Virus record (IMG/VR): IMGVR_UViG_3300024999_000075
Coordinates: 1-64,000 of that record
Length of the DNA stretch: 64,000 nucleotides
Strand: one strand, 5' to 3'
Source: a virus
In this document: piece after piece, positions 1 to 64,000 of the stretch
Numbering within the stretch: position 1 is the first letter of the stretch
How the letters are laid out: each line of letters starts with the position of its first letter
Program-made: the position numbers and the translations under genes
The notes under the pieces: model-generated
What the model was told of the DNA's origin: nothing
The model's input: only the letters and a program-made list of their open reading frames with translations
Database searches by the model: none

Positions 1-165
1 ACGTAGAGACTCCCACCCACACTGGTCAAGGCAGGAGCTTGGAAGTCAGCTCTGACGGAGAGATACCCACCCACACTGGTCAAGGCAGGAGCTTGGAAGT
101 CAGCTCTGACGTAGAGACTCTCACCAACACTGGTCAAGGCAGGAGCTTGGAAGTCTGCTTCGACG
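1..165. repeat. 54-bp tandem repeat inside the solenoid gene
   Basis: About three consecutive 54-base units share the core CTGGTCAAGGCAGGAGCTTG and flanking bases almost without change. The unit is a multiple of three, so copy number can change without breaking the frame. The array continues off the left edge. Confidence 0.85.
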
Positions 166-263
166 GAGAGACTCCCTGTTATCTCTTCCACTCCTTCAAG
201 TTTCTTCTGCCACTCCTCAACATTACTATTATTTATTTTCACACTACCATTATATGTTTTCAT
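1..263 (-). CDS. Leucine-rich-type solenoid repeat protein, cut by the window edge
   Basis: The ATG at 263 follows an AAGGAG site by 8 bases and the frame runs open off the left edge, so only 87 N-terminal residues are visible. After about 35 residues an 18-residue unit (ADFQAPALTSVGGYLSVR and variants) recurs three times, with nearly identical 54-base DNA copies. The regular hydrophobic positions fit a leucine-rich-repeat or beta-solenoid fold, as in adhesin-like or binding proteins. It is the last visible gene of the leftward group. Function unknown; the gene call is firm, the fold is an inference. Confidence 0.8.
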   Translation of the reverse strand, partial: MKTYNGSVKINNSNVEEWQKKLEGVEEITGSLSVEADFQAPALTSVGESLYVRADFQAPALTSVGGYLSVRADFQAPALTSVGGSLY

Positions 264-275
264 AATTTTATCTCC

Positions 276-590
276 TTAGTCAACTACTTGTTTCATTGAG
301 TCGTGTGTCTGCTCAAATTGTCGCCGCAACTCATAGATACCTACGGGTATTTCCGCTGTTTTTACTCCACTGCCCACCCCGTGGTCTGGGTGTAACAACT
401 TACACCCTTTTTCAGCTACTAGGTAGCCAAAGACGAAGGTTGATACATCTTTGAAGTAAACCTTCCCGTTTGTTACTTCGTGGCTGTTACTCTTTCCTTC
501 CATAATGGTAGTTGTTTCTGTTTCAACGAGGTTGTTTGGCAGCTGGTTGATAAGTACTAAACATAAATCACCGTGTCTTATTGCTTTCAT
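276..590 (-). CDS. Conserved phage hypothetical protein (RHGD family)
   Basis: 104 residues with a good AAGGAG site 8-9 bases before the ATG. The N-terminus IRHGDLCLVLI and the C-terminal block LLHPDHG...PVGIYELRRQFE form a pattern I recognise, from memory, in many unrelated phage genomes. No catalytic motif or membrane segment is seen. It lies 12 bases upstream of the repeat protein, whose ribosome site begins right after its stop, so the two are probably co-transcribed. Function unknown. Confidence 0.8.
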   Translation of the reverse strand: MKAIRHGDLCLVLINQLPNNLVETETTTIMEGKSNSHEVTNGKVYFKDVSTFVFGYLVAEKGCKLLHPDHGVGSGVKTAEIPVGIYELRRQFEQTHDSMKQVVD

Positions 591-605
591 TGTTGTTTCT
601 CCTTT

Positions 606-809
606 TTAAATTACCTGGAATTCTCCATGTGTAGTGAAAAGCACTCCAGCCTCGTTTCCCTCTTCATCTTTTGATGGGTAGAAGGAGACGCCGTTGTCAA
701 GTGTGATGACTATTGCTGCCCTGCTCCACATGTGGTTATCTACTTCATTCTTGGTCATGTACCTGACGTTGACGATTTTTCGGTTGAGGAGTAGTTGGTG
801 TAGTGTCAT
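606..809 (-). CDS. Conserved small phage protein (LLxxKIVxVRYM type)
   Basis: 67 residues; the ATG at 809 overlaps the stop of the upstream gene (ATGA) and has a GAGGAGG site. The layout LLLNRKIVNVRYMTKNE...SFYPSKDEEGNEAGVLFTT matches a small family I recall from phages of several bacterial phyla. It sits next to the RHGD-family gene, an association that supports both as a conserved accessory pair. No known activity. Confidence 0.78.
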   Translation of the reverse strand: MTLHQLLLNRKIVNVRYMTKNEVDNHMWSRAAIVITLDNGVSFYPSKDEEGNEAGVLFTTHGEFQVI

Positions 810-991
810 TTGGGTTCCTCCTCAAGCATCAACTCATAATAATATTTTGAATCATAATTCCTGCCTCCATTCATATCCATGTATTGGGCAAATCTCTGGC
901 CAACTGCTGTAACTTCAATCAGTGACCTTTTGCTAATAAAGTCAGGTAAACAACTAACTACTCCATTCTCTCTGTGTTCAATTATGTACAT
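806..991 (-). CDS. Hypothetical protein
   Basis: 61 residues, start ATG at 991 after AAAGGAGGAG. No recognised motif; acidic C-terminus (ELMLEEEPK). Its 4-base overlap with the next gene indicates translational coupling. A TAATTA-N4-TAGTTA operator-like site lies 17 bases upstream of its start. Confidence 0.72.
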   Translation of the reverse strand: MYIIEHRENGVVSCLPDFISKRSLIEVTAVGQRFAQYMDMNGGRNYDSKYYYELMLEEEPK

Positions 992-1007
992 AATGTCTCC
1001 TCCTTTC

Positions 1008-1023
1008 TAATTAGATCTAGTTA
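1008..1023. promoter_or_regulatory. Operator-like element copy 1 (TAATTA-GATC-TAGTTA)
   Basis: Two TAATTA-type hexamers separated by 4 bases, one base off the consensus seen in six other places between 6.1 and 7.8 kb. Centre-to-centre spacing is 10 bases, about one helical turn. It lies just upstream of the Shine-Dalgarno site of the 806-991 gene and overlaps the stop of the preceding gene. Confidence 0.45.
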
Positions 1024-1278
1024 ATCTTCGATAAAGTAATTTTCAAACATAGAAAATCTGAAGAATGGTTGATCCATGATCTCTTCTAAAGACCTGTTGA
1101 CCCAAAAATTTATATCTCCTTCTGGAAGTTCAAACTCATGCTTCATAGGATTGATGCTTAATTCCTGAGAGTCAGCTTCCAAAGCTCTCCAATTACCTGC
1201 TCTGACAAAGTTTGTTATTCTCCCTATTCTATGTATTGCCTGTTCTCTTGTGATGGTTCTGGTTGATTGAATTCCCAC
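1021..1278 (-). CDS. Hypothetical protein
   Basis: I chose the GTG at 1278 because an AGGAGG site lies 9 bases before it; an in-frame GTG at 1305 has no ribosome site. The 85-residue product has no motif I recognise. Member of the leftward group starting at 1721. Confidence 0.65.
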   Translation of the reverse strand: MGIQSTRTITREQAIHRIGRITNFVRAGNWRALEADSQELSINPMKHEFELPEGDINFWVNRSLEEIMDQPFFRFSMFENYFIED

Positions 1279-1337
1279 AGCTGTTGTCCTCCTGTTATGT
1301 ATCACACTGTGACACTTGAAAATTATTTTACTTTTAA

Positions 1338-1721
1338 TTACTTTGACAGTCTGATAGCATCGTCCTCAAGCTCAACCAGATCTGCATGACTTAATGGATA
1401 CAACTCAATTTTTCCAAATTGCTTCCTCATCCAATCCGCTGTCTTCTTGTTCATGCTGTAGCGATTTTGATACCAAGTCAGTTTCTCTTCCAGATAATCC
1501 CTATCTAAGTCTTTGAATTTAGTGTAGTGGTCAGCAAAGCTGTCTACCTCACAACCAAGCTCAAGAAAGTAGTGAGTGAAAGTAAGGATATTGGCATAGT
1601 CTTTCAGATTCCGCTTGTCAACTAGTGACGGAACACTATAGGTTACTGAATTAGCAATATAGCTGCTGACTAATTTAAAGATTTGCTCATTAATTATTGC
1701 CCTTCTACCGCAGTCTGACAT
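1338..1721 (-). CDS. Hypothetical protein, first gene of the leftward early operon
   Basis: 127 residues, ATG at 1721 after AGAGGT. Mostly alpha-helical in appearance, rich in Tyr and charged residues, no membrane segment and no known motif. It is the promoter-proximal gene of the leftward group: a sigma70-like promoter (1789-1817) reads into it, back to back with the rightward regulator gene at 1860. Confidence 0.75.
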   Translation of the reverse strand: MSDCGRRAIINEQIFKLVSSYIANSVTYSVPSLVDKRNLKDYANILTFTHYFLELGCEVDSFADHYTKFKDLDRDYLEEKLTWYQNRYSMNKKTADWMRKQFGKIELYPLSHADLVELEDDAIRLSK

Positions 1722-1788
1722 TGTGTTACCTCTTTTCTCTTATTAATCTTAATGTTTTACGTCTGTAAGTTTTCCCTTGCCGGATTTA

Positions 1789-1817
1789 ATTAGAGACGAT
1801 ATGGTGCTGATAGTCAA
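1789..1817 (-). promoter_or_regulatory. Sigma70-like promoter for the leftward genes
   Basis: On the minus strand TTGACT, 17 bases, TCTAAT: five of six matches in each box. It lies in the divergent gap between the 1338-1721 gene and the HTH regulator, where a repressor would be expected to act on both directions. Confidence 0.55.
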
Positions 1818-1859
1818 CTAAAATTTTGTTTACAAATAAAAACTATCATGGAGGGCAAA

Positions 1860-2051
1860 ATGGACTTGAATGATTACAGGGAGAAAAGGGGACTAAGCTA
1901 TGGAAAACTAGGTAAGCAGATAGGATTCAGTAAGGCATACACTTGGAAAATATGTCAAAGACCTGAGATACTTAGAATCAGGGATATTAATAAAATAATT
2001 GCTATAGTAGGTAATGAAGTCGATTTCAAGAGTCTTATAAAAGAGGCATAG
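1860..2051 (+). CDS. Cro/CI-type helix-turn-helix regulator
   Basis: 63 residues. I start at the ATG at 1860 because GGAGGG lies 4 bases before it; the in-frame ATG at 1848 has no site. The segment LSYGKLGKQIGFSKAYTWKICQ fits a lambda-repressor-like helix-turn-helix. Small size suggests a Cro-like or early-switch protein. It is followed 3 bases later by the primase-helicase gene and faces the leftward promoter, so it may control both units. Confidence 0.65.
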   Translation: MDLNDYREKRGLSYGKLGKQIGFSKAYTWKICQRPEILRIRDINKIIAIVGNEVDFKSLIKEA

Positions 2052-2054
2052 ACT

Positions 2055-4736
2055 ATGATCCTTCTGACAGAGTTAACCTCAAACCAAGGTACAATTTGTA
2101 AGAAATACAGTGTAAATCCTGATGGCTCACACACTGTAGTAGCTGCACCAGCTATATATGATGCTACCAGTAAAACAATCCCCCTAGAATTTGGAGCTGT
2201 TGGGGAATACCTCAACAACCTTGCCAAATCTCCGGAGAAATGCATCCTCTTGGGTGTCCATGGCAATGTTGATGAGGAGTTTCAACTTACGACCGAGGCT
2301 AATGTCTCAGATGGAAAAATAGCTCGGACCAAAGAATTCTTCGATTGGTGCAACTCTGGCAACATTTCTCTTGTATATTTAGATTTCGATTCTAACGCCT
2401 CAGATGCCCTCAGACAGCGTTTCCTATCTGAGCTGGACATCGTGTTGCGTGATGCTCTGATCGGTGAAACAAGCAGCCAAAGAACGCAAATTTGCCGATG
2501 GTTGAGACCATCTACTTCAGCCAGTGTTGAAATCAATGGAAAGCAAGGCACAGGTCTCCACGTATTCCTCCCAGTCAAGAAATGCAACAATGAGCTTGTC
2601 AAGCTTATCCACCGTTGGTGCTGGCTCACCTCTCCCGATTACAGAGGATACAAAGTCAGTAAAGCCGGTTCAATCACCTCTGAGAGTCTGATTGACCCTG
2701 CTGTTGGTTCTCCTGAACGAGTGGTTTATTCGTCGGACGCTATAGTAGAAGGTCCAGAGGAATATTACAAGCACATTGCTCGTACCTGCTCCTACCAACC
2801 AGGCGGGGTCTTGGATGCTGAAATCGCAATTGGTATTTTAAGAGAACTAACAGTTAAATTTGAGAAGGATTGGGCCACCTACAAGAAGATCAAGGAAAAT
2901 GCGCCTGACGTTATTACTGCTAAAACTGCATGGATTTCAGAACAAACTGAGAAAAATATTCAGTCTGGCATGACTGTGAAAGAGGCAAAGAAGTCAGCAC
3001 AAAGCCTCAGTAATTCCATACTGTTGTCTAATGTTATATTAAAGAGGGTTGGTGGCGAGGAGGTCCGTGTAAGTGAGATCCTCTCAGATCCTGATAAGTG
3101 GTTACAAAAAGATAAATTTAATGACCCAATTAAGTGTGAGTCAGAGCGAAATGTTGGTAAGATTATGGGTCAGGACAAAGCCCCATTCCTGCATAGCTTC
3201 AGCCATGGTGGAGTTAAATATGCTTTGCAGTGGACTTATGAAGATCTATTGGAGTGGATTGAAACAGCTAATGAGGATGAAATTGATGATTGGTTTTCAA
3301 TCCATGCTGCTAATACCGATGCTAGTGATATACAACTAGAAAAGCTTAGCAAAGCCGTAGCCAAAAAAGTTGGTGTGAGTGTAGTTGCTGTTCGTAAGGA
3401 AGTAAAGGCAAAGCTAGCTGAAAAAACGTCTGAGAATGACGTAGGTGATGAGATTGACCCCAAGTGCATGTATGGCGTCACAGTTGCTCCAGATGCAAGC
3501 CACGGCGATATTATGGAGGATTACATCAGAAATACTGGTGATTGTAAAACTTTTGGTGGTAGTGTCTACTCTTGGGAAGGTGGCACCATCTGGCAACAAC
3601 ACACCCAAAGTGTTATTAAGAAAAATCTTTGGACTTACTATAATCATGTTGACCATTGCCAAATTAAAAGTGACTACTTAGCTCTGGCGGGTATGGTAGT
3701 TAATGATAGTGATGTTAATGTGTTACAGTGGAATGAAGCATTTGGTTTCCCTTGCTCTGATGGTTTCTACCTTATCAAAGATGAGAAAGTTGAAAAGGTG
3801 GAATATACTAAAGACCTGATGTGTAGATTCAGAATGGGAATCAAACCTGATTTTAGTATGAAAACCCCTCTGTTTGATAAGATATTAGCCAATATTGAGA
3901 ATCCAGTGCTATTCCAACAATTATTTGGGCTTGCAGTCAGTGGCTACCTTAATAAAGCCCAGAAAGTTATGGTAATGAAAGGCACAGGAGGAGCAGGCAA
4001 AGGCACCATTGAGAATGTTATGATGGCCATGCTCCCCACTAGTCGGGTTACTACTGTATCTTTAGATCAGCTCAATCAAGATTATTTCAGAGCACATATA
4101 GCACAATCCAGAGTTAACTTCATGTCAGAGGTCAGAACAGGTAAAGGCTCCAGAAAAATTGACATTACCGGGCTGAAGGAGATCACAGGCGGGGGAATAA
4201 TTACTGCTAGATTCATTTACAGCTCCACATTTAATTTCAGATCCACTTGCAGCTTTGTTATTTCCATGAATGACAACTTTGCTCTCTCCCCAGTTGGACC
4301 AGAGACTGAGAGAAGGTTTGGCCATTCTATGGTGCAGTTTACTAAGGGTGACGCTCACCATGAAATTATTGGTTTGGCTGATATGATTATTGCTGATGAA
4401 CTCCCTGGAGTTTTGGCTTGGGCTATAGAAGGTGTAAAGATGTACTTTCAGCATGGGTTGGAAGATAGCTTAAGTATGGAGTTGTACAAGAGATGGGAGC
4501 TTAGTACAGATCCAGTATCTCTATTCCTTGAGGAAAATGTTAACATCACAGGTAGTGCTAGAGACTATGTGGACAGAGCCGAGATGTGGAAGAGATTTCA
4601 AGATTTTTGCTCAAAAGGCGGATATGGAGAGTGGCGAAAAGGTGATTTCTTTGCTGATTTGGATAAATATTCAAAAATAGGCCCAATCAAGAAGGCTGAC
4701 GGAATCTATAAAGTTTTTCGAGTTCGATGGAGTTGA
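2055..4736 (+). CDS. Primase-helicase: AEP-type primase plus SF3/D5-type helicase
   Basis: 893 residues. The N-terminal part carries archaeo-eukaryotic-primase signatures: YLDFD near residues 107-112 (metal-binding DxD) and GTGLHVFLPV near 165-174 (nucleotide-binding His). The C-terminal part is a superfamily 3 helicase: Walker A GTGGAGKGT at about 643-651, a Walker B-like VNFMSEV, a motif C-like SMNDN, and the arginine-finger-like ERRFG. One polypeptide would therefore prime and unwind at the replication fork or origin. The iteron-bearing gap directly downstream is a candidate site of action. The central region is rich in Lys/Glu and probably a linker. Confidence 0.85.
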   Translation: MILLTELTSNQGTICKKYSVNPDGSHTVVAAPAIYDATSKTIPLEFGAVGEYLNNLAKSPEKCILLGVHGNVDEEFQLTTEANVSDGKIARTKEFFDWCNSGNISLVYLDFDSNASDALRQRFLSELDIVLRDALIGETSSQRTQICRWLRPSTSASVEINGKQGTGLHVFLPVKKCNNELVKLIHRWCWLTSPDYRGYKVSKAGSITSESLIDPAVGSPERVVYSSDAIVEGPEEYYKHIARTCSYQPGGVLDAEIAIGILRELTVKFEKDWATYKKIKENAPDVITAKTAWISEQTEKNIQSGMTVKEAKKSAQSLSNSILLSNVILKRVGGEEVRVSEILSDPDKWLQKDKFNDPIKCESERNVGKIMGQDKAPFLHSFSHGGVKYALQWTYEDLLEWIETANEDEIDDWFSIHAANTDASDIQLEKLSKAVAKKVGVSVVAVRKEVKAKLAEKTSENDVGDEIDPKCMYGVTVAPDASHGDIMEDYIRNTGDCKTFGGSVYSWEGGTIWQQHTQSVIKKNLWTYYNHVDHCQIKSDYLALAGMVVNDSDVNVLQWNEAFGFPCSDGFYLIKDEKVEKVEYTKDLMCRFRMGIKPDFSMKTPLFDKILANIENPVLFQQLFGLAVSGYLNKAQKVMVMKGTGGAGKGTIENVMMAMLPTSRVTTVSLDQLNQDYFRAHIAQSRVNFMSEVRTGKGSRKIDITGLKEITGGGIITARFIYSSTFNFRSTCSFVISMNDNFALSPVGPETERRFGHSMVQFTKGDAHHEIIGLADMIIADELPGVLAWAIEGVKMYFQHGLEDSLSMELYKRWELSTDPVSLFLEENVNITGSARDYVDRAEMWKRFQDFCSKGGYGEWRKGDFFADLDKYSKIGPIKKADGIYKVFRVRWS

Positions 4737-5188
4737 TGCTCTGCCTTGAGAATTGGGCAAAATGGTGCTAAGTGTAAAGAAAGTTGACAGTGACAAATTA
4801 GGGCAAAACCCTGAGTGGCAGAAAATGGCAAAATTCAGGGCACTCTATTTTTAAGGATATTATGCACTTGCTTTAGAATCAGTGACATTTTATTAACAAA
4901 CTTTATATAAGTATAATTTCTTACGAGGGTATGTTGGTAACAGAGAGATGGAGCATAATAGTGAGAATGGTTATTATAAAGATACTGCGATCGTGCAAAT
5001 CATTCTATATAGGCTCCCAACAATAAAATTTTGCCAAATGTCACTGATTTTGACCTAAGTAGTTGAAAAGAGGCTTCCAAAATCAGTGACATTCGTAAAA
5101 AATTCTGCCTACGTTTGTCACTCTGAGAAAAAGTGAATTTTGAAATAGCCATAGGAATAAGATAAACAGAGGGTTTGCGAGGTTTTGA
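4737..5188. other. Origin-like non-coding gap with iterons
   Basis: No convincing gene; a 36-residue frame from 4948 has only weak support. The motif AATCAGTGACATT occurs at 4877-4890 and 5081-5093 and inverted at 5036-5052; shorter CAGTGACAA versions are at 4788-4799 and, inverted, at 5114-5125. The copies at 5036-5052 and 5078-5093 form a 16-bp inverted repeat. GGCAAAA also recurs (near 4756, 4802, 4827, inverted near 5030). Such iterons beside a primase-helicase are typical of a replication origin; this is an inference. Confidence 0.55.
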
Positions 5189-5611
5189 ATGAATGACTTA
5201 CAAGTATTTGACCCAAATCAAGCCGATATCTCAGAAGTAGCAAATGATGCCTTGTTGTTAGGCAAAAAGTATTTAAAGGTGGCGGAAGGAGCAACCAACA
5301 CTAAATCAGCTTCCTTAGCCCTGTCAGTTGCTGAGAGAGCATTTGCTTTAGCATCTAAGGTGGGGAAAGATTCAAGAGAGGCCAGCGAAGTTTCCAACCA
5401 TGCTTTTATTACCCAGATAGATACTGAAGTCAATAGATCACAGCTTTGGTTGCTGTATCTTGATTATTGTGAAGACAATGGTGTCTTACCTTTGTCAAAG
5501 AGCCAGTTTTTTCTAAAACTGGCTCAGTATGAATTTCAGACCAAGAAGACTAATGGGGTGAATTGGATAATTCCGCCAGGATATAATAAACGTATGAAGA
5601 AGATTATATGA
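5189..5611 (+). CDS. Hypothetical protein of the replication region
   Basis: 140 residues, preceded by CGAGG at 7 bases. The N-terminal half is Ala/Ser/Lys-rich and helical (KSASLALSVAERAFALASKVG), the C-terminal half more globular with a basic end (GYNKRMKKII). No motif recognised. It is transcribed in the same direction as the primase-helicase across the origin-like gap and ends convergent with a small leftward gene, so a replication accessory role is only a guess. Confidence 0.7.
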   Translation: MNDLQVFDPNQADISEVANDALLLGKKYLKVAEGATNTKSASLALSVAERAFALASKVGKDSREASEVSNHAFITQIDTEVNRSQLWLLYLDYCEDNGVLPLSKSQFFLKLAQYEFQTKKTNGVNWIIPPGYNKRMKKII

Positions 5612-5750
5612 GTGGATATCCTTGGTTCTGTCTAGTGCGGAGTTTCTCCGGGTGCGGCGGCTTAGAGAAACGGGTGACTTTTCTGACTACGGTTGGTGTA
5701 ATGGGCTTGCGGTTCAAAAACTCACGTATTTGGGCCTGTATCGTCTTCAT
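5604..5750 (-). CDS. Small basic hypothetical protein
   Basis: 48 residues read from ATG 5750, which has a strong AAGGAGG site 7 bases upstream. The product is basic and proline-rich (NRKPITPTVVRKVTRFSKPP). It overlaps the end of the rightward 140-residue gene by 8 bases (convergent stops). Function unknown; could be a nucleic-acid-binding peptide. Confidence 0.6.
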   Translation of the reverse strand: MKTIQAQIREFLNRKPITPTVVRKVTRFSKPPHPEKLRTRQNQGYPLI

Positions 5751-5880
5751 TTGGTTGCCTCCTTGTGTCGGTATGGGTTGAGTTGATCGTTGATTGTAGG
5801 GCCGTTTAAAGGCTTTCTATGAGAATATAAAGAATTATAATTATTATTGGCGGTAAGGTAGCGCGCGAGCGTATAAAGCC

Positions 5881-5904
5881 GTAAGTTAGTGAGCGCTCAC
5901 TTAC
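5881..5904. promoter_or_regulatory. Palindrome with GTGAGCGCTCAC core
   Basis: Near-perfect 24-bp palindrome GTAAG(T)TAGTGAGCGCTCACTTAC in a 183-bp gap. The inner GAGCGCTC recurs at 6213-6220; the two copies flank the small gene at 5934-6161. Operator-like, function unproven. Confidence 0.4.
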
Positions 5905-5933
5905 ATAGCGCTTGTAAGATGGTGATATTACTA

Positions 5934-6161
5934 TCATAATCTGTCCAACCAGTAGTTGGTCCATCTTTGAAGATTGCTTTTTACTTCTTTGCTAGTGTAC
6001 CTGATGTCAATAGGTCCAGAAATGTATTCGTCTATGGAGTTTCCGTAGACAATAGCGTTGCTCACATCTCCATTTGGTGCTACATAGACTCCGTAATCAA
6101 ATTCGGAATCACTTTCGAGGTAGATGCAGTATATCCATACACGGTGGTTGGGGAAGTTCAT
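5934..6161 (-). CDS. Hypothetical protein
   Basis: 75 residues. The ATG at 6161 follows an AGAGGT site that lies between the two hexamers of an operator-like TAATTA pair, so a protein bound there would be expected to affect initiation. Rich in Tyr, Asp and Ser; no motif recognised. It is flanked by GAGCGCTC palindromes at 5891 and 6213. Confidence 0.68.
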   Translation of the reverse strand: MNFPNHRVWIYCIYLESDSEFDYGVYVAPNGDVSNAIVYGNSIDEYISGPIDIRYTSKEVKSNLQRWTNYWLDRL

Positions 6162-6164
6162 TTC

Positions 6165-6180
6165 TAATTACCTCTAATTG
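6165..6180. promoter_or_regulatory. Operator-like element copy 2 (TAATTA-CCTC-TAATTG)
   Basis: One base from the TAATTA-N4-TAATTA consensus. On the minus strand it encloses the AGAGGT ribosome site of the 5934-6161 gene. Confidence 0.5.
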
Positions 6181-6248
6181 AAAAATTTTGAATAAGAAGG
6201 AAAAATCCGAGCGAGCGCTCAGTCGTTAAACAGGAAGTATAAACACAA

Positions 6249-6278
6249 AAAGCCCAACTTGGAATCAAGTTGGGCTTT
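6249..6278 (-). terminator. Rho-independent terminator
   Basis: 13-bp perfect stem (AAAGCCCAACTTG with CAAGTTGGGCTTT), 4-base loop, T-run in the minus direction. It closes the 6290-6593 leftward pair. Confidence 0.85.
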
Positions 6279-6289
6279 CAATTTTCAAT

Positions 6290-6484
6290 TCAATCTGAAA
6301 TCAAAATGTTTCTCACTTCAGACTCTGACTTACCAGTGAAATCAGCCAAGATCTCAACCGCTTCAGAAGCCATTCCAGCGTAGAAGAGCTTCCTGCAGTG
6401 GCAAATTGTTCCTTCCAGCATATACTTATAAAATGCTGTTTTATGCTGGTTGACTCTTTTCCTTTGTTCAGGTGTCATTTCCAT
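6290..6484 (-). CDS. Small hypothetical protein
   Basis: 64 residues starting MEMTPEQRKRV. Start at 6484 chosen because AAGGAG lies 7 bases upstream; longer in-frame starts would overlap the upstream gene. It contains a CHC pair in the middle and a C-terminal helix (FTGKSESEVRNIL). Second gene of a two-gene leftward unit ending in a terminator. Confidence 0.65.
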   Translation of the reverse strand: MEMTPEQRKRVNQHKTAFYKYMLEGTICHCRKLFYAGMASEAVEILADFTGKSESEVRNILISD

Positions 6485-6485
6485 T

Positions 6486-6593
6486 TCAATTCTCCTTTCT
6501 TTCCAGCCAGAACCAGGCAATCTGCCGGTCAAGGGCTGTAGTCTTAGGGTTATTGATAACTGCTAACAATTCGTCCTTGGTAAGATGTTCCAT
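6486..6593 (-). CDS. Very small hypothetical protein
   Basis: 35 residues (MEHLTKDELLAVINNP...), ATG at 6593 after GAGGTG. It ends one base before the next start codon, and its end carries the ribosome site of that gene, which suggests coupled translation. Confidence 0.55.
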   Translation of the reverse strand: MEHLTKDELLAVINNPKTTALDRQIAWFWLERKEN

Positions 6594-6629
6594 AGTTCAC
6601 CTCATTAGTTGAATTATAGCCTGGAAACG

Positions 6630-6666
6630 AAAAAAGCCTACCAGAAACTAAATTCTGATAGGCTAT
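6630..6666 (-). terminator. Rho-independent terminator
   Basis: Stem AGCCTACCAGAA / TTCTGATAGGCT (one mismatch), 6-base loop, six Ts on the minus strand. It closes the 6711-7064 gene; a TATAAT hexamer just beyond may restart transcription for 6486-6593. Confidence 0.75.
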
Positions 6667-6710
6667 ATGCTGTAATGAGGAACATTGGACCGACCGGTCT
6701 AGCTGTTGAC

Positions 6711-7064
6711 CTAAAAAAGTGAGGAGTTGAACAGTCCGCCTACCATTTTGACTTTGGTGGGCTTAGATCGCTTGGTCGATCTTTTAAAGCTCTTGAAACA
6801 TGCTCTTGCGGTGATTGTGGATTCTTTCAGCAGGTAAGGGACAGGAACATAGGTTCCAAATTTTCTCGCTCTTGAATCTTTCTTGTTGAGCCAGAACCAA
6901 GCCCATTTATGACTTGGTAAGCCCTGGAAAACACAATCATACTTGTATACTTCTATGTTCCTCACCATCTCAAACGGTAGCAGAACACACTCGGGATGCT
7001 CTTTGATGAATCCCTCAGGACTCGGAACAATCGCTCCACGGTTTTTATATATTACGACATTCAT
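6711..7064 (-). CDS. Hypothetical protein
   Basis: 117 residues, ATG at 7064 after GGGGAGG. Aromatic middle (KWAWFWLNKKDS) and a very basic C-terminal third (FKSFKRSTKRSKPTKVK) that could bind nucleic acid. No family recognised. Upstream lie an operator-like TAATTA pair and two overlapping hairpins; downstream a terminator, so it is a single-gene unit. Confidence 0.68.
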   Translation of the reverse strand: MNVVIYKNRGAIVPSPEGFIKEHPECVLLPFEMVRNIEVYKYDCVFQGLPSHKWAWFWLNKKDSRARKFGTYVPVPYLLKESTITARACFKSFKRSTKRSKPTKVKMVGGLFNSSLF

Positions 7065-7088
7065 GATTTTAACCTCCCCGGATTAATT

Positions 7089-7104
7089 TAATTAGAACTA
7101 ATTA
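7089..7104. promoter_or_regulatory. Operator-like element copy 3 (TAATTA-GAAC-TAATTA)
   Basis: Perfect match to the consensus, 25 bases upstream of the start of the 6711-7064 gene. Confidence 0.55.
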
Positions 7105-7113
7105 GAATTTACT

Positions 7114-7177
7114 GCCTGCTTTCTGAAGGCGCAATTCACCTCCAGAAAGCAGGCAATAACCTTTTCAGTTATTGCCT
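7114..7177 (-). promoter_or_regulatory. Two overlapping hairpins in a leader
   Basis: Stem A: GCCTGCTTTCTG (7114-7125) with CAGAAAGCAGGC (7143-7154). Stem B: AGGCAATAAC (7151-7160) with GTTATTGCCT (7168-7177). They share the bases AGGC, so in an RNA read leftward both cannot form fully at once. They lie between a decayed reading frame and the 6711-7064 gene. Attenuation is possible, but stem A has no T-run; stem B may end the upstream frame. Confidence 0.4.
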
Positions 7178-7347
7178 TTCGCTGTTTCAAAAATCCGTAT
7201 AATCAACATCTTATCACCCTGGATAAGGTATTGACCTTCACGAATTTTTGAACATATCGCACGTGCAATTTGCCTCACAGTGACGAATTCATTGTGTTGA
7301 ATTTTACCAGACCTTGCTTTGCTGGAACGTCGAAAATACTTTTTAAT
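7165..7347 (-). pseudogene. Protein-like frame without a normal start
   Basis: An open frame of about 60 codons ending at 7165 reads like a real globular protein (EFVTVRQIARAICSKIREGQ, then GDKMLIIRIFETAKGNN), but no ATG, TTG or ribosome-backed GTG begins it; the only GTG is at 7278 with no site. It starts inside an operator-like element and ends in a hairpin. Either a decayed gene or one with a rare ATT start. Confidence 0.4.
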
Positions 7348-7359
7348 TAGAAGTAATTA
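7344..7359. promoter_or_regulatory. Operator-like element copy 4 (TAATTA-GAAG-TAATTA)
   Basis: Perfect consensus match, at the start of the decayed frame and 11 bases from copy 5. Confidence 0.55.
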
Positions 7360-7370
7360 AGATATTTTCC

Positions 7371-7386
7371 TAATTACAGCTAATTA
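7371..7386. promoter_or_regulatory. Operator-like element copy 5 (TAATTA-CAGC-TAATTA)
   Basis: Perfect consensus match, paired with copy 4. Confidence 0.55.
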
Positions 7387-7424
7387 AAAAGTATTTAATG
7401 AAATACTGAAATACTGGAATAAGA

Positions 7425-7459
7425 AAAAGCCTAGACAGATTTTTCCTGTCTAGGCTTTT
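7425..7459 (-). terminator. Rho-independent terminator
   Basis: 14-bp stem AAAAGCCTAGACAG / CTGTCTAGGCTTTT, 7-base loop, flanked by A/T runs; overlaps the run-off of the 7463-7726 gene. Confidence 0.85.
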
Positions 7460-7462
7460 GCT

Positions 7463-7726
7463 TTAGTCTTCATCAAGATTTTCTTCAAATGTCTCAAAGT
7501 TACACTTTGCGTCATTTGATGGTAATGCAATCTCATAGGTCATTGCATCAAAGCCCAATGTTGGAAAAGTATCAGTTATAATTCCACCTAGACTTTTAGC
7601 ATATTCCACCAATTTGTCCTCTCTTTCCCAACTACACGGACAAGAGATATACACTAAAGAGATGCTTTCTTTTATCTCTTTTATCTCTCTTTCTAACTCC
7701 TTAATTCTTTTAATCTTTTCTTTCAT
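7463..7726 (-). CDS. Hypothetical protein with N-terminal coiled coil
   Basis: 87 residues; the first 20 (MKEKIKRIKELEREIKEIKE) are a strongly charged coiled-coil-like helix, followed by a CPC motif (SCPCSWERED) and an acidic tail. Start ATG 7726 after GGGGTG. An operator-like TAATTA pair is 20 bases upstream and a terminator directly downstream, so it is an independently regulated single gene. Confidence 0.68.
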   Translation of the reverse strand: MKEKIKRIKELEREIKEIKESISLVYISCPCSWEREDKLVEYAKSLGGIITDTFPTLGFDAMTYEIALPSNDAKCNFETFEENLDED

Positions 7727-7745
7727 TTTTCACCCCATTAAATTT

Positions 7746-7761
7746 TAATTACAACTAATTG
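7746..7761. promoter_or_regulatory. Operator-like element copy 6 (TAATTA-CAAC-TAATTG)
   Basis: One base from consensus; 20 bases upstream of the 7463-7726 gene. Confidence 0.5.
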
Positions 7762-7767
7762 ATATTC

Positions 7768-7784
7768 TAATTAGCTTCTAATTA
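7768..7784. promoter_or_regulatory. Operator-like element copy 7 (TAATTA-N5-TAATTA)
   Basis: Both hexamers perfect but with a 5-base spacer; paired with copy 6. Confidence 0.45.
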
Positions 7785-7841
7785 ATTCCCTTTGTCTCTC
7801 AGTTTTGAGCACTCCCTATATAGTACATAGAGAACTGCGAT

Positions 7842-8486
7842 TTATTTCAAGCTGTCAATCAATGCCGCGATATCGGCGGATATTTCCGCTACTTCCGCGA
7901 CGATTTCTACTTTCGTTTTGCCGGTGTCCAAGCTGGCAAGGCGGGTGTTTAAAGCTTGCAAGGTATCAAACAGGGTAATTGATACTTCCGACTTTACTTC
8001 CACGTCTTCCGACTTTACTTCCACGTCTTCTGCAACGTCCGGCAATTCGCTTTTGCCAGAAACGTTTTTGGTCGGCTTACTTCGCATGGACGCCATGTTG
8101 TTGAAAACAACGCTGTTACGGAAACATCTTTTGGCAACCACGTTGCCAAATTGTAACCAGTGCTTTTTCACTAGCTCATTCCGGTCGGCGACTGTCAATT
8201 CTTCACTCCACAAAGATAGCTCATTCAACAAGATCATGCAGGACCACGCCTGGAGTGCTTGCCATCCACATGCCACCTTGCTTTTCCCCTTCCCTATGTC
8301 ACATTTTCTTTTCCATCCCTTCTGTGCATGACAGTAGGACGTAAAATTATCCATACACTCACTGGGAGCAGATACGGCGGAAAAATGAGCAATCAATTTA
8401 CTGGTTGCCAAGGAACCGGAAAAGGAACCCTCAATCTCGACTTCCACGTTAATAGCTTCAATTACATTAGATATATTCATAGTCAT
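7842..8486 (-). CDS. Hypothetical protein
   Basis: 214 residues, ATG at 8486 after GGGGTG. The middle has several Cys and Trp (WKRKCDIGKGKSKVACGWQ), the C-terminal third a short acidic direct repeat (EDVEVKS twice) and a Glu/Ala-rich helix. No family recognised. It is the first gene left of the large non-coding gap, transcribed away from it. Confidence 0.68.
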   Translation of the reverse strand: MTMNISNVIEAINVEVEIEGSFSGSLATSKLIAHFSAVSAPSECMDNFTSYCHAQKGWKRKCDIGKGKSKVACGWQALQAWSCMILLNELSLWSEELTVADRNELVKKHWLQFGNVVAKRCFRNSVVFNNMASMRSKPTKNVSGKSELPDVAEDVEVKSEDVEVKSEVSITLFDTLQALNTRLASLDTGKTKVEIVAEVAEISADIAALIDSLK

Positions 8487-9582
8487 GGTAACACCCCTTT
8501 AATGATGATGATCATTAGTATCAGGAGCGCCCAAAACTGAGAGACAAATTTACACGTTTAGTTTATCCATTCCAAGAAAGATGATAACCGTACCTGCGAC
8601 CTGTACTAGCAAAGCGTTGACTATTAACAAGGTTTTCTTTCACTCTTATGTAACCGATAAACCGTAAAGAGTAACATTCACCTATAGACAGCAAGACAGG
8701 AGACTAATAGTTGGTTATCCAAGGAAGAGAGATACTTTGCAGAGGGGCAAAGACCGTTATCAAAGAGCAAGAACTACAACCTCGGATATACACGATAGTA
8801 ACATACCATGCAACAACTATCTGAGCGCCTAGCCTATGGTGGCCAGGTACAATAGTATATGCAAGGTGTATGCCAAGGTAACATACCTAATAATACTAAC
8901 AGTAACAACTACTTACATGTACACTATCTATATGTCAGGCTACTGTAGTGTGTCATATACAACACACTACACCACAACAACATAATAATAACATACACTT
9001 ATATACTGTGTCAATAAGTACACACTGTGTGATATACAACACACTACATGGTACATGGTATACCCAGCTAACAACACTACACTGTAGTACCATACACGTA
9101 ACACCATACCATACAATCGTATGCATAGAGTAACACGTATCACATAACAAGTGTTACATAGCCTAGCATAGTGGAGTACACCACTACTGATATCATCAAT
9201 ATGTATGTAGTGTATTGATGATATACGCAATATAACATAGTGGTTATTGATGATATCAACAGCCACAAAGTAGTACTTTAATGATATGAGTGTTATGCTT
9301 ATGAAGGTACAGGGTATGTCGTGCGGCGTGTGGCGGTGCCTTTATGCAACTTTATGGGGTCAAGGTATAAAGAAAAGTGTTATACTAGGCGTATACCGAT
9401 GCGTTGACGTTGACGTAAAGGCGGGGTACTAGATGCACCCTCTATACAGAGGACAAAATCTTAAAATAATATTAGTCCTTATAGTTACTTTTCTCTTGGT
9501 TAATATCAAAATTTATACTACAGTCAAGAAAATTGAACTTAAGGAAAATAACTTACCTCATAAACTCAAGAAGGAGAGCGCC
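8487..9582. other. Repeat-rich non-coding gap between divergent units
   Basis: About 1.1 kb with no credible gene; the open frames on both strands at 8948-9266 are low-complexity artefacts. It holds inverted repeats (GTAGTGTGT at 8945-8953 with ACACACTAC at 8962-8970), a direct repeat ATATACAACACACTACA (8955-8971 and 9032-9048), and ATTGATGATAT-type units near 9190-9260, two of them inverted around 11 bases. An untranslated hydrophobic frame at 9433-9582 precedes the first rightward gene. It probably carries divergent control elements, possibly the packaging site, as it lies 3 kb before terminase. Confidence 0.5.
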
Positions 9583-9894
9583 ATGATACAAGTAAACAAG
9601 CATTTTGAATTATTAGGACAAAGAGTACAAGACAAGGTTACTAGACTCATAGGAATAGTAGATTGTCTTAGCTTTGATCTATATGGCTGTATTCAAGTAG
9701 CCATAAATCCAGGATTAGATGAGAATGGGACAATAAGAAACTCTGGTTGGTATGACATTAATAGACTTGAAATACTTGACACAACTCCAGTAATGAACAG
9801 ACCGGACTTTGAATATGGTAGGCAAGCAGAAGGAAAACAAGGCCCGGCTAACAAACCAGGACCAGCTAACAAACCAATAAGAACAAGGTATTGA
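9583..9894 (+). CDS. Conserved phage protein (VxKHFELLG family)
   Basis: 103 residues from ATG 9583, which follows AAGGAG by 5-6 bases; the frame is open back to 9433 but that stretch lacks a ribosome site. The core IQVNKHFELLGQRVQDKVTR...SFDLYGCIQVAINPGLDENG...WYDINRLEIL is a pattern I recall in many tailed phages. The C-terminus has a short Pro repeat (GPANKPGPANKP). First gene of the rightward late unit. Function unknown. Confidence 0.75.
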   Translation: MIQVNKHFELLGQRVQDKVTRLIGIVDCLSFDLYGCIQVAINPGLDENGTIRNSGWYDINRLEILDTTPVMNRPDFEYGRQAEGKQGPANKPGPANKPIRTRY

Positions 9895-9898
9895 GAAT

Positions 9899-10081
9899 AT
9901 GTCCTACACAGTGCTAAACAACGAAGACCTAAAAACTATGTGTGACAAAGACCCAACAATGAAACAACACCTTGAATACCTGCTCAGTAGATACAACTGC
10001 CATCGACTGAACACAGGGAAGACTCCCAACAAAAAATACACAGTAATGAACTGGGAAGTGAAGAATGAGCCAACCATTTGA
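9899..10081 (+). CDS. Small hypothetical protein
   Basis: 60 residues, start ATG 9899 four bases after the previous stop. Hydrophilic, no motif. Overlaps the next gene by 17 bases within a run of tightly packed tiny genes. Confidence 0.55.
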   Translation: MSYTVLNNEDLKTMCDKDPTMKQHLEYLLSRYNCHRLNTGKTPNKKYTVMNWEVKNEPTI

Positions 10082-10259
10082 AGATGCCATTCGTAAGTGT
10101 ATAAAAATAGACAACGAAAATTTCTACATAACAGTGGGAAAGAAATTCGTAACTATTACTATCCCACACGAGAACCGTAAGGAACATGAAAAGCTTAGAC
10201 AAACTGTTGACAGCATCTGTGACGCAATAACCCAAGCCTTAGGAGAACTAAAATGTTAA
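10065..10259 (+). CDS. Small hypothetical protein
   Basis: 64 residues; beta-strand-like stretch NFYITVGKKFVTITIP followed by a helix. Overlaps both neighbours. No family recognised. Confidence 0.55.
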   Translation: MSQPFEDAIRKCIKIDNENFYITVGKKFVTITIPHENRKEHEKLRQTVDSICDAITQALGELKC

Positions 10260-10405
10260 CAGCACTACAGAAGTTAGAAGACATTGCCAAAGAAGACTGT
10301 ACCTGTACTGTAGAATACGTGTGTAACTCCTGTAAAGCAGGTTACTTCCTCAACGACACAGAGAAAACAGCATATCAACTATTAGAGGCACTGACAGAAG
10401 AATGA
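10253..10405 (+). CDS. Small Cys-containing protein
   Basis: 50 residues from ATG 10253, after AGGAG 6-7 bases upstream. CTCTVEYVCNSC could form a small zinc site. It overlaps the end of the preceding gene by 7 bases and the next start by 4 (ATGA). Confidence 0.6.
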   Translation: MLTALQKLEDIAKEDCTCTVEYVCNSCKAGYFLNDTEKTAYQLLEALTEE

Positions 10406-10596
10406 TTTACATAACACCAACAATAGGTCAGCCTGGGTATACTCCAGAGATAACACTCTGTCACTTCTGCCATAAGCCTATTACACAAGGCATATCAGAC
10501 GACTTTAAGGTAACAACCTACAAGCCGAAGATATGCCTTGACTGTGCTATGGAAATACAATGCACGATGCATCTTGAAAACGGAGGTTTTTGGTGA
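10402..10596 (+). CDS. Small zinc-ribbon-like protein
   Basis: 64 residues with CHFC and CLDC about 26 residues apart, a four-Cys zinc ribbon layout. ATGA overlap with the upstream gene. May bind nucleic acid or protein; function unknown. Confidence 0.6.
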   Translation: MIYITPTIGQPGYTPEITLCHFCHKPITQGISDDFKVTTYKPKICLDCAMEIQCTMHLENGGFW

Positions 10597-10772
10597 GCTT
10601 ACCTGAGCAAGTAGGAATATTCATACTACTTGTAACTGCCATTTCTTATGGCGTTGAGTTTGTTAACTATATCTACAAAGCAGGATACCTCCAAACTCTT
10701 CTATCAATCATAATTGGGGCCTCAGCTGGCTGGCTGCTGGCCCCATACATATTCAGGATACTCAATGGCTAA
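10593..10772 (+). CDS. Small membrane protein
   Basis: GTG start at 10593 chosen because GGAGG lies 6 bases before it; the TTG at 10590 is too close to the site. 59 residues with two hydrophobic segments (VGIFILLVTAISYGVEFV and LLSIIIGASAGWLLAPYIF). Position before terminase argues against a plain holin; unknown role. Confidence 0.6.
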   Translation: MSLPEQVGIFILLVTAISYGVEFVNYIYKAGYLQTLLSIIIGASAGWLLAPYIFRILNG

Positions 10773-10977
10773 CATAGATAGGATAGAGTTTTACTGCGAC
10801 AATGAGATGATAGCTTATGTAAATTCCTCCATGATACCTAAAATAGGATATTACATAAATGTCAGAGATATAAAATATAGGATAGGTGAAATTTCATTCG
10901 TTTTTAACTATGCTGACTGTAAGTTAAACAAAGGAATGAAATGCCACGTGAATTTAACACGGGAAGAAAATGTCTAG
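10765..10977 (+). CDS. Small hypothetical protein
   Basis: 70 residues starting MANIDRIEFYCDNEMIAYV; the start overlaps the previous stop (ATGGCTAA). Beta-rich appearance, two Cys near the C-terminus. No family recognised. Confidence 0.58.
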   Translation: MANIDRIEFYCDNEMIAYVNSSMIPKIGYYINVRDIKYRIGEISFVFNYADCKLNKGMKCHVNLTREENV

Positions 10978-11167
10978 ATACGCAGGAGTCAAAACAAGGT
11001 ACGAAGTTGAAAAACAGATAATAGAAAGATTCGCTGAGGGTCTCATAACAAGAGATCTCACTTTAATACAAGAGGCAGCAGCTAACGCTGAGGACAGGCT
11101 AGCAGGAGTATGCTTCTGCTCAGCCTATGATGAAAGTGAATGTGTTTGTGGGGCGTGGGAGAAATGA
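10970..11167 (+). CDS. Small Cys-containing protein
   Basis: 65 residues, helical N-terminal half, then CFCSAYDESECVCG, a compact four-Cys cluster that may bind zinc. Overlaps the preceding gene by 8 bases. Confidence 0.55.
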   Translation: MSRYAGVKTRYEVEKQIIERFAEGLITRDLTLIQEAAANAEDRLAGVCFCSAYDESECVCGAWEK

Positions 11168-11168
11168 T

Positions 11169-11366
11169 ATGCCAAGAGTCAAAGACCTAAAGCCTTTCTA
11201 CCGCAACAAAATTTGGTTGGCAAGACTTGCTTGTTTCTTTTGCCTGTTATTCCAGCCCATCATAATTATAACATTCATATTATTCGAGCTGGGTAGTGAA
11301 ATGAAGTGTATTGCCATAGAGCTGACACAAGATATGTTCGATGGAGTCTTTGGGAGGTATGAATGA
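11169..11366 (+). CDS. Small single-pass membrane protein
   Basis: 65 residues from ATG 11169 (GGGAGA upstream). One hydrophobic segment ACFFCLLFQPIIIITFILF after a basic N-terminus. Overlaps the next start by 4 bases. Confidence 0.55.
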   Translation: MPRVKDLKPFYRNKIWLARLACFFCLLFQPIIIITFILFELGSEMKCIAIELTQDMFDGVFGRYE

Positions 11367-11554
11367 ATTCATGTTGTTGTTCACTACCTAGAGAATGTTG
11401 TAAGAATTGTTCAAATAATTATCAATACAACACTCACGATATAACTCTGCCTGTAAATCAAGAAATTGATAAACTTATAGAGGACTGGTTAGATAGAAAC
11501 TTTAAGTATACTGCTGAAGCAATATGGAGGAAGGAGTTAAGTGAAACCCTCTAA
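11363..11554 (+). CDS. Small Cys-rich protein
   Basis: 63 residues; N-terminal cluster MNSCCCSLPRECCKNC (six Cys) suggests metal binding. C-terminal half helical. Coupled to both neighbours by overlaps. Confidence 0.5.
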   Translation: MNSCCCSLPRECCKNCSNNYQYNTHDITLPVNQEIDKLIEDWLDRNFKYTAEAIWRKELSETL

Positions 11555-11708
11555 AGTCATCTGCGTCTGTGCGTTCGCTAAAGAGAAATGTGAAATAGCT
11601 TGCCCAAGAGGTAGAAAGTTAAAGCCAGTCGCTGTATATAACTGGCCTAAATGGCGCTATAGCAATAGACAGCATAATGTACATAACCCAGCAGTATGGA
11701 AAGTATAA
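11541..11708 (+). CDS. Small Cys-containing basic protein
   Basis: 55 residues from GTG 11541, preceded by AAGGAG. CVCAFAKEKCEIAC forms a four-Cys cluster; the rest is basic and aromatic (YNWPKWRYSNRQH). Overlaps the preceding gene by 14 bases. Confidence 0.5.
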   Translation: MKPSKVICVCAFAKEKCEIACPRGRKLKPVAVYNWPKWRYSNRQHNVHNPAVWKV

Positions 11709-11727
11709 TAACCAGTAAAGGCATGAA

Positions 11728-11931
11728 ATGAAAAGAGCACCAACACTGATCAAGACCAAACACAAACAGCAGGACATTGCTGAAAAGCTGGGAATTTCTC
11801 AGCCAACCATCTCCAACTGGCTGAAAAAGAACTCTCGACCTACGGGCTTAGCTAAGCGAGCCTTGGAAGAACATTTCCCGGAGCTGGCAGAAGAGATCGA
11901 GGCAGCATGGACAAATAACAAGGAGAGCTGA
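11728..11931 (+). CDS. Helix-turn-helix protein near terminase
   Basis: 67 residues. QQDIAEKLGISQPTISNWLKK is a clear helix-turn-helix. Two bases separate it from the next gene. Its place just before terminase allows two readings: a late-operon regulator, or a DNA-recognition subunit of the terminase in the style of lambda Nu1, although it is much shorter than Nu1. Confidence 0.7.
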   Translation: MKRAPTLIKTKHKQQDIAEKLGISQPTISNWLKKNSRPTGLAKRALEEHFPELAEEIEAAWTNNKES

Positions 11932-11932
11932 G

Positions 11933-12136
11933 ATGAATATAAATACGAACCACTTAGTAGAGGCTGTAATAGGACTAGATGATTATGAACCTGTTCCGGA
12001 AAACCTCAACAGAGCAGCAAAGAGAAAGTTGAATGGCAGGAAAGAGGCAGTAGTATCAATGATTTCTGGAGGCAAACTCTCTAAGTGGGCTAGAAGAAGG
12101 CGCAAGGAAATTAAGGCAGAAGCATGGAAGAGTTAA
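11933..12136 (+). CDS. Small basic hypothetical protein
   Basis: 67 residues with basic C-terminal half (KLSKWARRRRKEIKAEAWK). Sandwiched between the HTH gene and the probable small terminase, overlapping the latter by 13 bases. Confidence 0.58.
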   Translation: MNINTNHLVEAVIGLDDYEPVPENLNRAAKRKLNGRKEAVVSMISGGKLSKWARRRRKEIKAEAWKS

Positions 12137-12429
12137 TCGACACTAGGATCTCCGTTTCCAAGGAGCTGAAAGAGCATTACGACAAGATTATTGAGCGAAG
12201 AGATGCAATCCTTGGCGACCAAAACTCTGAGAACAAGGATCTCATTGGAATTCTCAATGCAACAACCACAATCATCAAAGAATTGTCCAAGATCCAGCAG
12301 GAATTGTATAATTCAGAGAAGTTTGCGATATTACAACAGATAATTGTGAATGTTTTGAAAGAATGTGATCAAGAAGTGGCTGATAAGGTGGTGAAAGCCT
12401 TAGAGAGGCGATATGAAGCAACTCTTTGA
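12124..12429 (+). CDS. Probable small terminase-associated protein
   Basis: 101 residues, almost entirely helical and charged, with a likely coiled coil. It ends 17 bases inside the large terminase gene, the usual place for the small terminase subunit. No DNA-binding motif is visible in it, so the DNA-recognising part may instead be the HTH protein at 11728. Call rests on position. Confidence 0.45.
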   Translation: MEELIDTRISVSKELKEHYDKIIERRDAILGDQNSENKDLIGILNATTTIIKELSKIQQELYNSEKFAILQQIIVNVLKECDQEVADKVVKALERRYEATL

Positions 12430-14125
12430 AAGCTTTTTGATCTCATTGAAGGCACAGTTGTCAGCTGACAGCTTGGATTACGCTAAGTTCATGACGGAAG
12501 AGACCTTCATTAATGGGAAACCGTTCTCATTTGAGGGTCACGATTTTCAACGCTATTGTACGGACTTAGTTCAAAACAATCCTGGTTGTACTTTCGTTAT
12601 AATAAAGCCATCCCAAATAGGAATGAGTGAGTGGGTTTATAGAATTATTCTCACTAAGATGGGAGTAATAGCAGGAAGTTCTGTTGTTCTCTCAATGCCT
12701 AGTTTACAAATGTCTAACGAAGTATTCAAAACAAGGGTAGCTAATGTTATACAAGAATCTCCTAAGTTAAGAGGACTACTTGATAAAGATGTTGATTCAG
12801 CATCAGTCAAAAGATTTGTAAATGGCAGCATAGCCTACAGCCTTTCAGGGTCTGAAAACTCAAAATCATCTCTGCTAAATAGACCGATTTCGACCATCGT
12901 AGTTGACGAAGTTGACAGGCAATCGCGAAAAGTTTATACTGGCTATCGCTCCAGGCAGACACACATAAACCCGAGGGATAGATGCACTATTCTCATATCA
13001 ACCCCCACAGTGGCAGACTTTGGTATAGACAGAGAAATAAAGGAATGTGGAATTATTCATGAGCCGCTGGTAGTCTGCCGTTGTTGTGGTAACATTTTCC
13101 TTCCAGACTATTATGAAGATATTGTCATCCCAGATTATAAAGAATCACTGTTGCTCATAACCAAATCCACAATATCTGGACTCAGAGTTGACGATGCTTA
13201 CTTGCGTTGCCCTGAATGTAAGGAAAACGCTGATCAGGATGAAAGACAGATAAAGTGGGTTGTTACAAGAAATGAACAATTCCCAGCTACAACAATAGGA
13301 GTAAGACTAAATCCTTGGGTTGCTCACTCCTTCATCAAACTACCAGACCTTATTAGAGCATCTGTAACATTCACATCCTATACCGAGTTCCTTCAGCAGG
13401 CCCTTGGAAAGACAGCACTTCTTAGTGATTCAGCTTTAGATAGATCTGTTTTTACCTTTAGTAGTGAACAAAAGCCAGAAGGAGTCCATATTTTTGGTCT
13501 AGATATGGGAAAACAATGTAGTTGGATGCAAGGAGTATTAAAGCACGACACCACTGTAAGGATTACCGAGTCAAAATTAGTACCCCTGAATGAGCTGGAA
13601 GAATTTCTTGAGCAGAAACATAAAGATTTTGCCTTCTCTTGTGGGGTGATGGATCAGCAGCCTTTCGCTGACATGTCCTATAGGTTGGTAAGAAAATACC
13701 CTAGGTTATACAGTTGCATTTATATCAACCCAACAACTCCCATCCCAGAACTTTACAAGATCAAGCAGAACGATAAATTTGGGGAATTAATTCGGCAAGT
13801 TGCTTTGAATAAGACCCTTGGATTTGATACTTTTTTTGGTATGCTTAATCATCAAGTAAGCTTCCAGACATCTGAATTAGATGGGACCATTCTTATGCAC
13901 TTCCTTTCCCTCAGAAAAGTTAGGGATTATACCAGGGGAGATGAAATCAATTATGCCTGGGTAAAAACAAGCCGAGAAGATCACTTCGCTCATTCTTATA
14001 TCTACCTCATGACAGCGGCTAAGTTGGCTATATCAGGTACTAATAGTACATTTGGAGCTATCCCTATTTGTATTGGGAAGATGAATGTGGAATTTCGGAG
14101 GCAACAGTTAAGAAAAAGAGCTTAA
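12413..14125 (+). CDS. terL: Terminase large subunit (lambda GpA-like)
   Basis: 570 residues. The ATPase part has a Walker A-type KPSQIGMSE at 65-73 and Walker B TIVVDEVD with the DE at 165-166. A Cys pair region (CRCC at 222-225, CPEC at 266-269) forms a zinc ribbon insertion as in GpA-type terminases. The nuclease part begins with FGLDMGKQ (Asp about 364). It would cut concatemeric DNA and pump it into the prohead through the portal encoded 1.3 kb downstream. The two genes are separated by a leftward homing endonuclease. Confidence 0.9.
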   Translation: MKQLFESFLISLKAQLSADSLDYAKFMTEETFINGKPFSFEGHDFQRYCTDLVQNNPGCTFVIIKPSQIGMSEWVYRIILTKMGVIAGSSVVLSMPSLQMSNEVFKTRVANVIQESPKLRGLLDKDVDSASVKRFVNGSIAYSLSGSENSKSSLLNRPISTIVVDEVDRQSRKVYTGYRSRQTHINPRDRCTILISTPTVADFGIDREIKECGIIHEPLVVCRCCGNIFLPDYYEDIVIPDYKESLLLITKSTISGLRVDDAYLRCPECKENADQDERQIKWVVTRNEQFPATTIGVRLNPWVAHSFIKLPDLIRASVTFTSYTEFLQQALGKTALLSDSALDRSVFTFSSEQKPEGVHIFGLDMGKQCSWMQGVLKHDTTVRITESKLVPLNELEEFLEQKHKDFAFSCGVMDQQPFADMSYRLVRKYPRLYSCIYINPTTPIPELYKIKQNDKFGELIRQVALNKTLGFDTFFGMLNHQVSFQTSELDGTILMHFLSLRKVRDYTRGDEINYAWVKTSREDHFAHSYIYLMTAAKLAISGTNSTFGAIPICIGKMNVEFRRQQLRKRA

Positions 14126-14140
14126 TAAGATCTTCTTCCT

Positions 14141-15262
14141 TTATAAGCGACAGCTTGCTTCCAGCTCTGTATGGCAGTAGGCACAGAGTAGTAGGTGGCC
14201 TGCTGAGGAAACGGCGTCTTTGCTTCCTACAGGTTGAGTGTGATGAAGCTCTACATCAATTATATCCCCACATTTTTCACACCAATTGTGCCCTCTTTCA
14301 TCGCACTGTAACTGCTTGAGGTGGTCAGTTTGACAAGCTCTGTCTTCTTCTCTTTCTGATTTTGGTGTGTAGAGTTTGGATCTTGAGTCTATCTGTTTCT
14401 CTGGATGAAAGCCATGTAATGGGCAAGCATTCCTACATAAATCAGAGCAATAGAAATTGCACTCTCCAGGGCCTCTGCCTTCTACAGCTGCTATTCTGTT
14501 AATTACAAAAGTTCTGAGTGGAGCAAACCTTTTACCACATAACCTACAAACTACAGTAATGACCCCATCTATTACTTCAGCTTCATCTTCTGGAATTAGT
14601 CTATCAAGATGAGATAGAGTAGTATCTAGGGAGCGCAAGTATTCTCTGTGGTGTGCGTTAAGTCTATCCCTATTTCTATCTCGATAGTTCCTGTCTGTAG
14701 TACTCTTTTTATCTTTGTTGTTATCTCTATACTCTTTACTTTTAACGCTTATCACATCTTTATTTTCTATGTAGTATCTCTTGTTACCTTCTTTTATTTT
14801 ATCTTTGTTATTAGCAGAGTATACTTTTATATATTCCGCCCTGATATTTTTCTTGGCTGCTGCCTTTTCAGATATCTTTTTCTTGTTATCATCATAATAA
14901 CTTGAGCTATACTCTTGCTCACATATCTTACACCTAGCTCTTCTTCCATCCGGTGTTTTGTTAAATAGGCTAAATTCTTCCTTGCTCTTCTCTTCGCCAC
15001 ATTGCGTACATGTTCTAGTTGGTTTATTTCTCAGTTCCTCCTTGTATGCCTCTGATCTTTTCCACTCCCACTCCCCACCACAAGAAACGTTAGACTTTAA
15101 AAAATTACTGGATTTAACTACTGTTTGTTTCTTACAGTGATTTTCGCCACAGTTACAATCACATAGCCAGAATGTACCTTGACTAATATTGGTTGGTCTT
15201 TCAACACGTTTAACGGCAGTCAAGGAACCATAAGTTTTACCAGAGTGATCTTTTTGCTTCAC
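14141..15262 (-). CDS. HNH homing endonuclease with Asn/Lys repeats
   Basis: 373 residues, GTG start at 15262 after GAGGT. Order: an N-terminal zinc module (WLCDCNCGE...SCGG) like those in the 51.3 kb endonuclease; a second Cys4 unit CTQCGEEKSKEEF...CKIC; five or so repeats of YRDNNKDK type; CRLCGKRF and FYCSDLC pairs; and a C-terminal HNH (CEKCG...ELHHTQPV...LLLCAYCH). Clear paralogue of the gene at 25426. It faces against the flanking terminase and portal genes and has its own promoter, the usual arrangement of a free-standing homing endonuclease. Confidence 0.85.
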   Translation of the reverse strand: MKQKDHSGKTYGSLTAVKRVERPTNISQGTFWLCDCNCGENHCKKQTVVKSSNFLKSNVSCGGEWEWKRSEAYKEELRNKPTRTCTQCGEEKSKEEFSLFNKTPDGRRARCKICEQEYSSSYYDDNKKKISEKAAAKKNIRAEYIKVYSANNKDKIKEGNKRYYIENKDVISVKSKEYRDNNKDKKSTTDRNYRDRNRDRLNAHHREYLRSLDTTLSHLDRLIPEDEAEVIDGVITVVCRLCGKRFAPLRTFVINRIAAVEGRGPGECNFYCSDLCRNACPLHGFHPEKQIDSRSKLYTPKSEREEDRACQTDHLKQLQCDERGHNWCEKCGDIIDVELHHTQPVGSKDAVSSAGHLLLCAYCHTELEASCRL

Positions 15263-15314
15263 AGTTATTACCTCAGTATTGTTGGATTAGTTAAATTCAG
15301 TGATTCATGGTTTG

Positions 15315-15343
15315 ATTATACTATAGTTGTTATAGCTGTGCAA
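15315..15343 (-). promoter_or_regulatory. Sigma70-like promoter for the HNH gene
   Basis: Minus strand TTGCAC, 17 bases, TATAAT (perfect -10). It lies about 50 bases upstream of the GTG start of the 14141-15262 gene. Confidence 0.7.
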
Positions 15344-15391
15344 TTAAATACTTTTGAATTGACTTAGGCTATACTAATATATTAAGCTAGC

Positions 15392-16864
15392 ATGATGAAT
15401 ATATTCTCGAAATGGTTCCTCAAACCTAAAGCAGCTACGCTACCACCGCTACCCGCCCCCAAAGTTCCGTCCTCTAAGGGTGTAACATACCCATATCTGG
15501 GGAAAACAAAAGGAAGTAAGCTGCCGAATTCAGCGACAAATACTACTAATTTGTCGCTGAATGATTACGTCCGTAATGAAGCTACCATTAATCAGGTAAT
15601 AAAAAAACTTGTACTTACTAGCCCGGACCTCTCGAACACAATAGAGACTAAGCTCCGCACTGCGGTATCAAGTTCATGTACTGTTATAGCTTATGATGAG
15701 GATGGGATTGTTAGTGAAGAAGGTACGAGAGCTGCCAATGCTTTCATAATGCGCTTGAACTACAGTTCACCCGATTACACCCACTACACCTCCACTACAG
15801 ATATTCGATCCCTTGCTACTAGCTGTCTTTTTGATATATTAGTCTATGGGGCTGGAAGTTTAGAGCTGGTTTTAGGTTCAACAAGATTTCCTGCTTTCTT
15901 CAGATCCCTGCCAACGAGACTGATTACATGGGGTGATGCCACGCCAAGGACGTTTCCAATCTATAAAGATCCAGTAAAAGGTGACATTTCTCTTGATTAC
16001 CCCACTATTTTTTACATAGCAAGTCAAGACAATAATGAATCTCCCTATGCTGACAGCCCCCTGACAGCAGCTATACAAGCATGTCTTTTCGATGCTGCCT
16101 TCCTGGATGACTTGCGTAGAGCAGCAACCCGTTCAATATTTCAGCGCCTGCTTGTCACAATTAACAGTGACAAATACATGACTACGCTTCCGTTAGAGGT
16201 GCAGACTAACAAGGATTTGCTGAAAAGTCACATGGATGCTACCATCGCAGCATTAGAAAGCCAGATGGCTAATTTAGATCCTGGGGACTCAATCGTGGTG
16301 TTCGATACACTGACCCCTTCGACAATCCAGGATGCCAACAGATCTGAAGACCGAAGTATCCAAGTGCTGAATGATCTTATTGCTGGGAAGATAGCGTCAG
16401 GTGCCAAGATCCTTCCCGCCATAATCGGCAGAGGAGAATCAAGTAACAGTGCCTCAACAGAGTCAATGTTGTTCTTGAAAGCGATTTCAAGTGTGCAGCA
16501 GGAATGGAACATGCTGTTCTCCAGAGCCTTGACCCTTGCAGTACGCTTGATGGGACATGACGTTAACGTCAGCTACCAGATGGAGGAAGTTAATCTCCGG
16601 CCTTCTCTTGAATTAGAATCCTTTAGATCACAAAAGCAGGCGAGATTACTCGAACTTTTGAGTCATGGCCTCAACGATGACATCTCCACTTGCATCCAGC
16701 TCACAGGTTCCTTACCCCCAAAAGGTTACGTCCCACTCTCAGGAACAGGCTTCTACAAAAAAGCCGCCGACACCTCCACAGGCAACGATTACAGCAATAC
16801 CTCAGTAGACACCACCAGTGGTAAGACAGACTCAACCCAATCCCAGAAGGACCAAAAGAAATGA
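15392..16864 (+). CDS. Portal protein
   Basis: 490 residues, between terminase and the prohead protease, whose start it overlaps by 4 bases. The body resembles portal proteins in length and composition, with a long helical stretch (residues about 260-420, including DLIAGKIASGAKILPAIIGRG) and a low-complexity Ser/Thr/Asp/Lys tail. It would form the dodecameric ring at one capsid vertex. The start has no strong ribosome site; two ATGs are adjacent (15392, 15395). Assignment rests on position and general appearance. Confidence 0.8.
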   Translation: MMNIFSKWFLKPKAATLPPLPAPKVPSSKGVTYPYLGKTKGSKLPNSATNTTNLSLNDYVRNEATINQVIKKLVLTSPDLSNTIETKLRTAVSSSCTVIAYDEDGIVSEEGTRAANAFIMRLNYSSPDYTHYTSTTDIRSLATSCLFDILVYGAGSLELVLGSTRFPAFFRSLPTRLITWGDATPRTFPIYKDPVKGDISLDYPTIFYIASQDNNESPYADSPLTAAIQACLFDAAFLDDLRRAATRSIFQRLLVTINSDKYMTTLPLEVQTNKDLLKSHMDATIAALESQMANLDPGDSIVVFDTLTPSTIQDANRSEDRSIQVLNDLIAGKIASGAKILPAIIGRGESSNSASTESMLFLKAISSVQQEWNMLFSRALTLAVRLMGHDVNVSYQMEEVNLRPSLELESFRSQKQARLLELLSHGLNDDISTCIQLTGSLPPKGYVPLSGTGFYKKAADTSTGNDYSNTSVDTTSGKTDSTQSQKDQKK

Positions 16865-17706
16865 GCGATTACGAGATCTTAGCCATCTCCCCTTCTGCGG
16901 AAGAAAGATACTTTGAAATCCAAGCAAAACTCATGTCCCTGACTCCAGAGATGATAAGTCAGGAGAAAGAGGAAGAACAATCCTACTTACTGGCAATCAA
17001 TGAGGGTGTGGCTGTTATCGACGTTTCAGGAGTCCTGACTAACACCAATTCTTACTGGAACAGATACTTCGGCGCTGTCTCCTACCCGGAAATCAAAGAA
17101 GCCTCCCAACAGGCAGTTGAGCAGGGTGTTGGATGTATTGTTTATCATTATGGTACTCCTGGTGGATCAGTCCGTGGAATGTATGACTGTGCTAATTTTA
17201 TCTCATCCCTCAAAATCTCAACTATATCTTTCACTGGATCTATGATGTGTTCTGCTGGCCTGTTCCTCGGGATACAAAGTAATCACGTATATGCTGATGC
17301 CTTTGCTGAGGTTGGTTCCGTGGGCGTAATTATGAAACTTTATGATAGATCTAAGTATCTCAAGGACTTAGGTATCAAACCAGAACGTTTCCGCTCTGGC
17401 GATCTCAAAGCCTCCGGCGATCCTGACTTTGCCCTGACCGACAAAGAGCGGGAACACATCAAGGAGCAGGTTATGACTTACGCTAGTAAGTTCTATGGCA
17501 TAGTCTCAGATGCTCGTGGGATTCCGCTGCCAGTCATGGAAAAATCTGGAATAACTTCAGGGAGAACCTTCATTGGGGAGCAGGCTTTGAAGGTCAATCT
17601 AGTTGATGGGATGAAATCATTTGATCAGGTAGTCCTAAAAGCTTATGGCTTGGCTAAAAATTACCTTGACAAGAATAGGCAGAGCAGTCTAAGCTATGTG
17701 AAATAA
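16861..17706 (+). CDS. Prohead protease, S49/SppA type
   Basis: 281 residues. AVIDVSGVLT near the N-terminus, YGTPGGSVRGM, then FTGSMMCSAGLFLG with the likely nucleophile Ser131, and RSGDLKASGDP with the likely general base Lys183 match the Ser-Lys dyad of signal peptide peptidase-like phage proteases. It would mature the prohead by cleaving scaffold. Overlaps the portal by 4 bases and precedes the scaffold-like gene. Confidence 0.88.
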   Translation: MSDYEILAISPSAEERYFEIQAKLMSLTPEMISQEKEEEQSYLLAINEGVAVIDVSGVLTNTNSYWNRYFGAVSYPEIKEASQQAVEQGVGCIVYHYGTPGGSVRGMYDCANFISSLKISTISFTGSMMCSAGLFLGIQSNHVYADAFAEVGSVGVIMKLYDRSKYLKDLGIKPERFRSGDLKASGDPDFALTDKEREHIKEQVMTYASKFYGIVSDARGIPLPVMEKSGITSGRTFIGEQALKVNLVDGMKSFDQVVLKAYGLAKNYLDKNRQSSLSYVK

Positions 17707-17729
17707 TTTTAACTTTGGAGTGTTATACT

Positions 17730-18275
17730 ATGAAAAAGAAGATCCTGTCTGAAGCTGCTTTGCAGGCTATGATGGCTACTGGTGATGAGCCCGTAGTACA
17801 GCCTACAGCTGAAGAGTTGGCTGAATTGGAAGCAAAGAAGGCTGAAGCAGATAAACTGGAAGCTGAAGCTGCTGCCAAGAAAGCCGAAAAGAAAGATGAT
17901 TGCGACTGTGATTGTGAGGAAGAGACTGCCAAAGCCATCCTTGAGCTTGAAGCTTCTCAGGCTGTCAACGCTGATCTCACCGCCAAACTCGCTGAAGCTG
18001 AAGCCAAGGCCACCCAGATTGAAGTTGGGGCTGAGGCTCTGAAGACCATTGTTGCCGGTCAGGTTTCTAAGATGCGGATTGGTCTGCGCTTTGCTGCGGT
18101 CGATATGAGTAAGTTCAGTATTGATGCTCTGGTTACTGAGTATGAGAATACTGCTGAAGCCTTCATGAAGGCGCTACCTGTGGGTTCTGTTGTGCCGGAG
18201 CCTAAAGTGGAGAAGCAGTCAGCTATTCAATCAAGCCACGATGCCGGAAGTTTTAAGGCACTGGGTTTCAAATAA
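17730..18275 (+). CDS. Scaffold-like capsid assembly protein
   Basis: 181 residues; ATG 17730 chosen, with GGAG 9 bases before it. Residues about 25-110 are Glu/Ala/Lys-rich coiled coil, interrupted by an acidic Cys cluster DDCDCDCEEE. A Pro/Val-rich linker and a short C-terminal tail follow. Composition, length and position between protease and capsid fit a scaffolding protein. The Cys cluster is unusual for a scaffold and might bind metal. Confidence 0.7.
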   Translation: MKKKILSEAALQAMMATGDEPVVQPTAEELAELEAKKAEADKLEAEAAAKKAEKKDDCDCDCEEETAKAILELEASQAVNADLTAKLAEAEAKATQIEVGAEALKTIVAGQVSKMRIGLRFAAVDMSKFSIDALVTEYENTAEAFMKALPVGSVVPEPKVEKQSAIQSSHDAGSFKALGFK

Positions 18276-18328
18276 AATCAAAGGGCCAAAGGAACCCATT
18301 CCAGTAACTCTGGATAAACCTTAATACT

Positions 18329-18754
18329 ATGGCAAAATTTACTTGCTCTGTGAACGTAGGCGAGAACGTCTACAGAACTTACAAGATGGCTGCTGGAATT
18401 TTAGATGGGGATATCGGAAAGCCGGTAACATACCCTGCGGCCACTGATGTTGTTGCCCTTGCTGCTGACGGGGAACAGATTTACGGTTTTATTGCAGCCG
18501 TGGAATCAGCCACAGCTGATGGCCTTAAGCTTGTTTCTATTCTTGTTTCTGGTCGTGCGTGGGTTATTTTGAGTGGTGCATCTGCTGTTGGAACTTTGGT
18601 AGAAGCTGCTGCTAATACGGCTGCTGGCACTGCTAAGGCTGGAGCCTTCGGTCTTGTATCTACTCACACCCTCATTGCTGGAACCATGAAGCAATGGATG
18701 GTTATCTCTGGAACTGGTGCGGATACTGCCACGGTTCTCATTGAAAGTTTATAA
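18329..18754 (+). CDS. Probable head decoration (cement) protein
   Basis: 141 residues, small, Ala/Gly/Val-rich and beta-type, directly before the major capsid gene, as lambda gpD is. It would stabilise the expanded shell. No specific motif; the call rests on size, composition and position. Confidence 0.6.
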   Translation: MAKFTCSVNVGENVYRTYKMAAGILDGDIGKPVTYPAATDVVALAADGEQIYGFIAAVESATADGLKLVSILVSGRAWVILSGASAVGTLVEAAANTAAGTAKAGAFGLVSTHTLIAGTMKQWMVISGTGADTATVLIESL

Positions 18755-18773
18755 TTAAGGAGAACTAAATAAA

Positions 18774-19964
18774 ATGGCTAAGTTTATAGATGCTAACGGA
18801 AATCCTCAGGACGTCCCGTTGAATGGTATGGCTCTCTACAAAGAAGCCATGGCCAAGAAGATTACTGTTCGACAGCTGATCAACAGCAAATGCCCTACCG
18901 CCGCTGGTGGACCTGATGCGTTCCAGCAGATGTGTATAGAAGCAGGTCTGCGGTTTAAAGCAGACGATGCTAATGGCGTACCGGCTACTAGTCTTCTGGA
19001 AATGTTTGAAGGTCCAAATGCTAGTTCCTTTACCCAGTCTGACGCCATCCCGACGAGCCGCTTGCTTTTTCCCGCAGCTTTGATGGAAGTGATCGAAGAT
19101 GCTCTCCAGTCAAAAGAAGATGTGGCTACCGGAGCCTTTGAGTCATTAGTTGGCTATAAAGCTACTGTTGCGAGTAATCGTATCGAGCAGCCGGTCATTT
19201 CTTACGGCGCTACTAAAGGTCCAGAGGATTCTCAGTTCCAGCATGTTAGTCAGAATACTCGCCCTCCGATTCTTCTTTCATTGCAAAGCTCCGATATTTC
19301 ACGTAAAATTCCCACTACCGCAATTGGTATGGAAATCAGCCGTGAAGCATTGCAGGCAAATAACCTGGACTTCGTGGCATTAACATTAAGCCGTTTCCTC
19401 CGAATCGCTAATTACAACGAGTGGGTTACGCAGATTACTGCGTTACTCTCTGGGGATGCAGATGCGGCTACCACTACTATGTCTGATGGTACTGCGGCAT
19501 TGGCTCAGGTAAAAGCCTCTGCTTATGATGCTACCATCGTTGCTAATGGAGTTCTGAGTCAGAAGGCATGGCTCAAATTCCTGTATGCCAATTCTATGAA
19601 GATGACTAAGACACATCTCGTATGCGACTTCGACGCTGCTCTTGCCATTGACAATAGACTTGACCGTCCCACCAATATGCATAACAATTCCATGGATCGC
19701 TTGGATGTGCCTTTTTCTGTTTCTTATCCGGCGTTTAACTCTAATATCTCAATGATAGTGATGCCCACAGGTACCTTCGCGGCAAACACAATTATGGCTC
19801 TTGAGCAGCCTACGGCTATTTCCAAGATTACCTCATCTACTGCCAGTTATTCAGCAATTGAGGAGATTATAATGAAGAAATCGACGGAAATTCGCCTGGA
19901 TAGGGGCTTCATTACCTATCGGAACTACTCAGACTCATTCGGTGTACTCTCACTTATTGCCTAA
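18774..19964 (+). CDS. Major capsid protein
   Basis: 396 residues with a strong AAGGAG site. Position after protease, scaffold and decoration genes, the length, and the domain feel (N-terminal helix-rich arm, then beta-rich core with SYGATKGPEDSQF and VPFSVSYPAFNSN) fit an HK97-fold capsid protein. A bidirectional terminator follows at once, which often insulates high capsid expression. Confidence 0.82.
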   Translation: MAKFIDANGNPQDVPLNGMALYKEAMAKKITVRQLINSKCPTAAGGPDAFQQMCIEAGLRFKADDANGVPATSLLEMFEGPNASSFTQSDAIPTSRLLFPAALMEVIEDALQSKEDVATGAFESLVGYKATVASNRIEQPVISYGATKGPEDSQFQHVSQNTRPPILLSLQSSDISRKIPTTAIGMEISREALQANNLDFVALTLSRFLRIANYNEWVTQITALLSGDADAATTTMSDGTAALAQVKASAYDATIVANGVLSQKAWLKFLYANSMKMTKTHLVCDFDAALAIDNRLDRPTNMHNNSMDRLDVPFSVSYPAFNSNISMIVMPTGTFAANTIMALEQPTAISKITSSTASYSAIEEIIMKKSTEIRLDRGFITYRNYSDSFGVLSLIA

Positions 19965-19969
19965 TCAAT

Positions 19970-20009
19970 AAGAAAAGCCCTACCAGATTGCTCTGGTGGG
20001 GCTTTTCTT
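19970..20009. terminator. Bidirectional terminator after the capsid gene
   Basis: Stem AAGAAAAGCCCTACCAGA / TCTGGTGGGGCTTTTCTT with a short loop and A/T runs on both sides. It ends capsid transcription rightward and the nuclease unit leftward. Confidence 0.9.
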
Positions 20010-20012
20010 ATT

Positions 20013-20567
20013 TCAACACAACTCTAGAAACTTATCATATCTGATTAAAGGGTGTACCTTAGTTTCTCCAATCCTTTCAGCGTGTCGATCAAGTGTAGTC
20101 ATTATATCATCTTTGTAAGGCCAGAACTTCCTGTATATTTCCAGAGAAAATCTTAATAAACCAGTCTGACAGAAACTTGCTGGGAATACACAAGTGTCTA
20201 ATATAAACCCTTGAGGATAGTCGCTCATCTCCAAGCCTTCCGAGCGTATGGCACCAGCGGGCTCAAATACTGCGCTGAACAAACAATCATCTATTTGTAG
20301 AAAATAAGGTACAGTTATGAATTCATAACCATTATTAGAACATACGTCAGCTATGTCTAGGTCTCTATAAGTGGTGCTAACATTGGTGTAGTGTCCAGGA
20401 CCATCATATTCTACAACTACCATGTAATGATCATTTCTATAATCTGGACGAAGCTTGCTCCCTGAACTAGGAATGATTTTGTTATACACCCACTCACCTT
20501 TAGGAAATACCAGCTTGAGGAAATCTCCCAGCTTCTCTTCTGTTAAGTACCCATCGTATATTTTCAT
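20013..20567 (-). CDS. PD-(D/E)XK-type nuclease, putative homing endonuclease
   Basis: 184 residues. KLRPDYRN followed by VVVEYDGPGHY and later GYEFITVPYF resembles the Vsr/DUF559-like nuclease core (Asp from RPDY, Glu from VEYDG). It stands on the opposite strand between capsid and connector genes, the usual setting of a homing endonuclease. Its start overlaps the stop of a ribbon-helix-helix gene (ATGA), so the two are translated together from one leftward mRNA. Confidence 0.65.
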   Translation of the reverse strand: MKIYDGYLTEEKLGDFLKLVFPKGEWVYNKIIPSSGSKLRPDYRNDHYMVVVEYDGPGHYTNVSTTYRDLDIADVCSNNGYEFITVPYFLQIDDCLFSAVFEPAGAIRSEGLEMSDYPQGFILDTCVFPASFCQTGLLRFSLEIYRKFWPYKDDIMTTLDRHAERIGETKVHPLIRYDKFLELC

Positions 20568-20737
20568 TTGTTCTCTCCTTTAGTAGATCCCATCCTCTCC
20601 AACATCTCTGTCAATGCTCTTCGAACCAAATCCGAAGTAGTATAACCCTTCTCCAAAGCCAATTTCTCTATTCTCTCCCAAACAGCATCCGACAACCATA
20701 CAGTGTGTTTTCTTAAATCACTTTTTCTTCTTGGCAT
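20564..20737 (-). CDS. Ribbon-helix-helix protein paired with the nuclease
   Basis: 57 residues from ATG 20737, AAGGAGG upstream. Sequence begins MPRRKSDLRKHTVWLSDAVW and continues with an Arc/CopG-like pattern (strand, helix, Gly turn, helix ending TSDLVRRALTEMLERM). It overlaps the nuclease by 4 bases. Likely a DNA-binding partner or autoregulator of the nuclease. Confidence 0.75.
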   Translation of the reverse strand: MPRRKSDLRKHTVWLSDAVWERIEKLALEKGYTTSDLVRRALTEMLERMGSTKGENK

Positions 20738-20801
20738 ATATAACCTCCTTTAGGTATTTACACTACCTTACACCTCACAGCCACACTCTGCAACTATAAA
20801 C

Positions 20802-20830
20802 TTGCACTACGCAGCAAAAAATACTATCAT
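20802..20830 (+). promoter_or_regulatory. Sigma70-like promoter for connector and tail genes
   Basis: TTGCAC, 17 bases, TATCAT. It lies after the capsid terminator and 36 bases before the 20866 gene, so it can restart rightward transcription past the nuclease insertion. Confidence 0.55.
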
Positions 20831-20865
20831 GTCAGCAACACTTTAATATAAAAGGAGACTACATA

Positions 20866-21126
20866 ATGGCAAGGCCAAAAAAACTCAACCACCCTCCGAC
20901 TACCAACGCTGAAGCTCTGAAGGAAGTCACCATACCCGAAATTGTAGAGGAACCAATTGTTGAAGAAATTATAAAGCCTGATAAGAAGCTCTACCGCTCA
21001 ATAAGATTTAATATGTATCATCCGTTTCAATTTCGCCACCTTACCACTGACGCCGCAACTGAACTCTTCATGGATGGTTGGCTTGAATCACAGATCAACG
21101 CAGGTCTGGTAGAAGAATGGCAATAA
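20866..21126 (+). CDS. Hypothetical head protein with duplicated C-terminal end
   Basis: 86 residues, ATG 20866 after AAAGGAG. Pro/Glu-rich middle (EIVEEPIVEEIIKPDKK), then TELFMDGWLESQINAGLVEEWQ. The DNA for that last block is repeated, with few changes, at 21643-21712. It lies among head genes; role unknown. Confidence 0.65.
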   Translation: MARPKKLNHPPTTNAEALKEVTIPEIVEEPIVEEIIKPDKKLYRSIRFNMYHPFQFRHLTTDAATELFMDGWLESQINAGLVEEWQ

Positions 21127-21163
21127 CCAAAGTAATAAAACATTTCAAACGAGGTAAACAACG

Positions 21164-21601
21164 ATGAGATTTAATTGGCCTGGAGCATTAAAAGCAGCAC
21201 TCGAAGCATGTACCATGATAGCGTCCTCTATCACCAGCGCAACTACCGTCAGATCAATAGGAGCCATCGGCTACGAGACTGGCGCTGGAGGGGCAGTAAC
21301 CCAAGGAACTGATAAGACCACAGCCGTTACCCTTAATAAGTTGTGTGGAACCATTACCATGCACGCTGAGTCTTTAGCTGCCGGGGCTGAGACTGGTTTC
21401 ACGCTCACCAACTCAACCATAGCGGCTACAGATGTAGTCGTGGTTTGTATCAAGGGTGTAGGTACAGTAAGCTCTTATCAGATTTCCGTGGACGGGGTAG
21501 CCACGGGATCTTGCCATATTACCTTGGCGAATCTGTCAGCGGGTGCTTTAGCGGAGGCTATTACTGTGAACTTTGTGGTTATCAAAGGTGTTGCTGCTTA
21601 A
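21164..21601 (+). CDS. Beta-rich virion protein (TLCGTITM family)
   Basis: 145 residues. GGAVTQGTDKTTAVTLNKLCGTITM...TLTNSTIAATDVVVV is a pattern I recall from many phages and prophages, often near head or fibre genes, and thought to be a small beta-sandwich decoration or fibre domain. The gene is bracketed by the two copies of the TELFMDGWLES block, as if it arrived with a duplication. Confidence 0.7.
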   Translation: MRFNWPGALKAALEACTMIASSITSATTVRSIGAIGYETGAGGAVTQGTDKTTAVTLNKLCGTITMHAESLAAGAETGFTLTNSTIAATDVVVVCIKGVGTVSSYQISVDGVATGSCHITLANLSAGALAEAITVNFVVIKGVAA

Positions 21602-21604
21602 ACC

Positions 21605-21715
21605 AAATGAAGGAGACTCTGATGATAATTTTACCAACTCGCCAACTGAACTCTTCATGGACGGCTGGCTTGAATCACAAATTAACGCTGGTCTGGTAAA
21701 AGAATGGCAATCGTA
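21605..21715 (+). pseudogene. Duplicated C-terminal remnant of the 20866 gene
   Basis: In the frame just ahead of the connector gene the DNA encodes SPTELFMDGWLESQINAGLV and KEWQS then stop, nearly identical to the end of the 20866-21126 protein, but with no ATG or ribosome site in that frame (a TTG near 21593 is possible). The ATG of the next gene lies inside the last codons, which is probably the ancestral gene junction. Confidence 0.6.
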
Positions 21716-22207
21716 GATTATACTAGCTATGATGAGGTGAGAACCACCTGTGGCGTTTCCGAAAAGGAACTTCCAGATGCTGAACTTGCTCTGGAGATCT
21801 ACGATAACGTCCTCGGTCTCGCTCTGGCTGAAGTAACCCTTCCGACCGAGGAGCCTGGACCTGGACCTCTTGACACCCGGTACATAGCTATCAAAGCTAT
21901 TCCTGTTGGAACCAGGACCGCGATACAACAGAAGCTTTACAATTTAACAAGGATGTTCGCTACTTACACTGTCGCTTTCGAAGTAGCAACCAGCCTCTCA
22001 CTCAAGGCACCCAAAAGCATTGGAGATGGCAAAGCAACCTTAGTACGCTTCTCCCCGGAAGCAACTTTCCAGGATGTCATTGAAGCGATAACCAAGAAGC
22101 TGGACGAAGTACGCTACCGCATAGAGAACATCAATGCCTCAGCTGTAGTGTCCTTGCCTTTGATGGCAGCAGTGAAACCTGCTATTGATCCTGTGACTGG
22201 CGTATGA
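21704..22207 (+). CDS. Probable head-tail connector (adaptor)
   Basis: 167 residues starting MAIVDYTSYDEVRTTCGVS, an N-terminal pattern common in gp6-like adaptor proteins, followed by helices. Position first in the connector row (adaptor, stopper, gp10-like, terminator) supports the role of bridging portal and tail. Overlaps the next gene by 4 bases. Confidence 0.65.
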   Translation: MAIVDYTSYDEVRTTCGVSEKELPDAELALEIYDNVLGLALAEVTLPTEEPGPGPLDTRYIAIKAIPVGTRTAIQQKLYNLTRMFATYTVAFEVATSLSLKAPKSIGDGKATLVRFSPEATFQDVIEAITKKLDEVRYRIENINASAVVSLPLMAAVKPAIDPVTGV

Positions 22208-23043
22208 TGACCCTTACTCAAGCCTCCCGCTTTTTCGATGAGTCACTCTTCACCGATTCATATGGGAGTGCTACGTTCTATGGCCAGATCTTACCCTTTG
22301 CTGACAACACCAGATCAGCGTCTTCCGCTACCCGTAGGGTTTTGGATGTAGCTCCCTCGGTCTCCATTCCATCTAAGCGAACAGTAACGGAGAGTGCCTC
22401 CAGTAATAAGTACATCATCTCCTACAAGGCTTCCGACTTCTTCCAAGGCGATGAGATCAGGGCTAAATACCCCGTCCTGCCGGTATCGACCCAGTATAAT
22501 ATCAGGAGTATTGATCAGAGCCTGGCAAGTTCTGGTGGCGTTACTGATGCCTATATGAGCCCTTCGTACATCAGAAGGAATATCCTGGAAGACAATTCTG
22601 ATTATCTTGGTAGTTATGAGATTCACTTCAGCTCTTATTACACCATCACCCAAGGCCAAATAATCCATGGTGGCGGAAAGTATTATAGAGCAAGGGAAAA
22701 TTCCAGGATTGACGATATCGGTTTTGGTGCGGTCGAAGCAGCCGAATTACAAGACCCAATACAAACCTACATCTTTCAAGGTCAAGGGGATACTTATGAT
22801 CCTGCAACTGACTCTTATAATACTCCTGCTGCTATTACTGGAGTTGTCTGCTTAGTTGAGCACGTCACTATGGACTTTCAGCATGAGGCCATGGGGTATG
22901 TTGAGATGGAGCATGGAGATAAGTCTATTTCCTTCTTAAAATCGGTCGTTACTGCGGTGAAAGTAGGAGATAAGATTGGGAAATATCGTATTGAGTCGGT
23001 GATGGATCACTCCACTTTCTGGACTGTTCAGGGTAGGGTATGA
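22204..23043 (+). CDS. Probable head-closure (stopper) protein
   Basis: 279 residues, coupled by 4-base overlaps on both sides. Beta-rich with TITQGQIIHGGGKYYRARE, a segment common in phage structural proteins, and a C-terminal DKIGKYRIESV block. Longer than most stoppers. Role inferred from its place between adaptor and HK97-gp10-like genes. Confidence 0.5.
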   Translation: MMTLTQASRFFDESLFTDSYGSATFYGQILPFADNTRSASSATRRVLDVAPSVSIPSKRTVTESASSNKYIISYKASDFFQGDEIRAKYPVLPVSTQYNIRSIDQSLASSGGVTDAYMSPSYIRRNILEDNSDYLGSYEIHFSSYYTITQGQIIHGGGKYYRARENSRIDDIGFGAVEAAELQDPIQTYIFQGQGDTYDPATDSYNTPAAITGVVCLVEHVTMDFQHEAMGYVEMEHGDKSISFLKSVVTAVKVGDKIGKYRIESVMDHSTFWTVQGRV

Positions 23044-23606
23044 AGTTTTCTATAAAGATTGGCGGTGTAGATGTCTCAGCTAAGGGCAGCTCCAAGGCTG
23101 CTTTCAAGGAAGCTGAAAACGTCAGAAAGGAAACTGCTGAGTGTATTGCTGGAATGGTGGCTGAGACCTTTGAGCAGATCCTTTTTAACGCACCTCAGTA
23201 TACTGGCAACTTTGTCGCTAATATGGCTGTTCGGTCAGGACTCTCAGCTGGAGCTAAGGGTGGGGAAGAATATTTCTCTCATGTTTGGCCTATAGTTCCT
23301 CCTCAGGAGGTTTTTGAACGAGGCAAGATGCCAGCTATTGAAGCAGCTTTATCTGCTAATAAAAACATCGTCAAGAACCTTACTTCCCATATCGTCAAGC
23401 AGAGCGGCTGGATATCTGGTGTGACCATCTACAATCGCCTCAGTGACGCTGAGATTGTCGAGAACCTTAATGCTATGCGCCTAAGAGATCCTAACGTTCC
23501 CGGTGCCCACCCAATGGCTAGGGGGGCTGCTTGGTTGGAGGCCATTGCCGGAAAGAAGATTGTTTACGGCTCACCTGAATTCCATGCTTATAGGATGAAA
23601 AGATGA
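23040..23606 (+). CDS. HK97 gp10-like tail completion protein
   Basis: 188 residues. The N-terminal half with a long amphipathic helix followed by NAPQYTGNFVANM (the usual A-P-x-x-T-G-x-L signature) fits the gp10 family. Coupled to both neighbours by 4-base overlaps. It is expected at the head-tail joint. Confidence 0.72.
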   Translation: MKFSIKIGGVDVSAKGSSKAAFKEAENVRKETAECIAGMVAETFEQILFNAPQYTGNFVANMAVRSGLSAGAKGGEEYFSHVWPIVPPQEVFERGKMPAIEAALSANKNIVKNLTSHIVKQSGWISGVTIYNRLSDAEIVENLNAMRLRDPNVPGAHPMARGAAWLEAIAGKKIVYGSPEFHAYRMKR

Positions 23607-24016
23607 ACCCCTACGAAACCACCAGGGCTAAGCTTGCTGCTTTAGTCAAGACCTTCCACGATACTTACTATCCAACGATGGAAGTCAACTATCCAAAGAA
23701 CTGGCGCACCGACATTGAGGCTTCAGTGAATCCCTTCGTTGGGGTGGAGATTACTTGGAGTTCTCGGACGATGGGCTTGAATCCCAGGAAAGATCTGGAA
23801 GTCTCAGGAGCTTTGGTGTTAAATCATTACGCTCGGGCGGGGAAAGGTGAGAAGATTTTCACCGACTATACGGATGCACTGTATAGTTTCATAGGTTACA
23901 AGAATTTAAGTGGCATTAACTTTTACAGTGTGATACCATATAGCAACACAGGAAAGCCTGGATTTGACGGAGTTATGAATTATGTCAAGTTTGATACGGA
24001 TTACTTTAATATTTAA
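23603..24016 (+). CDS. Probable tail terminator protein
   Basis: 137 residues with FVGVEITWSS...RKDLEVSGALVLNHYARAGKG; size, mixed alpha/beta pattern and position right before the tail tube gene match tail terminators (lambda gpU-like). Confidence 0.65.
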   Translation: MNPYETTRAKLAALVKTFHDTYYPTMEVNYPKNWRTDIEASVNPFVGVEITWSSRTMGLNPRKDLEVSGALVLNHYARAGKGEKIFTDYTDALYSFIGYKNLSGINFYSVIPYSNTGKPGFDGVMNYVKFDTDYFNI

Positions 24017-24027
24017 GGAGTTTAGCT

Positions 24028-25230
24028 ATGCCTTCAAGTTCATCGAGTACAGTTTGGCGGTTTTTGGAGCAGGATACTGCTGGGGAAATCGAAGTAGGTA
24101 ATCCCCAAACCTGGAGGGTTACGGGCGGAGCAATTACCCAGACGACAACTAACTCCCCTGATAATGAACTGCGATCTGATCGCGGTCGTGGTGACTCCAC
24201 TTTAGTCTCTGGGTCAGTGGCTGGTACTATCAACATTAACTGGTCGCATGGCACCCATGAGGAATTCCTATCAGCTTTGTTAGCAGATGCACCTACTCCT
24301 GTGGCTGCTGGGGGGGTGAAAACTGTCAGCGACATGACATTTTCTACTGTTACTCATATTATTGGCTCTGCTTCAGCTGCCTTACCAGTTTTGGCTAAAG
24401 GGCAGTGGTTCCGTATCACAGGTGCTGTGTCTGCTCTGAATAATGGTATTTACCGCGCCAGCCTAACTACTGCTCCAACAACTACCGAGATCGTAGTTGA
24501 AACCGTTGTTAAAGATTGTGGACTTACTGCTACTGCTGATGAATGTGTAATTTCGAGCACAAGATACCTGCAAGGCAATGATACTCCACGGTTTTTTACA
24601 ATAGAACGTGAGTTGGCTGACGTAGGCAAGTACCATACCTTCGCTGATGCTTATGTGACGGGTATGAACCTTTCTTACTCCCCCTCTGAACGTGTATCTG
24701 GCAGTTTTAGCTTTATGTGTAAAGAGCCTGAGGTTCATGGCGATGCTTCCCTGTTTCCTGGAATAGCCACGGCTGTTGCTGCCACAACCTCGACCACGTA
24801 TAACACTGTGGTTGGTACACATGTTCTAGTAGACGGCACAGATCTGGGGGAGGGATGTATAGCTTCCCTTAACCTTGACCTATCAGCCGGAGCTAGAGAG
24901 AGACGATGTTTGGGTAGTGGGCTTGCACCTTCAGGAATTGCATTTGATTCCCATTCAGTTACAGCCAGTGGTAGTGTATTCTTTGGGACTGCTGCTACTT
25001 CTGCTCTTTATAATAAACAATTGACTGATCTGCCGATTAACATTGCAATGTGCGTTACCGACGCAGCAGGAAACGCCCTCGCTTTTAGTATTCCTAGAGC
25101 TAAGCTTACAGCGGCAAGCATCGACGGAGGTTCGGCTGGAAGTGACGTGTTGATGTCCTTCAATATTGAAGCTAGCACCGACAGTACGTTAGGCAGTATG
25201 ATTGCCTTTGATGTTATGGGCGCTCTGTAA
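24028..25230 (+). CDS. Major tail tube protein
   Basis: 400 residues, strong AAGGAG site, isolated by a terminator directly downstream as expected for a highly expressed gene. Beta-rich, Thr/Ser/Ala-rich, with DSTLVSGSVAGTININWSHG and repeated SGSFSF-like strands. Longer than the classic gpV, so a surface Ig-like or other inserted domain is likely. Monomers would stack as hexameric rings on the tape measure. Confidence 0.78.
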   Translation: MPSSSSSTVWRFLEQDTAGEIEVGNPQTWRVTGGAITQTTTNSPDNELRSDRGRGDSTLVSGSVAGTININWSHGTHEEFLSALLADAPTPVAAGGVKTVSDMTFSTVTHIIGSASAALPVLAKGQWFRITGAVSALNNGIYRASLTTAPTTTEIVVETVVKDCGLTATADECVISSTRYLQGNDTPRFFTIERELADVGKYHTFADAYVTGMNLSYSPSERVSGSFSFMCKEPEVHGDASLFPGIATAVAATTSTTYNTVVGTHVLVDGTDLGEGCIASLNLDLSAGARERRCLGSGLAPSGIAFDSHSVTASGSVFFGTAATSALYNKQLTDLPINIAMCVTDAAGNALAFSIPRAKLTAASIDGGSAGSDVLMSFNIEASTDSTLGSMIAFDVMGAL

Positions 25231-25257
25231 CAACTAGATTCCTTTACACTTGCAGCT

Positions 25258-25297
25258 AAATGGCCTTCTTCCTGTAAAGGGAGAAGGCCATTTTTGT
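25258..25297 (+). terminator. Rho-independent terminator after tail tube gene
   Basis: Stem AAATGGCCTTCTT / AGAAGGCCATTT around a 10-base loop followed by a T-run. Confidence 0.9.
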
Positions 25298-25348
25298 TTG
25301 TTCACTAGCGGGAAACATAAAATTCAGTATAGTGGTCCAAGTTTTTTG

Positions 25349-25377
25349 TTGGAATCAATGTATAACTGCTTTATAGT
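25349..25377 (+). promoter_or_regulatory. Sigma70-like promoter for the second HNH gene
   Basis: TTGGAA, 17 bases, TATAGT; about 50 bases upstream of the 25426 start. It lets the endonuclease be expressed after the strong terminator. Confidence 0.45.
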
Positions 25378-25425
25378 AGTAATTATGGATTAGTAAATAC
25401 CAACATTAAACTGTGAGGATATCTA

Positions 25426-26646
25426 ATGAAGATATGTAACAAATGCAAAGGAGAAAAAAGTGAGCTTGAATTTGGAACCTCAAAGAAAACTAAGGACGGA
25501 CTCAGGAATCAGTGTAAGGAGTGTAGGAAGGGGGAGTACACTAACAATAAGGAGGCCGTATTAGCTAAGAGAAAGAAACATTATCAAGAGAATAAAGACG
25601 AGGTAATTGCCAGAGCCTCCAGTTATTATTATAACAATAAACCAAAAGTAGCAGTAAAAAGTAAAGTATATAGGGATAATAACAAGGAGTATTTGTCTGC
25701 TAAGTCAGCGGAATACCGCGCCAAGAACAAGTACATTCTCTCGATGAGGAAGCAGAAGTATTATTATGCCAATAGAGAGAAGATGCTAAGCAGAAGTAAA
25801 GAGTACCGGACACTCAACAAAGCTAGGCTAGCAGAGGCAGCTAAAGCATACAACTTGCGTAATAGAGAGAAGGTAGCAGCTAGTCACGCTACCTATTATC
25901 AAAAGCATCGGGAAACTTTTGCATTAAAGGCTAAGGAGCATAGAGCCAAGAATAGAGATCATCTGTCTGCTAAATCAGCAGAATATTATTTGAGAAATAA
26001 GGATGAAATAAAAGGTAGAACAGCTAAGTGGAGGGAGGAGAATGCAGCAATTGCTAAAGCTAAACACAAGGTTTTTGCTCAATCTTTTTCAAAATCAGTG
26101 AGGCTGCTCAAACAATTATTGCCATTGGATAACCCCATGATGATTGAAGGTTTCGTAACAGTGACCTGTAAACATTGTGGGACGAGATTCAAGCCTACTA
26201 ATCAAGACATAAGACATAGAATATCATCAAACAAAGGAAATTCTCCAGGGGAAAATAACTTCTATTGTAGTGATGAATGTAAATCGCTTTGTTTATTATT
26301 CAAATTCTCTACTCACAATCAAATTGACCCCCGCTCCTCCCAATACGTGCCAGACTCCGACACCAAAGAAGCCAGGAAATGCCAACAACAATCCAGAAAA
26401 GCTTTCCTAGCCCTACAACTTGACGAATACGGCTACACTTTTTGCGAAAAATGCTCAACTCCGCTCCCTGCCAAAGACCTTCAACTGCACCACACAAAGC
26501 CAGTTTCGATCTTTGGAAAGGAGGCAATAGATGCGTCAACTCAGCTACTTATGTGTAAGACTTGCCATCCTACTCATGCTTCTTGTCTTCTTGAGTTTCA
26601 AACAAGCTATACCCATCCAACAACCGACGAACAACCTCACTCTTAG
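25426..26646 (+). CDS. HNH homing endonuclease, paralogue of the 14.1 kb gene
   Basis: 406 residues. N-terminal Cys4 unit CNKCKGEKSELEF...CKEC, then about ten repeats of the YRAKNKE/YYxNK type (residues 45-205), then CKHCGTRF and FYCSDEC pairs and a C-terminal HNH (CEKCS...LQLHHTKPV...LLMCKTCH). Domain order matches the 14141-15262 protein apart from that protein's extra N-terminal zinc module. Set between tail tube and tail chaperone genes. Its last 77 bases overlap, on the other strand, a ribbon-helix-helix gene. Confidence 0.85.
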   Translation: MKICNKCKGEKSELEFGTSKKTKDGLRNQCKECRKGEYTNNKEAVLAKRKKHYQENKDEVIARASSYYYNNKPKVAVKSKVYRDNNKEYLSAKSAEYRAKNKYILSMRKQKYYYANREKMLSRSKEYRTLNKARLAEAAKAYNLRNREKVAASHATYYQKHRETFALKAKEHRAKNRDHLSAKSAEYYLRNKDEIKGRTAKWREENAAIAKAKHKVFAQSFSKSVRLLKQLLPLDNPMMIEGFVTVTCKHCGTRFKPTNQDIRHRISSNKGNSPGENNFYCSDECKSLCLLFKFSTHNQIDPRSSQYVPDSDTKEARKCQQQSRKAFLALQLDEYGYTFCEKCSTPLPAKDLQLHHTKPVSIFGKEAIDASTQLLMCKTCHPTHASCLLEFQTSYTHPTTDEQPHS

Positions 26647-26740
26647 TGATACCCATCTTTATTGATAGGATTTCCAACTTACGAAAATAATAGGGCGAAA
26701 GATTGACAGGCACAATTTTATTAAGTCTCTTTATGGTCAT
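26570..26740 (-). CDS. Ribbon-helix-helix protein convergent with the HNH gene
   Basis: 56 residues from ATG 26740, AGGAGAG upstream. MTIKRLNKIVPVNLSPYYF then RKLEILSIKMGITKSEVVRRLLDGY gives the strand-helix-helix layout of Arc/CopG proteins. Overlaps the HNH C-terminus tail to tail. Resembles in design the protein at 20564 but with a different sequence. Confidence 0.7.
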   Translation of the reverse strand: MTIKRLNKIVPVNLSPYYFRKLEILSIKMGITKSEVVRRLLDGYSLFETQEDKKHE

Positions 26741-26756
26741 TTGAGCAACTCTCCTC

Positions 26757-26785
26757 TTGATATTTTATCTTAAATACTTTACAAT
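26757..26785 (+). promoter_or_regulatory. Sigma70-like promoter for tail chaperone and tape measure
   Basis: TTGATA, 17 bases, TACAAT (five of six in each box), 60 bases before the 26845 start; restarts tail transcription after the endonuclease insertion. Confidence 0.65.
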
Positions 26786-26844
26786 CACTACAGTACCAGA
26801 AGGTAACACATTTTACAAACACTTTTTAAAGGAGACTCCAAACA

Positions 26845-27273
26845 ATGTTTGATCTACACAAGTCCTACTCTTTTTCTAAAGAAAAAGCCAATGATGGTGT
26901 TAACATGGTCGTCGGCCCAGATCCCAAGACCGATTACGTCACCCTCCGGCGAATCCCCAACGATCTCTACAAGACCAAACTCTCAGCTGTAATGCTGGCC
27001 AATCGCCGTACCCTTGAGATCTTGAAGGCCCAGGATGAAGCAGCCCACGCTATCCGTGATACCGAGATATTTTCGGAAGTGATCGCTGAGACGGTACTTA
27101 TCGGTTGGGGCAAAGGCTTCGCCGATGAGGGTAAAGTAATTCCCTACTCAGTGGAAGCAGCCAAAAACTTTTTGATTAAGTATCCCGACTTCAGGTCAGA
27201 TATCATCGACTTCGCCTCTGATCGCAAGAATTATGCTCCGGAGGTAGATGCCTCAGAGTTAAAAAAGAGCTGA
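26845..27273 (+). CDS. Tail assembly chaperone (lambda gpG-like)
   Basis: 142 residues, strong AAAGGAG site, just before the tape measure. Mixed helical protein ending SELKKS. Close to its stop is the heptamer A-AAA-AAG (27261-27267); a -1 slip there reads into the frame of the next gene without meeting a stop. So both a short product (this one) and a fused product (about 261 residues) are expected, as for lambda G and GT. The chaperones coat the tape measure during tail assembly. Confidence 0.78.
   Translation: MFDLHKSYSFSKEKANDGVNMVVGPDPKTDYVTLRRIPNDLYKTKLSAVMLANRRTLEILKAQDEAAHAIRDTEIFSEVIAETVLIGWGKGFADEGKVIPYSVEAAKNFLIKYPDFRSDIIDFASDRKNYAPEVDASELKKS
27261..27267 (+). promoter_or_regulatory. 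Programmed -1 frameshift site
   Basis: Slippery heptamer A AAA AAG in phase with the upstream gene (tta aaa aag agc tga). After the slip the frame reads gag ctg ata gcc tat atg and continues through the 27282 gene. Two stops follow directly in frame 0. Confidence 0.75.
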
Positions 27274-27281
27274 TAGCCTAT

Positions 27282-27629
27282 ATGGAGTGGGAGCAAGAGT
27301 GGGGCCATCAATTGCCCACTCTTCTCCAGTACCAGAAAAACACAGGTAAAACTCCAAGTGGGCTACAAAACATGCCAGTCCTCCCCTTCTACCTAGAAGA
27401 GATCCTCAATCACTTCTACACCCTCTCCCGCTCCCGCCAATATTACGCTGAGATAGTCCCAACTAAGACTGGACAGGTCTATACAGTCAGACGCCCGAAT
27501 CCAATTGATGTTTCAGTTATACTAAGCTATAATGCCAATATTGCTAAGGTGCTTAAAGACTGTGACTTCCTGGATATCATCCAGACCTTAGACCACATGT
27601 ACATGCAGAACGCCTTCAAGAAGGGATAG
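27282..27629 (+). CDS. Tail chaperone extension (lambda gpT-like part)
   Basis: 115 residues in the -1 frame of the preceding gene; probably made mainly as a C-terminal extension by frameshifting, because its own ATG has no ribosome site. Contains YYAEIVPTKTGQVYTVRRP. The T part is thought to bind tail tube subunits while the G part coats the tape measure. Ends 3 bases before the tape measure start. Confidence 0.72.
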   Translation: MEWEQEWGHQLPTLLQYQKNTGKTPSGLQNMPVLPFYLEEILNHFYTLSRSRQYYAEIVPTKTGQVYTVRRPNPIDVSVILSYNANIAKVLKDCDFLDIIQTLDHMYMQNAFKKG

Positions 27630-27632
27630 CCG

Positions 27633-30600
27633 ATGACGATAGAGATTGGTGCAAATACAACTCAGGCTCAACAGCAGATAGGTCAGCTGGAGAAGGCTAT
27701 GGCTTTGATGGAGAGGAGAGTTGTAACCCTCTCTCAAGCCAACGTGGAATTGGAGAAATACACCAAGACACTCGAAGCAACTCAATCCAAACAGAGGGCA
27801 GCTACACTCTCCGCAGCTGACGCTCAGGCTAAATATGCAGCTGAGGCAATGAAGGGAGCTACTGCTGCTGAAAAATTAATTGGGATTGAGACTGCTGGAT
27901 CAAGGCTTAACACACTTATTGCGAAGCAACTAGAAGAAAGGAATTCCTCACTAGCTGCACATAACGCATCTGTGTTGAAGGGTATTGATGCTGCTCAGAG
28001 GTTGATCGGGGTAGAGACCTCCGGAAGCCTGCTCAATAAACAGATCTACGAGCAGATGAAACTCCGACTTGGGACTCAGGAGGCGTATAATGCTTCTGCC
28101 CTCAAAGGGGCCGCAGCCGCAGAGAGGCTGATCGGGATTGAGACTTCAGGAAGCCTGCTCAATAAACAGATCTACGAGCAGATGAAACTCCGACTCGGGA
28201 CTCAGGAGGCGTATAATGCTTCTGCCCTCAAAGGGGCCGCAGCCGCAGAGAGGCTGATCGGGGTAGAGACTTCAGGAAGCCTGCTCAATAAACAGATCTA
28301 CGAGCAGATGAAACTCCGACTTGGGACTCAGGAGGCGTATAATGCTTCTGCCCTCAAAGGGGCCGCAGCCGCAGAGAGGCTGATCGGGATTGAGACTTCA
28401 GGGTTGAGGATGAATACGCTGATTGCTCAACAAATGAGAGATAGGTATGCTGAACAAGACAAGTTAGAGAAAGGTAAAACAAAACTATCTGCTACTACCT
28501 CAAAGTTGGATAATGTAACTAATAGATATTCAGCTACAAGTAAAAATCTCCACGGAGCACTCAGAGGCACAGCAGGAGCCTTAGACCTCCTGTTCCTATC
28601 TTACGGTGCAGTCATACCGTTGGCAACAGCATTTGCAGCAGTGTCAACCTCAATACAGATTCAAAAGCTTGGGTCTTCTTTTGAATACCTTACTCAGTAT
28701 GCTTACTCCATCTCTGACATGACTGTCAGTGTTCAGGACATGCGGAAAGAATTGCTAGCTATGAGAGAGCTTGCACAATCACCTGTTGAATTAGCAGAGG
28801 GACTGAAAGAATTAACCAAAGCTGGTATGGATGTGACTACTGCTCTCACAGAATTGCCAACAGTAGCAAAGTTTGCAGCAATAGCAGAACAAGATCTGGC
28901 AGCTTCCACAGAGCAACTCATAACCTTACATTCAGCATTTAAAGAAACCACCACTAACGCAACTGGAGGGATGATAACCCTGGCGGATACTGCCGATATA
29001 GTTGCTTCCGCTACTCAAGGGTCTGTAGCATCTTTCACTGACTTCCAAACTGCCTTAAAATACACTACAGCTCTAGCGAGTGTAGCAGACCTCTCATTGC
29101 AGGAGGTTTCAGCAGCTGCTATGTTGTTTGCTGACAAAGCTTTGAAGGGTTCCATAGGTACAACAGCTATGAGGACTGCCATCACCAAGATGCTAGCCCC
29201 GACTGATGCTGTTAAACAACTCATGAAAGATGCAGGCATAGAATTTAACAAGTTCATATCTGGTGATAAGATCATGAGCTTGGAGAAGATGTTTGAGGAG
29301 TTGAATAGAATCAGAGAAACAATGTCCAGAGAGGAGTGGGCGAAGTTCTCGTTTAAGGCATTTGGTTTGAGGGGTGAGTTGGCTGAGGCAGCATTCACTA
29401 ATCTCCCTAAGTTCCGAGAAAACCTAGATTTACTTTCAAAGTCTGCTGGGTTTACGGCCAAAGCTTTCTCTGATCTGTCAGAGACAACTAAGATGCAGCT
29501 GAAATTTTTAGGGGATGAGATCAAGAACGCTTTGATTAAAGCCTTCGATGGAGAGAAAGCCACAGAAATACTCAAGGGGCTTAGAGTAATTGTATCTTCT
29601 CCAGAATTTATTAATGGTGTTGATGGGTTGGCTGTAGCTTTCTATAAGTTGGCTCAGACTCTTGTAGTGGTAGCTGACGCTGCTACAGAGTCTATAGGTA
29701 CTATAGTAGATTATACCAAAGGTTTAGCCATAGCCTTTGCCTCAGAGGACAAGACTTTCACTCAGTGGCTGACATCTAAGAGAGAGGGGATGAAGACTTG
29801 GATAGCTGAGTCTGAGTCTGGGTTGTCACAATATAAAGACCAATTGAAGATAGTTTCTGATGAAATAGCTCAGATCTCTAAGATCAGAGACCTAGAGATG
29901 GGGGATGGGGGTTGGACTGAATCCGCTGAAAAACAATTTCAAGCGCTGTTGAAACAAAAACAAGGTATTGAAGGTAGTATAGAGGCGCTCAAGAACAAAT
30001 CACAAGTTACCGTAAACGATACCGCTAAAACAGGAGAACTGACTACTGCCACTGCCATTGCTACTAAGGCCACTAATGATCATGCTGCCTCTGTGGATAA
30101 GTTGAGCGAGAAAGAAGAGAAGAAAATTAAAGTAGCTGAAGCCAGCCACCAAAAGCTCATCAGTTTGACCGAAGAGATGAATACTTTCATTGACAACTCA
30201 GGAGTCAAGACAACTGCCAATCAGCTGGAGAGAATAGAGAAAGAGCACAATGCCAGAGAAGCATCCATAAAAGCAGCAGTAGGGTCAGAGACAGAGAAGG
30301 CTGAAGCCCGTTTAGCTAATGATAAATCCTATGAGATAAAGCGACAAGGTGTTATTGAAGAATCAGAAAAGACTATTCTCGCTAAGGAAGAGTCTTTCTT
30401 AGATCAGTTGGTTGAGTCGGGAAATTCAGCCTATGACAGAAAGCTAGCTAAATTAGAAAGTGCCTACGCTAAAGAGGAGGCGTGGATAGATAAGAATGTT
30501 GATGACTCTTTAAAGGCTGAGGAGTTGAAGTGGTTGAATTTTGAAGCATACGCAAAGAAAAAAATTGACCTCCAGACGGAGAGTAACGCCAAAGCCGTTT

Positions 30601-32882
30601 CCCTTGAGTCAGAGCTTCAAACTTATTTAGCTGTAGCTAACAATGATGTTCTCGCTAATAAACTCGCTGATCTGGATAAAGAATACAACAAACATAAGGC
30701 AGTAGTAGAAGCCATCATCGTTACTGAAGAGTTTTCTGCTGAGAGGAAGAAGCAGTTATCATCTGATGTTGCTGATTGGTACGCCAAAGAGCAGGAGCGA
30801 ATCCAGAGGGACGCCTGGAAAACAGAGAAAGAGCAACTCTTGGCTCAAGAGACTATGGCTGCTGGTTTTAAGGCTAGCCTGCTAGAGATGAAGAATGATG
30901 TTACTTCACTGGGTGATTTATCCTATAGCACTATGATAGGTGTAAGGGATACATTCAGATCTGAAGTCGGAGATTTTCTCATCTCACAGTTTGGTGGAAT
31001 TGAGGGAGCATGGGGATCTCTGTGGGATAACATGCTTGCTAAGTTTGGAGCAGTGCTGGCTGACATGGTAGCTCAGTGGGCGGCTAACGCTGTGTTCAAC
31101 ATGGTGTTCACCAGCAGTGGAGCAGCTGCCGGACAATCAAGTACAGGTGTTGCAGCTGGTACAGCTACTTCAGCTATTATAGATGCCTATGCTGAAAGTG
31201 ATGCCACTTGGTTTAGTGATGCTTGGGACGCTGTTGAAACTTGGTGGGGTAGTGCCGATGGTGGGTATATAGCTGCTAATCCTAGAGGTGGTAGAATAAA
31301 TGCTGGTACTGGGTTAAGCGATGATGTATTTCTGGGCTTCACAAATGGTGGGAAGACAGCTAATTACGGAATGGGTGGTGAATATATTATTAACAAAAAA
31401 GCCACTGCCAAGAATCTCCCTCTGCTGGAGGCTATCAACTCTGAGGGGTATGCCACTGGTGGATTATATGACTCAGGTGTAACCGGTACTATGATTGGCC
31501 CAAAACCAGGAGGAGGGGGAGCGAAAAGTAGAGTATTTGAGAAGTTCAACGAGCTTGCTATCGCTATGCAGGGTGCTGGAATGTCTGCTGAAGATGTCAA
31601 GGATAAATTTAAAGATATGGCAGAGGCAACTAAAGATGCTGATTCTGTTATAGAAAAGAATAACAATGGCCTGAGAGACAACAGTACAACAACGCAGGCT
31701 GCTACTACTGCCACGAGTGAGCTGTCTAAAGCGCAAGATGTTGCTACCACAGCCTCTGTTGCTCAAAAGGAATCATCAATTTCTCTTGGTAGTGTTTTGT
31801 CAGGTGTAGCAACTCATGCCACTATGACTGCTGTAAAAATGGGGTCTGTTGCTTTAGCTTCAACTGTGTTAGGTCCGGTATTAGGTTCTTTAGCAGTTAA
31901 GTTGGGGACAACTACAACAGCCTATGAAGAATTTCAAGCAGTTGTTGAGGGATTTTTTGATAATACTTTTGGCGTAGATGCCGGGGTTGTATCGTCAGCT
32001 ATAAGTACTGCCGCCGAAGATGCCTTCGGAGATATAGCCTCTATGTTTGGAGATGCGACAGCAGGATTTGGTGAAGCAGCTGAAGGTTTAAGTGATTCTG
32101 CGTCAGCATTAAGTAATGCTGCCGAAGGTGCTCTTAGTAGTGCCTTAGATTCTTCTTCAGCACTAAGTAACGCAGCTGCTGGGGCTTTTGGAGAGACTAG
32201 CTTTGGGGCGCAGATGACTCAAGCGTCAGCAGAATCTCTAATGAGTTCAGCGTCAGCGTTGTCTTCATCTGCTTCATCCTTAGGGGGGGCGGCTGCGAGT
32301 ATAGGTAGCTGGTCTCCTGGTATGAATCCCACCAATAACGCAGGTGGTGCTTTAGGCGATCCCGATATAGATAGTAGAGATAGAACTGATGACACTACTC
32401 CTGGAGGTCTTTTAGGCGGGGGCGGTGGGGGCGGGTCTAGTTCATCGTCTTCCGGAGGGGACAGTTTTAGTGCTCCTGACCCAGATAAAGGTAATGATCA
32501 ATGGGCAAGCGGCGGCTGGCTTGCTTATGCTACTGGTGGCTGGCTTGGTAAACACCCCAATGGAGGTTGGATTAACGGAGGATCTGGGAGAAGAGATGAT
32601 GTCTTCCTTGGTTATACCAATGGTGGCTCCACAGCTAACTTCGGTATGGGTGGAGAGTTTGTCGTCAACCAGAGATCCTCAGCCAAATATGCTAAAGAGT
32701 TGGAGGGTATAAATAATAACACCATGAACACAGTAAATCAGCAAAAACAACCACCAAATTTGACTATACCAGTGTATATTGGTAGTGAGTTGCTTACAAC
32801 GCTGATCGTTGGAGTTGTTGATGATCAGTTCTCTGTACGGCAGCGCAACCCACAGGTAAAAGGAAGGTTGTACGCAAAATGA
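27633..32882 (+). CDS. Tape measure protein
   Basis: 1749 residues. N-terminal coiled coil with near-identical 42-residue repeats (residues about 131-256), a TP901-type core around residues 330-620 (MRELAQSPVELAEGLKELTK, aggregation-prone helices), long charged coiled coils to about 1080, and a Gly/Ser-rich C-terminus. A module GGxIN-GTG-DDVFLG-TNGG-TANYGMGGEYIIN occurs twice (about residues 1209-1255 and 1640-1685), recalling the NGEFVVN motif near the end of many tape measures. By the usual 0.15 nm per residue the tail would be about 260 nm. Protein ends overlap the next gene by 4 bases. Confidence 0.9.
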   Translation: MTIEIGANTTQAQQQIGQLEKAMALMERRVVTLSQANVELEKYTKTLEATQSKQRAATLSAADAQAKYAAEAMKGATAAEKLIGIETAGSRLNTLIAKQLEERNSSLAAHNASVLKGIDAAQRLIGVETSGSLLNKQIYEQMKLRLGTQEAYNASALKGAAAAERLIGIETSGSLLNKQIYEQMKLRLGTQEAYNASALKGAAAAERLIGVETSGSLLNKQIYEQMKLRLGTQEAYNASALKGAAAAERLIGIETSGLRMNTLIAQQMRDRYAEQDKLEKGKTKLSATTSKLDNVTNRYSATSKNLHGALRGTAGALDLLFLSYGAVIPLATAFAAVSTSIQIQKLGSSFEYLTQYAYSISDMTVSVQDMRKELLAMRELAQSPVELAEGLKELTKAGMDVTTALTELPTVAKFAAIAEQDLAASTEQLITLHSAFKETTTNATGGMITLADTADIVASATQGSVASFTDFQTALKYTTALASVADLSLQEVSAAAMLFADKALKGSIGTTAMRTAITKMLAPTDAVKQLMKDAGIEFNKFISGDKIMSLEKMFEELNRIRETMSREEWAKFSFKAFGLRGELAEAAFTNLPKFRENLDLLSKSAGFTAKAFSDLSETTKMQLKFLGDEIKNALIKAFDGEKATEILKGLRVIVSSPEFINGVDGLAVAFYKLAQTLVVVADAATESIGTIVDYTKGLAIAFASEDKTFTQWLTSKREGMKTWIAESESGLSQYKDQLKIVSDEIAQISKIRDLEMGDGGWTESAEKQFQALLKQKQGIEGSIEALKNKSQVTVNDTAKTGELTTATAIATKATNDHAASVDKLSEKEEKKIKVAEASHQKLISLTEEMNTFIDNSGVKTTANQLERIEKEHNAREASIKAAVGSETEKAEARLANDKSYEIKRQGVIEESEKTILAKEESFLDQLVESGNSAYDRKLAKLESAYAKEEAWIDKNVDDSLKAEELKWLNFEAYAKKKIDLQTESNAKAVSLESELQTYLAVANNDVLANKLADLDKEYNKHKAVVEAIIVTEEFSAERKKQLSSDVADWYAKEQERIQRDAWKTEKEQLLAQETMAAGFKASLLEMKNDVTSLGDLSYSTMIGVRDTFRSEVGDFLISQFGGIEGAWGSLWDNMLAKFGAVLADMVAQWAANAVFNMVFTSSGAAAGQSSTGVAAGTATSAIIDAYAESDATWFSDAWDAVETWWGSADGGYIAANPRGGRINAGTGLSDDVFLGFTNGGKTANYGMGGEYIINKKATAKNLPLLEAINSEGYATGGLYDSGVTGTMIGPKPGGGGAKSRVFEKFNELAIAMQGAGMSAEDVKDKFKDMAEATKDADSVIEKNNNGLRDNSTTTQAATTATSELSKAQDVATTASVAQKESSISLGSVLSGVATHATMTAVKMGSVALASTVLGPVLGSLAVKLGTTTTAYEEFQAVVEGFFDNTFGVDAGVVSSAISTAAEDAFGDIASMFGDATAGFGEAAEGLSDSASALSNAAEGALSSALDSSSALSNAAAGAFGETSFGAQMTQASAESLMSSASALSSSASSLGGAAASIGSWSPGMNPTNNAGGALGDPDIDSRDRTDDTTPGGLLGGGGGGGSSSSSSGGDSFSAPDPDKGNDQWASGGWLAYATGGWLGKHPNGGWINGGSGRRDDVFLGYTNGGSTANFGMGGEFVVNQRSSAKYAKELEGINNNTMNTVNQQKQPPNLTIPVYIGSELLTTLIVGVVDDQFSVRQRNPQVKGRLYAK
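28023..28400 (+). repeat. Three 126-bp near-identical tandem repeats
   Basis: Units at 28023-28148, 28149-28274 and 28275-28400 differ at only a few bases. They encode 42 residues each (SLLNKQIYEQMKLRLGTQEA...). More divergent copies flank the block (27870-28022 and after 28400). Recent in-frame duplications. Confidence 0.93.
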
Positions 32883-33847
32883 TACTTGTAGAGTTCACAC
32901 CTAACGGAGGGACCCTTCAGAGGATTAGTAATGAAGACATCGCGCTGGAATACCAATGGTTTGGATACATCACCAGTATGAGTACGATGAAGTTGTCATT
33001 GCCTACTCGTCATGGAGGGTTTGCCCGCCCTGAGTTTGCTAGTATTGCTATATCTCCAGAACTCATGCAGGAATTAGGAGCATATTCAGAAACAGCTGAT
33101 GTGTGCTTAATAGAAACCGATACTGATGAGAATGGAGGGATTGTACTTTTTACTGGTACAGCTAGACTTGATACTTATAATAGGTATAGTTTTGTTTACA
33201 ATCTCAAGCAGTCTGAGATGCCAGAAACTATAGCAGCATCAACTGCTTATAATAACACATTGGTTAATGTTGTATCTTCATTATGCACTACTTTAGGTTT
33301 GACACTTGATTCAACAGCAGCCAGGTCCCTATCCCCAGCAGTACTACACACTACTACATCTAATCAGTTAGCAATTGATTTATTGTCCGATATGTGTTCT
33401 TTCTTCTCTCATGGAGTTAAGATAATAGGAACCACCTTATATCTTTATGATATGTTGGGAACACAGACAGCCACAAACCTTGATGAATTTGATGTTCAAC
33501 CTTGTGAATATCTCAAGGATACTCCTTACTCCTTGTTTAAAGCAACGGATACACAGACTCTAGTGGGGACCGTTGGAAATGGCGGGGAGTACAGCGTTAC
33601 TCCATATCATACAACAGGGACCAATATTCAAACAGCTCTCGCTGATATAAAATCCATCATGGAGAAGGATATAGCTAATATTCGCTTCAAGTCAAATCAA
33701 AATAAACCTAGTATCCTTGATCAAATTACTCTTCTTGATGAATCATTAGTTTTACCAGTTATCACTACAGGAATAATTACTTCAATAATATATGACTATG
33801 ATACCTTGTCTGTTGACGCTGAAGTATCAGGGAGTGTAACAGTATGA
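32879..33847 (+). CDS. Distal tail / baseplate hub protein
   Basis: 322 residues, directly after the tape measure with a 4-base overlap. Beta-rich; contains FTGTARLDTYNRYSFVYNL and a later SLCTTLGLTLDSTAARSL helix that recall tail hub proteins. Likely part of the tail tip. No specific motif. Confidence 0.55.
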   Translation: MILVEFTPNGGTLQRISNEDIALEYQWFGYITSMSTMKLSLPTRHGGFARPEFASIAISPELMQELGAYSETADVCLIETDTDENGGIVLFTGTARLDTYNRYSFVYNLKQSEMPETIAASTAYNNTLVNVVSSLCTTLGLTLDSTAARSLSPAVLHTTTSNQLAIDLLSDMCSFFSHGVKIIGTTLYLYDMLGTQTATNLDEFDVQPCEYLKDTPYSLFKATDTQTLVGTVGNGGEYSVTPYHTTGTNIQTALADIKSIMEKDIANIRFKSNQNKPSILDQITLLDESLVLPVITTGIITSIIYDYDTLSVDAEVSGSVTV

Positions 33848-34614
33848 GACATATTTCCCAAAACAAAATCACCGTTATAGCTGCCGACTCAGTTGATGTA
33901 AATTTTCCAGCCTCTCGTATGCTTGATGAACACCCAAAGCGTAAGTATAAGGCAGCTACCGGAGTCAGCGCAGCCATTCTCACAGCTGAAGTCGTTGGCG
34001 GGTGTTCCGATATCATAGTTGCTGGGACAAACGCTGGTAACGCAACTATAAGTGTAGCTGACCCAAATGCAGTGGAGTGGGGGTATGGGTCGGAATGGGG
34101 GTATGGATCAGAATGGGCAAACATCGAAATAAATGTTACAGCGTCTGTTATACAGAGGAGTAAATCACAATCCCTCTGGTTACAGCTATCAAGTACTGTT
34201 TTAGTCCCCTGCATTATAAGAATGGAGATATTTGGGCCTGGAGGTGTAGCGGTGGAGGCTGGTGTAGTTAGTGCTAACATCGTTAATACTTATGGAGACA
34301 AAAATCCAAACTATGGTATGGGGGAAAGTCGCTTAGATTATTCAGTAAAAGCTGAAAATTCAAATGGTTCAATGTACTACAAAAAACGCGATATTGTCAG
34401 ATCCTATGATATATTGGTGCAAACAACGAGGGAAGAAGCAATTAATTTGGAAAATTCATTTGATAACTTAGGGGAAATACCCAGTGGCTGGAAACTTACA
34501 GATCTACAAGGTAATGATTTTGTGGTCTATGGTAAATTTGATGGCCCTCCACAGATATCACATAGTTACCCACAACATTCAGACGTAAACTTTAGAATAA
34601 TTGAGGTGCTTTAA
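33844..34614 (+). CDS. Tail tip protein with short WGYGSE repeat
   Basis: 256 residues. Beta-rich with an internal direct repeat EWGYGSEWGYGSEW around residue 80. ASRMLDEHPKRKYKA near the N-terminus recalls a segment found in proteins that follow the tape measure in some phages. Coupled by 4-base and 1-base overlaps to its neighbours. Tail tip or baseplate role inferred from position. Confidence 0.55.
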   Translation: MRHISQNKITVIAADSVDVNFPASRMLDEHPKRKYKAATGVSAAILTAEVVGGCSDIIVAGTNAGNATISVADPNAVEWGYGSEWGYGSEWANIEINVTASVIQRSKSQSLWLQLSSTVLVPCIIRMEIFGPGGVAVEAGVVSANIVNTYGDKNPNYGMGESRLDYSVKAENSNGSMYYKKRDIVRSYDILVQTTREEAINLENSFDNLGEIPSGWKLTDLQGNDFVVYGKFDGPPQISHSYPQHSDVNFRIIEVL

Positions 34615-35534
34615 TGGCAGTGCGGAAAATATTTACTACTACAAAGAGGACCGGGGCGGGAACAGACAGTGGGGCGGCAGACTCTGTTTCTGCTATGACC
34701 GCTATCAGCAAGGACGTTGCGACCGATGGTGCTATGTGTCTGATCATGGAGGATGATGGAAGTGGGTTTTATGGATATCTTTACGATGCAGCTGGGACAG
34801 ACGCAACTAGCGCCCCTGACACTTATAGGCCAAATGATTACACGGTCGCTGGTAACTGGAAGCTGCAGCAGTCACCATTTGGTGAGTTTTTCCCGATAGT
34901 CACATCAACTGTGCCAATAAAAGGAGATATCCGGGGTGGAGATGTAACTGTGTCTGGACAGACACTAACTATTGCACCATGTTCATGCAAAGATTCTACT
35001 GGAGCAACTCGTCTTTATACTGGGACGAATAAAACCGTAGTGTTGGCAGGGACAGCAAATCAGATATTCCATGTTTTTATGGTGCGACTTGTGGCAGATG
35101 GATCGGTAGAATTTAGGGCTTATACCACCGAGGGGGCAGTCGAGAGTGATGCTGAGGTGGATGCCTGGCGTTGGAGAACATTTGCTATTAACAATGGCAG
35201 TGGGGTGACGTTTGCGCATGTAGTAAAAGGTATGCTTCTAACATTCACAGGAACCTGTCCAACAGTAACATCTACAATGAATACAGCTACATCTGTTGCG
35301 GCTTCAATGCCACCTACAAGGGTAGAATCAGCGTTTTTCTATTTTTCGTCTGCTTCAGCTACAGCGGTTGGTATTAGAAAATATGATGCGTCAGCAGTTC
35401 AATTTTCTAATTTATGTGGTGCATCTTACAATCCATCAATAGGTGAGGTATTGGTACCAGATTCGGGGTTGTTGGTGTTTTATGCTAATAACACAGCAAC
35501 TGTTTTGTGTTATGCTATAAGGCTCAGGGGGTAG
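34614..35534 (+). CDS. Probable tail fibre or receptor-binding protein
   Basis: 306 residues, Thr/Ser/Ala/Gly-rich and beta-type, immediately before a fibre-assembly-like gene. N-terminal MAVRKIFTTTKRTGAGTDSGAADSV fits an attachment region. It is the best candidate for host recognition in the virion. Confidence 0.5.
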   Translation: MAVRKIFTTTKRTGAGTDSGAADSVSAMTAISKDVATDGAMCLIMEDDGSGFYGYLYDAAGTDATSAPDTYRPNDYTVAGNWKLQQSPFGEFFPIVTSTVPIKGDIRGGDVTVSGQTLTIAPCSCKDSTGATRLYTGTNKTVVLAGTANQIFHVFMVRLVADGSVEFRAYTTEGAVESDAEVDAWRWRTFAINNGSGVTFAHVVKGMLLTFTGTCPTVTSTMNTATSVAASMPPTRVESAFFYFSSASATAVGIRKYDASAVQFSNLCGASYNPSIGEVLVPDSGLLVFYANNTATVLCYAIRLRG

Positions 35535-35536
35535 AC

Positions 35537-35986
35537 ATGGATAAATGGTTGTGTATTTTTGATGCCGCAACAAACAGAGGTAAGCGGTGCAATGCTTTGA
35601 ATGGGTTACAAGATGGCGAGTTTTCTTTTAATATCCATCCGTCTCAATGCAGTTGGTTTAATGTCTATCCTAATCGGTATATGTGGGATGGATCAAAAAT
35701 AGTCGAGTGGCCTGGGTGGGAAGCAGAGGAAGCTACGTCCAGAGTTACAGAGAGGAGGTTAACAATATCATGTGGCCCCCTGCAAATTCGTAAAGCCTTA
35801 CGAGCTGCTGGGCTACATCAACAGGTTGTTGATTATATTTCAGCTTCTGATGATGAAGTCAAGGAGGGGTGGGAGTACGCCAGTGAATTTAAGAGATTAG
35901 ATCCTTGGGTACTAGCAGTTCAAGTGGCTTTAGGGAAAACTGACGAAGAAGTTGATGCTATTTTTGAGCTTGCCCTAACGTTTTGA
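35537..35986 (+). CDS. Fibre-associated protein with LQIRKAL...WEYA domain
   Basis: 149 residues; ATG 35537 chosen because of the GGGGG site just before it. The C-terminal 60 residues (LQIRKALRAAGL...VKEGWEYASEFKR...AVQVALGKTDEEVDAIFELA) match a small helical domain I recall at the ends of many phage fibre or fibre-chaperone proteins. Likely assists or decorates the preceding fibre. Confidence 0.65.
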   Translation: MDKWLCIFDAATNRGKRCNALNGLQDGEFSFNIHPSQCSWFNVYPNRYMWDGSKIVEWPGWEAEEATSRVTERRLTISCGPLQIRKALRAAGLHQQVVDYISASDDEVKEGWEYASEFKRLDPWVLAVQVALGKTDEEVDAIFELALTF

Positions 35987-36006
35987 GGTAAGTACGAATA
36001 ATAATG

Positions 36007-36035
36007 TTGATATTGTTTCATAACTAAGCTACATT
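36007..36035 (+). promoter_or_regulatory. Possible promoter for the lysis genes
   Basis: TTGATA, 17 bases, TACATT (weak -10). A small hairpin AGGCTGG-AGT-CCAGCCT (36084-36100) lies between it and the lipoprotein gene. Confidence 0.35.
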
Positions 36036-36135
36036 TTACTATTGTATGACTTACAGGGATTAGTTCATGTTTGACATAACTGTAGGCTGGAGTCCAGCCT
36101 CGGTAATTTAACAAAATTAAATGATGGAGATCTAA

Positions 36136-36687
36136 ATGAAACACTTACTGGTTATTTTATCTTTACTGCTGCTATCAAGTTGCGCTACCCACACCGCAAC
36201 TAACGAACTTATTGCTAAGGCAAACACAAATAGGTTGAAGGAGTTTGCGTCAGGTGTAGCAGCCTGTAACGATAACGCTGCCTGCCAAGTTGCAGTCTCT
36301 ATGGCCTTTGCTGGAAACATGGGGCAGCAGCCATACTTCCGAGAGGACTCCCCACTTGACTATGTGAAAGCATCTGGTTTCATTCTTGGGCCTGCGGTTG
36401 ATATTTTAAGATTGTATAAAACTACGACAAGTGGGGATGCTGCCGGTGTTGTCATTGCTGGTGACAATAACCAAATTGTGGGTATGAATAAGCTGACTGC
36501 CGACAACCAGAGTACTCTTACTGGAACATTTGACACTACTTCTAGTATTGAACACCTTGTATATACTCAAGACTCTACACAGTCTTCCTCAAACGGTAAT
36601 GGATTAGTAGAAAATGTTGAGAACCAACAGGATACATACTCAGGCGATTCAGCCTTAGCAGGAAATAAGGAGGTGCCAGTTGAATAA
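36136..36687 (+). CDS. Lipoprotein
   Basis: 183 residues. N-terminal signal with lipobox LSSC (Cys16), so the mature protein should be lipid-anchored, probably in the outer membrane. The rest is hydrophilic with a Ser/Gln/Asn-rich tail. First gene of the presumed lysis group; an outer-membrane spanin is possible, but it is longer than typical Rz1 proteins and lacks their Pro-rich character. Alternatively a superinfection-exclusion lipoprotein. Confidence 0.7.
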   Translation: MKHLLVILSLLLLSSCATHTATNELIAKANTNRLKEFASGVAACNDNAACQVAVSMAFAGNMGQQPYFREDSPLDYVKASGFILGPAVDILRLYKTTTSGDAAGVVIAGDNNQIVGMNKLTADNQSTLTGTFDTTSSIEHLVYTQDSTQSSSNGNGLVENVENQQDTYSGDSALAGNKEVPVE

Positions 36688-36991
36688 TACAATCATAAGT
36701 TGGGTGATAAAGTTCCTAGCCAAAATGCTTAATGGGAAGAAGGCTTACATAGGTGCTGGTGGTGAGATGCTCACTGGTGTAAGTTCCATTATAGTTGGGA
36801 TCACTGGTATTATTGGTTATGCTTATCCTGACCTCAAACTGCCAGCTATTGAGATTGAGTATTCCTTGGCAGCTATAACAGCTGGAGCAGGTATGATAAC
36901 TGATGGATTCAAGGGTATAGGGTTACGCCATGGAATTGAAAAAATCACTGCTGAAAACAGGGCTGAAGATAACCTTCCGCCTGCCAATTAA
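36680..36991 (+). CDS. Small membrane protein, holin candidate
   Basis: 103 residues, TTG start at 36680 supported by AAGGAGG 6 bases upstream. Two hydrophobic segments (MLTGVSSIIVGITGIIGYA and LAAITAGAGMITDG). Overlaps the lipoprotein gene by 8 bases. Size and location suit a holin or antiholin. Confidence 0.6.
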   Translation: MNNTIISWVIKFLAKMLNGKKAYIGAGGEMLTGVSSIIVGITGIIGYAYPDLKLPAIEIEYSLAAITAGAGMITDGFKGIGLRHGIEKITAENRAEDNLPPAN

Positions 36992-37055
36992 CTGGGAAGA
37001 GGGGCTATGGGCTAGGATCAAGTCACTCTTTGAAGTCAAAACTTTTAAGAAGTAA
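36930..37055 (+). CDS. Possible small basic protein
   Basis: 41-residue frame beginning MELKKSLLKTGLKITFRLPI, overlapping the end of the preceding gene by 62 bases in another frame. Protein-like, but no clear ribosome site; it fills an otherwise empty 100-base gap. Low confidence. Confidence 0.35.
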   Translation: MELKKSLLKTGLKITFRLPINWEEGLWARIKSLFEVKTFKK

Positions 37056-37097
37056 TGACAGTCCAGCCATGTTATACTCTAGGCTATCAATTAACTT

Positions 37098-37445
37098 ATG
37101 AGGCCAGAATACATGTTTGACAAAATACCTGGACTTGAAAATGTTGAAGCTGTCTTCGGACTTCTCGCTGCCAGTGGTGGAATAGCTAGGATCGTTACTG
37201 GAACAAGTAACGATCCTAGAGTTTCTTGGTGGGGAGAGTTAGGTAGGGTTGTCTTTGTTGCCATGCCCATTGGTGTGATAGCTGGCCACTGGGTTACTTC
37301 CATCTCAGAGTCTGAGATCCTTCCCTACGCCGCCAGCTTCACTGCTGGCGTTATTAGCCTGAATATCGTTCGTTTCCTGTTATCCGCCGAAGGCTTCAGC
37401 ATGATTAGAACCTTTATTGGGGGCGGTAAGAATGGAAAATCGTAA
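37098..37445 (+). CDS. Holin (LydA / superfamily III-like)
   Basis: 115 residues with three hydrophobic stretches: AVFGLLAASGGIARIV, VFVAMPIGVIAGHWV and YAASFTAGVISLNIVRFLL. The WWGELGRVVF motif after the first segment is typical of LydA-like holins. A second ATG at 37113 with GAGG upstream is possible. It would open the inner membrane so the endolysin encoded at 43240 can reach the wall. Confidence 0.68.
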   Translation: MRPEYMFDKIPGLENVEAVFGLLAASGGIARIVTGTSNDPRVSWWGELGRVVFVAMPIGVIAGHWVTSISESEILPYAASFTAGVISLNIVRFLLSAEGFSMIRTFIGGGKNGKS

Positions 37446-37662
37446 TCTAATCACTCAACTCTTTATAACCTGGTTATTTTACAACTGCGCTCTAATTGCT
37501 GTGCTGTGGCTTACTTGCTGGAGTTTTGGTCGGGAAGAGTACGAGACAGTGGTAGCTATGATGATTTTCTCGTTTGGGGTTAGTGTTATAGAATATGATT
37601 GGTGGGCGTTAAAGAATAACAGATATGAGAGACGAAAGACAAGGAGGCAGAGAGTTGGCTGA
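37432..37662 (+). CDS. Small membrane protein of the lysis group
   Basis: 76 residues from ATG 37432 (GGGGGCGG upstream). Two hydrophobic segments (LFITWLFYNCALIAVLWLTC and VVAMMIFSFGVSVIEY) and a basic C-terminus (RYERRKTRRQR). Overlaps its neighbours. Could be an antiholin or accessory holin. Confidence 0.6.
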   Translation: MENRNLITQLFITWLFYNCALIAVLWLTCWSFGREEYETVVAMMIFSFGVSVIEYDWWALKNNRYERRKTRRQRVG

Positions 37663-37930
37663 ATATTGTACGTTGTTTTGGGACAAACCATTAGGAGTAG
37701 ATATTAGTGATCTTTGTTATGATCATGACGCTGCTTATGGAACTGGTAAGTTTACGTTAAAATTAATTGGTGATTTAGACTTGGCCAGAGGGATCTGGAA
37801 CAGATCTAGTAGAGCTGATTCACTGTTAAAAAATATAGGTTTGAAATCAATAGCTGTTGGAGCATATGCAGTAACCTCCACAGTTGGAATATTTTTCTGG
37901 GTAAAGGGGATTAGCAATGGCAATAACTAA
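37655..37930 (+). CDS. Phospholipase A2-like small protein
   Basis: 91 residues. TTG 37655 chosen because AAGGAGG lies 7 bases before it. DISDLCYDHDAAYGTGK contains the C-x-x-H-D-x-x-Y signature of phospholipase A2 (catalytic His-Asp), followed by a GDLDLARGIW helix and a C-terminal hydrophobic segment (IAVGAYAVTSTVGIFFWV). Between holins and endolysin, it may attack phospholipids during lysis. Calcium-loop residues are not obvious, so activity is unproven. Confidence 0.55.
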   Translation: MAEYCTLFWDKPLGVDISDLCYDHDAAYGTGKFTLKLIGDLDLARGIWNRSSRADSLLKNIGLKSIAVGAYAVTSTVGIFFWVKGISNGNN

Positions 37931-38207
37931 TGTGATTAATGGTGTTCAAGCCGCTGTAGATGTAGCTGCCGCTACTGCTTTTCCAGTTACTGGTCCTACT
38001 ACCATTACTGCTGATGGCTTCGCTATTGGGGAGTTCGCTCAAGTGTTTAGGCTTGGTCCTAATGCTGCCTACTCAGCCGCTACTAACAAAGACGGCTACA
38101 TCATCTTATCTGTCTTCCCTAACATGGCGCTGATTGACACACCAGGGTCTTATAAGATCATTAAGACAGCTACTGTTGCTGCTGCCTATGTAGGATATGA
38201 GGCTTAA
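37917..38207 (+). CDS. Hypothetical beta-rich protein
   Basis: 96 residues after AAGGGG. Thr/Ala/Val-rich and beta-type (ADGFAIGEFAQVFRLGP), unlike the lysis genes around it; more like a small structural protein. Followed 2 bases later by another beta-rich gene. Confidence 0.62.
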   Translation: MAITNVINGVQAAVDVAAATAFPVTGPTTITADGFAIGEFAQVFRLGPNAAYSAATNKDGYIILSVFPNMALIDTPGSYKIIKTATVAAAYVGYEA

Positions 38208-38209
38208 GG

Positions 38210-38716
38210 ATGTTTGGGGCGACTTACAGAGCCTTTAGAAGGAGCGTCGATGCTGTGTCAGGCAGTAAGGGTGGCGGTTTATATTTGCCTGTAACTGGTC
38301 TTGTTGGTGCCTGGTTGGTAGAAAATGATTTGACCGATTCTATCGGCATATCAAGCATCACGCTGACTACTGGTACAGTCGATGATCTTGCCAATGCATC
38401 GTGGGCTATGCCCTCTGATGCCGTAACGATTCAGGCAGACTCTGATATGGGCGGAGACGTGTTTTTCGATTCGGCAAATGCAATGGCCCCGATAGTGAGG
38501 TTTGGTTATGAGTGGTACGCCCTGCTCAACAATGATTTTGTCTGGATTGGTTTCCACCAATCACGTGGTGGGATTGTAATTTACAGCGCGGATAAATCAG
38601 CGCAGGCGAACAGAATACAAGACTACCTTGGCAGGTATGCACCTGATGCTACGTTCGTTGTTGATGGTGGCGATTTTGTCGTTGATGGCTCAGACTTTAT
38701 AACTGATGGAGTTTAA
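38210..38716 (+). CDS. Hypothetical structural-type protein
   Basis: 168 residues, start 2 bases after the previous stop. Ends in three short repeats of VVDGxDF type (FVVDGGDFVVDGSDFITDG). Central part aromatic (YEWYALLNNDFVWIGFH). Probably a fibre-associated or virion surface protein; no family recognised. Confidence 0.6.
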   Translation: MFGATYRAFRRSVDAVSGSKGGGLYLPVTGLVGAWLVENDLTDSIGISSITLTTGTVDDLANASWAMPSDAVTIQADSDMGGDVFFDSANAMAPIVRFGYEWYALLNNDFVWIGFHQSRGGIVIYSADKSAQANRIQDYLGRYAPDATFVVDGGDFVVDGSDFITDGV

Positions 38717-38719
38717 AAT

Positions 38720-40111
38720 ATGAAAAAGATATTTCCCTTAATATTTACCCTGCTTCTTGCTGGGTCATGTCTAGCCGCAAACGATGACATATCAGACCGA
38801 CCAGAACTCGGAACTGCTACCAGTTCTGATTCGCTGCTTGGGGTTGACGCCTCTGCCGCAGCTGGGGATAGACTCCGCAGAATACTTTTCCAGGGCACAA
38901 ATGGGTATGTCCTGGCGGGTAACGGTACATGGTTTGACCTCACAACTGCTCTAGTCGGAAAACAGGATGTTTCCGCCCTAGTCGGAATCGAAGCCCGCAC
39001 CGGCTTAACCTACACCCCAGCAGCGGGCGAAAATCCGGCATATCTCGACCTTGACGACACCGCAGTAACCCCAGCAGCTTACACCAATGCAAATATCACG
39101 GTTGATCAGCAAGGTCGGGTTACGGCTGCTGAGAGCGGCACTGGTGGGACGGGCATTACGGAGGTCGCAACATTACCCAATCCTCTTGTTGATGGTACTT
39201 TTTATGCGGCAATTGATACAGGTGATTTCACCTATAAGTCTTCAACGGGCTCCTACACGATCACTGGCGCATACACCCCAGATGCAGCGACGTATTCGAT
39301 GACGCTAACCATAGCCGACCTTGATGCAACAGGTGATACTTTCACCGTCGCTAGTGTCCCATACGATGTCGCGGATTCGCCGGCTGTAATCTCTGGTTTA
39401 AATTCCGCAACTGAAGCAATCACATATACCGGGAGCAATACCGCCGATTGTACCGGAACTGCAGTAACGGGCGCGGGACCATGGGCCGTTGATATGTCCG
39501 ACAGTAATGAGTCGGTGAGTTGTTCGATTTCCGTTACTCCTGGCATTTCCGATGATTTCACCGCCGATCAGCTCGCTACTAAGTGGGTTGCTGATCAGGG
39601 AACCTATACAGTATCAGGCGGCGTGCTCAACGCCCCGGCAAGTGCTGCCCAACTGCGTTATGCAACGGCCACAGGAACCATAGATCAGTATGCGAAAATT
39701 AAATACACCGATTCGAACTCCGGCGATGGCGGTGTCCTGCTCCGTGAGACGGGGGCCAGTGGGTATAAGTATAAAGTGTACTACAAAGCCTCGTCAAGCT
39801 ATCTCCAATGGCAGGTATATAATGGTACAGCATGGTCGGCAAACGTAGGCAATACAACGACATTTACGCTCAATGCGGGCGATACTATCGGGTGTACCGT
39901 AACTGGTACAGGTGATGACACTATAGTTCGCGCCTGGATAAATCCCGTAGCCAATGCACCCACGGATATCAGTAGTTGGGATGGTGAGAGCGATGACGCC
40001 GATTATACACTGATCAATAATCCCGTTAACCCCGCAAACACAGGGCTGTACATAGGTATATCCACTACGACCTCCAGGACATTTGATGATTTTTACGGAG
40101 GTTCGAAATGA
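38720..40111 (+). CDS. Secreted tail-fibre-like protein with lectin-like C-terminus
   Basis: 463 residues. The first 20 (MKKIFPLIFTLLLAGSCLAA) are a Sec signal peptide; cleavage after CLA is likely, while the AGSC could also be a weak lipobox. Next comes TPAAYTNANITVDQQGRVTA, a motif I know from phage tail fibres. The last 180 residues (QYAKIKYTDSNSGDGGVLLRE...TGLYIGIST...FDDFYGG) resemble a concanavalin A/LamG-type lectin fold. Overlaps the next gene by 4 bases. A fibre with a signal peptide is odd: it may be exported by the infected cell. Confidence 0.65.
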   Translation: MKKIFPLIFTLLLAGSCLAANDDISDRPELGTATSSDSLLGVDASAAAGDRLRRILFQGTNGYVLAGNGTWFDLTTALVGKQDVSALVGIEARTGLTYTPAAGENPAYLDLDDTAVTPAAYTNANITVDQQGRVTAAESGTGGTGITEVATLPNPLVDGTFYAAIDTGDFTYKSSTGSYTITGAYTPDAATYSMTLTIADLDATGDTFTVASVPYDVADSPAVISGLNSATEAITYTGSNTADCTGTAVTGAGPWAVDMSDSNESVSCSISVTPGISDDFTADQLATKWVADQGTYTVSGGVLNAPASAAQLRYATATGTIDQYAKIKYTDSNSGDGGVLLRETGASGYKYKVYYKASSSYLQWQVYNGTAWSANVGNTTTFTLNAGDTIGCTVTGTGDDTIVRAWINPVANAPTDISSWDGESDDADYTLINNPVNPANTGLYIGISTTTSRTFDDFYGGSK

Positions 40112-43044
40112 TTAAGTGGATTGTTACAATACTGATCACTCTTATTCAGTCATCGGCATTTGCCGTTACGGTGCCACTAACAGTCCAGGAGCGATATAGC
40201 ACAAACAGGACGGATGCACATATCACCTATGGTGTTCCATTCGCCAAGGGCGACAATATCCTGTCAACCGCGAATCTTGGAATAGCCGGGGAAGATGCAC
40301 AGTTCAGGGTTTTATCTCGGTATGATGGCCCTCCGACCGACACAGACAAGCCAATCAGGATGGTGCTGGTTGACTTTCAAGATTCGATTGTTGCGGATGC
40401 GGCCAATAGCTATACTCTGAGCGATTCAGGCCAGGGAGCGGTAGCGGGGAATGATCTTGCTATTGATCGCTCAACATACGTGGAGATTGATACCGGAGCT
40501 GTCAATGCCAGGATCAGTAAAACTTCTGGTAATATTTTTGAAAATATTTGGATAGGTGGTGTTGCCGCCATATCATCCCCGACAGCGGATAAGTGGGTAA
40601 TCGTTTATAACAGCACTACATATTTCTCTTCTCCGACAGCGATAACCATCGAGGAAAACGGCCCCCTTCGCTGCGTCGTGAAGGTCGATGGGGTGTTTAA
40701 GGATGCCACTAACAATAGCTTAATTCCACCAGTGACCAGGATCGGCGAGACTCCTGACACACCGATCAAATATACCATTAGATATACCGCCTATAAAAAC
40801 AAAGGGTACATCAAACTCCAGGCTACATTGCGCAACGAGAATCTTGGCTGGGCCTATAATTCAGCCCAAGCGACTCACAACATAAGCATCACCGAATCAT
40901 ACCTCAAAACAACCATGGATGGGCTTGCAAGCTCAAAAACTGTGGCCTTCAGCGGGTACAGTGATTCGACGACATCCGATACATACGAGCTATTGCAACA
41001 GGAAACATCTGACGGCACAGCACAATCCTATACGTGGGCGTATGCAATTAATAAAAACGCCTCTCCGGTCGCAACCGGAACCAAATATGATAGCTATGCG
41101 GACCTGCGAGATGCCCAAATAGGTTTAATGGTTGCAGACAGATGGTTCTGGCAGAATCATCCCATTGGAATCACGATATCAGGGAACCAAATAAAATTTA
41201 ACCTTTGGCCCGATACCGGGACCGCTCATCGCATTATCGGCGGTATCTGGAAAACGCACGAACTCTTGTATTATTTTCACGGAACCGACGCCTCTTTTGA
41301 TGACGAGTTGGCGCATATTAAGAAAAGACTCATCGCCAGGGCATCGGACGAGTATTACGCTAATACAAATTTTGTCTGGGGGATGTTACCAGAAACAATA
41401 ACATCAAACTATACGTTTCCCGCCGGGGAGCATTTTCAGTATGTGATTGACGCCCAGGCTCAATATCATAGAGCACTGTTTGACGCGGATTATATTGATC
41501 CTGGCAACACCTACACGCCGAACACATTCGATATGTTGCGAGATGGGCGTATGGTCAAACTGACAGCGGCACCGATATATTCGACATGGTACGGATGGCT
41601 GGAGTTCGGTGCGATGCCGTTGACGGCTGGGTATGGGTATCATAATCAGCATTATGATTACACCTTCCTTGCGCTGTCTGGTTTTTTGAGATTCGACGAC
41701 TACAACATGCTTGATATCGCGGAAGAATTACTGCAACACAAGGCTGATATTATAACCATACATGATCCTGACGCGCCAAGTACAGACGCAGGATACGGCT
41801 ATCACGGAGGGCAGAGATACGAGACCGATTCGCTGTTTTCGTACTATGCGGATTACAGCATTAGCGGAAAATCCGATCCGAGAAAATCAGGCCATGCGTG
41901 GTCAAAGGGGATGCAGCTACAGTACTTATTGACCGGCAACCAACTGTACCTCGATGTCGTCGAGCAAATGGGGTTGCATATCCGCAGGCAGCACCAGACT
42001 CCAATGTTTAAAACTGCTGAGACTCGTAATCAGTTTCGGGGTATTGACATACTCGTCAACGAATATCAACTCACCGGGAACCCGTCCGATATTGATGCAG
42101 CATGGGATTTACTGGAAAATTCCCTACTGATTGCCGAGGGCGGGGATTGCACGAACAGAGACGTATTTACAACCTGCACACCTGATGACACGGCTGGATG
42201 GATACCTAACGGGTATGTCAACCAGTATGATTTTGGGGTTGGCGGTGATGCCTGGATGGTCGAGCCTTTGCTGAAATTTTATTATCTATTGCTGAGCGAA
42301 GGAGAGACAACAAAGGCCAGTACTCTCAAGGATTTTTTCCTGCGCTGGGCACCGATCATCGAGACGATGATCAACATCGAGGGCGACCAGGGGACATACA
42401 GATACGATAACGCTGAGTACATGCCGTATGTCGGCAGAATCGGCTACTATGTCGGTGTTGGCTATTCGACCTACGGGACCAATTACACCAATATCAACTA
42501 CGCATATTTGCAACCATATTCGGAACTGTTCACCTTCCTGTACTTGAACGCGCCGAGCAACAACCAGCATTATCTAGATGTTGCGATGAACATCGAAAAG
42601 GACTGCCGAATTTACACATCAACAGCCGATGTTTTTTATCCTGTATCTGACGATACTATTGCAAAGATCGGAGGGTTTCAAACCGCTCAGTCCATTACTT
42701 CAGGATCGTTTAAAATACCAAAATTCCTGACGAAATCAACATTACTGTTGCGGACCATATCAGGGCTGAGTGCGGTGCCGGATGATCCAGTGTGTGATTC
42801 GAGCCACCTGTCGCTGTGCGCATCGGAAAACTGTGCCGGGGCTGGGGGAAATTGGTGTACCGATGTTTGCCAAGTGGCAGCCTGCGAGGCAGAACCGACC
42901 TGCGCTGACCTAACTCAAAACGGCGATGAAACGGGGATCGACTGTGGCGGTTCATGCCCTAATGACTGTTCCGCGCCCGCAGGGTGGCGATCAGTGTTTA
43001 TGATTAATGGCGATGCTGTCCAACTTATTGAGGAAACACCATAA
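40108..43044 (+). CDS. Secreted polysaccharide-lyase-like protein (RIFT barrel, YetA/PcRGLX-like)
   Basis: 978 residues. Signal peptide with a clean SSAFA cleavage site. Residues about 20-125 (TYGVPFAKGDNIL...QFRVLSRYDG...IRMVLVDFQ) match the N-terminal RIFT-barrel of exo-rhamnogalacturonan lyase-like proteins as I know them; the middle, with long helices and many Tyr/Trp/His (WYGWLEFG, YGYHNQHYDYTF, HAWSKGMQLQYLL), fits an alpha/alpha-toroid catalytic domain. The C-terminus is Cys-rich, ending in a NGDETGIDCGGSCPNDC motif seen in secreted surface proteins. Likely an exported or virion depolymerase for host or matrix polysaccharide. GC content is higher than in the tail genes. Confidence 0.68.
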   Translation: MIKWIVTILITLIQSSAFAVTVPLTVQERYSTNRTDAHITYGVPFAKGDNILSTANLGIAGEDAQFRVLSRYDGPPTDTDKPIRMVLVDFQDSIVADAANSYTLSDSGQGAVAGNDLAIDRSTYVEIDTGAVNARISKTSGNIFENIWIGGVAAISSPTADKWVIVYNSTTYFSSPTAITIEENGPLRCVVKVDGVFKDATNNSLIPPVTRIGETPDTPIKYTIRYTAYKNKGYIKLQATLRNENLGWAYNSAQATHNISITESYLKTTMDGLASSKTVAFSGYSDSTTSDTYELLQQETSDGTAQSYTWAYAINKNASPVATGTKYDSYADLRDAQIGLMVADRWFWQNHPIGITISGNQIKFNLWPDTGTAHRIIGGIWKTHELLYYFHGTDASFDDELAHIKKRLIARASDEYYANTNFVWGMLPETITSNYTFPAGEHFQYVIDAQAQYHRALFDADYIDPGNTYTPNTFDMLRDGRMVKLTAAPIYSTWYGWLEFGAMPLTAGYGYHNQHYDYTFLALSGFLRFDDYNMLDIAEELLQHKADIITIHDPDAPSTDAGYGYHGGQRYETDSLFSYYADYSISGKSDPRKSGHAWSKGMQLQYLLTGNQLYLDVVEQMGLHIRRQHQTPMFKTAETRNQFRGIDILVNEYQLTGNPSDIDAAWDLLENSLLIAEGGDCTNRDVFTTCTPDDTAGWIPNGYVNQYDFGVGGDAWMVEPLLKFYYLLLSEGETTKASTLKDFFLRWAPIIETMINIEGDQGTYRYDNAEYMPYVGRIGYYVGVGYSTYGTNYTNINYAYLQPYSELFTFLYLNAPSNNQHYLDVAMNIEKDCRIYTSTADVFYPVSDDTIAKIGGFQTAQSITSGSFKIPKFLTKSTLLLRTISGLSAVPDDPVCDSSHLSLCASENCAGAGGNWCTDVCQVAACEAEPTCADLTQNGDETGIDCGGSCPNDCSAPAGWRSVFMINGDAVQLIEETP

Positions 43045-43243
43045 AAAGTCGGTACAGCCGGTGACTGATAAGAAACTACTATCGAGCAAAATGAAAATAA
43101 CATTAATAATAGTGACATTGTTTATCATTATCTCTGCGTGTTTACACCAGTGGCACCAAGCTGTAGTAGCGCAAGATCTACATGATACCCTACAACTGAA
43201 AGCCTACTATGAGCGGATGGCCAGGGAGTATCCCGCCCAATGA
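43007..43243 (+). CDS. Small membrane protein or lipoprotein before endolysin
   Basis: 78 residues from ATG 43007, or 50 from ATG 43091. The shorter form begins MKITLIIVTLFIIISAC, which reads as a lipoprotein signal (ISAC); the longer form would be a signal-anchor protein with a basic N-terminus. Neither start has a strong ribosome site. It overlaps both the lyase-like gene and the endolysin, so a spanin role is plausible. Confidence 0.6.
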   Translation: MAMLSNLLRKHHKKSVQPVTDKKLLSSKMKITLIIVTLFIIISACLHQWHQAVVAQDLHDTLQLKAYYERMAREYPAQ

Positions 43244-43746
43244 CAGAACAAGATAAAAAACTCCTGGCCTTCACCTTCATGTATGATCACGAAGGTGGGA
43301 CCAGTTATGATGTCAATGATCGTGGTGGTCTTACGAGATTCGGTATCTGCAAGAAACAGTACCCGGATGTGGACATAGCCAATCTTACCAAAGAACTAGC
43401 TGATCAGATCTATACCAGAGACTACTGGCTAAAGAACAAATGTCACCTGATGCCTGCTCCCATAGCCATAGTTGTATTTGATTCCTCTGTTAACTGTGGT
43501 GTTGGCTCCGGCGCGACCTGGCTCCAAAAAGCTATTAACTCTCAGGGTGACAATATTAAAGTGGATGGTGTAATAGGACCAATGACTCTAGCCAAATTAG
43601 ACAGTTGTAACCCTCACAATATAGCTGGTAAGATAATAGCTTATCGTCTTAGAAGATACTCCAAACTCATCTCCAGAGATCCCAGTCAGAGGGGGTTTAT
43701 AACTAGCTGGATAAACAGAGCTGCTGACCTTCTTGAATATATTTAG
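43240..43746 (+). CDS. Endolysin, GH108 family with PG-binding domain
   Basis: 168 residues. YDHEGGTSYDVNDRGGLTRFGI is the glycosyl hydrolase 108 signature with catalytic Glu18; the second half (VFDSSVNCG, WLQKAINSQGD...VDGVIGPMTLAKL) is the associated peptidoglycan-binding region. No signal peptide, so release depends on the holins. Cleaves the glycan strands of peptidoglycan at lysis; the family is typical of phages of Gram-negative hosts. Confidence 0.92.
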   Translation: MTEQDKKLLAFTFMYDHEGGTSYDVNDRGGLTRFGICKKQYPDVDIANLTKELADQIYTRDYWLKNKCHLMPAPIAIVVFDSSVNCGVGSGATWLQKAINSQGDNIKVDGVIGPMTLAKLDSCNPHNIAGKIIAYRLRRYSKLISRDPSQRGFITSWINRAADLLEYI

Positions 43747-43792
43747 TTGTATTGTGGGCAAGTCTCTGGTAGTATTAAATAAAACTTGAGAC

Positions 43793-44653
43793 ATGATGAG
43801 AAAACATTTAGTCATCCCTGACACTCAGATCACGCCCACCTCCCCTAAAGACCACCTCTCCTGGATCGGTCAGTACATCCTTGAAAAGAAGCCTGATGTC
43901 ATAGTCAACCTTGGAGACTTTGCTGATATGGAAAGTCTCTCCAGCTACGACAAAGGTAAGCTTAAGGCTGAGGGCAAAAGATACAAGAAAGATATTGAAG
44001 CTGCCAAGGAAGGCATGGAGCTTCTGCTTGGCCCTATGCGTAGGTATAATGCCAGGAGGAAGACGTGCAAGAAGAAAGGGTATAACCCTGAAATGCACCT
44101 AACTATTGGTAATCATGAACAAAGAATCACAAGGGCTGTTGAGTCTGATGCTGCTATGGAAGGCTTCATGTCTATTGATGATCTTGAGTATGAGAAATTT
44201 GGCTGGCAAGTACACCCTTTCTTGGAAATTGTTGAATTAGATGGAATTAGTTATTCTCACTACTTTTATAACCCCTTATCCGGTCGCCCTTATGGAGGAT
44301 ATTCAATTGACACTATGCTCAAAAATCTCGGCTTCAGTTTCGTACAGGGGCATAGACAACAGTATCTAGTAGGTAATAGATCACTCAATAACGGACGAAT
44401 AATTCGCGGTTTAATCAATGGTTCCGCGTACTTACACAATGAGGATTATCGTGGGCCTCAAGCTAACGGGGAAATGAGAGCAGTTTTTCTCCTGCATGAA
44501 GTAGACGAAGGTAATTACATGCTCACCGAAATCTCCCTCGATTTTCTGTGTAGGAAGTATGAGGGAGTCCATCTGTGGCAGTTCATGAAAAATAAATATC
44601 CAGAGATATACAAGCAGTCACCTTGGATGGTAAGGCAGGAGACTAGAAGTTGA
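43793..44653 (+). CDS. Calcineurin-like metallophosphoesterase
   Basis: 286 residues with the metal-site motifs in order: IPDTQ (about residue 10), NLGDFAD (42-46), IGNHEQR (about 105-111) and VQGHRQQ (about 184). Substrate unknown: such phage enzymes may act on DNA ends, on RNA or on nucleotides. Last gene of the rightward late block, closed by a terminator. Distinct from the Mre11-like enzyme at 50317. Confidence 0.82.
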   Translation: MMRKHLVIPDTQITPTSPKDHLSWIGQYILEKKPDVIVNLGDFADMESLSSYDKGKLKAEGKRYKKDIEAAKEGMELLLGPMRRYNARRKTCKKKGYNPEMHLTIGNHEQRITRAVESDAAMEGFMSIDDLEYEKFGWQVHPFLEIVELDGISYSHYFYNPLSGRPYGGYSIDTMLKNLGFSFVQGHRQQYLVGNRSLNNGRIIRGLINGSAYLHNEDYRGPQANGEMRAVFLLHEVDEGNYMLTEISLDFLCRKYEGVHLWQFMKNKYPEIYKQSPWMVRQETRS

Positions 44654-44678
44654 GGGGAGTATTCCCTCCCCTCAAATT
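44651..44678 (+). terminator. Terminator ending the rightward late block
   Basis: GAGGGGAG-TATTCC-CTCCCCTC hairpin followed by AAATTTT; convergent with the leftward operon that ends at 44714. Confidence 0.65.
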
Positions 44679-44713
44679 TTAATCAGTCTACTTGGATGAA
44701 ACGGAGGGAGGCT

Positions 44714-45250
44714 TTAGCGAAGTAACCCCTCCTTAATCAGCTGTCTCTTCATGTATTCTAATCCACCTGTATTATCTATCACAATGTCTCCAGGCATCAC
44801 CTTGACTCCTCTCTCAGACTTGTGGTTGAGAAACCTCTCCCACCACTTTTTCTTGTAAACTTTACCACCTTTTCTTCCTGTGATGTGTACTACAACCCCT
44901 CCCATATCCCTTGCTAACTGTGCTTCAGTAGGGAAGCGGCAGTCATCAATAGCATGATTGCCAGAGAATCTCTCAATATCAACCTTCATCAGGTGCTCCC
45001 ACAATCCTGGTACAGTCTTCCTCACAAATTCAGTTCCGAACTGCTGCATGACGCTCCTTGGAGATACTCCATAGCGGGGGTCGATTGCCTCCTTCCCCTC
45101 CCATGTTTTCAGTTGATGATCAGAGAAATCAAAGAGATCCTTCAAACATTTCTTGAGGGGTGTAGCAAATGAAACCACCCTATAATTTCCAAGCATCCTG
45201 GCAGCTGTGGTCTTGCCACACCCTTTTGGTCCTGTAAAAGCTACTATCAT
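44714..45250 (-). CDS. Deoxynucleoside monophosphate kinase-like P-loop protein
   Basis: 178 residues. FTGPKGCGKTTAARML is a Walker A (Gly7-Thr15); a later DDCRFPTEAQL matches the NMP-kinase-like DxRxxxE region of phage dNMP kinases such as T4 gp1. It would supply dNDPs for phage DNA synthesis. Last gene of the long leftward replication operon, coupled to the small gene upstream by ATGA. Confidence 0.75.
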   Translation of the reverse strand: MIVAFTGPKGCGKTTAARMLGNYRVVSFATPLKKCLKDLFDFSDHQLKTWEGKEAIDPRYGVSPRSVMQQFGTEFVRKTVPGLWEHLMKVDIERFSGNHAIDDCRFPTEAQLARDMGGVVVHITGRKGGKVYKKKWWERFLNHKSERGVKVMPGDIVIDNTGGLEYMKRQLIKEGLLR

Positions 45251-45402
45251 TTCTTTTCTTTCTCCTCTACTAACTCTATTATCTTCTGAGCAACTTCTTC
45301 AAGATTGACGAGGTCATGGCAAGGCCCGCTCCAATTATGGCCTTCATCTATTTCTATCCACTTATAAATACACCTTGCTATCTCATCTACTGTTACTTTC
45401 AT
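45247..45402 (-). CDS. Small hypothetical protein
   Basis: 51 residues (MKVTVDEIARCIYKWIEIDE...), ATG 45402 after GGGGGAG. Stop overlaps the kinase start (ATGA). No motif. Confidence 0.65.
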   Translation of the reverse strand: MKVTVDEIARCIYKWIEIDEGHNWSGPCHDLVNLEEVAQKIIELVEEKEKK

Positions 45403-45548
45403 TTCTCCCCCTTCGGATACATCTCATCAACTGTTGTCAAGAAAGATGAGTAGTCATCTTTATCTAGCCAGAACTCACCATGTTCGCCAATGAACAGAAT
45501 TGCCTTCAGGGTTTCAATTTCTTCTAAGTCTAAGTCAGTTACCATCAT
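45399..45548 (-). CDS. Small acidic hypothetical protein
   Basis: 49 residues (MMVTDLDLEEIETLKAILF...), GGAGGTGGGG site, ATGA overlap with the next gene. Acidic; no motif. Confidence 0.62.
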   Translation of the reverse strand: MMVTDLDLEEIETLKAILFIGEHGEFWLDKDDYSSFLTTVDEMYPKGEK

Positions 45549-45708
45549 TCCCCACCTCCACCAGTTTCATCAATCTCTTCTCAGCCAGCACCAAACACCC
45601 ATAGACTTCAAGAATCTTCTCATGTTCTTTAGGTGGTATCTTAGCTGTCCTTCCGATGTCGGAAGCCATCATCTTCGCCGAAGTTATTTTAATGAGTAAG
45701 TCTTTCAT
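45535..45708 (-). CDS. Small hypothetical protein
   Basis: 57 residues (MKDLLIKITSAKMMASDIG...). Overlaps both neighbours, ATG 45708. Its end carries the ribosome site of the next gene. Confidence 0.6.
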   Translation of the reverse strand: MKDLLIKITSAKMMASDIGRTAKIPPKEHEKILEVYGCLVLAEKRLMKLVEVGNDGN

Positions 45709-45887
45709 ATAAACCCCTTTTCAATAGCTACCCATTCAGGGATAGAGATCTCAACGCCAAAGACTTCATCGTCTTCTATCTCTTCTTCAATGAGACTTCT
45801 TGGTATCCAATCTTGGACATCGCCATCGTCTACATAAACAGCTCCCTTACTTCTCCGGATGATATCTACAGTGATTTCAACTCTCAT
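45705..45887 (-). CDS. Small acidic hypothetical protein
   Basis: 60 residues with acidic middle (IEEEIEDDEVFGVEISIP). ATG 45887, GGAGAC site, ATGA overlap with the next gene. Confidence 0.65.
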   Translation of the reverse strand: MRVEITVDIIRRSKGAVYVDDGDVQDWIPRSLIEEEIEDDEVFGVEISIPEWVAIEKGFI

Positions 45888-46041
45888 CTTCAGTCTCCTT
45901 GATTACACCCCAATAAATAAAGCCACAATTCTCTTCCCTACACAGGCTAGTTTCATTCTCCCAGCTAGGATGGACAACTAGGCATCTTCCTGACCTTCTC
46001 CAAGGACAATCCACTGATTTTTCTTCAAAGTTTTTAAGCAT
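45877..46041 (-). CDS. Small Cys4 protein
   Basis: 54 residues from ATG 46041 (GAGG upstream). CPWRRSGRC and CREENC provide four Cys, a possible zinc site. Lies between ligase and the small-gene chain. Confidence 0.6.
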   Translation of the reverse strand: MLKNFEEKSVDCPWRRSGRCLVVHPSWENETSLCREENCGFIYWGVIKETEDES

Positions 46042-46054
46042 TTTCTATAACCTC

Positions 46055-46960
46055 TCAATATTTAGTTATATCGTTAATATCGCGCATCCCCTTAGCAATT
46101 GGCTGGCGGGGAGCATTGATGCTTCCGTATTTCTGATACTTATAAGTCCACAGACTGCCCATGAACTTATTCTGATTGTCCCAGATATATTTACGGACAT
46201 TATCCGTCAAGCCTATGCCTGTACCAATGGCAAATGGCTCATCCCATAGAGCTGACTTGACCACCAAGGCACCAAGAGTTCCTTTACCGACCTTGTTCTC
46301 CTTATGGGCTGATCTGACATTCAATCCTAATTCGTTAGTATAAACTTCATTGCCATTGAGCATCTGCTCCTCAAAGCCTATCACCACACACTCGTCATCT
46401 TCTACAGGTTTTCTCTTGAATATATTCATCTCTTTGAATGTACACCTGCCTTGTTTGTATCGCCCCTCTCTGGTCCTGATCATGCCACCTTCGTAATCGT
46501 TGTCCACACACCACTGAGTAAAATCTATGACAGCTTGAGGATCTCCCAACAGCTTTTGTTCAAGCACTTGTACTCCAGGAGGGAGGATACTTTCATTCAG
46601 CAGATCTAATCTCACCCCATATGGCAAACTCAAGTCACAAGCTATATTGTCAAATACATAGAAAGTAAAGTCAGGTTCTCCAACCTTACGCCTTACTGGT
46701 CCGGTAGTATTGTTGAAAACATCTGGATCATTGGGAGCACCTACAATTAACTCCCCATCCAGACCACTGTATTCTGGTTGGGATAAGATGCCTTGAATGT
46801 AGTCATTTGTTATCTTCTTCATTGAAGAGGTAAAAGCACCATTCATAGTTGTGCATCGGTAACCATCAAGCTTGACACTCCCGTAAACTGGATATGGTAG
46901 CATGTCTAACTGCTCATCAGTGATACTGGTACTCGGTGCCTTCATGGGTTTCTTGATCAT
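46055..46960 (-). CDS. ATP-dependent DNA ligase
   Basis: 301 residues; the ATG at 46960 is chosen because GGAGGAG precedes it, although the frame is open further upstream through a terminator hairpin. KLDGYR gives the adenylated Lys30 (KxDG); also seen are LDGELIVG, EGGMIRTREG and IFKRK, the remaining nucleotidyl-transferase motifs. An OB-type C-terminal half follows. Seals nicks in phage DNA replication and repair. A sigma70 promoter and a hairpin leader lie upstream (46982-47106), so ligase can be expressed separately from the operon. Confidence 0.9.
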   Translation of the reverse strand: MIKKPMKAPSTSITDEQLDMLPYPVYGSVKLDGYRCTTMNGAFTSSMKKITNDYIQGILSQPEYSGLDGELIVGAPNDPDVFNNTTGPVRRKVGEPDFTFYVFDNIACDLSLPYGVRLDLLNESILPPGVQVLEQKLLGDPQAVIDFTQWCVDNDYEGGMIRTREGRYKQGRCTFKEMNIFKRKPVEDDECVVIGFEEQMLNGNEVYTNELGLNVRSAHKENKVGKGTLGALVVKSALWDEPFAIGTGIGLTDNVRKYIWDNQNKFMGSLWTYKYQKYGSINAPRQPIAKGMRDINDITKY

Positions 46961-46981
46961 TTCTATTCTCCTCCACGGTTT

Positions 46982-47022
46982 AAAAAGAAAAAGCCTGAAA
47001 CGGACTACCCGTTTCAGGCTTG
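46982..47022 (-). terminator. Intrinsic terminator in the ligase leader
   Basis: 13-bp stem AAGCCTGAAACGG / CCGTTTCAGGCTT, 5-base loop, then TTTTTCTTTTT on the minus strand. It lies between a promoter (47078-47106) and the ligase ribosome site. Confidence 0.88.
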
Positions 47023-47071
47023 CAGGATTTTTATCACCGCAGCCCGATGAGAGTCTGTTACCACAGTGATA
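46985..47071 (-). ncRNA. Candidate small RNA or transcription attenuator
   Basis: A transcript from the promoter at 47078-47106 would start near 47071 and end at the terminator, about 90 bases, with no reading frame of note. Its first part can pair TTTATCAC with GTGATAAA (8 bp) around a 28-base region containing a small CTGT-GGTA-ACAG hairpin, giving a structured domain before the terminator stem. Read-through would express ligase. Either a riboswitch or attenuator-type leader or a stand-alone small RNA. Confidence 0.5.
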
Positions 47072-47077
47072 AATATT

Positions 47078-47106
47078 TATATAGCCTAAGGCCAAACTAA
47101 TGTCAA
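47078..47106 (-). promoter_or_regulatory. Strong sigma70 promoter
   Basis: Minus strand TTGACA (perfect), 17 bases, TATATA. It overlaps the last codons of the 47103 gene. Confidence 0.75.
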
Positions 47107-47492
47107 GCTTTTTTAACTTGCTCCATCTCAATCGTAAGCTGGCCAATCTTCTTATATAGTGCGCCAAGCTGCTCATCACAATCACATCCTGGAGCTGGGT
47201 CTTCAGCTTTGGCGAAGATCTCGTGTAGCCTGTCTATAGCCTCCTTCTTCCAGGTACTTACTGTCACCGGGTGGATGTCATGTTCAGTTGCGATTTCAGC
47301 TATAGTGGTTGCTCCTATCAGTGCTTGGATGGCCACATCCGCCTTGAACTTCGCTGGGTATCTGGCTCGTTTTCTAGTTGTTGTCTCCATGGTTGTCTCC
47401 TCCATCTGGGGTTGTTTACTCGGCCTATAACATTCACAATGGTAAGACTTGTGAACATTACAGTACCCACTACTATCAACTATATCAGTCAT
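47103..47492 (-). CDS. IS3 OrfA-like helix-turn-helix protein without OrfB
   Basis: 129 residues from ATG 47492, or 95 from an internal ATG at 47390 that has its own GGAGGAG site. RARYPAKFKADVAIQALIG, then TTIAEIATEHDIHPVTVSTW, then LGALYKKIGQLTIEMEQVKK reproduce IS3-family OrfA: HTH followed by leucine-zipper helix. No OrfB frame or inverted repeats are visible. The first 34 residues are phage-specific and carry CNVHKSYHCEC, a possible zinc site. Embedded in the operon with coupled start; probably a domesticated DNA-binding protein. Confidence 0.78.
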   Translation of the reverse strand: MTDIVDSSGYCNVHKSYHCECYRPSKQPQMEETTMETTTRKRARYPAKFKADVAIQALIGATTIAEIATEHDIHPVTVSTWKKEAIDRLHEIFAKAEDPAPGCDCDEQLGALYKKIGQLTIEMEQVKKA

Positions 47493-47758
47493 TCATTCTC
47501 CTCCTTCAGTCCCTCTCTAATAGTCCATGCTAAACCAAGGACGTATCTGTCACTGACAGGCTTCTTGTTTATCAGCCGGTTAAGTGTTCCTGAACACACC
47601 TCAGCCAGCCTGTTACTTTCAATAGCACAGCTGGCGAAGGCACCGTGCCATTTCATTAGCTCTTCAAGCGGGAGGCTCCTTACAAAGTCTAATGCCTCTA
47701 GTGCTGCTGGATGTGGCTCACCTGTAAGGAGTGTGGATTTGTCTTCAGTCATGTTCAT
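47489..47758 (-). CDS. Hypothetical protein
   Basis: 89 residues, ATG 47758 after AAGGA. Helical; contains WHGAFASCAIESNRLAEV. Coupled by 4-base overlaps to both neighbours. Function unknown. Confidence 0.65.
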   Translation of the reverse strand: MNMTEDKSTLLTGEPHPAALEALDFVRSLPLEELMKWHGAFASCAIESNRLAEVCSGTLNRLINKKPVSDRYVLGLAWTIREGLKEENE

Positions 47759-48009
47759 TTTCCTTCTGGTTGGCTAGGAGATGTTCCGTTTACCACATCA
47801 TCTAAGATTATAGGCATGACAGCATCAGCAAATCTCTCTGCCTCCCACACTGACTTACATCTATTCACCAGATGTGGATATGTAATACTATTAAACTCAG
47901 CTGTTTCAAAGTTTGGGTTTCTTTCTCCGTGAATTACTCCTCCGCGAAAGCCACAAATCAAACCAAATACAATGCCCGTTAATAGTAGTGCATACTCTCT
48001 TCCAGTCAT
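47755..48009 (-). CDS. Hypothetical protein with N-terminal membrane segment
   Basis: 84 residues; residues 6-22 (YALLLTGIVFGLICGF) are hydrophobic, the rest soluble and likely on the other side of the membrane. ATGA overlap downstream. Confidence 0.62.
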   Translation of the reverse strand: MTGREYALLLTGIVFGLICGFRGGVIHGERNPNFETAEFNSITYPHLVNRCKSVWEAERFADAVMPIILDDVVNGTSPSQPEGK

Positions 48010-48020
48010 ATTTCAATCAC

Positions 48021-48212
48021 CTAATAATATGTCAACTTTTTAACAGCTTTACTAAAAGTATCAAAATCTATGGAACAGCCCATTGCACCCCAGTCAAAAT
48101 CCAAATACGAGTAATCTTCATATAGGGTTTTGATCTCCAGTTGAGACATGCCAGGATGTAAACGTTTACCATACAGTCTGCGGATTTCTCTTATTGCTTG
48201 TTCAATATTCAT
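48021..48212 (-). CDS. Small hypothetical protein
   Basis: 63 residues, helical N-terminus (IEQAIREIRRLYGKRL), coupled to the Rad50-like gene upstream by ATGA. Confidence 0.62.
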   Translation of the reverse strand: MNIEQAIREIRRLYGKRLHPGMSQLEIKTLYEDYSYLDFDWGAMGCSIDFDTFSKAVKKLTYY

Positions 48213-50326
48213 ATCTCCACCACCTGGTCTGCTGCCATCTCCGACTGACTCTCATGAGTCACAATAAACTTCTGACCTCTTATAGTTTGAATTGCTGCCA
48301 GTGCTGCCGCTGTTCTCTCCTCGTCCATGTCCCCGAACGGTTCGTCAAAAATCATAAATCCAGCAGTTGGAGCAAAAATATCTCTGACTGCTGCCCTCAG
48401 GGAGATCCCAAGGATAGATTTGGCCGAGCCTGAAAGCCGAGAAGTGGGACGGGCATCTACAGTAAAACCTTTCTCTGACTTCTCCACTACAGAATCTTCT
48501 CCTCTCATCTCGGAGAAGGACTGTTGAGTGTAATCTAGGACTTTGTTCCAGACTTGATTTAGAACAAGTGGTTTAGCATCCCTGACAGATTTTATGATTT
48601 TACTATTCCTGTCCTCAGTCTTCAAGGACTCACCTATATTGAGAATGGTCTTCGCCACTCTGGTCAGGTTGTTTTTATTGGTCTCTATCTTAGCCTTGGC
48701 TAACACTATCTCCTTCTCCTTATTAGTCAGCTGAGTATTAAGCTCAGTTTGAGTCTGGACTAACTTAGTTAGCTCACACTCATTGTCAAAGATCTCCTTC
48801 CGCTTGACTGAGGTATCTACTTCCTGACCAGCATCGGTCAGTTCTAATTCCTTCTCAGTCAGCTCGACCCTCAGCCGCTCTAGGGCTGATGTCTTCTCCT
48901 TTATAGTAGCATCACATGAAGCCAGTTTCAAGAGCGACTGTTGATAATTATTTATAATTTCTTTAGCCGAGGTAAGTTCTTGTTGACTGGGTTCTTGTGT
49001 TGGTTCTCCTGAGAGGCTGTAATGATGAGGAATATTATCACAGTCTGCTAAGATGAAATCTCCGTGTTGTTTTACTTCTCCCTCTAGTTTTTGGTGGGTT
49101 GTCAAGATCTGATCCAAGGTGATCTTCTCTTCCTCATCTTGTTGTAAGGTAATCTTGTAGCTCCTGATCTTACTCTCCAGAATATCTACATCTTCAGCGA
49201 TCTTCTTGTTGATTGCCTCAACCTTGTCCTTCACATCTGTACCACACTTGGTACATACTGTATCCACCTGGATACCTTTCTTTAGGGATTTTATCTCACC
49301 CTCAGCACTGGCAACCTCAGCCCTGACTCTCGTTATGTTCTTGTTTAAATCAGCAATAGTCTTAACCAGCGCCTCCTCAGACTCATCCCAGAAGTTTTCT
49401 GAAGGCTTGATACTGCTGACCCATTGGTGTGCTTTGAAAGCTTTTTCTCTTTCAGGGAAACCTTCTACCAGTGCCTGGGCTTCTTCTATGGTTGCTGTGT
49501 TGAAGACTGGAATCTTCTCCAACTCTTGCTGTGCTGAGGTTAATGCAGATTCTGCATATTGAATCTCTGACTTCTTGGTTGTCACAGCCTTGGCAATGTT
49601 GGTGATGCTTTGATTCACCAACTCAATTGTTTTTAGTTTTTCTTCGAGAATTTTGATGGCGTTGCGCTTTCCGGCAACTACTATTTCTTGAGCTGTGATG
49701 AGATTGATGTCCTCAAGCTTTTCTTCTTCAAGCTTCTTAACATCTGGTAATTCTTCTTGCTGGTATTGGAGCTGTTCAGCTTCAGCAGTTTCCAGCTGAC
49801 CTTTGAGAGCCTTCTCATTGCCAGTTGGGTAGACTTCTTTGATCTTGTCGAGAAGTTGATCTATTTGGTTAAAACCAGCAATATCTTCAATGAATTTAGT
49901 TACTTCCGCACTACCTTTACTGATCACGCCAGCGGTGTCACCTTGAGTTGAAACAAGTACCAGCTTTTCAGTATTTTTGTAAACTCCAAAAAGCTTATAG
50001 AAAAAATCACTGACCTCAGCTTGCCCAGAGATAGGCTTCATACCACCACCTGATACAGAAGCAGATGTCTTACTCCTCGTTACTGTGTAAGGTCCATATT
50101 TCACAATAACTTTCAGTGAGTTTACTGGCTCACCATCAGTAACAACGTGAGTTATTGGGCAGTCTAACGTACTGGAGCCAAAGAAGCAGTACAAAGGACA
50201 TTGAATGAGGGCGGTAGATTTACCGGCTTCGTTCAAACCCCTCGTGACTATGAGTCCGTCCACGAAGTCAAGCTTCTTATATTTGATCTTACCAAAGTTG
50301 AAAATTTCTAACGATTCTATATACAC
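48209..50326 (-). CDS. SbcC/Rad50-like SMC-type ATPase
   Basis: 705 residues. Walker A GLNEAGKST at 30-38, long coiled coils with a zinc hook CTKCG near 357, ABC signature SRLSGSAKSIL near 632, Walker B FMIFDEPFGDMDE near 665. With the Mre11-like nuclease encoded just upstream (10-base overlap) it should form an SbcCD/gp46-47 type complex for processing DNA ends, recombination-dependent replication and host DNA breakdown. Shorter than bacterial SbcC (about 1000), as usual in phages. Confidence 0.92.
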   Translation of the reverse strand: MYIESLEIFNFGKIKYKKLDFVDGLIVTRGLNEAGKSTALIQCPLYCFFGSSTLDCPITHVVTDGEPVNSLKVIVKYGPYTVTRSKTSASVSGGGMKPISGQAEVSDFFYKLFGVYKNTEKLVLVSTQGDTAGVISKGSAEVTKFIEDIAGFNQIDQLLDKIKEVYPTGNEKALKGQLETAEAEQLQYQQEELPDVKKLEEEKLEDINLITAQEIVVAGKRNAIKILEEKLKTIELVNQSITNIAKAVTTKKSEIQYAESALTSAQQELEKIPVFNTATIEEAQALVEGFPEREKAFKAHQWVSSIKPSENFWDESEEALVKTIADLNKNITRVRAEVASAEGEIKSLKKGIQVDTVCTKCGTDVKDKVEAINKKIAEDVDILESKIRSYKITLQQDEEEKITLDQILTTHQKLEGEVKQHGDFILADCDNIPHHYSLSGEPTQEPSQQELTSAKEIINNYQQSLLKLASCDATIKEKTSALERLRVELTEKELELTDAGQEVDTSVKRKEIFDNECELTKLVQTQTELNTQLTNKEKEIVLAKAKIETNKNNLTRVAKTILNIGESLKTEDRNSKIIKSVRDAKPLVLNQVWNKVLDYTQQSFSEMRGEDSVVEKSEKGFTVDARPTSRLSGSAKSILGISLRAAVRDIFAPTAGFMIFDEPFGDMDEERTAAALAAIQTIRGQKFIVTHESQSEMAADQVVEI

Positions 50327-51297
50327 AATTTTACCTCCTCACGAAATTCTTCCAGTACATTTTCTAGGAGTAACCCCAGAATATTGAAGCCAGTAACCTC
50401 TTCCTTGTCTATCACCTCTCTTTCTTTTACTGTGACTTTGACAGCATTTGTGATAACAAAAGCACTACTGGTCTTCCGTAGTTGCGCAATAGAGCGAACA
50501 ACCGCAGGATATTCAACAACTTCGCAGTCTCCCACGACCCTAATAAAATGGTGGTCTATACTCTTAATCTCCGACCAGTGCATTTCAACGTAATCTCTTT
50601 CCACATTCCAAGTTTCTATGGACTCGAAAGTTTTGGCTTCTGAATCGTAGACCAAGCATTGCTTGGAACCAGATAAGCAGTCAGCAACTGAGGTTGGCCA
50701 ATGACAACCAACTATGTGTAGCTGTTCCAAATCTCTCTTTCCGTGCTCGTGGCCCAGCACTAGCTCAATTCCTCTGGCCTTCAGCTTCTGATACTGGTCT
50801 GTACTAAGATTCAATGAATGGTCAGCATGTTCAGCAAATGAGTTTGCAAAATTGCAATGCATGAAGCAAACTACGTTGTCTGGAATCTCTTCTACGTACT
50901 TATTGAATTGCTCCTGATCAAATACATGTGGGAGGAAATACATCCCTTGAATTAACTCTGGAACATGGAAAACCAAATATGTATGTGGTAGCAAAGCACC
51001 AACCAATTCTAGACTTGAGATCTCACCTGGCTTGTGGCTTAGACTATCATGATTACCTCTTAAGATTATAGCGTTCTCTTGCCGTAGTGCCAGATAAGAA
51101 TTGAGGATTGCCTTGTCACCAGCTGAGTATCTGGCGAAGAAGTCTCCTACAATTATCAAGCAGTCATGAGGAACTGTCTCTATCGTGTGTCTAAGTCTAT
51201 CGAAAAGGTGGTCGTCTAAAGCAATACGGGATTGGTTTGTTGTCCCTCCGACCCTTTCAGGTGCTATGTGTGTGTCACTAAGTATTAGGTATCTCAT
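50317..51297 (-). CDS. SbcD/Mre11-like nuclease
   Basis: 326 residues with metallophosphoesterase motifs: LSDTHIA at the N-terminus, IIVGDFF, LRGNHDS, CFMHCNF and LVLGHEHG. Partner of the Rad50-like ATPase downstream. Its start overlaps the stop of a homing endonuclease gene inserted just upstream in the operon, a sign that the endonuclease has been fitted in without breaking expression. Confidence 0.9.
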   Translation of the reverse strand: MRYLILSDTHIAPERVGGTTNQSRIALDDHLFDRLRHTIETVPHDCLIIVGDFFARYSAGDKAILNSYLALRQENAIILRGNHDSLSHKPGEISSLELVGALLPHTYLVFHVPELIQGMYFLPHVFDQEQFNKYVEEIPDNVVCFMHCNFANSFAEHADHSLNLSTDQYQKLKARGIELVLGHEHGKRDLEQLHIVGCHWPTSVADCLSGSKQCLVYDSEAKTFESIETWNVERDYVEMHWSEIKSIDHHFIRVVGDCEVVEYPAVVRSIAQLRKTSSAFVITNAVKVTVKEREVIDKEEVTGFNILGLLLENVLEEFREEVKLCI

Positions 51298-52159
51298 TCA
51301 TTCCTCCACTCCTGAATTTGATGTGGTAAATTGTTGTCTATTATAAATTGGTTTCTAGTCTCAAGAGCTAGTTCTTTACTATGAAATCTACCAAGATATA
51401 TTAACCTCTTCTTTTTTAAGGCAGCATAACCGATATAAGAAACCCACATCCCATCTAACTTACTATAGGATACTCCAGTATACCCAGAGGTATTACTCTT
51501 CATCCTCCCTCTGTTAATAACATTTAGAGAGTGATTGGTAAACCAACAGTTTTCAGGACAGTAGTTGCCATCATTATCCTTCCTGTCTATTTCTAGGTGG
51601 TCTTCATATCCGTTAGCCTCGGCCCAGTTATCGAATGCCTCGAAAGAAGACCTCCATTCATCACAGACAGCGATTCCTCTTCCTCCATACCTGTCGAAAC
51701 GGGTGTTATTACTATCAGTACATCTCTGTATAATATTACGCCACATTGTGTATATCCTCTCGTAACACTTATTGTGGGAGAGTTTTAGCATACCAGTGAC
51801 CTCTTTACGCAAACAGCCACATGACTTAGAATCACCGGATTTTAAGCCTGACATGTAAACTTCAACTTCGTTACCGCAGTCACATCTACACAGCCATGTA
51901 ATGTGCTTTTTAATGGTCTTAGCACGGCGCAATACCACCAATCTGCCAAACCTCTGCCTGCCCAAATCTACAAACTTATTAGTGCTGGCACACCCACATG
52001 ATTTTGTATGACCTCTCCGCAAACCTCCAGTTGTAGCCAAGGAAGTTTCCCACAGTCGCATTTACACAGCCACTGAACTTTCTCTCCTCTATTCTCTACT
52101 TTACTTACCACTGTCAACTTACCGAACTTTTGACCCACAAGATCTATTAACTTCACCAC
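51294..52159 (-). pseudogene. HNH-AP2 homing endonuclease with a frameshift
   Basis: Two frames together make one protein. Frame 1 (GTG 52159, GGGAGG site) gives GQKFGKLTVVS...WLCKCDCG; the rest (51294-52061) continues in another frame with LATTGGLRRGHTKSCGC. Joined, they form a zinc module that is then repeated (QRFGRLVVL...WLCRCDCG...SKSCGC), followed by HNH (MWRNIIQRC...YGGRGIAVCDEW...EIDRKDNDG) and an AP2 domain (SGYTGVSYSKLDGMW...YLGRFHSKELA). One base seems missing near 52035-52050. Either inactivated, or a sequence error. It follows a ribbon-helix-helix gene. Confidence 0.78.
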
Positions 52160-52340
52160 CCACCTCCCGTTCCAATGCCTCTCTTATCACTACATCTAAA
52201 ATTTCAACCATCCGCTTACCGCTGTAAGCCGACAACAGCCTCAAATTTAGAAGAGTGCATTTCCAAAGCTTGATTGTAGTCAAGTCTCTGTTGGTTGTAG
52301 TGTTACAACTTTTATCAGAAAAGTCCAGTGAATTCTTCAT
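52119..52340 (-). CDS. Ribbon-helix-helix protein paired with the HNH-AP2 gene
   Basis: 73 residues. TTIKLWKCTLLNLRLLSAY and SGKRMVEILDVVIREALERE match the strand-helix-helix layout of Arc/CopG-like DNA-binding proteins. Overlaps the endonuclease start by 41 bases and is coupled by ATGA to the gene upstream. Third such partner of an endonuclease in this window. Confidence 0.72.
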   Translation of the reverse strand: MKNSLDFSDKSCNTTTNRDLTTIKLWKCTLLNLRLLSAYSGKRMVEILDVVIREALEREVGGEVNRSCGSKVR

Positions 52341-52495
52341 TCATCCTCCAGTTCAAAGATAACATATTTCTTATAACTCTCTCTATCCCAACGCTCTGGC
52401 TCACTATACTTCACCATCTGGTAGCCAGTAGCATCCCTCAAATTACCATCTTCATCACGCTCTTTAACTTCTAGCCAAATTATTTTCCCTTTCAT
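52337..52495 (-). CDS. Small hypothetical protein
   Basis: 52 residues from ATG 52495 (GGAGGAAGG site). MKGKIIWLEVKERDEDGNLR..., no motif. ATGA overlap with the ribbon-helix-helix gene. Confidence 0.65.
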   Translation of the reverse strand: MKGKIIWLEVKERDEDGNLRDATGYQMVKYSEPERWDRESYKKYVIFELEDE

Positions 52496-52507
52496 TTACC
52501 TTCCTCC

Positions 52508-52786
52508 TCAATAAGCTATTGATACTCTTTCAAAGACATGGAATACCAAACTACCACCATGCAATTGTACAGTGTCAATGAATACTAACCTCCCTCCAGG
52601 CTCATTGATTTCATGTCCTGTACCAGCAATTACAATGGTCCTCCCTTCACAATCTCTGGTTGGATCTACTTTTGCCCATATCCTTATCCTACCATGTTGA
52701 ACCTGTGCTGATAATATTTCAGCGGCAAACGGCATACTTACGGTTTGTACATCAGTGGCTTCTAACTCATACTTAAATATTTTCAT
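52508..52786 (-). CDS. Conserved phage protein (MKIFKYxLExTDxQ family)
   Basis: 92 residues. The layout IFKYELEATDVQTVSMPFAAEILSAQVQ...GTGHEI...LHGGSLVFHVFE is one I recall from many phages and bacteria as a domain of unknown function (DUF7352 by memory). Overlaps the next upstream gene by 14 bases. Confidence 0.78.
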   Translation of the reverse strand: MKIFKYELEATDVQTVSMPFAAEILSAQVQHGRIRIWAKVDPTRDCEGRTIVIAGTGHEINEPGGRLVFIDTVQLHGGSLVFHVFERVSIAY

Positions 52787-53000
52787 TCACCTTCCTCCTC
52801 AATTCCTTAACCTCACATAGAAGATCAAAATACATCTCTCTGAACTCCTCCATAGTTATAATCCCTCTACCTGAACCGCACTCTTCACAGCCCATATGGA
52901 CAGATCCACCTTGCTGGATTGGTATCGGTGGCTCACCTGTATTACACCAAAGGCATGTATCAATCACTCTTCGCCCTCCCCAACTATATCTTTCCGCCAA
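52773..53000 (-). CDS. Small zinc-finger-like protein
   Basis: 75 residues with CLWC and CEEC 22 residues apart (zinc-ribbon layout) and a charged C-terminal helix. Overlaps both neighbours. Confidence 0.65.
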   Translation of the reverse strand: MAERYSWGGRRVIDTCLWCNTGEPPIPIQQGGSVHMGCEECGSGRGIITMEEFREMYFDLLCEVKELRRKVNENI

Positions 53001-53224
53001 TCAATTCTACGGTCAGATAAGACACCTGCTTGCTTCTCTAGTGCTGCTAAACGTTTCTTGGCCGCCGTTGCTAGTTTGTTAACATCTGCTCTACATAATC
53101 CCATAATTCCACATATGTTTCCCAATTGTGAAAAATGGCCTTCTTCGTCAGTAAAGAGACTCAATTCATCACGGAGGAAGTCACGCAGCATTCCGCTGAT
53201 TATTGTATCATGTACTCTTCCCAT
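52964..53224 (-). CDS. Hypothetical protein
   Basis: 86 residues, helical, with two internal Cys (ICGIMGLC). Overlaps the next gene by 37 bases and ends acidic (VGEGEE). No family recognised. Confidence 0.6.
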   Translation of the reverse strand: MGRVHDTIISGMLRDFLRDELSLFTDEEGHFSQLGNICGIMGLCRADVNKLATAAKKRLAALEKQAGVLSDRRIDWRKDIVGEGEE

Positions 53225-53225
53225 T

Positions 53226-53642
53226 TTATTTCCACCCTATAATACTCAGTGCTTCTTTAATACTCCCCGCCTTCTTCCCAACCCCGTCCAACACCCAAGA
53301 GGGTTTACTCGGATCTAAGTTGTCCACATCAACCACTATCAACTCCTCACCAAGTTCCCAAAAATGGACCAGTACATAACCCCTGACACCAGAATCAGAC
53401 CACCTCTTCATGTCAGGAAGTTGTGAAAACTTCTTTAATCTAAATGTCTTGCCCTTCTGACTCTTACACTCAAAATGGCTTGGTTCCTCATTTATACACA
53501 AGAAAAAATCTGAAGGCTGGGCAGGCATATAGGTGAGAGCAGCTTTACCATCATGAAGTCGCCGCCAATGGCGACTTGTCTCAGTATTCTTCTTTAATTC
53601 GTCTTCTACGGCTTTTTCTAGGTAGTGCCCTGTATTCCTCAT
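53226..53642 (-). CDS. Holliday-junction-resolvase-like PD-(D/E)XK nuclease
   Basis: 138 residues. QPSDFFLCINEEPSHFECKSQKG shows the nuclease core (Asp in PSDF, then E-x-K), as in RecU-like resolvases. The N-terminal GHYLEKAVEDELKK helix fits the same fold. Would resolve recombination intermediates ahead of packaging, in keeping with the SbcCD-like pair downstream. Confidence 0.72.
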   Translation of the reverse strand: MRNTGHYLEKAVEDELKKNTETSRHWRRLHDGKAALTYMPAQPSDFFLCINEEPSHFECKSQKGKTFRLKKFSQLPDMKRWSDSGVRGYVLVHFWELGEELIVVDVDNLDPSKPSWVLDGVGKKAGSIKEALSIIGWK

Positions 53643-53651
53643 GATCCCGCC

Positions 53652-53945
53652 TCACCGAATATTTTGAGTTCCAATCAGCTTAGCCGGAACACCTGTCAAC
53701 CGATAGAACTCCGCAGCTTTCTCCCACACGTCAGTCAACCACTTTCCACTCATATCACTGACCAGAACATCCTCAACTTTAAAACCAACAATATTGTCTT
53801 CTATGTCAGCATCGTAGTACATGAACATTCTATCCAAGCCCATCTCTTCAATCCACTCATACAACTCACCACTAAAATCTCTGGGCTTTTCAATCTTACT
53901 TCCGAGTTCCCCAACTATCATTCCACCATCGTAATTAATCCCCAT
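53652..53945 (-). CDS. Hypothetical protein
   Basis: 97 residues from ATG 53945, chosen for its GGAGGG site; a longer in-frame start has none. MGINYDGGMIVGELGSKIE...YEWIEEMGLDRMFMYYDAD recalls a small family I have seen in other phages. No known activity. Confidence 0.65.
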   Translation of the reverse strand: MGINYDGGMIVGELGSKIEKPRDFSGELYEWIEEMGLDRMFMYYDADIEDNIVGFKVEDVLVSDMSGKWLTDVWEKAAEFYRLTGVPAKLIGTQNIR

Positions 53946-54207
53946 CTTTCGCCCTCCATTTCCCTTTAAGATTCTTACTGACTGTGACCACTGTATCTCC
54001 AACCAAAACACAAACAAGATCACCTGACTGGAAATATTTTGCCTCCTTCATCCTGTTATATAACAGTGAGGCAACCTTATTAACTGGCTGTACCTCTCTC
54101 CCAAAAGTCAGCATATTCAAAATCTTCTCCTTAACCACCTCCTCAGGTTTATCAGTCATTCTCCTCTGCTTAAATCTCATTATCGCATGTTTAGTCACCT
54201 CAATCAC
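53935..54207 (-). CDS. Small RelE/DUF4258-like protein
   Basis: 90 residues. IEVTKHAIMRFKQRRM, then a Leu/Phe helix, then LVCVLVGDTVVTVSKNLKGKW. The H-A-x-x-R-x-x-x-R start followed by paired strands is typical of DUF4258 or MqsR/RelE-like small folds, but no antitoxin partner is evident. Coupled by ATGA to the hydrolase gene upstream. Confidence 0.55.
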   Translation of the reverse strand: MIEVTKHAIMRFKQRRMTDKPEEVVKEKILNMLTFGREVQPVNKVASLLYNRMKEAKYFQSGDLVCVLVGDTVVTVSKNLKGKWRAKDGD

Positions 54208-55148
54208 ACCAAAACCTCCTCATGATAAAAATCATTTATGAATTGTTGAATACAACTCTGTCTCGCAAATACTGCTGTATGCCCTGCACCTTCAAATATT
54301 GTGAAGTCTCCAGAGGATACCTTATCCAAGATCCCTCTAGCCTGTTCTGGATGGGTTATCTCGTCATCCCCGCCAGCATACACAGCCACATGACAAGTGA
54401 TGTTTTCTAGTTTGGGAATGATACCACCACCAAGATCCCAAGTCCCTTCATATAACTCGTTCCCTATGAAATGATGTTCCATTCCTTGAAGGAACCAGCA
54501 GCCATGAAGATCCACATAAAAATTATACCAATCATCATCCCTATCCAACTTAGCTAGAGCCTTCTTATCATCCTGAAGAATATACAGGAATCGGTTGTAA
54601 TGTCTAGTGTGGAAGACTGGGATTGGATTGGCTAGAGCAAAAGCCAGCCACTGCATGAACCCTGGTTGAATCCCACCATAGAACCCTACCACCCATTTAT
54701 GATAAGCAATTGAAGCCACCTTACAGTAATCCTCAATAGCATTATCCATACCAGTTTTGAGGTCTATTGGGGAGGCAAAGAGAGCCAGTCTGCTGACCGA
54801 CTCAGGATACAGGGAGGTGTAGATTGCTGACAACCAACCACCCTGACAGATCCCAACTATATCAATACTCTCCTCCCCAATCATCTCCACACACTTCCTC
54901 AGTTTCTGAACCAGCCCCAAGACTGACAAGCCTCCAGTCTTGGTAGTGGCTGGCAGAAGCTCATACCAGTAGACTCTCAAACCCTCAGCAGCCAGAGAGT
55001 CAATCATTCTCTGAGCTACATTGCCATGCCTGCCAGCATGAGGCGGGACTACAAAGACTGCCTTCCCCGACCCTTGACAGGTGTGTTTGTGAAGCTTGAT
55101 ACAATCATCTTGATACAGTACCACATTGTTCTTGAATTCTTGTTTCAT
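54204..55148 (-). CDS. PhaC/PhaZ-like alpha/beta hydrolase with Cys nucleophile
   Basis: 314 residues. IDIVGICQGGW puts Cys101 in the G-x-C-x-G-G lipase box used by polyhydroxyalkanoate synthases; GGDDEITHP offers Asp261/262 and EGAGHTAVF His290. The Asp-His spacing (29) equals that of class III PhaC (Asp302/His331 of Allochromatium, from memory). Ordinary esterases have Ser in this position. It could build, cut or remodel PHA or acyl chains, or have a new role. It lies inside the replication operon next to DNA polymerase and has a possible own promoter. Length is close to class III PhaC (about 355) minus its ends; no phasin or PhaE partner seen. Confidence 0.72.
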   Translation of the reverse strand: MKQEFKNNVVLYQDDCIKLHKHTCQGSGKAVFVVPPHAGRHGNVAQRMIDSLAAEGLRVYWYELLPATTKTGGLSVLGLVQKLRKCVEMIGEESIDIVGICQGGWLSAIYTSLYPESVSRLALFASPIDLKTGMDNAIEDYCKVASIAYHKWVVGFYGGIQPGFMQWLAFALANPIPVFHTRHYNRFLYILQDDKKALAKLDRDDDWYNFYVDLHGCWFLQGMEHHFIGNELYEGTWDLGGGIIPKLENITCHVAVYAGGDDEITHPEQARGILDKVSSGDFTIFEGAGHTAVFARQSCIQQFINDFYHEEVLV

Positions 55149-55181
55149 TGGCTACCCCCTAGTTAAGGTTAAACATAAACC

Positions 55182-55210
55182 ATAATAGTCTAGGAGCAGA
55201 TAAATTACAA
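55182..55210 (-). promoter_or_regulatory. Possible promoter for the hydrolase gene
   Basis: Minus strand TTGTAA, 17 bases, TATTAT; the -35 begins at the stop codon of the DNA polymerase gene. Confidence 0.4.
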
Positions 55211-58200
55211 CTGTGCTAGCACTTGGTTGATTTTTTCTTCATCTACTGTATTGCCTATCTCTTTTAACTCACCGAAACTCCTACCAATCTTGATCACCGA
55301 CTCAAACTCCAGTGGGAAGCCAGCGTAGTTAGCAATCATGATTGGATGAGCCACCTTGAGGAACGGGATAACATCACCCCTATGGACACTAAAGTTCATC
55401 TCATCGTACACAGGAAAGAGGAAGTAGGCTCTGAATGTTTCCAGGACTCTCTGCTGCCAGATCTTAGCCATAGCTATCTTGGTCTGGGTAGCGGCTCCAC
55501 CTTGGATGATGTGGTTAATAGCACCTCTTAACTCATGCTTGTCTTTCCAGGTTCCGTCCAGCCGGAGATGCCGCCTTCGTCCCATTGGCTCAACAGCATA
55601 ACCTCTCTCCTCATGGAGAGCTGTCATATCGTCCTGCCACTTCCTGACCCCAGGAAAGATAAGAGTCTTAGCGTCCAGCAAGGCTTGAGCTTCTTCCTTG
55701 GTGATCATCAGATCAACTGCCAAGGTGATAGCCGTACCAAGATATAAATCCAAGAAGTTTACTGGCTTGGCTTTGGTTCTTGCATCCTTGATCTTCTTCC
55801 GTAAAGGATGGTCATCATCCTTCAGAATAGTCATGAAGGTATCATAATCAATCAACTGATCACTCTCAGGACCATACTGAGCCTTGATACCATAGTTGTA
55901 AACCTCCACCCCTGTCATGGAATGGATGTCCTTTCTGATTTCTCCTCTGAAGCAGGACAGCATCGCTTCATCCCCGGACTGTACGGCAGTATGAACCAAC
56001 TCCTGGCCGGTGAAGTCCATCGACACCCATACATGATTTTCTTCCAGCGGGACATAAACCTCCCGTACTCTACTAATCTTTGAGACCTGGGAGAAGTTGG
56101 GCTTATTCGATGCTGGCCTACCGGATTTGGTTAACGCCTGCCCACCGTTCGGGTGAACATAACCATCAGAGTAGTGGGGCATGTTCTGATAAGGAGCGTA
56201 GAACAAACTGTCCTCTGTACGGCAGCTGGTAGCCTTGACCACATGAAGTAAGAGATCCTTCTCAAAATTATCTCTGGCATCATAGGCAATAGCATGTTTG
56301 AAGGCATCGTCATTGGCTGATGGATTCCCTTCAGTCTTCCCCTCAGCTCTCATTTTATCAGAGAGCTTACCTCTGATCCTGATAGGATAACTCAAGGCAT
56401 CATACAGCAGTTCACACTTCTGTTTCGGGGATTTGAGGTTGATCTCAGCCTTAGGACTGAAGCTATATTCAGCTAAGGTATTCATGGAGACAAGACCAGA
56501 CTCTACAGCATCAGCAAACTCAACTTCACCCTCTTCTCTGATCTTCTCTACAATCTTTTCAATCTTCCGTACTGAAGTCTTCAGCTCTCTACCGGTATAG
56601 ATCAGGAAGAGTCGCTTGATCTCAGCTGGTGACAGCTCAGTAGCTGGGACGAACTTGGCTCCTGACCAGTAGTGATGGTGAGTGATATATTCAGGGGGGA
56701 GTTTAGCCAGATCTTTGATCTGCATTATATTCTCAGGAGTTATCCGGGGAATCTCCCGTACTATCTCCTCGGTCGTGGTCCACTCCATCCCTTCTAATGC
56801 CAGTTCAATGCAGTCAATGGTTTCATCATAGATCTTCTGGTTCTCTTCCTGGAGCATCTTACATTTCTCCAAGTCAAACTTCACTCCAGTAAGGAAACTC
56901 TCAGCGTACAGAAACTGAGAAGCAAGGTCTGCTTTCTCATAAGCATTCCAACTGCCCTCATATTTGGTTAAGAGTTCAGCGTAGCGGAAAAGAGCCACGC
57001 TGCACACGGAATCATCACATCCGTAGTTCAACACCTCTTGGCCGGTCAACTCGTTCATCTGAACGTTGGCTGATTCCTCTTCAAATTTAATTACTTCGTC
57101 ATCATTGTCATCACTGAATTCAAAGGCTGGTTTCTCAGTCACTTCACCAAATGTCACCTGTTTGTAACCCATCAGGATCTCACTCCAATGCTTGAGTGAG
57201 GCTGACTCGTATTCGTCACAATACCCCGCCAAGATCCTTGTATCGTAGGTGGTTGGGGGTAAGTATCCTCGGTCGAACTTAAGGATGAAGTGATTTCGTA
57301 ACACAGATAATTCGTAGGAAGTATTGTGTACGATGACCGGAACCTCCTCCGGCAGCAGGTTGAGAATCTCTTCAGCCTGCTGGAGAGTTATGTTGTCCGT
57401 GTCCTTGTGAGCTACGGAGAAGTAATAGTTCTTGTGGTTATTACTGCCGGTACAAAGGGAGAAACCAGCCAGGATTGCTCCCATGATATCAATGGGTGGC
57501 TTCTTGGCGGTCTTACTCTTGTTGGCTAAGGCCCAGGCTTTACCTTCTTCGGTAATGTAGGTTTCAATATCTAGGCCATTAAGTTTGGCTTGCCTAAATT
57601 CTATACTGAGTTTCTTCAGGAAATCTGGAGTGAGTTTGTCTTTGGTGATCAACTCCTTGGTAGACTCCCATTGTGTTAGGCTGCCATCCCCTGAGGGGTA
57701 GAGCATTCTGTATTCCAGATTATGGAATCCAGGATGATAGGGCTTAGCACATTTGTAGCTGTTGTAGACCTGCTCCTTACTGTCAAGGATCTTCTGAAAT
57801 GGTTTGAAGTCTTGGGCGTGAGCCTCCAATTCGTCTAAGGTCTCTTCCTCCAGCATAGCCTTAAGGTCGTCCAGTGACTCATCGCCATACTTTGATAAAA
57901 GATCTATGAAGCCTTGAGGCCCGACCCCGGCTGCACCTGGAATTTTATCCCCCGAGTCACCTACCAAACTCTTGTAGACAACAATATGTTCTTTCTTAAT
58001 CCCGCAGAAGTGGTCCTTGTTCAACTCTCCGTCAAAAAACACATCACCATGAGCCAACATGTCTCCATCACCCGACCAGATAACACAATCAAGTGACTTC
58101 GCAAAAAATGCAATAATATCATCAGCTTCCACACCCTCCTTTTGGACACTGATGGCTCCATACTTCAGAAGAGTGGTTTCAAACATATCCACCAGAGCTG

Positions 58201-58498
58201 TGTACTCTTCATAAAACTCTGGGGGACCAGCCGGGCGCTTGCTGTACTCCGGTAGGAACTGTCTTCGGAATTGCTTACAATTCTTTCCGTCTTTAACTAA
58301 TATTATCTGCGAGGGGGTCATATTCAAAGTAGTGAGAGTCCTCTCCAGGCTAGATAACGCAATCTGATACGCTTCTTTATGACACCCTACTTTCACTTGT
58401 TTCTCGTTGAAGGTTACTAATTTTACTGAATCTTTGCTGGCTGCGGCGTGCAACATCATCTTTAAGATGTGTGAGCAATCTACTAAAAGTCTCTTCAT
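55205..58498 (-). CDS. Family A DNA polymerase with fused 5' nuclease and proofreading domains
   Basis: 1097 residues. Residues about 1-290 form a FEN-type 5'-3' nuclease (LLVDCSH, KEGVEADDII, WSGDGDML, VVYKSLVGDSGDKIPG). Then a 3'-5' exonuclease (GLDIET, VHNTSYELSVLRNHF). The polymerase part has motif A VSMDFTGQEL (Asp about 828), motif B RTKAKPVNFLDLYLG and motif C PVYDEMNF (about 1030) with Tyr where Pol I has His. The position equivalent to Pol I Phe762 is Phe. All domains look active. Most phages encode the 5' nuclease separately. Confidence 0.93.
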   Translation of the reverse strand: MKRLLVDCSHILKMMLHAAASKDSVKLVTFNEKQVKVGCHKEAYQIALSSLERTLTTLNMTPSQIILVKDGKNCKQFRRQFLPEYSKRPAGPPEFYEEYTALVDMFETTLLKYGAISVQKEGVEADDIIAFFAKSLDCVIWSGDGDMLAHGDVFFDGELNKDHFCGIKKEHIVVYKSLVGDSGDKIPGAAGVGPQGFIDLLSKYGDESLDDLKAMLEEETLDELEAHAQDFKPFQKILDSKEQVYNSYKCAKPYHPGFHNLEYRMLYPSGDGSLTQWESTKELITKDKLTPDFLKKLSIEFRQAKLNGLDIETYITEEGKAWALANKSKTAKKPPIDIMGAILAGFSLCTGSNNHKNYYFSVAHKDTDNITLQQAEEILNLLPEEVPVIVHNTSYELSVLRNHFILKFDRGYLPPTTYDTRILAGYCDEYESASLKHWSEILMGYKQVTFGEVTEKPAFEFSDDNDDEVIKFEEESANVQMNELTGQEVLNYGCDDSVCSVALFRYAELLTKYEGSWNAYEKADLASQFLYAESFLTGVKFDLEKCKMLQEENQKIYDETIDCIELALEGMEWTTTEEIVREIPRITPENIMQIKDLAKLPPEYITHHHYWSGAKFVPATELSPAEIKRLFLIYTGRELKTSVRKIEKIVEKIREEGEVEFADAVESGLVSMNTLAEYSFSPKAEINLKSPKQKCELLYDALSYPIRIRGKLSDKMRAEGKTEGNPSANDDAFKHAIAYDARDNFEKDLLLHVVKATSCRTEDSLFYAPYQNMPHYSDGYVHPNGGQALTKSGRPASNKPNFSQVSKISRVREVYVPLEENHVWVSMDFTGQELVHTAVQSGDEAMLSCFRGEIRKDIHSMTGVEVYNYGIKAQYGPESDQLIDYDTFMTILKDDDHPLRKKIKDARTKAKPVNFLDLYLGTAITLAVDLMITKEEAQALLDAKTLIFPGVRKWQDDMTALHEERGYAVEPMGRRRHLRLDGTWKDKHELRGAINHIIQGGAATQTKIAMAKIWQQRVLETFRAYFLFPVYDEMNFSVHRGDVIPFLKVAHPIMIANYAGFPLEFESVIKIGRSFGELKEIGNTVDEEKINQVLAQL

Positions 58499-58668
58499 AT
58501 CTTCTCCCCATGTATATCAAGTAAAAAACTCAAAATCTCTTCCTTCTCATCCTCATGTAGCTCATAGACCCGAGCCACTTGATCCACAGCCATTATGATA
58601 CCCATACCTCTATCAATTAGTTCCTCAGCGCCCCATCTGGCGTTCTCCATGTTTATTATTCTTTTCAT
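58495..58668 (-). CDS. Small acidic hypothetical protein
   Basis: 57 residues from ATG 58668 (GGGAGGAAAAG upstream). MKRIINMENARWGAEELIDRG..., acidic helical second half (HEDEKEEILSFLLD). ATGA overlap with the DNA polymerase start. Confidence 0.65.
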   Translation of the reverse strand: MKRIINMENARWGAEELIDRGMGIIMAVDQVARVYELHEDEKEEILSFLLDIHGEKI

Positions 58669-58793
58669 CTTTCTTTTCCTCCCTCAGGTAATGGGCACCA
58701 ATCCGGTATATTCCTGCTATTACTCCAATTGGACGCAGTTGATTGAAATACCCATTTTAATTTAACACTGTGGCAATACGCATAAGCTCCCAT
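58665..58793 (-). CDS. Small Trp/Cys protein
   Basis: 42 residues from ATG 58793, with an excellent AAGGAGATAAAG site. Ends NIPDWCPLPEGGKER; the xIPDWCPLP ending is a pattern I recall in small phage proteins with a zinc site. ATGA overlap with the next gene. Confidence 0.62.
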   Translation of the reverse strand: MGAYAYCHSVKLKWVFQSTASNWSNSRNIPDWCPLPEGGKER

Positions 58794-58810
58794 TCTTTAT
58801 CTCCTTCAAA

Positions 58811-58850
58811 TTAAAATAGCTCAGAAAGTTCTGAGAACCTCTGAGCTATC
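58811..58850 (-). terminator. Terminator between exonuclease and polymerase operon parts
   Basis: 9-bp stem ATAGCTCAG / CTGAGCTAT and TTTTAATTT tail on the minus strand. A TATAAT hexamer lies just before it (58853-58858), so this may be a promoter-hairpin-gene leader like the one ahead of ligase. Confidence 0.65.
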
Positions 58851-58872
58851 TATATTATACTTTCTACTCCAG

Positions 58873-59520
58873 TTAAACGTGACTGAGTGTTAATTCCATA
58901 TCGGGATCGTGACCGGGCTGTGCCTTAAGCCACCTAAGATACTGATAAGGAACTTTATCAATCAACAAGCCACGATGCTTACCATATGGCATAGTTTTAA
59001 AGCGAAGCGGGCGTTTAAGCCATTCTAACAACTGCCACACATTCATACCACTACCTTCACTCATATAACAGAGCAGCCCCCACACATTTCTCACATCACC
59101 ATAAGTTCTATGCGAAATATACTTTGGCAGGTCACAATACGTAGCTAGCGTATCCAACTGGTGGTTTGGAGCCATCGGAAGTAATCTTCTGGCTAATCTC
59201 AGAGTACATATAGTACCCACTATGTTCATGTAATCCTTAACCAGAGGGTAATCATAAGGCACGTTATGACAGCATAAGATAACCTCACCACTTGGCCATG
59301 GCAGGTCCTTCAGTTGAGGGGCATCTACTATAGCCTCAGCTGAGATTCCATGTTTTGCCTCAGCCTCTGGAGCTATAGGAATGTCAGTGTGAACAAGTGA
59401 AGAGAACTCAGATATGATATCCAAGTCATCGCTGATCTCACACATACCTACTTCAACCACACCAATTGGATCTACCAACCCAGTGGATTCGCAATCCAGA
59501 ATTATGATGTGATCAGGCAT
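58873..59520 (-). CDS. DnaQ-type 3'-5' exonuclease with DUF3820-like end
   Basis: 215 residues; ATG 59520 chosen because GGAGAG lies 7 bases upstream. HIIILDCESTGL supplies the first catalytic Asp/Glu, CCHNVPYDYPLV the second region, and HRTYGDVRNVWGLL the third with the last Asp. Near the C-terminus, FKTMPYGKHRGLLIDKVPYQYLRWL is the DUF3820-type motif often fused to such exonucleases. Proofreading or RNase T/ExoX-like trimming. Confidence 0.85.
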   Translation of the reverse strand: MPDHIIILDCESTGLVDPIGVVEVGMCEISDDLDIISEFSSLVHTDIPIAPEAEAKHGISAEAIVDAPQLKDLPWPSGEVILCCHNVPYDYPLVKDYMNIVGTICTLRLARRLLPMAPNHQLDTLATYCDLPKYISHRTYGDVRNVWGLLCYMSEGSGMNVWQLLEWLKRPLRFKTMPYGKHRGLLIDKVPYQYLRWLKAQPGHDPDMELTLSHV

Positions 59521-59773
59521 TTGACAGCTCTCCAATAACCTTTTCACAAGCATCATGCTTCTGTACAAACTCTTTCATCTTCAACTTACTGCGTGCCTCA
59601 GCATACTTCTTCACAGCATCAATCTCATTCTTACTGATACTGGGGTCCATCCGCCCAACCACCTCCTCGATCCTGATCTTGAACTCTTCCAAAGCTTCTT
59701 CCTTGTCAGTACCAATAAGAAACAACTCTTCTTCAGCTTCCTTAATCGTCAGTATCTTGATATCGTCTTCCAT
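59513..59773 (-). CDS. Helical hypothetical protein
   Basis: 86 residues, Glu/Lys-rich and almost wholly helical (coiled-coil-like). GAGGGAG site before ATG 59773; overlaps the exonuclease start by 8 bases. No family recognised. Confidence 0.66.
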   Translation of the reverse strand: MEDDIKILTIKEAEEELFLIGTDKEEALEEFKIRIEEVVGRMDPSISKNEIDAVKKYAEARSKLKMKEFVQKHDACEKVIGELSNA

Positions 59774-59790
59774 GTTATTTCTCCCTCAAG

Positions 59791-59967
59791 TTAAATTCTA
59801 TCCATGTAATTTAATGGAAACCTACGTTTACCTGATTGTCTCTCTTCTTCCTTTCTTACACATTCAGGACACGCTGGTTCATCATAAGGTAAGTGCCTAT
59901 ACTTAATGATACCGAACGTCTCCCCTCTTTTCTGTTCTCTGCCGCACCTACATGTTGTTGGTCTCAT
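59791..59967 (-). CDS. Small zinc-ribbon-like protein
   Basis: 58 residues from ATG 59967. CRCGREQKRGE and CPECVRKEEE provide four Cys in a zinc-ribbon arrangement with a basic C-terminus; DNA or RNA binding is possible. The start has only weak ribosome site support (GAGG). Confidence 0.6.
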   Translation of the reverse strand: MRPTTCRCGREQKRGETFGIIKYRHLPYDEPACPECVRKEEERQSGKRRFPLNYMDRI

Positions 59968-59987
59968 GTTAGCCTCAATTCTTGGAT

Positions 59988-60081
59988 GGCGTGCGCTGGA
60001 ATCGAACCTTCGCCTCCAGATATCCGTTCAAGGTAGCGCTACACCCTGTGTTACCAAACACCCAGATCCACCAGGTACGCC
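59988..60081 (-). other. Degenerate tRNA-like element
   Basis: On the minus strand GGCGTAC at the 5' end pairs with GCACGCC at the 3' end (six of seven), and GGTTCGATTCC near the 3' side matches the T-arm consensus. But the T stem pairs at only three of five positions, no 5-bp anticodon stem is evident, and the 94-base length has a surplus of about 20 bases in the D-arm region. Probably a decayed tRNA or a tRNA-mimic; not a functional tRNA by my reading. Confidence 0.35.
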
Positions 60082-60088
60082 AAATAAA

Positions 60089-60141
60089 AGTGGGCCAACA
60101 CATTGTCCAGAGCTGTTAGCTTAAGAGTATGTTGGCCCACT
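60089..60141 (-). terminator. Long-loop terminator-like hairpin
   Basis: Perfect 12-bp stem AGTGGGCCAACA / TGTTGGCCCACT with a 29-base loop, followed on the minus strand by TTTTATTT. Right after the stop of the 60150-60962 gene and before the tRNA-like element. Confidence 0.65.
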
Positions 60142-60149
60142 GGTTCAAA

Positions 60150-60962
60150 CTACATTGATACCGGAGTATACCCAGCGATCACATCCATTGGTACAGTCTC
60201 GAATATGAAGATAGTATAGTTGCCGCTATCTCCTGACTTTGGATCTGCCTTAAGTCGTATACAGTCCTGATGGGTAGCAGCCATTTGGCCTCGCATGATG
60301 AACAGTGGGGCTTGCATTGCGAATGCCTTGAGCTGCTTCATGGCGGTGGGGCTGATAGAGATCTGAACAATACCTAATCCTTGGGCCTTGTCCGAGTTAG
60401 CAGCAGCATTGAAAATCACTCCAAATATATCACGATACTTTGATGGGGGGTTGAATTCATAAACTGCTGAGGTCTTAGGGTTCATGAAGAGAGGTTTACC
60501 TTTGGTGTCAACAGCCTTCTGAATGGACTCAACATACGCCTCAATCGTGATGGAGTTTCCTTCACGGTCGATGATATTCTTGCCATCATAAGAGGCACGG
60601 CAGAGTTTCTTAGCTCCCTTATCGCTCTGGTCAGCAATAGGTGTAACCATCCAGCGATCAGAGAGAGACAAGCACTGCACATCAACGAAGTTCCCAAAGG
60701 TAGCTCCACCAGCACCAGAGACACAAGCCATACCGTTGGAGCCGACGATACGAGGAAACAAGTTCCCGAACTCTTCCGGGTTGAGTTTGTTTTCGAGGGA
60801 CATGAGGGAGGGGGCGATACGTTCTCCAGCTACGACGACATCAGCGGGAGGCTTTACAGCTACTTCTTTAGTTTCGGTCATAGTTTCTTCCTTCTTGGTT
60901 TCAGTTTCAGGTTCTTGGGTTTCGGTTTCCGGCATCTGTACTTTGTTAGTCCTTAATCCCAT
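60150..60962 (-). CDS. Hypothetical replication-region protein, separately expressed
   Basis: 270 residues. The first 40 are Glu/Thr/Lys low complexity (ETETQEPETETKK), followed by a globular part with VSGAGGATFGNFVDVQCLSLSDRW and IVQISISPTAMKQLKAFAMQ. It has its own strong promoter (61019-61047) and terminator, which suggests an abundant product. A single-stranded-DNA-binding protein would fit the location between helicase and exonuclease, but no OB-fold motif is visible, so this is a guess. Confidence 0.7.
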   Translation of the reverse strand: MGLRTNKVQMPETETQEPETETKKEETMTETKEVAVKPPADVVVAGERIAPSLMSLENKLNPEEFGNLFPRIVGSNGMACVSGAGGATFGNFVDVQCLSLSDRWMVTPIADQSDKGAKKLCRASYDGKNIIDREGNSITIEAYVESIQKAVDTKGKPLFMNPKTSAVYEFNPPSKYRDIFGVIFNAAANSDKAQGLGIVQISISPTAMKQLKAFAMQAPLFIMRGQMAATHQDCIRLKADPKSGDSGNYTIFIFETVPMDVIAGYTPVSM

Positions 60963-61018
60963 GGTGTTAGTTTCCTTTCTTGGCTTTAGGTTGTTGGTTA
61001 GGTACTACTGTATAAATC

Positions 61019-61047
61019 TTTATAGTTCAGTTTGGGTTGGAAGTCAA
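61019..61047 (-). promoter_or_regulatory. Strong sigma70-like promoter
   Basis: Minus strand TTGACT, 17 bases, TATAAA; in the gap between the 47-residue gene and the 60150-60962 gene. Confidence 0.7.
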
Positions 61048-61050
61048 CTG

Positions 61051-61194
61051 TTATTCTTCTTCCTGAAACATTTTTATGGCTTCATCATAACCATCCCAGT
61101 TGTCTACTCCAGCCGCCCTCAGACAGTGGAGAAATTCCTGGTCTTCTATGAGTTCTTCATATTCTTCCATTGTTATTGTGATGTGTTCACTCAT
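61051..61194 (-). CDS. Small acidic hypothetical protein
   Basis: 47 residues from ATG 61194 (GAGGTG site). MSEHITITMEEYEELIED...CLRAAGVDNWDGYDEA; the AGVDNWxGYDEA end is a pattern I recall in small phage and bacterial proteins. ATGA overlap with the helicase stop. Confidence 0.68.
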   Translation of the reverse strand: MSEHITITMEEYEELIEDQEFLHCLRAAGVDNWDGYDEAIKMFQEEE

Positions 61195-62666
61195 ATTTCA
61201 CCTCTTAATTCTTTGAATACTTGTTCCCTTGTCTTGGGCTTATCTCTAATAACATTAGGTACAAGCCCACCCTTCATTGTCCCATCAGTATCAATCACTC
61301 TGGTTATCAAATCCTCCTTTTCAAGTACCCTCTTTAATAAAGTCTGCTGAATTGTCTTCCTCGCTATCAGAACAACAGCCACTACAGTCTTCAAGTTACC
61401 TTGCCTATGTGCTCTACCTACAAGTTGCTCATAATCTCTAGCAGTTACCGGAAGTTCAGAGCAAATCACCAAGTTACAGTTGGGGAAGTCCAACCCAACC
61501 CCGCCAGATTTTGGGTTGCAGGCTAGTCCCTTTAAAGTTCCAGCTTTGAATGCTGCTATATATGTATTTCTTTCCTTGGCATTTACCTCACCGTAACAAG
61601 CCCCAATACTATATCTCTCCTTCACCGCTGCATTGGTAGCCACATAGTTGTTGAAGATCAGATACTGTGAATCTGTCTTCACAAGGTTGTCAAGGATCTC
61701 GAAGCCCACAGAATCCTTACTGTATCCTATAGGGGATGGCAGCATAATAACTCTCTGCGCCCAGTGATAAATAGAGGTAGCATTCAACCCGTTTACCAAT
61801 TCCTCGTCAGGCATTTGGATATACCTCTCATCCAGCATCCTGTTATAAGCCTCCAGATGTTTTGGATCAAGATCATATTCGATTACCTTTTGAATAAGGG
61901 GTGGTAGATCCAGGTAATCTGAAGACAATCTCCTTGATGCTCTATGCATGAGGTTGTCTCGGAGTAGATCTACGTTCTTGTACTCAACTGGTTGGTTGAA
62001 GTGGTTCTCCTTGGCTACGTGCAACCTATAGAATTGACTGTAGTTATCATAGATTTCAGGCGTAAGTACTTTCACCAGCCCATATGCCTGTTCGGTTAAT
62101 GCTAAGGGTGTAGCTGTCAACAGGCAGCAACCCTCATTAATCTTTTCATACTGAATCTTTTCTATTACCGGCATCAATTTACCTGGAATTTTCTTTGTCT
62201 TTTCTATTACACCTCCTTGCAGTTGCTTGAATAAAAGGTTCTGAGGATTACAGAGGATTGTTGCTTCATCAACGATAAAATAGATTCCCTTCTGCTTGAG
62301 TAGATCTCTATCCTTCTGGAAGATTTGAAAACTCATAACTAAAAAGTCTGAGTCAGTATCTATCTTCTTCCTTTGAGCAGGAGTACCAACATACGCAGCA
62401 ACCTTCACTCCCATTTTGGTTAACACCGAAACCCACTGTGTTATGATCGAAGCTGGACAAAGAACATAGCAAGAGTCAAAGCCTGTCAGCAATTTATACA
62501 CTGCTATAAGCGCAGATATAGTCGTTTTGCCTAGGCCAACCCCGTGAAAACATGCAAAATTTGGTTCCAGTGCTCCCCTATTTATATCAATTACTTGATA
62601 ATCATGGAGTTTACCTCCCTTAAACGGTAGCTTCGCATGTTCAAGTACCATTTCAACGGGGTTCAT
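61191..62666 (-). CDS. SNF2-like superfamily 2 helicase
   Basis: 491 residues from ATG 62666 (a TTG 21 bases earlier is also open). Motif I HGVGLGKTT (42-50), motif Ia YVLCPASIITQW, motif II IVDEAT, motif III LLTATPLAL, and in the second half SGGVGLDFPNCN and QLVGRAHRQG (motif VI with arginine finger). A dsDNA-tracking or fork-remodelling ATPase is expected; such helicases occur in replication modules of phages with family A polymerases. Confidence 0.88.
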   Translation of the reverse strand: MNPVEMVLEHAKLPFKGGKLHDYQVIDINRGALEPNFACFHGVGLGKTTISALIAVYKLLTGFDSCYVLCPASIITQWVSVLTKMGVKVAAYVGTPAQRKKIDTDSDFLVMSFQIFQKDRDLLKQKGIYFIVDEATILCNPQNLLFKQLQGGVIEKTKKIPGKLMPVIEKIQYEKINEGCCLLTATPLALTEQAYGLVKVLTPEIYDNYSQFYRLHVAKENHFNQPVEYKNVDLLRDNLMHRASRRLSSDYLDLPPLIQKVIEYDLDPKHLEAYNRMLDERYIQMPDEELVNGLNATSIYHWAQRVIMLPSPIGYSKDSVGFEILDNLVKTDSQYLIFNNYVATNAAVKERYSIGACYGEVNAKERNTYIAAFKAGTLKGLACNPKSGGVGLDFPNCNLVICSELPVTARDYEQLVGRAHRQGNLKTVVAVVLIARKTIQQTLLKRVLEKEDLITRVIDTDGTMKGGLVPNVIRDKPKTREQVFKELRGEI

Positions 62667-62949
62667 CTTCTTCCATCCTATCCCCAATCTCCCACAGCTC
62701 CAAGACTGTCTTGTCCGTCAGCTTACTCAGCAGCTGGAGATTGGTGTCATTGGATCTGTCCAGCAGTTCCGACTGCTGCTCGAACGCTTCTCGAAGGTGG
62801 GTGTAATGTTGTTTTTGAAAATGAAAACCTACAGCAGCGGCACAAACCGCTATCCCGACTATGCACCCAACAAGCCTATCGTTGTACTCATAGATCATAT
62901 ATGTCATCAAGGCACAGCCGAATATGAGTCCTCCTATTAAACCCATCAT
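62653..62949 (-). CDS. Membrane protein with cytoplasmic coiled coil
   Basis: 98 residues: two hydrophobic segments (LIGGLIFGCALMTYMI and LVGCIVGIAVCAAAVGF) then a charged helical tail. Overlaps the helicase start. Function unknown. Confidence 0.65.
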   Translation of the reverse strand: MMGLIGGLIFGCALMTYMIYEYNDRLVGCIVGIAVCAAAVGFHFQKQHYTHLREAFEQQSELLDRSNDTNLQLLSKLTDKTVLELWEIGDRMEEDEPR

Positions 62950-63131
62950 TTTAAATCCTCACAGAAAATTTCGCTGTTCTCTCTGTCTAAGCGGCAAAAC
63001 CATCTGGAGAAATCATCCTGCATCAGTCTCCAATCATTGAAGCTGAGGTTTGGGAATAACTTCTGGAACTGATCGAAGTCGAGGTTGTACGCCTTAACGC
63101 ACGCTTTCCTCACGATATCTGCTTTAGTCAT
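62946..63131 (-). CDS. Small hypothetical protein
   Basis: 61 residues, ATGA overlaps on both sides. Helical, aromatic (FPNLSFNDWRLMQDDFSRWF). No motif. Confidence 0.62.
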   Translation of the reverse strand: MTKADIVRKACVKAYNLDFDQFQKLFPNLSFNDWRLMQDDFSRWFCRLDRENSEIFCEDLK

Positions 63132-63610
63132 AATTCAATCCTCCTGATCATCTCAATCACCACCTTACCATTGACAGGTATTGGCCTCCCATTGGCCACC
63201 GCCCACGTATAACTACGAGCAGCAATGATCTGGCGAAGACCATTTTCATCACCACCAAAGTATTTACAAAGCTTCAAATGCTTCAGGCTATTCTTCTTAG
63301 CCACTTCGAGGAACTCCAGGGGACTCAGGTTCCTCACCAAGCTCCCTACAAGTGTGTCCCCAATGTAGTTGGTCAGATCACTCCTTGCCTCTTCTATTGT
63401 TGAAAATTGAGCTGGTCTGTCGCCTTTTTTGACCCTCTGGTCCTCCCATAGATAAGGAAGCTTAGACGTAATAACAAGTAGGTTCCAAAGCTGAGGGTCG
63501 TTGACATGCTTCCGATCCCCCAGCCCTAAGATTAGCTCCTTCATCATCTTATTCTTGAATGGCAGGTTGATGCAATAATACTCTTGTGGATGGGGCGCAT
63601 AGTTGATCAT
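63128..63610 (-). CDS. Hypothetical protein
   Basis: 160 residues, mostly helical; HPQEYYCINLPFKNKMMKELIL and SLVRNLSPLEFLEVAKKNSLKHLK. No catalytic pattern recognised. Coupled to both neighbours by 4-base overlaps. Confidence 0.65.
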   Translation of the reverse strand: MINYAPHPQEYYCINLPFKNKMMKELILGLGDRKHVNDPQLWNLLVITSKLPYLWEDQRVKKGDRPAQFSTIEEARSDLTNYIGDTLVGSLVRNLSPLEFLEVAKKNSLKHLKLCKYFGGDENGLRQIIAARSYTWAVANGRPIPVNGKVVIEMIRRIEL

Positions 63611-63819
63611 CCCTTATCCTCCAGCCAACATAATAAGATCTTCTTATCCTCGATATCTGCGTGCCTTTTCCAAGTAGTAAATCTAATGCTGCTACACCAT
63701 TTAGGAAAGAGATCTTGGTCACACTGTTCAAAGCCTAAAAATTTTACATCCTTATCCAACCCATATTTAGCTATTTGTTTGTTTATAACTGCCCTTAACT
63801 CACTGAGCTTCATCCTCAA
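63607..63819 (-). CDS. Small hypothetical protein
   Basis: 70 residues (MRMKLSELRAVINKQIAKYG...KKILLCWLEDKG). A starting LSELRxxINKxI helix is common in small phage proteins. The start overlaps the end of the next upstream gene. Confidence 0.62.
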   Translation of the reverse strand: MRMKLSELRAVINKQIAKYGLDKDVKFLGFEQCDQDLFPKWCSSIRFTTWKRHADIEDKKILLCWLEDKG

Positions 63820-64000
63820 TCCCCCCGGTATAAAACCACTCCTTAATTCTCTCCAAAACCTTCGCCTCGTTCCTATTGTACGCCATCCAGAACTTCATCC
63901 GAGGCATATACCTACCGTCAGGTCCAGTCAGATAACCGTCTGTCACCTCAAAGTATTCCGGCAGGTACTCATGATCAAATGTCAGTTTCTGTTCTGGTGA
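63800..64000 (-). CDS. Hypothetical protein, 5' part cut by the window edge
   Basis: The last 66 residues of a frame that enters from the right edge (...PEYFEVTDGYLTGPDGRY...KFWMAYNRNEAKVLERIKEW...). Its stop lies 20 bases inside the next gene, like other junctions in this operon. Function unknown. Confidence 0.62.
   Translation of the reverse strand, partial: SPEQKLTFDHEYLPEYFEVTDGYLTGPDGRYMPRMKFWMAYNRNEAKVLERIKEWFYTGGIEDEAQ

Follow-up and report, generated by a model that had tools for sequence, protein, structure and literature searches.

Phage depolymerases have been studied mostly as tail spikes. PcRGLX, the closest fold to the protein analyzed here, is the exo-rhamnogalacturonan lyase of Penicillium chrysogenum (CAZy PL26; PDB 5XQ3, 5XQG, 5XQJ and 5XQO), one of the enzymes that degrade polysaccharides of the plant type. 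In a Gram-negative cell, the Sec pathway delivers proteins to the periplasm, and reaching the outside requires lysis or an additional secretion system. A precedent for non-tail phage depolymerases is given by PghP and LevP of Bacillus phage phiNIT1, which excerpts of the source describe as free enzymes degrading capsule and levan; the same excerpts place PghP outside the virion and have it released at burst (PMC6966330). According to an extract of PMC4595243, phages SP10, phiNIT1 and SPG24 have GH32 (levan) enzymes that lack a signal peptide. In an extract of PMC13243795, gp34 of Alishewanella phage LSH1 is a virion-associated parallel beta-helix that matches rhamnogalacturonan lyase.

We analyzed a window of 64,000 nucleotides (positions 1 to 64,000 of IMG/VR virus record IMGVR_UViG_3300024999_000075). 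The source record is a siphovirus of 81,254 bases; its TerL, portal, MCP and tape measure match PHROGs, which makes it a phage record, and G000 is a virus record. The gene under study was called as an ATG-started ORF of 978 aa at exactly the coordinates given in a first-pass annotation, and lies among the following features.

37917..38207, + strand: left flank, common to the sister phage (L083:7884-8180; comparison)
38210..38716, + strand: 168-aa protein, first gene of a 5-kb module (ORF list, sister-phage comparison)
38720..40111, + strand: 463-aa protein with a signal-peptide or lipobox-like N-terminus and a fiber-like 'NITVDQQGRVTAA' stretch, ATGA-coupled to 40108 (sequence, rule-based scan)
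40097..40101, + strand: Shine-Dalgarno GGAGG, with the ATG 6 bases downstream (sequence)
40108..43044, + strand: 978-aa PcRGLX-like protein, likely exported (RIFT barrel, beta-sandwich and alpha toroid; ORF list, Pfam, profiles, model)
43007..43243, + strand: 78-aa ORF with one hydrophobic stretch, overlapping the 3' end of 40108 (ORF list)
43240..43746, + strand: right flank, GH108-type endolysin, common to the sister phage (L083:8180-8677; comparison, Pfam)

In the sister phage G001 (74,752 bases; TerL 85% identical), both flanking genes adjoin directly without the 5-kb module. The 78-aa ORF does not occur at the corresponding place, and PF21345 (PcRGLX_2nd) gave no match in that genome at E ≤ 1. 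The third-position GC of the 40108 gene (0.52) is the highest among the 21 genes listed, a modest sign of acquisition given that head genes are near 0.45. Together, the joined flanks and this GC value point to uptake as an optional cassette. The start of 40108 lies within the stop of gene 38720-40111 (ATGA overlap), and the sequence reads as if the gene had a strong ribosome-binding site of its own and were translationally coupled to 38720. A structure model of the 38720 product made without an alignment reached a pLDDT of 34. For the neighbor genes, LbR_Ice_bind and SpaA_3 scored below cut-off and were taken as chance.

The sister phages differ in their receptor-binding region. A TAXI-type periplasmic solute-binding protein whose start resembles a signal peptide is also encoded in the record, and the sister phage retains this gene. 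Periplasmic nutrient handling is thus not foreign to the phage, as expected if 40108 were an auxiliary metabolic gene whose exported enzyme releases sugars from polysaccharide in the environment to feed the infected cell. We consider this very improbable: the late, lysis-associated position beside the endolysin is too late for feeding, and the sister phage lacks the 40108 gene yet has the solute-binding gene.

The predicted parts of the 40108 product are as follows.

40108..40164, + strand: signal-peptide-like N-terminus, residues 1-19, predicted cut after SSAFA (sequence, rule-based scan)
40165..40449, + strand: RIFT-barrel domain, residues about 20-114, in which the RW-PDGS motif of relatives reads RYDGPPTDTDKPIRM (model, alignment)
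40450..41289, + strand: central beta-sandwich, residues about 115-394, Pfam PcRGLX_2nd, with FWQN..P and GG..KTHE motifs (Pfam, model)
41290..42768, + strand: alpha toroid, residues about 395-887, parts with low pLDDT (model, alignment)
42769..43041, + strand: Cys-rich C-terminal tail with 10 Cys and DCGGSC, pLDDT < 50 (sequence, model)

Membership of this protein in the PcRGLX-like superfamily is clearly supported by profile and fold, not by PF19501. Pfam PF21345 matched at E 2.4e-9 (37.1 bits, above the gathering cut-off of 23.5). A phmmer search with the mature product against the ORFs of 144 bacterial and archaeal loci reached E 9.1e-41, and the reversed sequence and all 20 shuffles found nothing in the same ORFs at E ≤ 10. 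A profile built without the phage row gave 244 bits to residues 12-672, and the family profiles found PcRGLX (5xq3/5xqo) in the PDB at E 9e-30 and 3.7e-52. The first-pass annotation had guessed a RIFT barrel plus toroid and proposed structure prediction and a search against PcRGLX. Both were run and agree with the guess: the AlphaFold model (pTM 0.82, toroid pLDDT low in parts) has the RIFT, sandwich and alpha-toroid layout, and PcRGLX is its best fold match. Residues 1..869 of the model align with 27..922 of 5xq3_B across all three domains (Z 27.9 in the VIA search, 666 residues, rmsd 4.3, 15% identity); the second-best fold had Z 19.8 over 224 residues, and the non-PcRGLX rows cover the model in part. 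The RIFT-barrel Pfam model PF19501 did not match the product at E ≤ 0.01, nor residues 20-121 alone at E ≤ 10, and matched six of the seven rows of alignment A1. Despite this missing match, the RIFT-barrel region aligns by fold and by profile. The N-terminal layout 'FAKGDN..QFRVLSRYDG..VDFQ' named in the first-pass annotation is present. Weak matches to Nucleo_LEF-12, an Stx2f model (10.9 bits, cut-off 715) and PDB 9frq were taken as chance.

The N-terminus reads MIKWIVTILITLIQSSAFA, followed by the predicted cut and VTV. By a rule-based scan it has the n-, h- and c-regions and AxA-type cut of a signal peptide, as first annotated (SSAFA). The rule is crude; it was positive for three of the 38 window ORFs of ≥ 150 aa (36136, 38720 and 40108). 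In 80 viral loci it picked 20 of the 668 ORFs of this length. Ten of the 14 Cys fall within residues 890-978, a tail that includes the ETGIDCGGSC motif previously noticed. This tail had no match in phages or Pfam, and its motifs occurred in no further ORF of the viral loci from the GVPFPKG/GVPFAKG and related searches. The signal peptide and the Cys-rich tail make departure from the cytoplasm likely, as judged from sequence. The export claimed in the first-pass annotation thus stands as far as leaving the cytoplasm; its further step, secretion outside the cell, was unsupported.

The sequence identifies the product as a divergent PcRGLX-family member. Several pocket-like residues are kept (K382-T383-H384, Y516, D517, H544, D547, H552, H566, H596 and R640). 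The Tyr loop of PcRGLX, a mark of PL26, is absent. In 5XQ3 that residue is Tyr, whereas 5XQO, the complex with substrate, has Phe there, and from these two sequences we infer that it is probably catalytic. The corresponding loop has 10 residues in the phage protein and ≤ 14 residues in 37 of 112 relatives. Two near-invariant toroid acids that also mark PL26 are replaced: position 502 is Ala (acidic in 104 of 109 relatives) and position 549 is Ile (Asp in 93 of 107), both being Asp in PcRGLX. With the Tyr loop gone and these acids changed to Ala and Ile, the polysaccharide-clearing enzyme of the first-pass annotation is not borne out.

A502 and I549 could mean a dead enzyme. The product might then be a glycan-binding pseudoenzyme, a PcRGLX scaffold without catalysis that, once exported, would sit in the periplasm or on the cell surface and there mask or titrate the receptor (superinfection exclusion) or hold lysis debris that traps progeny. 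The absent Tyr loop and a long terminal branch (1.64 substitutions per site) fit this account. We nevertheless regard it as unlikely, because a dead pocket need not keep most of the remaining toroid and KTHE residues, as this one does, and because the short loop recurs in the relatives counted above. Moreover, position 549 is Val in the tree neighbors L336 and L343, so that I549 may characterize the branch instead of marking decay; L329 retains Asp at both positions.

The nearest sampled relatives are bacterial, with about 35% identity at best. For the FastTree analysis, 127 rows were aligned and 103 were kept of the 107 with at least 450 of 780 columns. Support was 0.858 for the phage protein with L336 and L343, and 0.632 when L329 was added. 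Relatives were sampled by a searched motif, or with the phage protein or the A2 query, so the conservation counts are no unbiased census. The RWPDGS pattern gave at least 120 stretches in at least 80 loci of genome_contigs, with the motif in 76 ORFs among the matches listed. The Gammaproteobacteria MAG G018 (L224) carries a family member. Of the 369 genomes of its class, 27 matched the A2 profile at E ≤ 1e-5, in many cases over a short, partial stretch. BLAST at E ≤ 1e-3 found none in 398 genomes of its phylum, a weak miss given that G018 itself has a member.

Among phages, no relative was found by tblastn in 50,697 records at E ≤ 1e-3, by tblastn of residues 20-421 at E ≤ 10, or by megablast of window positions 27000-44800. 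Neither tblastn in plasmids (cut-off 0.01) nor peptide-pattern scans of viral_contigs and genome_contigs found one, and PIR[WM].LVDFQ and RWPDGS[IV][RK]W had no match in viral_contigs. The DNA patterns GVPFPKG and GVPFAKG gave 73 loci in viral_contigs, none related, and none of 19 candidate stretches from an alignment-based scan was confirmed. Among viral models, BFVD A0A516M318 alone matched by fold at E ≤ 0.001 (738 aa; Foldseek E 8.3e-8, TM 0.35/0.43). As sequence searches found no second phage with the gene, conserved use among phages is without support.

The position of 40108 in the late region, after the tail genes and behind a fiber-like gene, would also suit a virion part, namely a tail-attached depolymerase or adhesin whose N-terminal hydrophobic stretch is a bacterial-ancestor remnant or otherwise used; the differing receptor-binding regions of the sister phages fit as well. 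This appears improbable. In the model the RIFT barrel directly follows the signal peptide, apparently leaving no room for an N-terminal tail-anchoring domain, and two adjacent genes have export-type starts. There was no match to PHROG tail families, although an absent match is weak evidence.

The reading we prefer, at slightly less than even confidence as a whole, is that a siphovirus captured a bacterial-type PcRGLX/YetA-like carbohydrate-active gene as an optional late cassette, whose product is exported, freed at lysis and acts on polysaccharide at the surface or in the matrix. Of this account, family membership and export have good support, while catalytic activity, substrate and a role in spread we infer. 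The signal peptide would direct the protein through Sec to the periplasm, where the 10-Cys tail would form disulfides. The three-domain body is predicted to fold like PcRGLX. The second cassette gene, 38720, likewise has an exported-looking start. The protein would wait in the periplasm until the endolysin of the adjacent gene opens the cell; a host secretion system is the alternative route. Once soluble, it would bind a polysaccharide that contains uronate or deoxysugars, be it from a capsule, a matrix or the environment, and would probably cut it with an altered active site; the substrate need not be rhamnogalacturonan. Such cutting could let progeny diffuse and adsorb, a role for free enzymes with a precedent in the excerpted account of PghP and LevP (PMC6966330). 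A bolder version seems unlikely to us: in a lytic-type siphovirus, a novel sort of enzyme with the PcRGLX fold, optional and exported through Sec, with a short-loop, His-containing active site that replaces the PL26 Tyr and lacks the two canonical acids. Diffusible and released at burst, it would have the sole task of freeing progeny from polysaccharides of the host or the community, and would define a new family of lyases (or hydrolases).

If the preferred reading is true, a three-domain, bacterial-type lyase-like protein with a signal peptide, encoded in an optional cassette beside an endolysin, would suggest that some phages export polysaccharide-active proteins or release them in free form, and it may help new virus particles through sticky sugar coats. 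Consequences would follow for biofilm and matrix turnover, with a possible source of enzymes of new specificity. The 40108 product makes the catalysis of the short-loop PcRGLX-superfamily branch concretely testable.

We compared the phage protein with the known systems. LSH1 gp34 is similarly a siphovirus late-gene polysaccharide-lyase-like protein near lysis genes in the extract of PMC13243795; it was dropped as kin since its beta-helix is an unrelated fold. PghP and LevP, as excerpted, are likewise phage-encoded, apparently host-derived and not tail spikes, whereas their enzyme families are unlike the 40108 product and their hosts are Gram-positive. The PcRGLX-like proteins of Planctomycetota and Kiritimatiellae (L329, L336, L343, L171, L181 and L225) have about 22-35% identity to the phage protein. 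It has the 'RW...D..PIRW' RIFT-motif variant in common with L329, L337, L339 and L331, and the short loop with L329, L336 and L343; these relatives differ in being encoded in bacterial genomes, and L329 in having both Asp. PcRGLX itself has the same three domains in the same order and the same FW..yP, T-[HS]-E and H..[DE].....H stretches. The phage protein differs from it in lacking the Tyr loop, in A502/I549 in place of Asp and in its Cys-rich tail, and its gene comes from a phage whereas that of PcRGLX is fungal.

The candidate exported protein is encoded by one open reading frame:

40108-43044 (+ strand), 978 codons, ATG to stop

Its start codon shares ATGA with the stop codon of the gene before it, and GGAGG lies 6 bases upstream. 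Residues 1-19 (MIKWIVTILITLIQSSAFA) are arranged like a Sec signal peptide. A crude rule-based scan of window ORFs with an ATG start and ≥150 amino acids flagged 3 of 38 (this gene, its upstream neighbour 38720-40111 and the lipoprotein-like 36136); applied to 80 viral loci, the same rule flagged 20 of 668 ORFs. In the neighbour, LLAGSC could alternatively be a lipobox; its product is fibre-like (‘NITVDQQGRVTAA’) and has a weak tblastn match to a Synechococcus phage head-decoration protein. Of the phage protein's 14 cysteines, ten fall within its last 89 residues, a clustering that would suit an oxidising compartment.

We assessed family membership by several routes. The Pfam model PcRGLX_2nd (PF21345) matched the phage protein at 37.1 bits (cut-off 23.5), and the RIFT-barrel model PF19501 gave no match to the protein itself. 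Searching bacterial and archaeal genomes with the pattern RWPDGS[IV][RK]W gathered at least 80 loci; in the 80 listed, 76 ORFs carry the motif, the majority in a RIFT-like context. Used as a phmmer query, the phage protein matched motif-bearing ORFs at E-values down to 7e-25, and the matches at three bacterial loci (L171, L181 and L225) combined are colinear across residues 14-677. With the phage row left out, a profile built from the remaining 49 rows of our 50-row alignment scored the phage protein at 244 bits, as one domain spanning residues 12-672. As a query in a control search the real protein gave E 9.1e-41, and its reversed sequence and 20 of 20 shuffles gave nothing at E ≤ 10. Profiles of the 7-row and 50-row alignments matched the solved PcRGLX, the PL26 exo-rhamnogalacturonan lyase of Penicillium chrysogenum, at 9e-30 and 3.7e-52.

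The first-pass annotation had proposed a lyase-like fold, and structure searches agreed. AlphaFold2 on the 50-row alignment gave a model (pLDDT 73.3, pTM 0.82) with RIFT and sandwich domains mostly near or above 90 pLDDT and low values in parts of the toroid and the entire Cys tail. Foldseek ranked 13 PcRGLX chains at the top (E 7e-22 to 1e-19). VIA-align to 5xq3_B gave Z 27.9 and rmsd 4.3 for 666 residues (model 1..869); the best entry outside PcRGLX reached Z 19.8 over 224 residues. Out of 169 matches to viral models, the unnamed protein A0A516M318 (E 8.3e-8) alone passed E ≤ 0.001, which suggests that a second viral protein of PcRGLX-like fold may exist.

The nearest bacterial protein seen, L329, is 35% identical over residues 22-421 (E 9e-37) and shares the RIFT motif variant RW....D..PIRW. 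It comes from the phylum of G021, the genome of another locus (L198) with the title Planctomycetaceae; of 294 genomes in that phylum, 46 match at E ≤ 1e-10. In the phylum of a Kiritimatiellae genome, 14 of 288 match at 1e-6. FastTree grouped the phage protein, on a long branch, with bacterial loci L343 and L336 (0.858) and then L329 (0.632). Sequence searches of phage records, plasmids and IMG/VR yielded no relative, within the limits of those searches.

The most conserved toroid columns of the 50-row alignment are G501, D502, H544, D547, D549, H566, H596 and R640; column 502 holds 45 Asp and 3 Glu of 48, and H544, D549 and R640 are each 47/47. Across the wider set of relatives, 104 of 109 have an acid at 502, and 93 of 107 have Asp at 549. 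Whereas PcRGLX has Asp at both positions (YGFLDYGDF, GEVDVYH), the phage protein has A502 and I549. These replacements speak for the main rival reading, a glycan-binding pseudoenzyme; the other most conserved toroid columns are kept. Among the residues listed, no relative has Ala at 502. The change at 549 may be a branch feature, since L336 and L343 carry Val there. Position 499 is Glu, as opposed to Asn in most relatives. The Tyr of LEITYEDW in the PDB sequence of PcRGLX (5XQ3) is Phe in that of the substrate complex (5XQO), which points to this Tyr being essential. The phage protein lacks this loop and has 10 residues at that place. Loops of ≤14 residues likewise occur in 37 of 112 relatives, 21 of which share with the phage protein (H374) a His shortly before GG. 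We place the protein in the PcRGLX-like superfamily and, on the features tested (A502, I549 and the absent Tyr loop), outside PL26 proper.

The window belongs to a virus record of 81,254 bases with PHROG matches for head, tail and replication genes. Its TerL shares 22-24% identity with those of Pseudomonas phage Lana, Vibrio phage SHOU24 and others (best 20 of 41 matching records), which places it in a little-known siphovirus group; the hosts are probably Gram-negative. The single TerL relative found in IMG/VR (85% identity) is a sister phage, G001, with these genes in direct succession:

L083:7884-8180, homologue of 37917-38207
L083:8180-8677, endolysin
L083:8744-10540, phosphoesterase, 598 aa

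Given this contiguity, the window has one extra module relative to G001, spanning 38208-43239. PF21345 at E ≤ 1 had no match in 14 viral records searched, G001 included. GC3 of 40108-43044 is 0.52, the highest among 21 genes listed.

The G001 phosphoesterase carries an intein-like insertion (CYDTATEILTESGW...SGNC) that its window counterpart (43793-44653, 286 aa) lacks. After the tape measure, the tail-tip/receptor regions of the two sister phages (window 32879-36000 and L083:1677-5781) share no homologues, a hint of host-range exchange. The window also encodes a 101-aa protein (37625-37930; phrog_6098, E 2.7e-5) among holin/lysis-like genes, with a phospholipase-A2-like CYDHD motif; G001 retains it. 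Beyond the window, the record encodes a TAXI-type periplasmic solute-binding protein (65530-66351, − strand, L344:1530-2351; NMT1_3, E 4.9e-18) with a signal-peptide-like start and an 87% identical copy in G001; literature searches on it listed nothing relevant. It also encodes a 234-aa protein built from YdcK beta-solenoid repeats in tandem (L344:15483-16187, − strand; PF18836, E 1.7e-25) and a CCA-adding enzyme-like protein (L344:13213-14496, − strand; PF01743, E 4.6e-26), although ARAGORN found no tRNA genes in the 64-kb window.

Our best reading is that the phage protein would be made late, exported by Sec, acquire disulfides and be freed by lysis, then act on polysaccharide surrounding host cells, presumably to the benefit of the phage. 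A literature search of titles and abstract openings, with subscription literature mostly outside its scope, found no phage-encoded PcRGLX-like protein. Among known systems, phage GH32 proteins are described without signal peptides in the available text of one report (PMC4595243), and PghP and LevP are free host-derived phage depolymerases according to the available text of another (PMC6966330).

What the first reader, a model, noticed from the sequence alone, without database searches (positions are those of the whole stretch)
54204..55148. PHA-synthase-like cysteine hydrolase inside a phage replication operon
Seen: nucleophile box G-I-C-Q-G-G with Cys101, Asp261/262 and His290, Asp-His spacing 29, in a 314-residue alpha/beta hydrolase between a nuclease-rich small-gene cluster and DNA polymerase, with a possible own promoter. 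Known: class III PhaC enzymes use exactly this box, and ordinary lipases have Ser there; some intracellular PHA depolymerases also use Cys. Inference: the phage may tap, make or remodel host polyhydroxyalkanoate (carbon and energy store, granule surface) during infection. I know of no described phage system of this kind in a replication operon.
Basis: partly seen in the sequence, partly recalled or inferred. Interest (0 to 1): 0.78.

Follow-up and report, generated by a model that had tools for sequence, protein, structure and literature searches.

The report
Phage enzyme for bacterial storage polyester
A bacterial virus carries a gene for an enzyme related to those that build and break down polyhydroxyalkanoate, the polyester many bacteria store as food, and the same gene turns up in otherwise unrelated viruses, which suggests (not yet proven) that these viruses tap the host's stored food.

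Summary
In detail: window 55148..54204, minus strand, is a clean 314-aa gene with Cys101, Asp262 and His290, inside the replication operon of an ~81-kb tailed phage. It is not a chance Cys in a generic lipase. The best curated model is class III PhaC (TIGR01836, 5e-19, far below its cut-off). The AlphaFold model (pLDDT 93.6) has PhaC crystal structures as its 12 best PDB matches. C101/D262/H290 align with the PhaC triad and are invariant in all viral-contig homologues. It is probably not a PHA synthase. In the best trees it groups with a third clade of uncharacterised Cys enzymes (box G-L-C-Q-G-G-W), apart from PhaC and PhaZ, though AU tests do not exclude joining either. Of 80 cellular relatives, 15 lie within ~10 kb of a separate phaC; the phage has no detectable phaE, phasin or phaR. 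Best reading: a phage-borne enzyme that attacks PHA granules (depolymerase/thiolysis type). At 65-71% identity it is the only gene shared with two otherwise unrelated viral contigs; none of 50,697 phage records has it. Phage-borne phaC was reported in 2025 from PHA-producing cultures, so the theme is not wholly new. Substrate, direction of reaction and host remain untested.

The parts
54204..55148 (-). 314-aa cysteine alpha/beta hydrolase of the PhaC/PhaZ superfamily (the finding); Cys101, Asp262, His290, plus Trp207 and Asn230 conserved
55154..55162 (-). Shine-Dalgarno-like AGGGGG stretch a few bases before the ATG (read by eye, approximate coordinates)
   Evidence: sequence
54204..54207 (-). 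4-nt stop/start overlap (GTGA) with the next small ORF, suggesting translational coupling in an operon
   Evidence: sequence
53935..54207 (-). downstream small gene, 90 aa, PHROG 6182 (unknown function), E 1.2e-4
55205..58498 (-). DNA polymerase I-like protein, 1097 aa, immediately upstream
53226..53642 (-). Holliday-junction resolvase-like protein
   Evidence: phrog_843, 1.4e-8
46055..47185 (-). ATP-dependent DNA ligase, same strand
48209..51297 (-). SbcC-like and SbcD-like exonuclease subunits
51294..52061 (-). HNH endonuclease
58873..62687 (-). DNA polymerase exonuclease subunit (58873-59568) and DNA helicase (61191-62687) upstream in the same orientation

Best explanation
The gene encodes a phage auxiliary-metabolism enzyme that acts on the host's polyhydroxyalkanoate (PHA/PHB) store. 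Shown: it is a PhaC/PhaZ-superfamily alpha/beta hydrolase with a complete Cys101-Asp262-His290 set, PhaC-like predicted fold, PHB_depo_C-like C-terminal half and strong purifying selection; part of its cellular relatives lie in PHA or acyl-phosphate gene clusters that carry their own separate synthase; it occurs in phages that share nothing else. Inferred: it is made with the replication proteins, docks on PHA granules, and Cys101 attacks the polyester to form a 3-hydroxyacyl-thioester enzyme intermediate, which is released to water (3-hydroxyacid) or to CoA (thiolysis to 3-hydroxyacyl-CoA, as reported for Ralstonia PhaZ1). This would free carbon, acetyl-CoA and reducing power for virus replication when the host is starved.
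For: Best family match TIGR01836 class III PhaC 5e-19; TIGR01849 PhaZ 8e-9; all 8 phage proteins match both and all 8 match PHB_depo_C, the window protein at 25.3 bits just under the cut-off of 27. Foldseek of the pLDDT 93.6 model: PDB ranks 1-12 are all PhaC (TMq 0.62-0.74, eleven at 0.71 or more; most other hydrolases 0.47-0.57), best being CoA-bound PhaC. Triad aligned to PhaC, D262 to the residue that is Asp in 5xav and Asn in the 6k3c mutant. C101, Q102, G103, W207, N230, D262, H290 invariant in the phage set; C101, W207, N230 in 40 of 40 cellular relatives. The closest cellular relatives (Deltaproteobacteria MAGs, 31-32% identity) sit beside PhaR, small phasin-like ORFs and a separate PhaC+PhaE; 15 of 80 relatives have another PHA synthase in the fetched flank, 31 of 80 a PHA-core, acetate kinase, MaoC-phosphotransacetylase or FabI gene. 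Two of those delta genomes have no canonical PhaZ above cut-off; this protein is their best PhaZ match. It is the only gene shared by the window phage and the 59-kb and 37-kb contigs. Ralstonia PhaZ1 thiolysis: PMC3430594; Cys triads in PhaZ and PhaC: PMC11878206.
Against: No enzyme of this clade with measured activity was found, so substrate and direction are inferred. 65 of 80 cellular relatives show no PHA synthase in the fetched flank (many flanks are short), and ten of twelve genomes checked also have a canonical PhaZ. AU tests do not reject placing the phage clade with PhaZ (p 0.33) or with PhaC (p 0.37); profile similarity to PhaC III (6e-28) is higher than to PhaZ (2e-14). The phage clade lacks five residues behind the oxyanion loop and differs in the lid from the cellular clade, so its substrate may have shifted. 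Host unknown; no evidence that it stores PHA. No phasin match in the phage.
Confidence: 0.5

Rival explanations
1. A minimal PHA synthase (PhaC-like): Cys101 polymerises 3-hydroxyacyl-CoA, alone or with the host's PhaE, to make or remodel granules during infection.
For: Closest curated model is class III PhaC; top 12 folds are PhaC; PhaC-type Trp207 and Asn230 are kept whereas PhaZ has Glu at 207 and mostly His or others at 230; profile-profile score to PhaC III is higher than to PhaZ.
Against: 68.5 bits against a curated cut-off of 365; no PhaE in the phage; cellular relatives co-occur with separate bona fide PhaC or PhaC/PhaE; the segment behind the oxyanion loop that PhaC keeps is deleted in the window clade, as in PhaZ.
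Confidence: 0.14
2. A thioesterase/esterase of the same superfamily that has moved to another substrate (acyl-CoA, acyl carrier protein, membrane or surface lipid ester), used to free CoA or acyl chains or to modify the envelope.
For: Divergence in lid and oxyanion region from the PHA-linked cellular clade; in two relatives the gene lies among late or unassigned genes: L009 near terminase and portal genes, L010 after a block of large ORFs and convergent to helicase genes; many non-PHA alpha/beta hydrolases also match the fold.
Against: Lid Trp207/Asn230 and the PHB_depo_C pattern are kept across phage and cellular members; in the window and L011 it sits among replication genes.
Confidence: 0.3
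3. Generic serine-type hydrolase with a chance Cys, or a decayed or host-contaminant gene.
For: Identity to any cellular protein is only about 32%.
Against: Cys in 48 of 48 phage and cellular relatives (the search pattern contained the box, so this is partly by construction); PhaC-first fold ranking; purifying selection; the genome carries terminase, portal, protease, capsid and tape-measure genes; homologues at 65-71% lie in separate viral contigs.
Confidence: 0.03

Closest known systems
Class III PHA synthase PhaC (TIGR01836) with PhaE
   Same: alpha/beta hydrolase, Cys-Asp-His, G-x-C-x-G-G box, conserved lid Trp and Asn, best HMM and fold match
   Different: far below the family cut-off; no PhaE partner; shorter N terminus and no I-x-D-x-x-x-x-x-S segment; outside PhaC in the best trees, AU test not decisive
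Intracellular PHB depolymerase PhaZ (TIGR01849, PF06850)
   Same: Cys nucleophile, P-x-x-G oxyanion loop, same deletion behind it, P-G-F-[LM]-Q lid segment, G259, D262, Q269 conserved
   Different: box G-x-C-Q-G-G instead of [AS]-[VI]-C-Q-P; keeps Trp207/Asn230; far below cut-off; about 90 residues shorter
Uncharacterised cellular G-L-C-Q-G-G-W clade (annotated 'PHB de-polymerase domain protein' or 'alpha/beta fold hydrolase', e.g. pBVIE02 Bcep1808_7272) and DUF3141
   Same: same box, W105, T265, Q269; nearest in BLAST, profile comparison and the DUF3141-free tree (phage+cell 96/85)
   Different: the window-type phage proteins are about 40-60 residues shorter at the N terminus, lack five residues behind the oxyanion loop and have an altered lid
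phaC auxiliary metabolic gene in phages of PHA-producing mixed cultures (PMC12013262)
   Same: phage-borne PHA-enzyme gene, reported as transcribed
   Different: reported as PHA synthase, one case very similar to a host's phaC; the present gene has no close cellular copy and occurs across unrelated phages. The sequences of that study were not compared here.

Membership tests
Class III PhaC (TIGR01836) | score above the curated cut-off (365.3 bits) | tested here: not met
   68.5 bits, 5e-19; a true PhaC from L017 scores 437.6
Class III PhaC (TIGR01836) | Cys-Asp-His with G-x-C-x-G-G box | tested here: met
Class III PhaC (TIGR01836) | PhaE partner in the same genome | tested here: not met
   no TIGR01834 match in the phage; the same search finds PhaE in G011 and G012. 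The contig may be incomplete and host PhaE is not testable.
Class III PhaC (TIGR01836) | groups inside PhaC in a tree | tested here: inconclusive
   outside PhaC in the best trees but AU p 0.37
PhaZ intracellular PHB depolymerase (TIGR01849) | score above cut-off (300.75 bits) | tested here: not met
   34.7 bits
PhaZ intracellular PHB depolymerase (TIGR01849) | [AS]-[VI]-C-Q-P box and Glu at the position of Trp207 | tested here: not met
   (corrected table)
PHB_depo_C domain (PF06850) | score above gathering cut-off 27 | tested here: inconclusive
   25.3 bits in the window protein; cellular relatives tested score 44.3 and 67.7; all 8 phage proteins match at E<=1e-3
DUF3141 (PF11339) | score above gathering cut-off 29.7 | tested here: met
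   34.1 bits, partial match 144-331 of 582; but box and length differ from full DUF3141 proteins
G-L-C-Q-G-G-W cellular clade | common branch with these proteins | tested here: met
   phage+cell 96/85 without DUF3141; best BLAST and profile partner; alternatives not rejected by AU test
PHA-active enzyme | activity on PHA polymer or 3-hydroxyacyl-CoA | not testable with these tools
   needs assay
Phage auxiliary metabolic gene | inside a bona fide phage genome, horizontally spread | tested here: met
   that it is metabolic is inferred

The most novel reading that the evidence does not exclude
A dedicated phage branch of PHA-mobilising cysteine enzymes, carried by unrelated tailed phages and passed between them as a single gene, lets viruses use the host's polyester reserve during infection; and the cellular clade it belongs with is an unrecognised PHA depolymerase family of low-oxygen PHB use.
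Probability: 0.4. Interest if true: 0.78.

Novelty: new variant of a known kind. Interest (0 to 1): 0.6.

Why it matters
Virus-borne genes that redirect host metabolism are well known for photosynthesis, nucleotides and sulfur (own knowledge), but use of the bacterial polyester store is hardly documented. If confirmed, it would give a direct, testable way for a phage to stay productive in starved, PHA-loaded hosts, would matter for PHA bioproduction (phages that drain the product), and would give a function to a widespread clade now labelled 'alpha/beta hydrolase'.

Tried and rejected
Single-sequence scans of viral and genome collections gave nothing; alignment queries were needed. No homologue in 50,697 phage records by tblastn. 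Own promoter rejected as not above chance. PhaE, Phasin_2 and PhaR searched and not found in the phage or the other viral contigs; the Pfam PhaE model PF09712 rang nowhere and was replaced by TIGR01834, which rings in known loci. Tree placement between PhaC and PhaZ is not decisive (AU tests). An early residue table had some PhaZ and DUF3141 loci read on the wrong strand; corrected. Literature searches for a phage PHB depolymerase found none in the held library; 'polyhydroxyalkanoate + auxiliary metabolic gene' led to one real precedent (PMC12013262); the other papers opened mention PHA only in passing or as a host transcript effect. Host not identified.

Full report
OBSERVATION. The region 54204-55148 holds an open reading frame on the minus strand, 314 aa, ATG start; the plus strand is full of stops. 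It has a ribosome-binding-site-like AGGGGG before the start and a 4-nt GTGA overlap with the next small gene. The box V-G-I-C101-Q-G-G-W is there, the only G-x-C-Q-G-G among 140 ORFs of this phage. The Asp conserved in every aligned phage homologue is D262, not D261. The record is an 81,254-base viral contig with terminase, portal, head protease, major head protein and tape-measure genes. Its terminase, capsid and DNA polymerase are about 22-28% identical to those of ~80-kb phages of Pseudomonas (Lana, PMBT3, UAntarctica) and Vibrio (SHOU24). So it is a real tailed phage; a proteobacterial host is likely but not shown.

NEIGHBOURHOOD. Upstream on the same strand: DNA polymerase, exonuclease subunit, helicase; downstream: a 90-aa unknown, a resolvase-like protein, HNH endonuclease, SbcD/SbcC, ligase. 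In the isolates Lana and UAntarctica a similar block (helicase, polymerase, ligase) has no such hydrolase annotated, and tblastn found no homologue in any of 50,697 phage records. The gene looks like an insertion into a conserved replication block.

FAMILY. NCBIfam: TIGR01836 (class III PhaC) 5e-19, TIGR01849 (PhaZ) 8e-9, both below curated cut-offs. Pfam: DUF3141 above cut-off, PHB_depo_C just below it. A profile of the eight phage proteins finds PhaC sequences first among solved structures (1e-12 to 1e-6), aligning C101, D262 and H290 with the PhaC box, Asp and His; in the 6k3c mutant the residue opposite D262 reads Asn. AlphaFold2 with 32 sequences gives pLDDT 93.6, pTM 0.92. No structure of a TIGR01849-type PhaZ appeared in the listed hits, so fold rank cannot choose synthase against depolymerase.

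RELATIVES. Viral contigs: seven distinct homologues, two at 65% and 71% identity, two at 36-40%, three at 27-29%; an eighth (L013) duplicates L012. Their held sequence, including the full 59-kb and 37-kb contigs of L010 and L011, shares no other gene with the window phage at E<=1e-6. L011 places it beside primase-helicase and DNA polymerase; L010 after a block of large, mostly unassigned ORFs and convergent to helicase genes; L009 close to portal genes. Substitution pattern: pN 0.17-0.23 against saturated synonymous sites. So one gene, under strong constraint, occurs in phages that share nothing else, best explained by horizontal transfer.

Cellular homologues: 80 loci, mostly Proteobacteria, with Deltaproteobacteria MAGs closest, at best about 32% identity over most of the length. 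All 48 phage and cellular relatives aligned have C101, W207 and N230; the search pattern contained the box, so the Cys count is partly by construction, the Trp and Asn counts are not. The window clade shares with PhaZ a five-residue deletion behind the oxyanion loop and a P-G-F-[LM]-Q lid segment; it shares with PhaC the Trp and Asn. Tree: window+L009+L010+L011+L016 100/100; without DUF3141, phage+cell 96/85 apart from PhaC and PhaZ. AU tests do not reject clade1+PhaZ (0.33) or clade1+PhaC (0.37), so the deep order is open.

FUNCTION FROM CONTEXT. In the closest cellular relatives (L017-L020, L045) the gene sits next to phaR and small phasin-like ORFs (named by eye; those tested matched no family), with a genuine PhaC plus PhaE a few genes away (L017 PhaC 437.6 bits, over cut-off; its PhaE 3e-20, under cut-off) and, in L017-L020, a MaoC hydratase. 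Fifteen of 80 loci have a separate PHA synthase; 31 of 80 have at least one of a PHA-core, acetate-kinase, MaoC-phosphotransacetylase or FabI gene. With a few phaC per ~5-Mb genome, random 20-kb windows would hit one in roughly 1% of cases (own estimate, not a computed control). The synthase job is thus taken in those loci; in two Deltaproteobacteria genomes no canonical PhaZ reaches its cut-off and this protein is the best PhaZ match. Ralstonia PhaZ1 is described as granule-associated and thiolytic, releasing 3HB-CoA (PMC3430594), and PhaZ and PhaC are both listed as Cys-triad hydrolases (PMC11878206). An attractive inference is a PHB-to-butyrate route (3HB-CoA, MaoC, FabI, phosphotransacylase, acetate/butyrate kinase) in the clusters that hold these genes; this is not tested.

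MECHANISM (inferred). The phage makes the enzyme with its replication proteins; it attacks granule polyester with Cys101, assisted by His290/Asp262, and the acyl-enzyme is resolved by water or CoA. Likelihoods: PHA depolymerase/thiolysis 0.5; other thioester/ester substrate 0.3; synthase 0.14; artefact 0.03.

PRIOR ART. A 2025 study of PHA-producing mixed cultures lists phaC, phbB and others as transcribed phage genes (PMC12013262). PHA genes in phages are therefore known from metagenomes; the present branch, its spread between unrelated phages and its depolymerase-type context were not found described in the library searched.

Noticed in passing
L008 1530-2351 (genome 65530-66351), minus strand: 273-aa secreted-looking protein, PHROG 6856 (unknown function, 5.6e-57), which by eye resembles a TAXI/TRAP-type periplasmic binding protein; odd in a phage.
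   Followed up: partly
L008 13213-14496 (genome 77213-78496), minus strand: tRNA nucleotidyltransferase (PHROG 2244, 7e-67) in a phage in which ARAGORN finds no tRNA gene.
   Followed up: no
L008 15483-16187 and 16618-17244: Two proteins built of short repeats (VSDNARVSGNARV..., LTSVGGYLFVEADFQAPA...) near the contig end.
   Followed up: no
L010 19200-19445, L011 5134-5478, L014 3644-3850: A small membrane-like protein (about 50% identical over ~67 aa) is shared by three otherwise unrelated hydrolase-bearing contigs; no match from the window phage.
   Followed up: no
L030, L025, L055, L070, L022 (cellular loci): Clusters combining this hydrolase with two or more of FabI, MaoC-phosphotransacetylase, acetate kinase and PhaC look like a PHB-to-butyrate fermentation module; not every locus has every gene.
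   Followed up: partly
L017 12765-14348 and orthologues in L018-L020, L045: A ~530-aa protein in the Deltaproteobacteria PHA loci with only a weak PhaC match (TIGR01836 6.7e-6) and no Pfam hit: possibly another unnamed PHA protein.
   Followed up: partly
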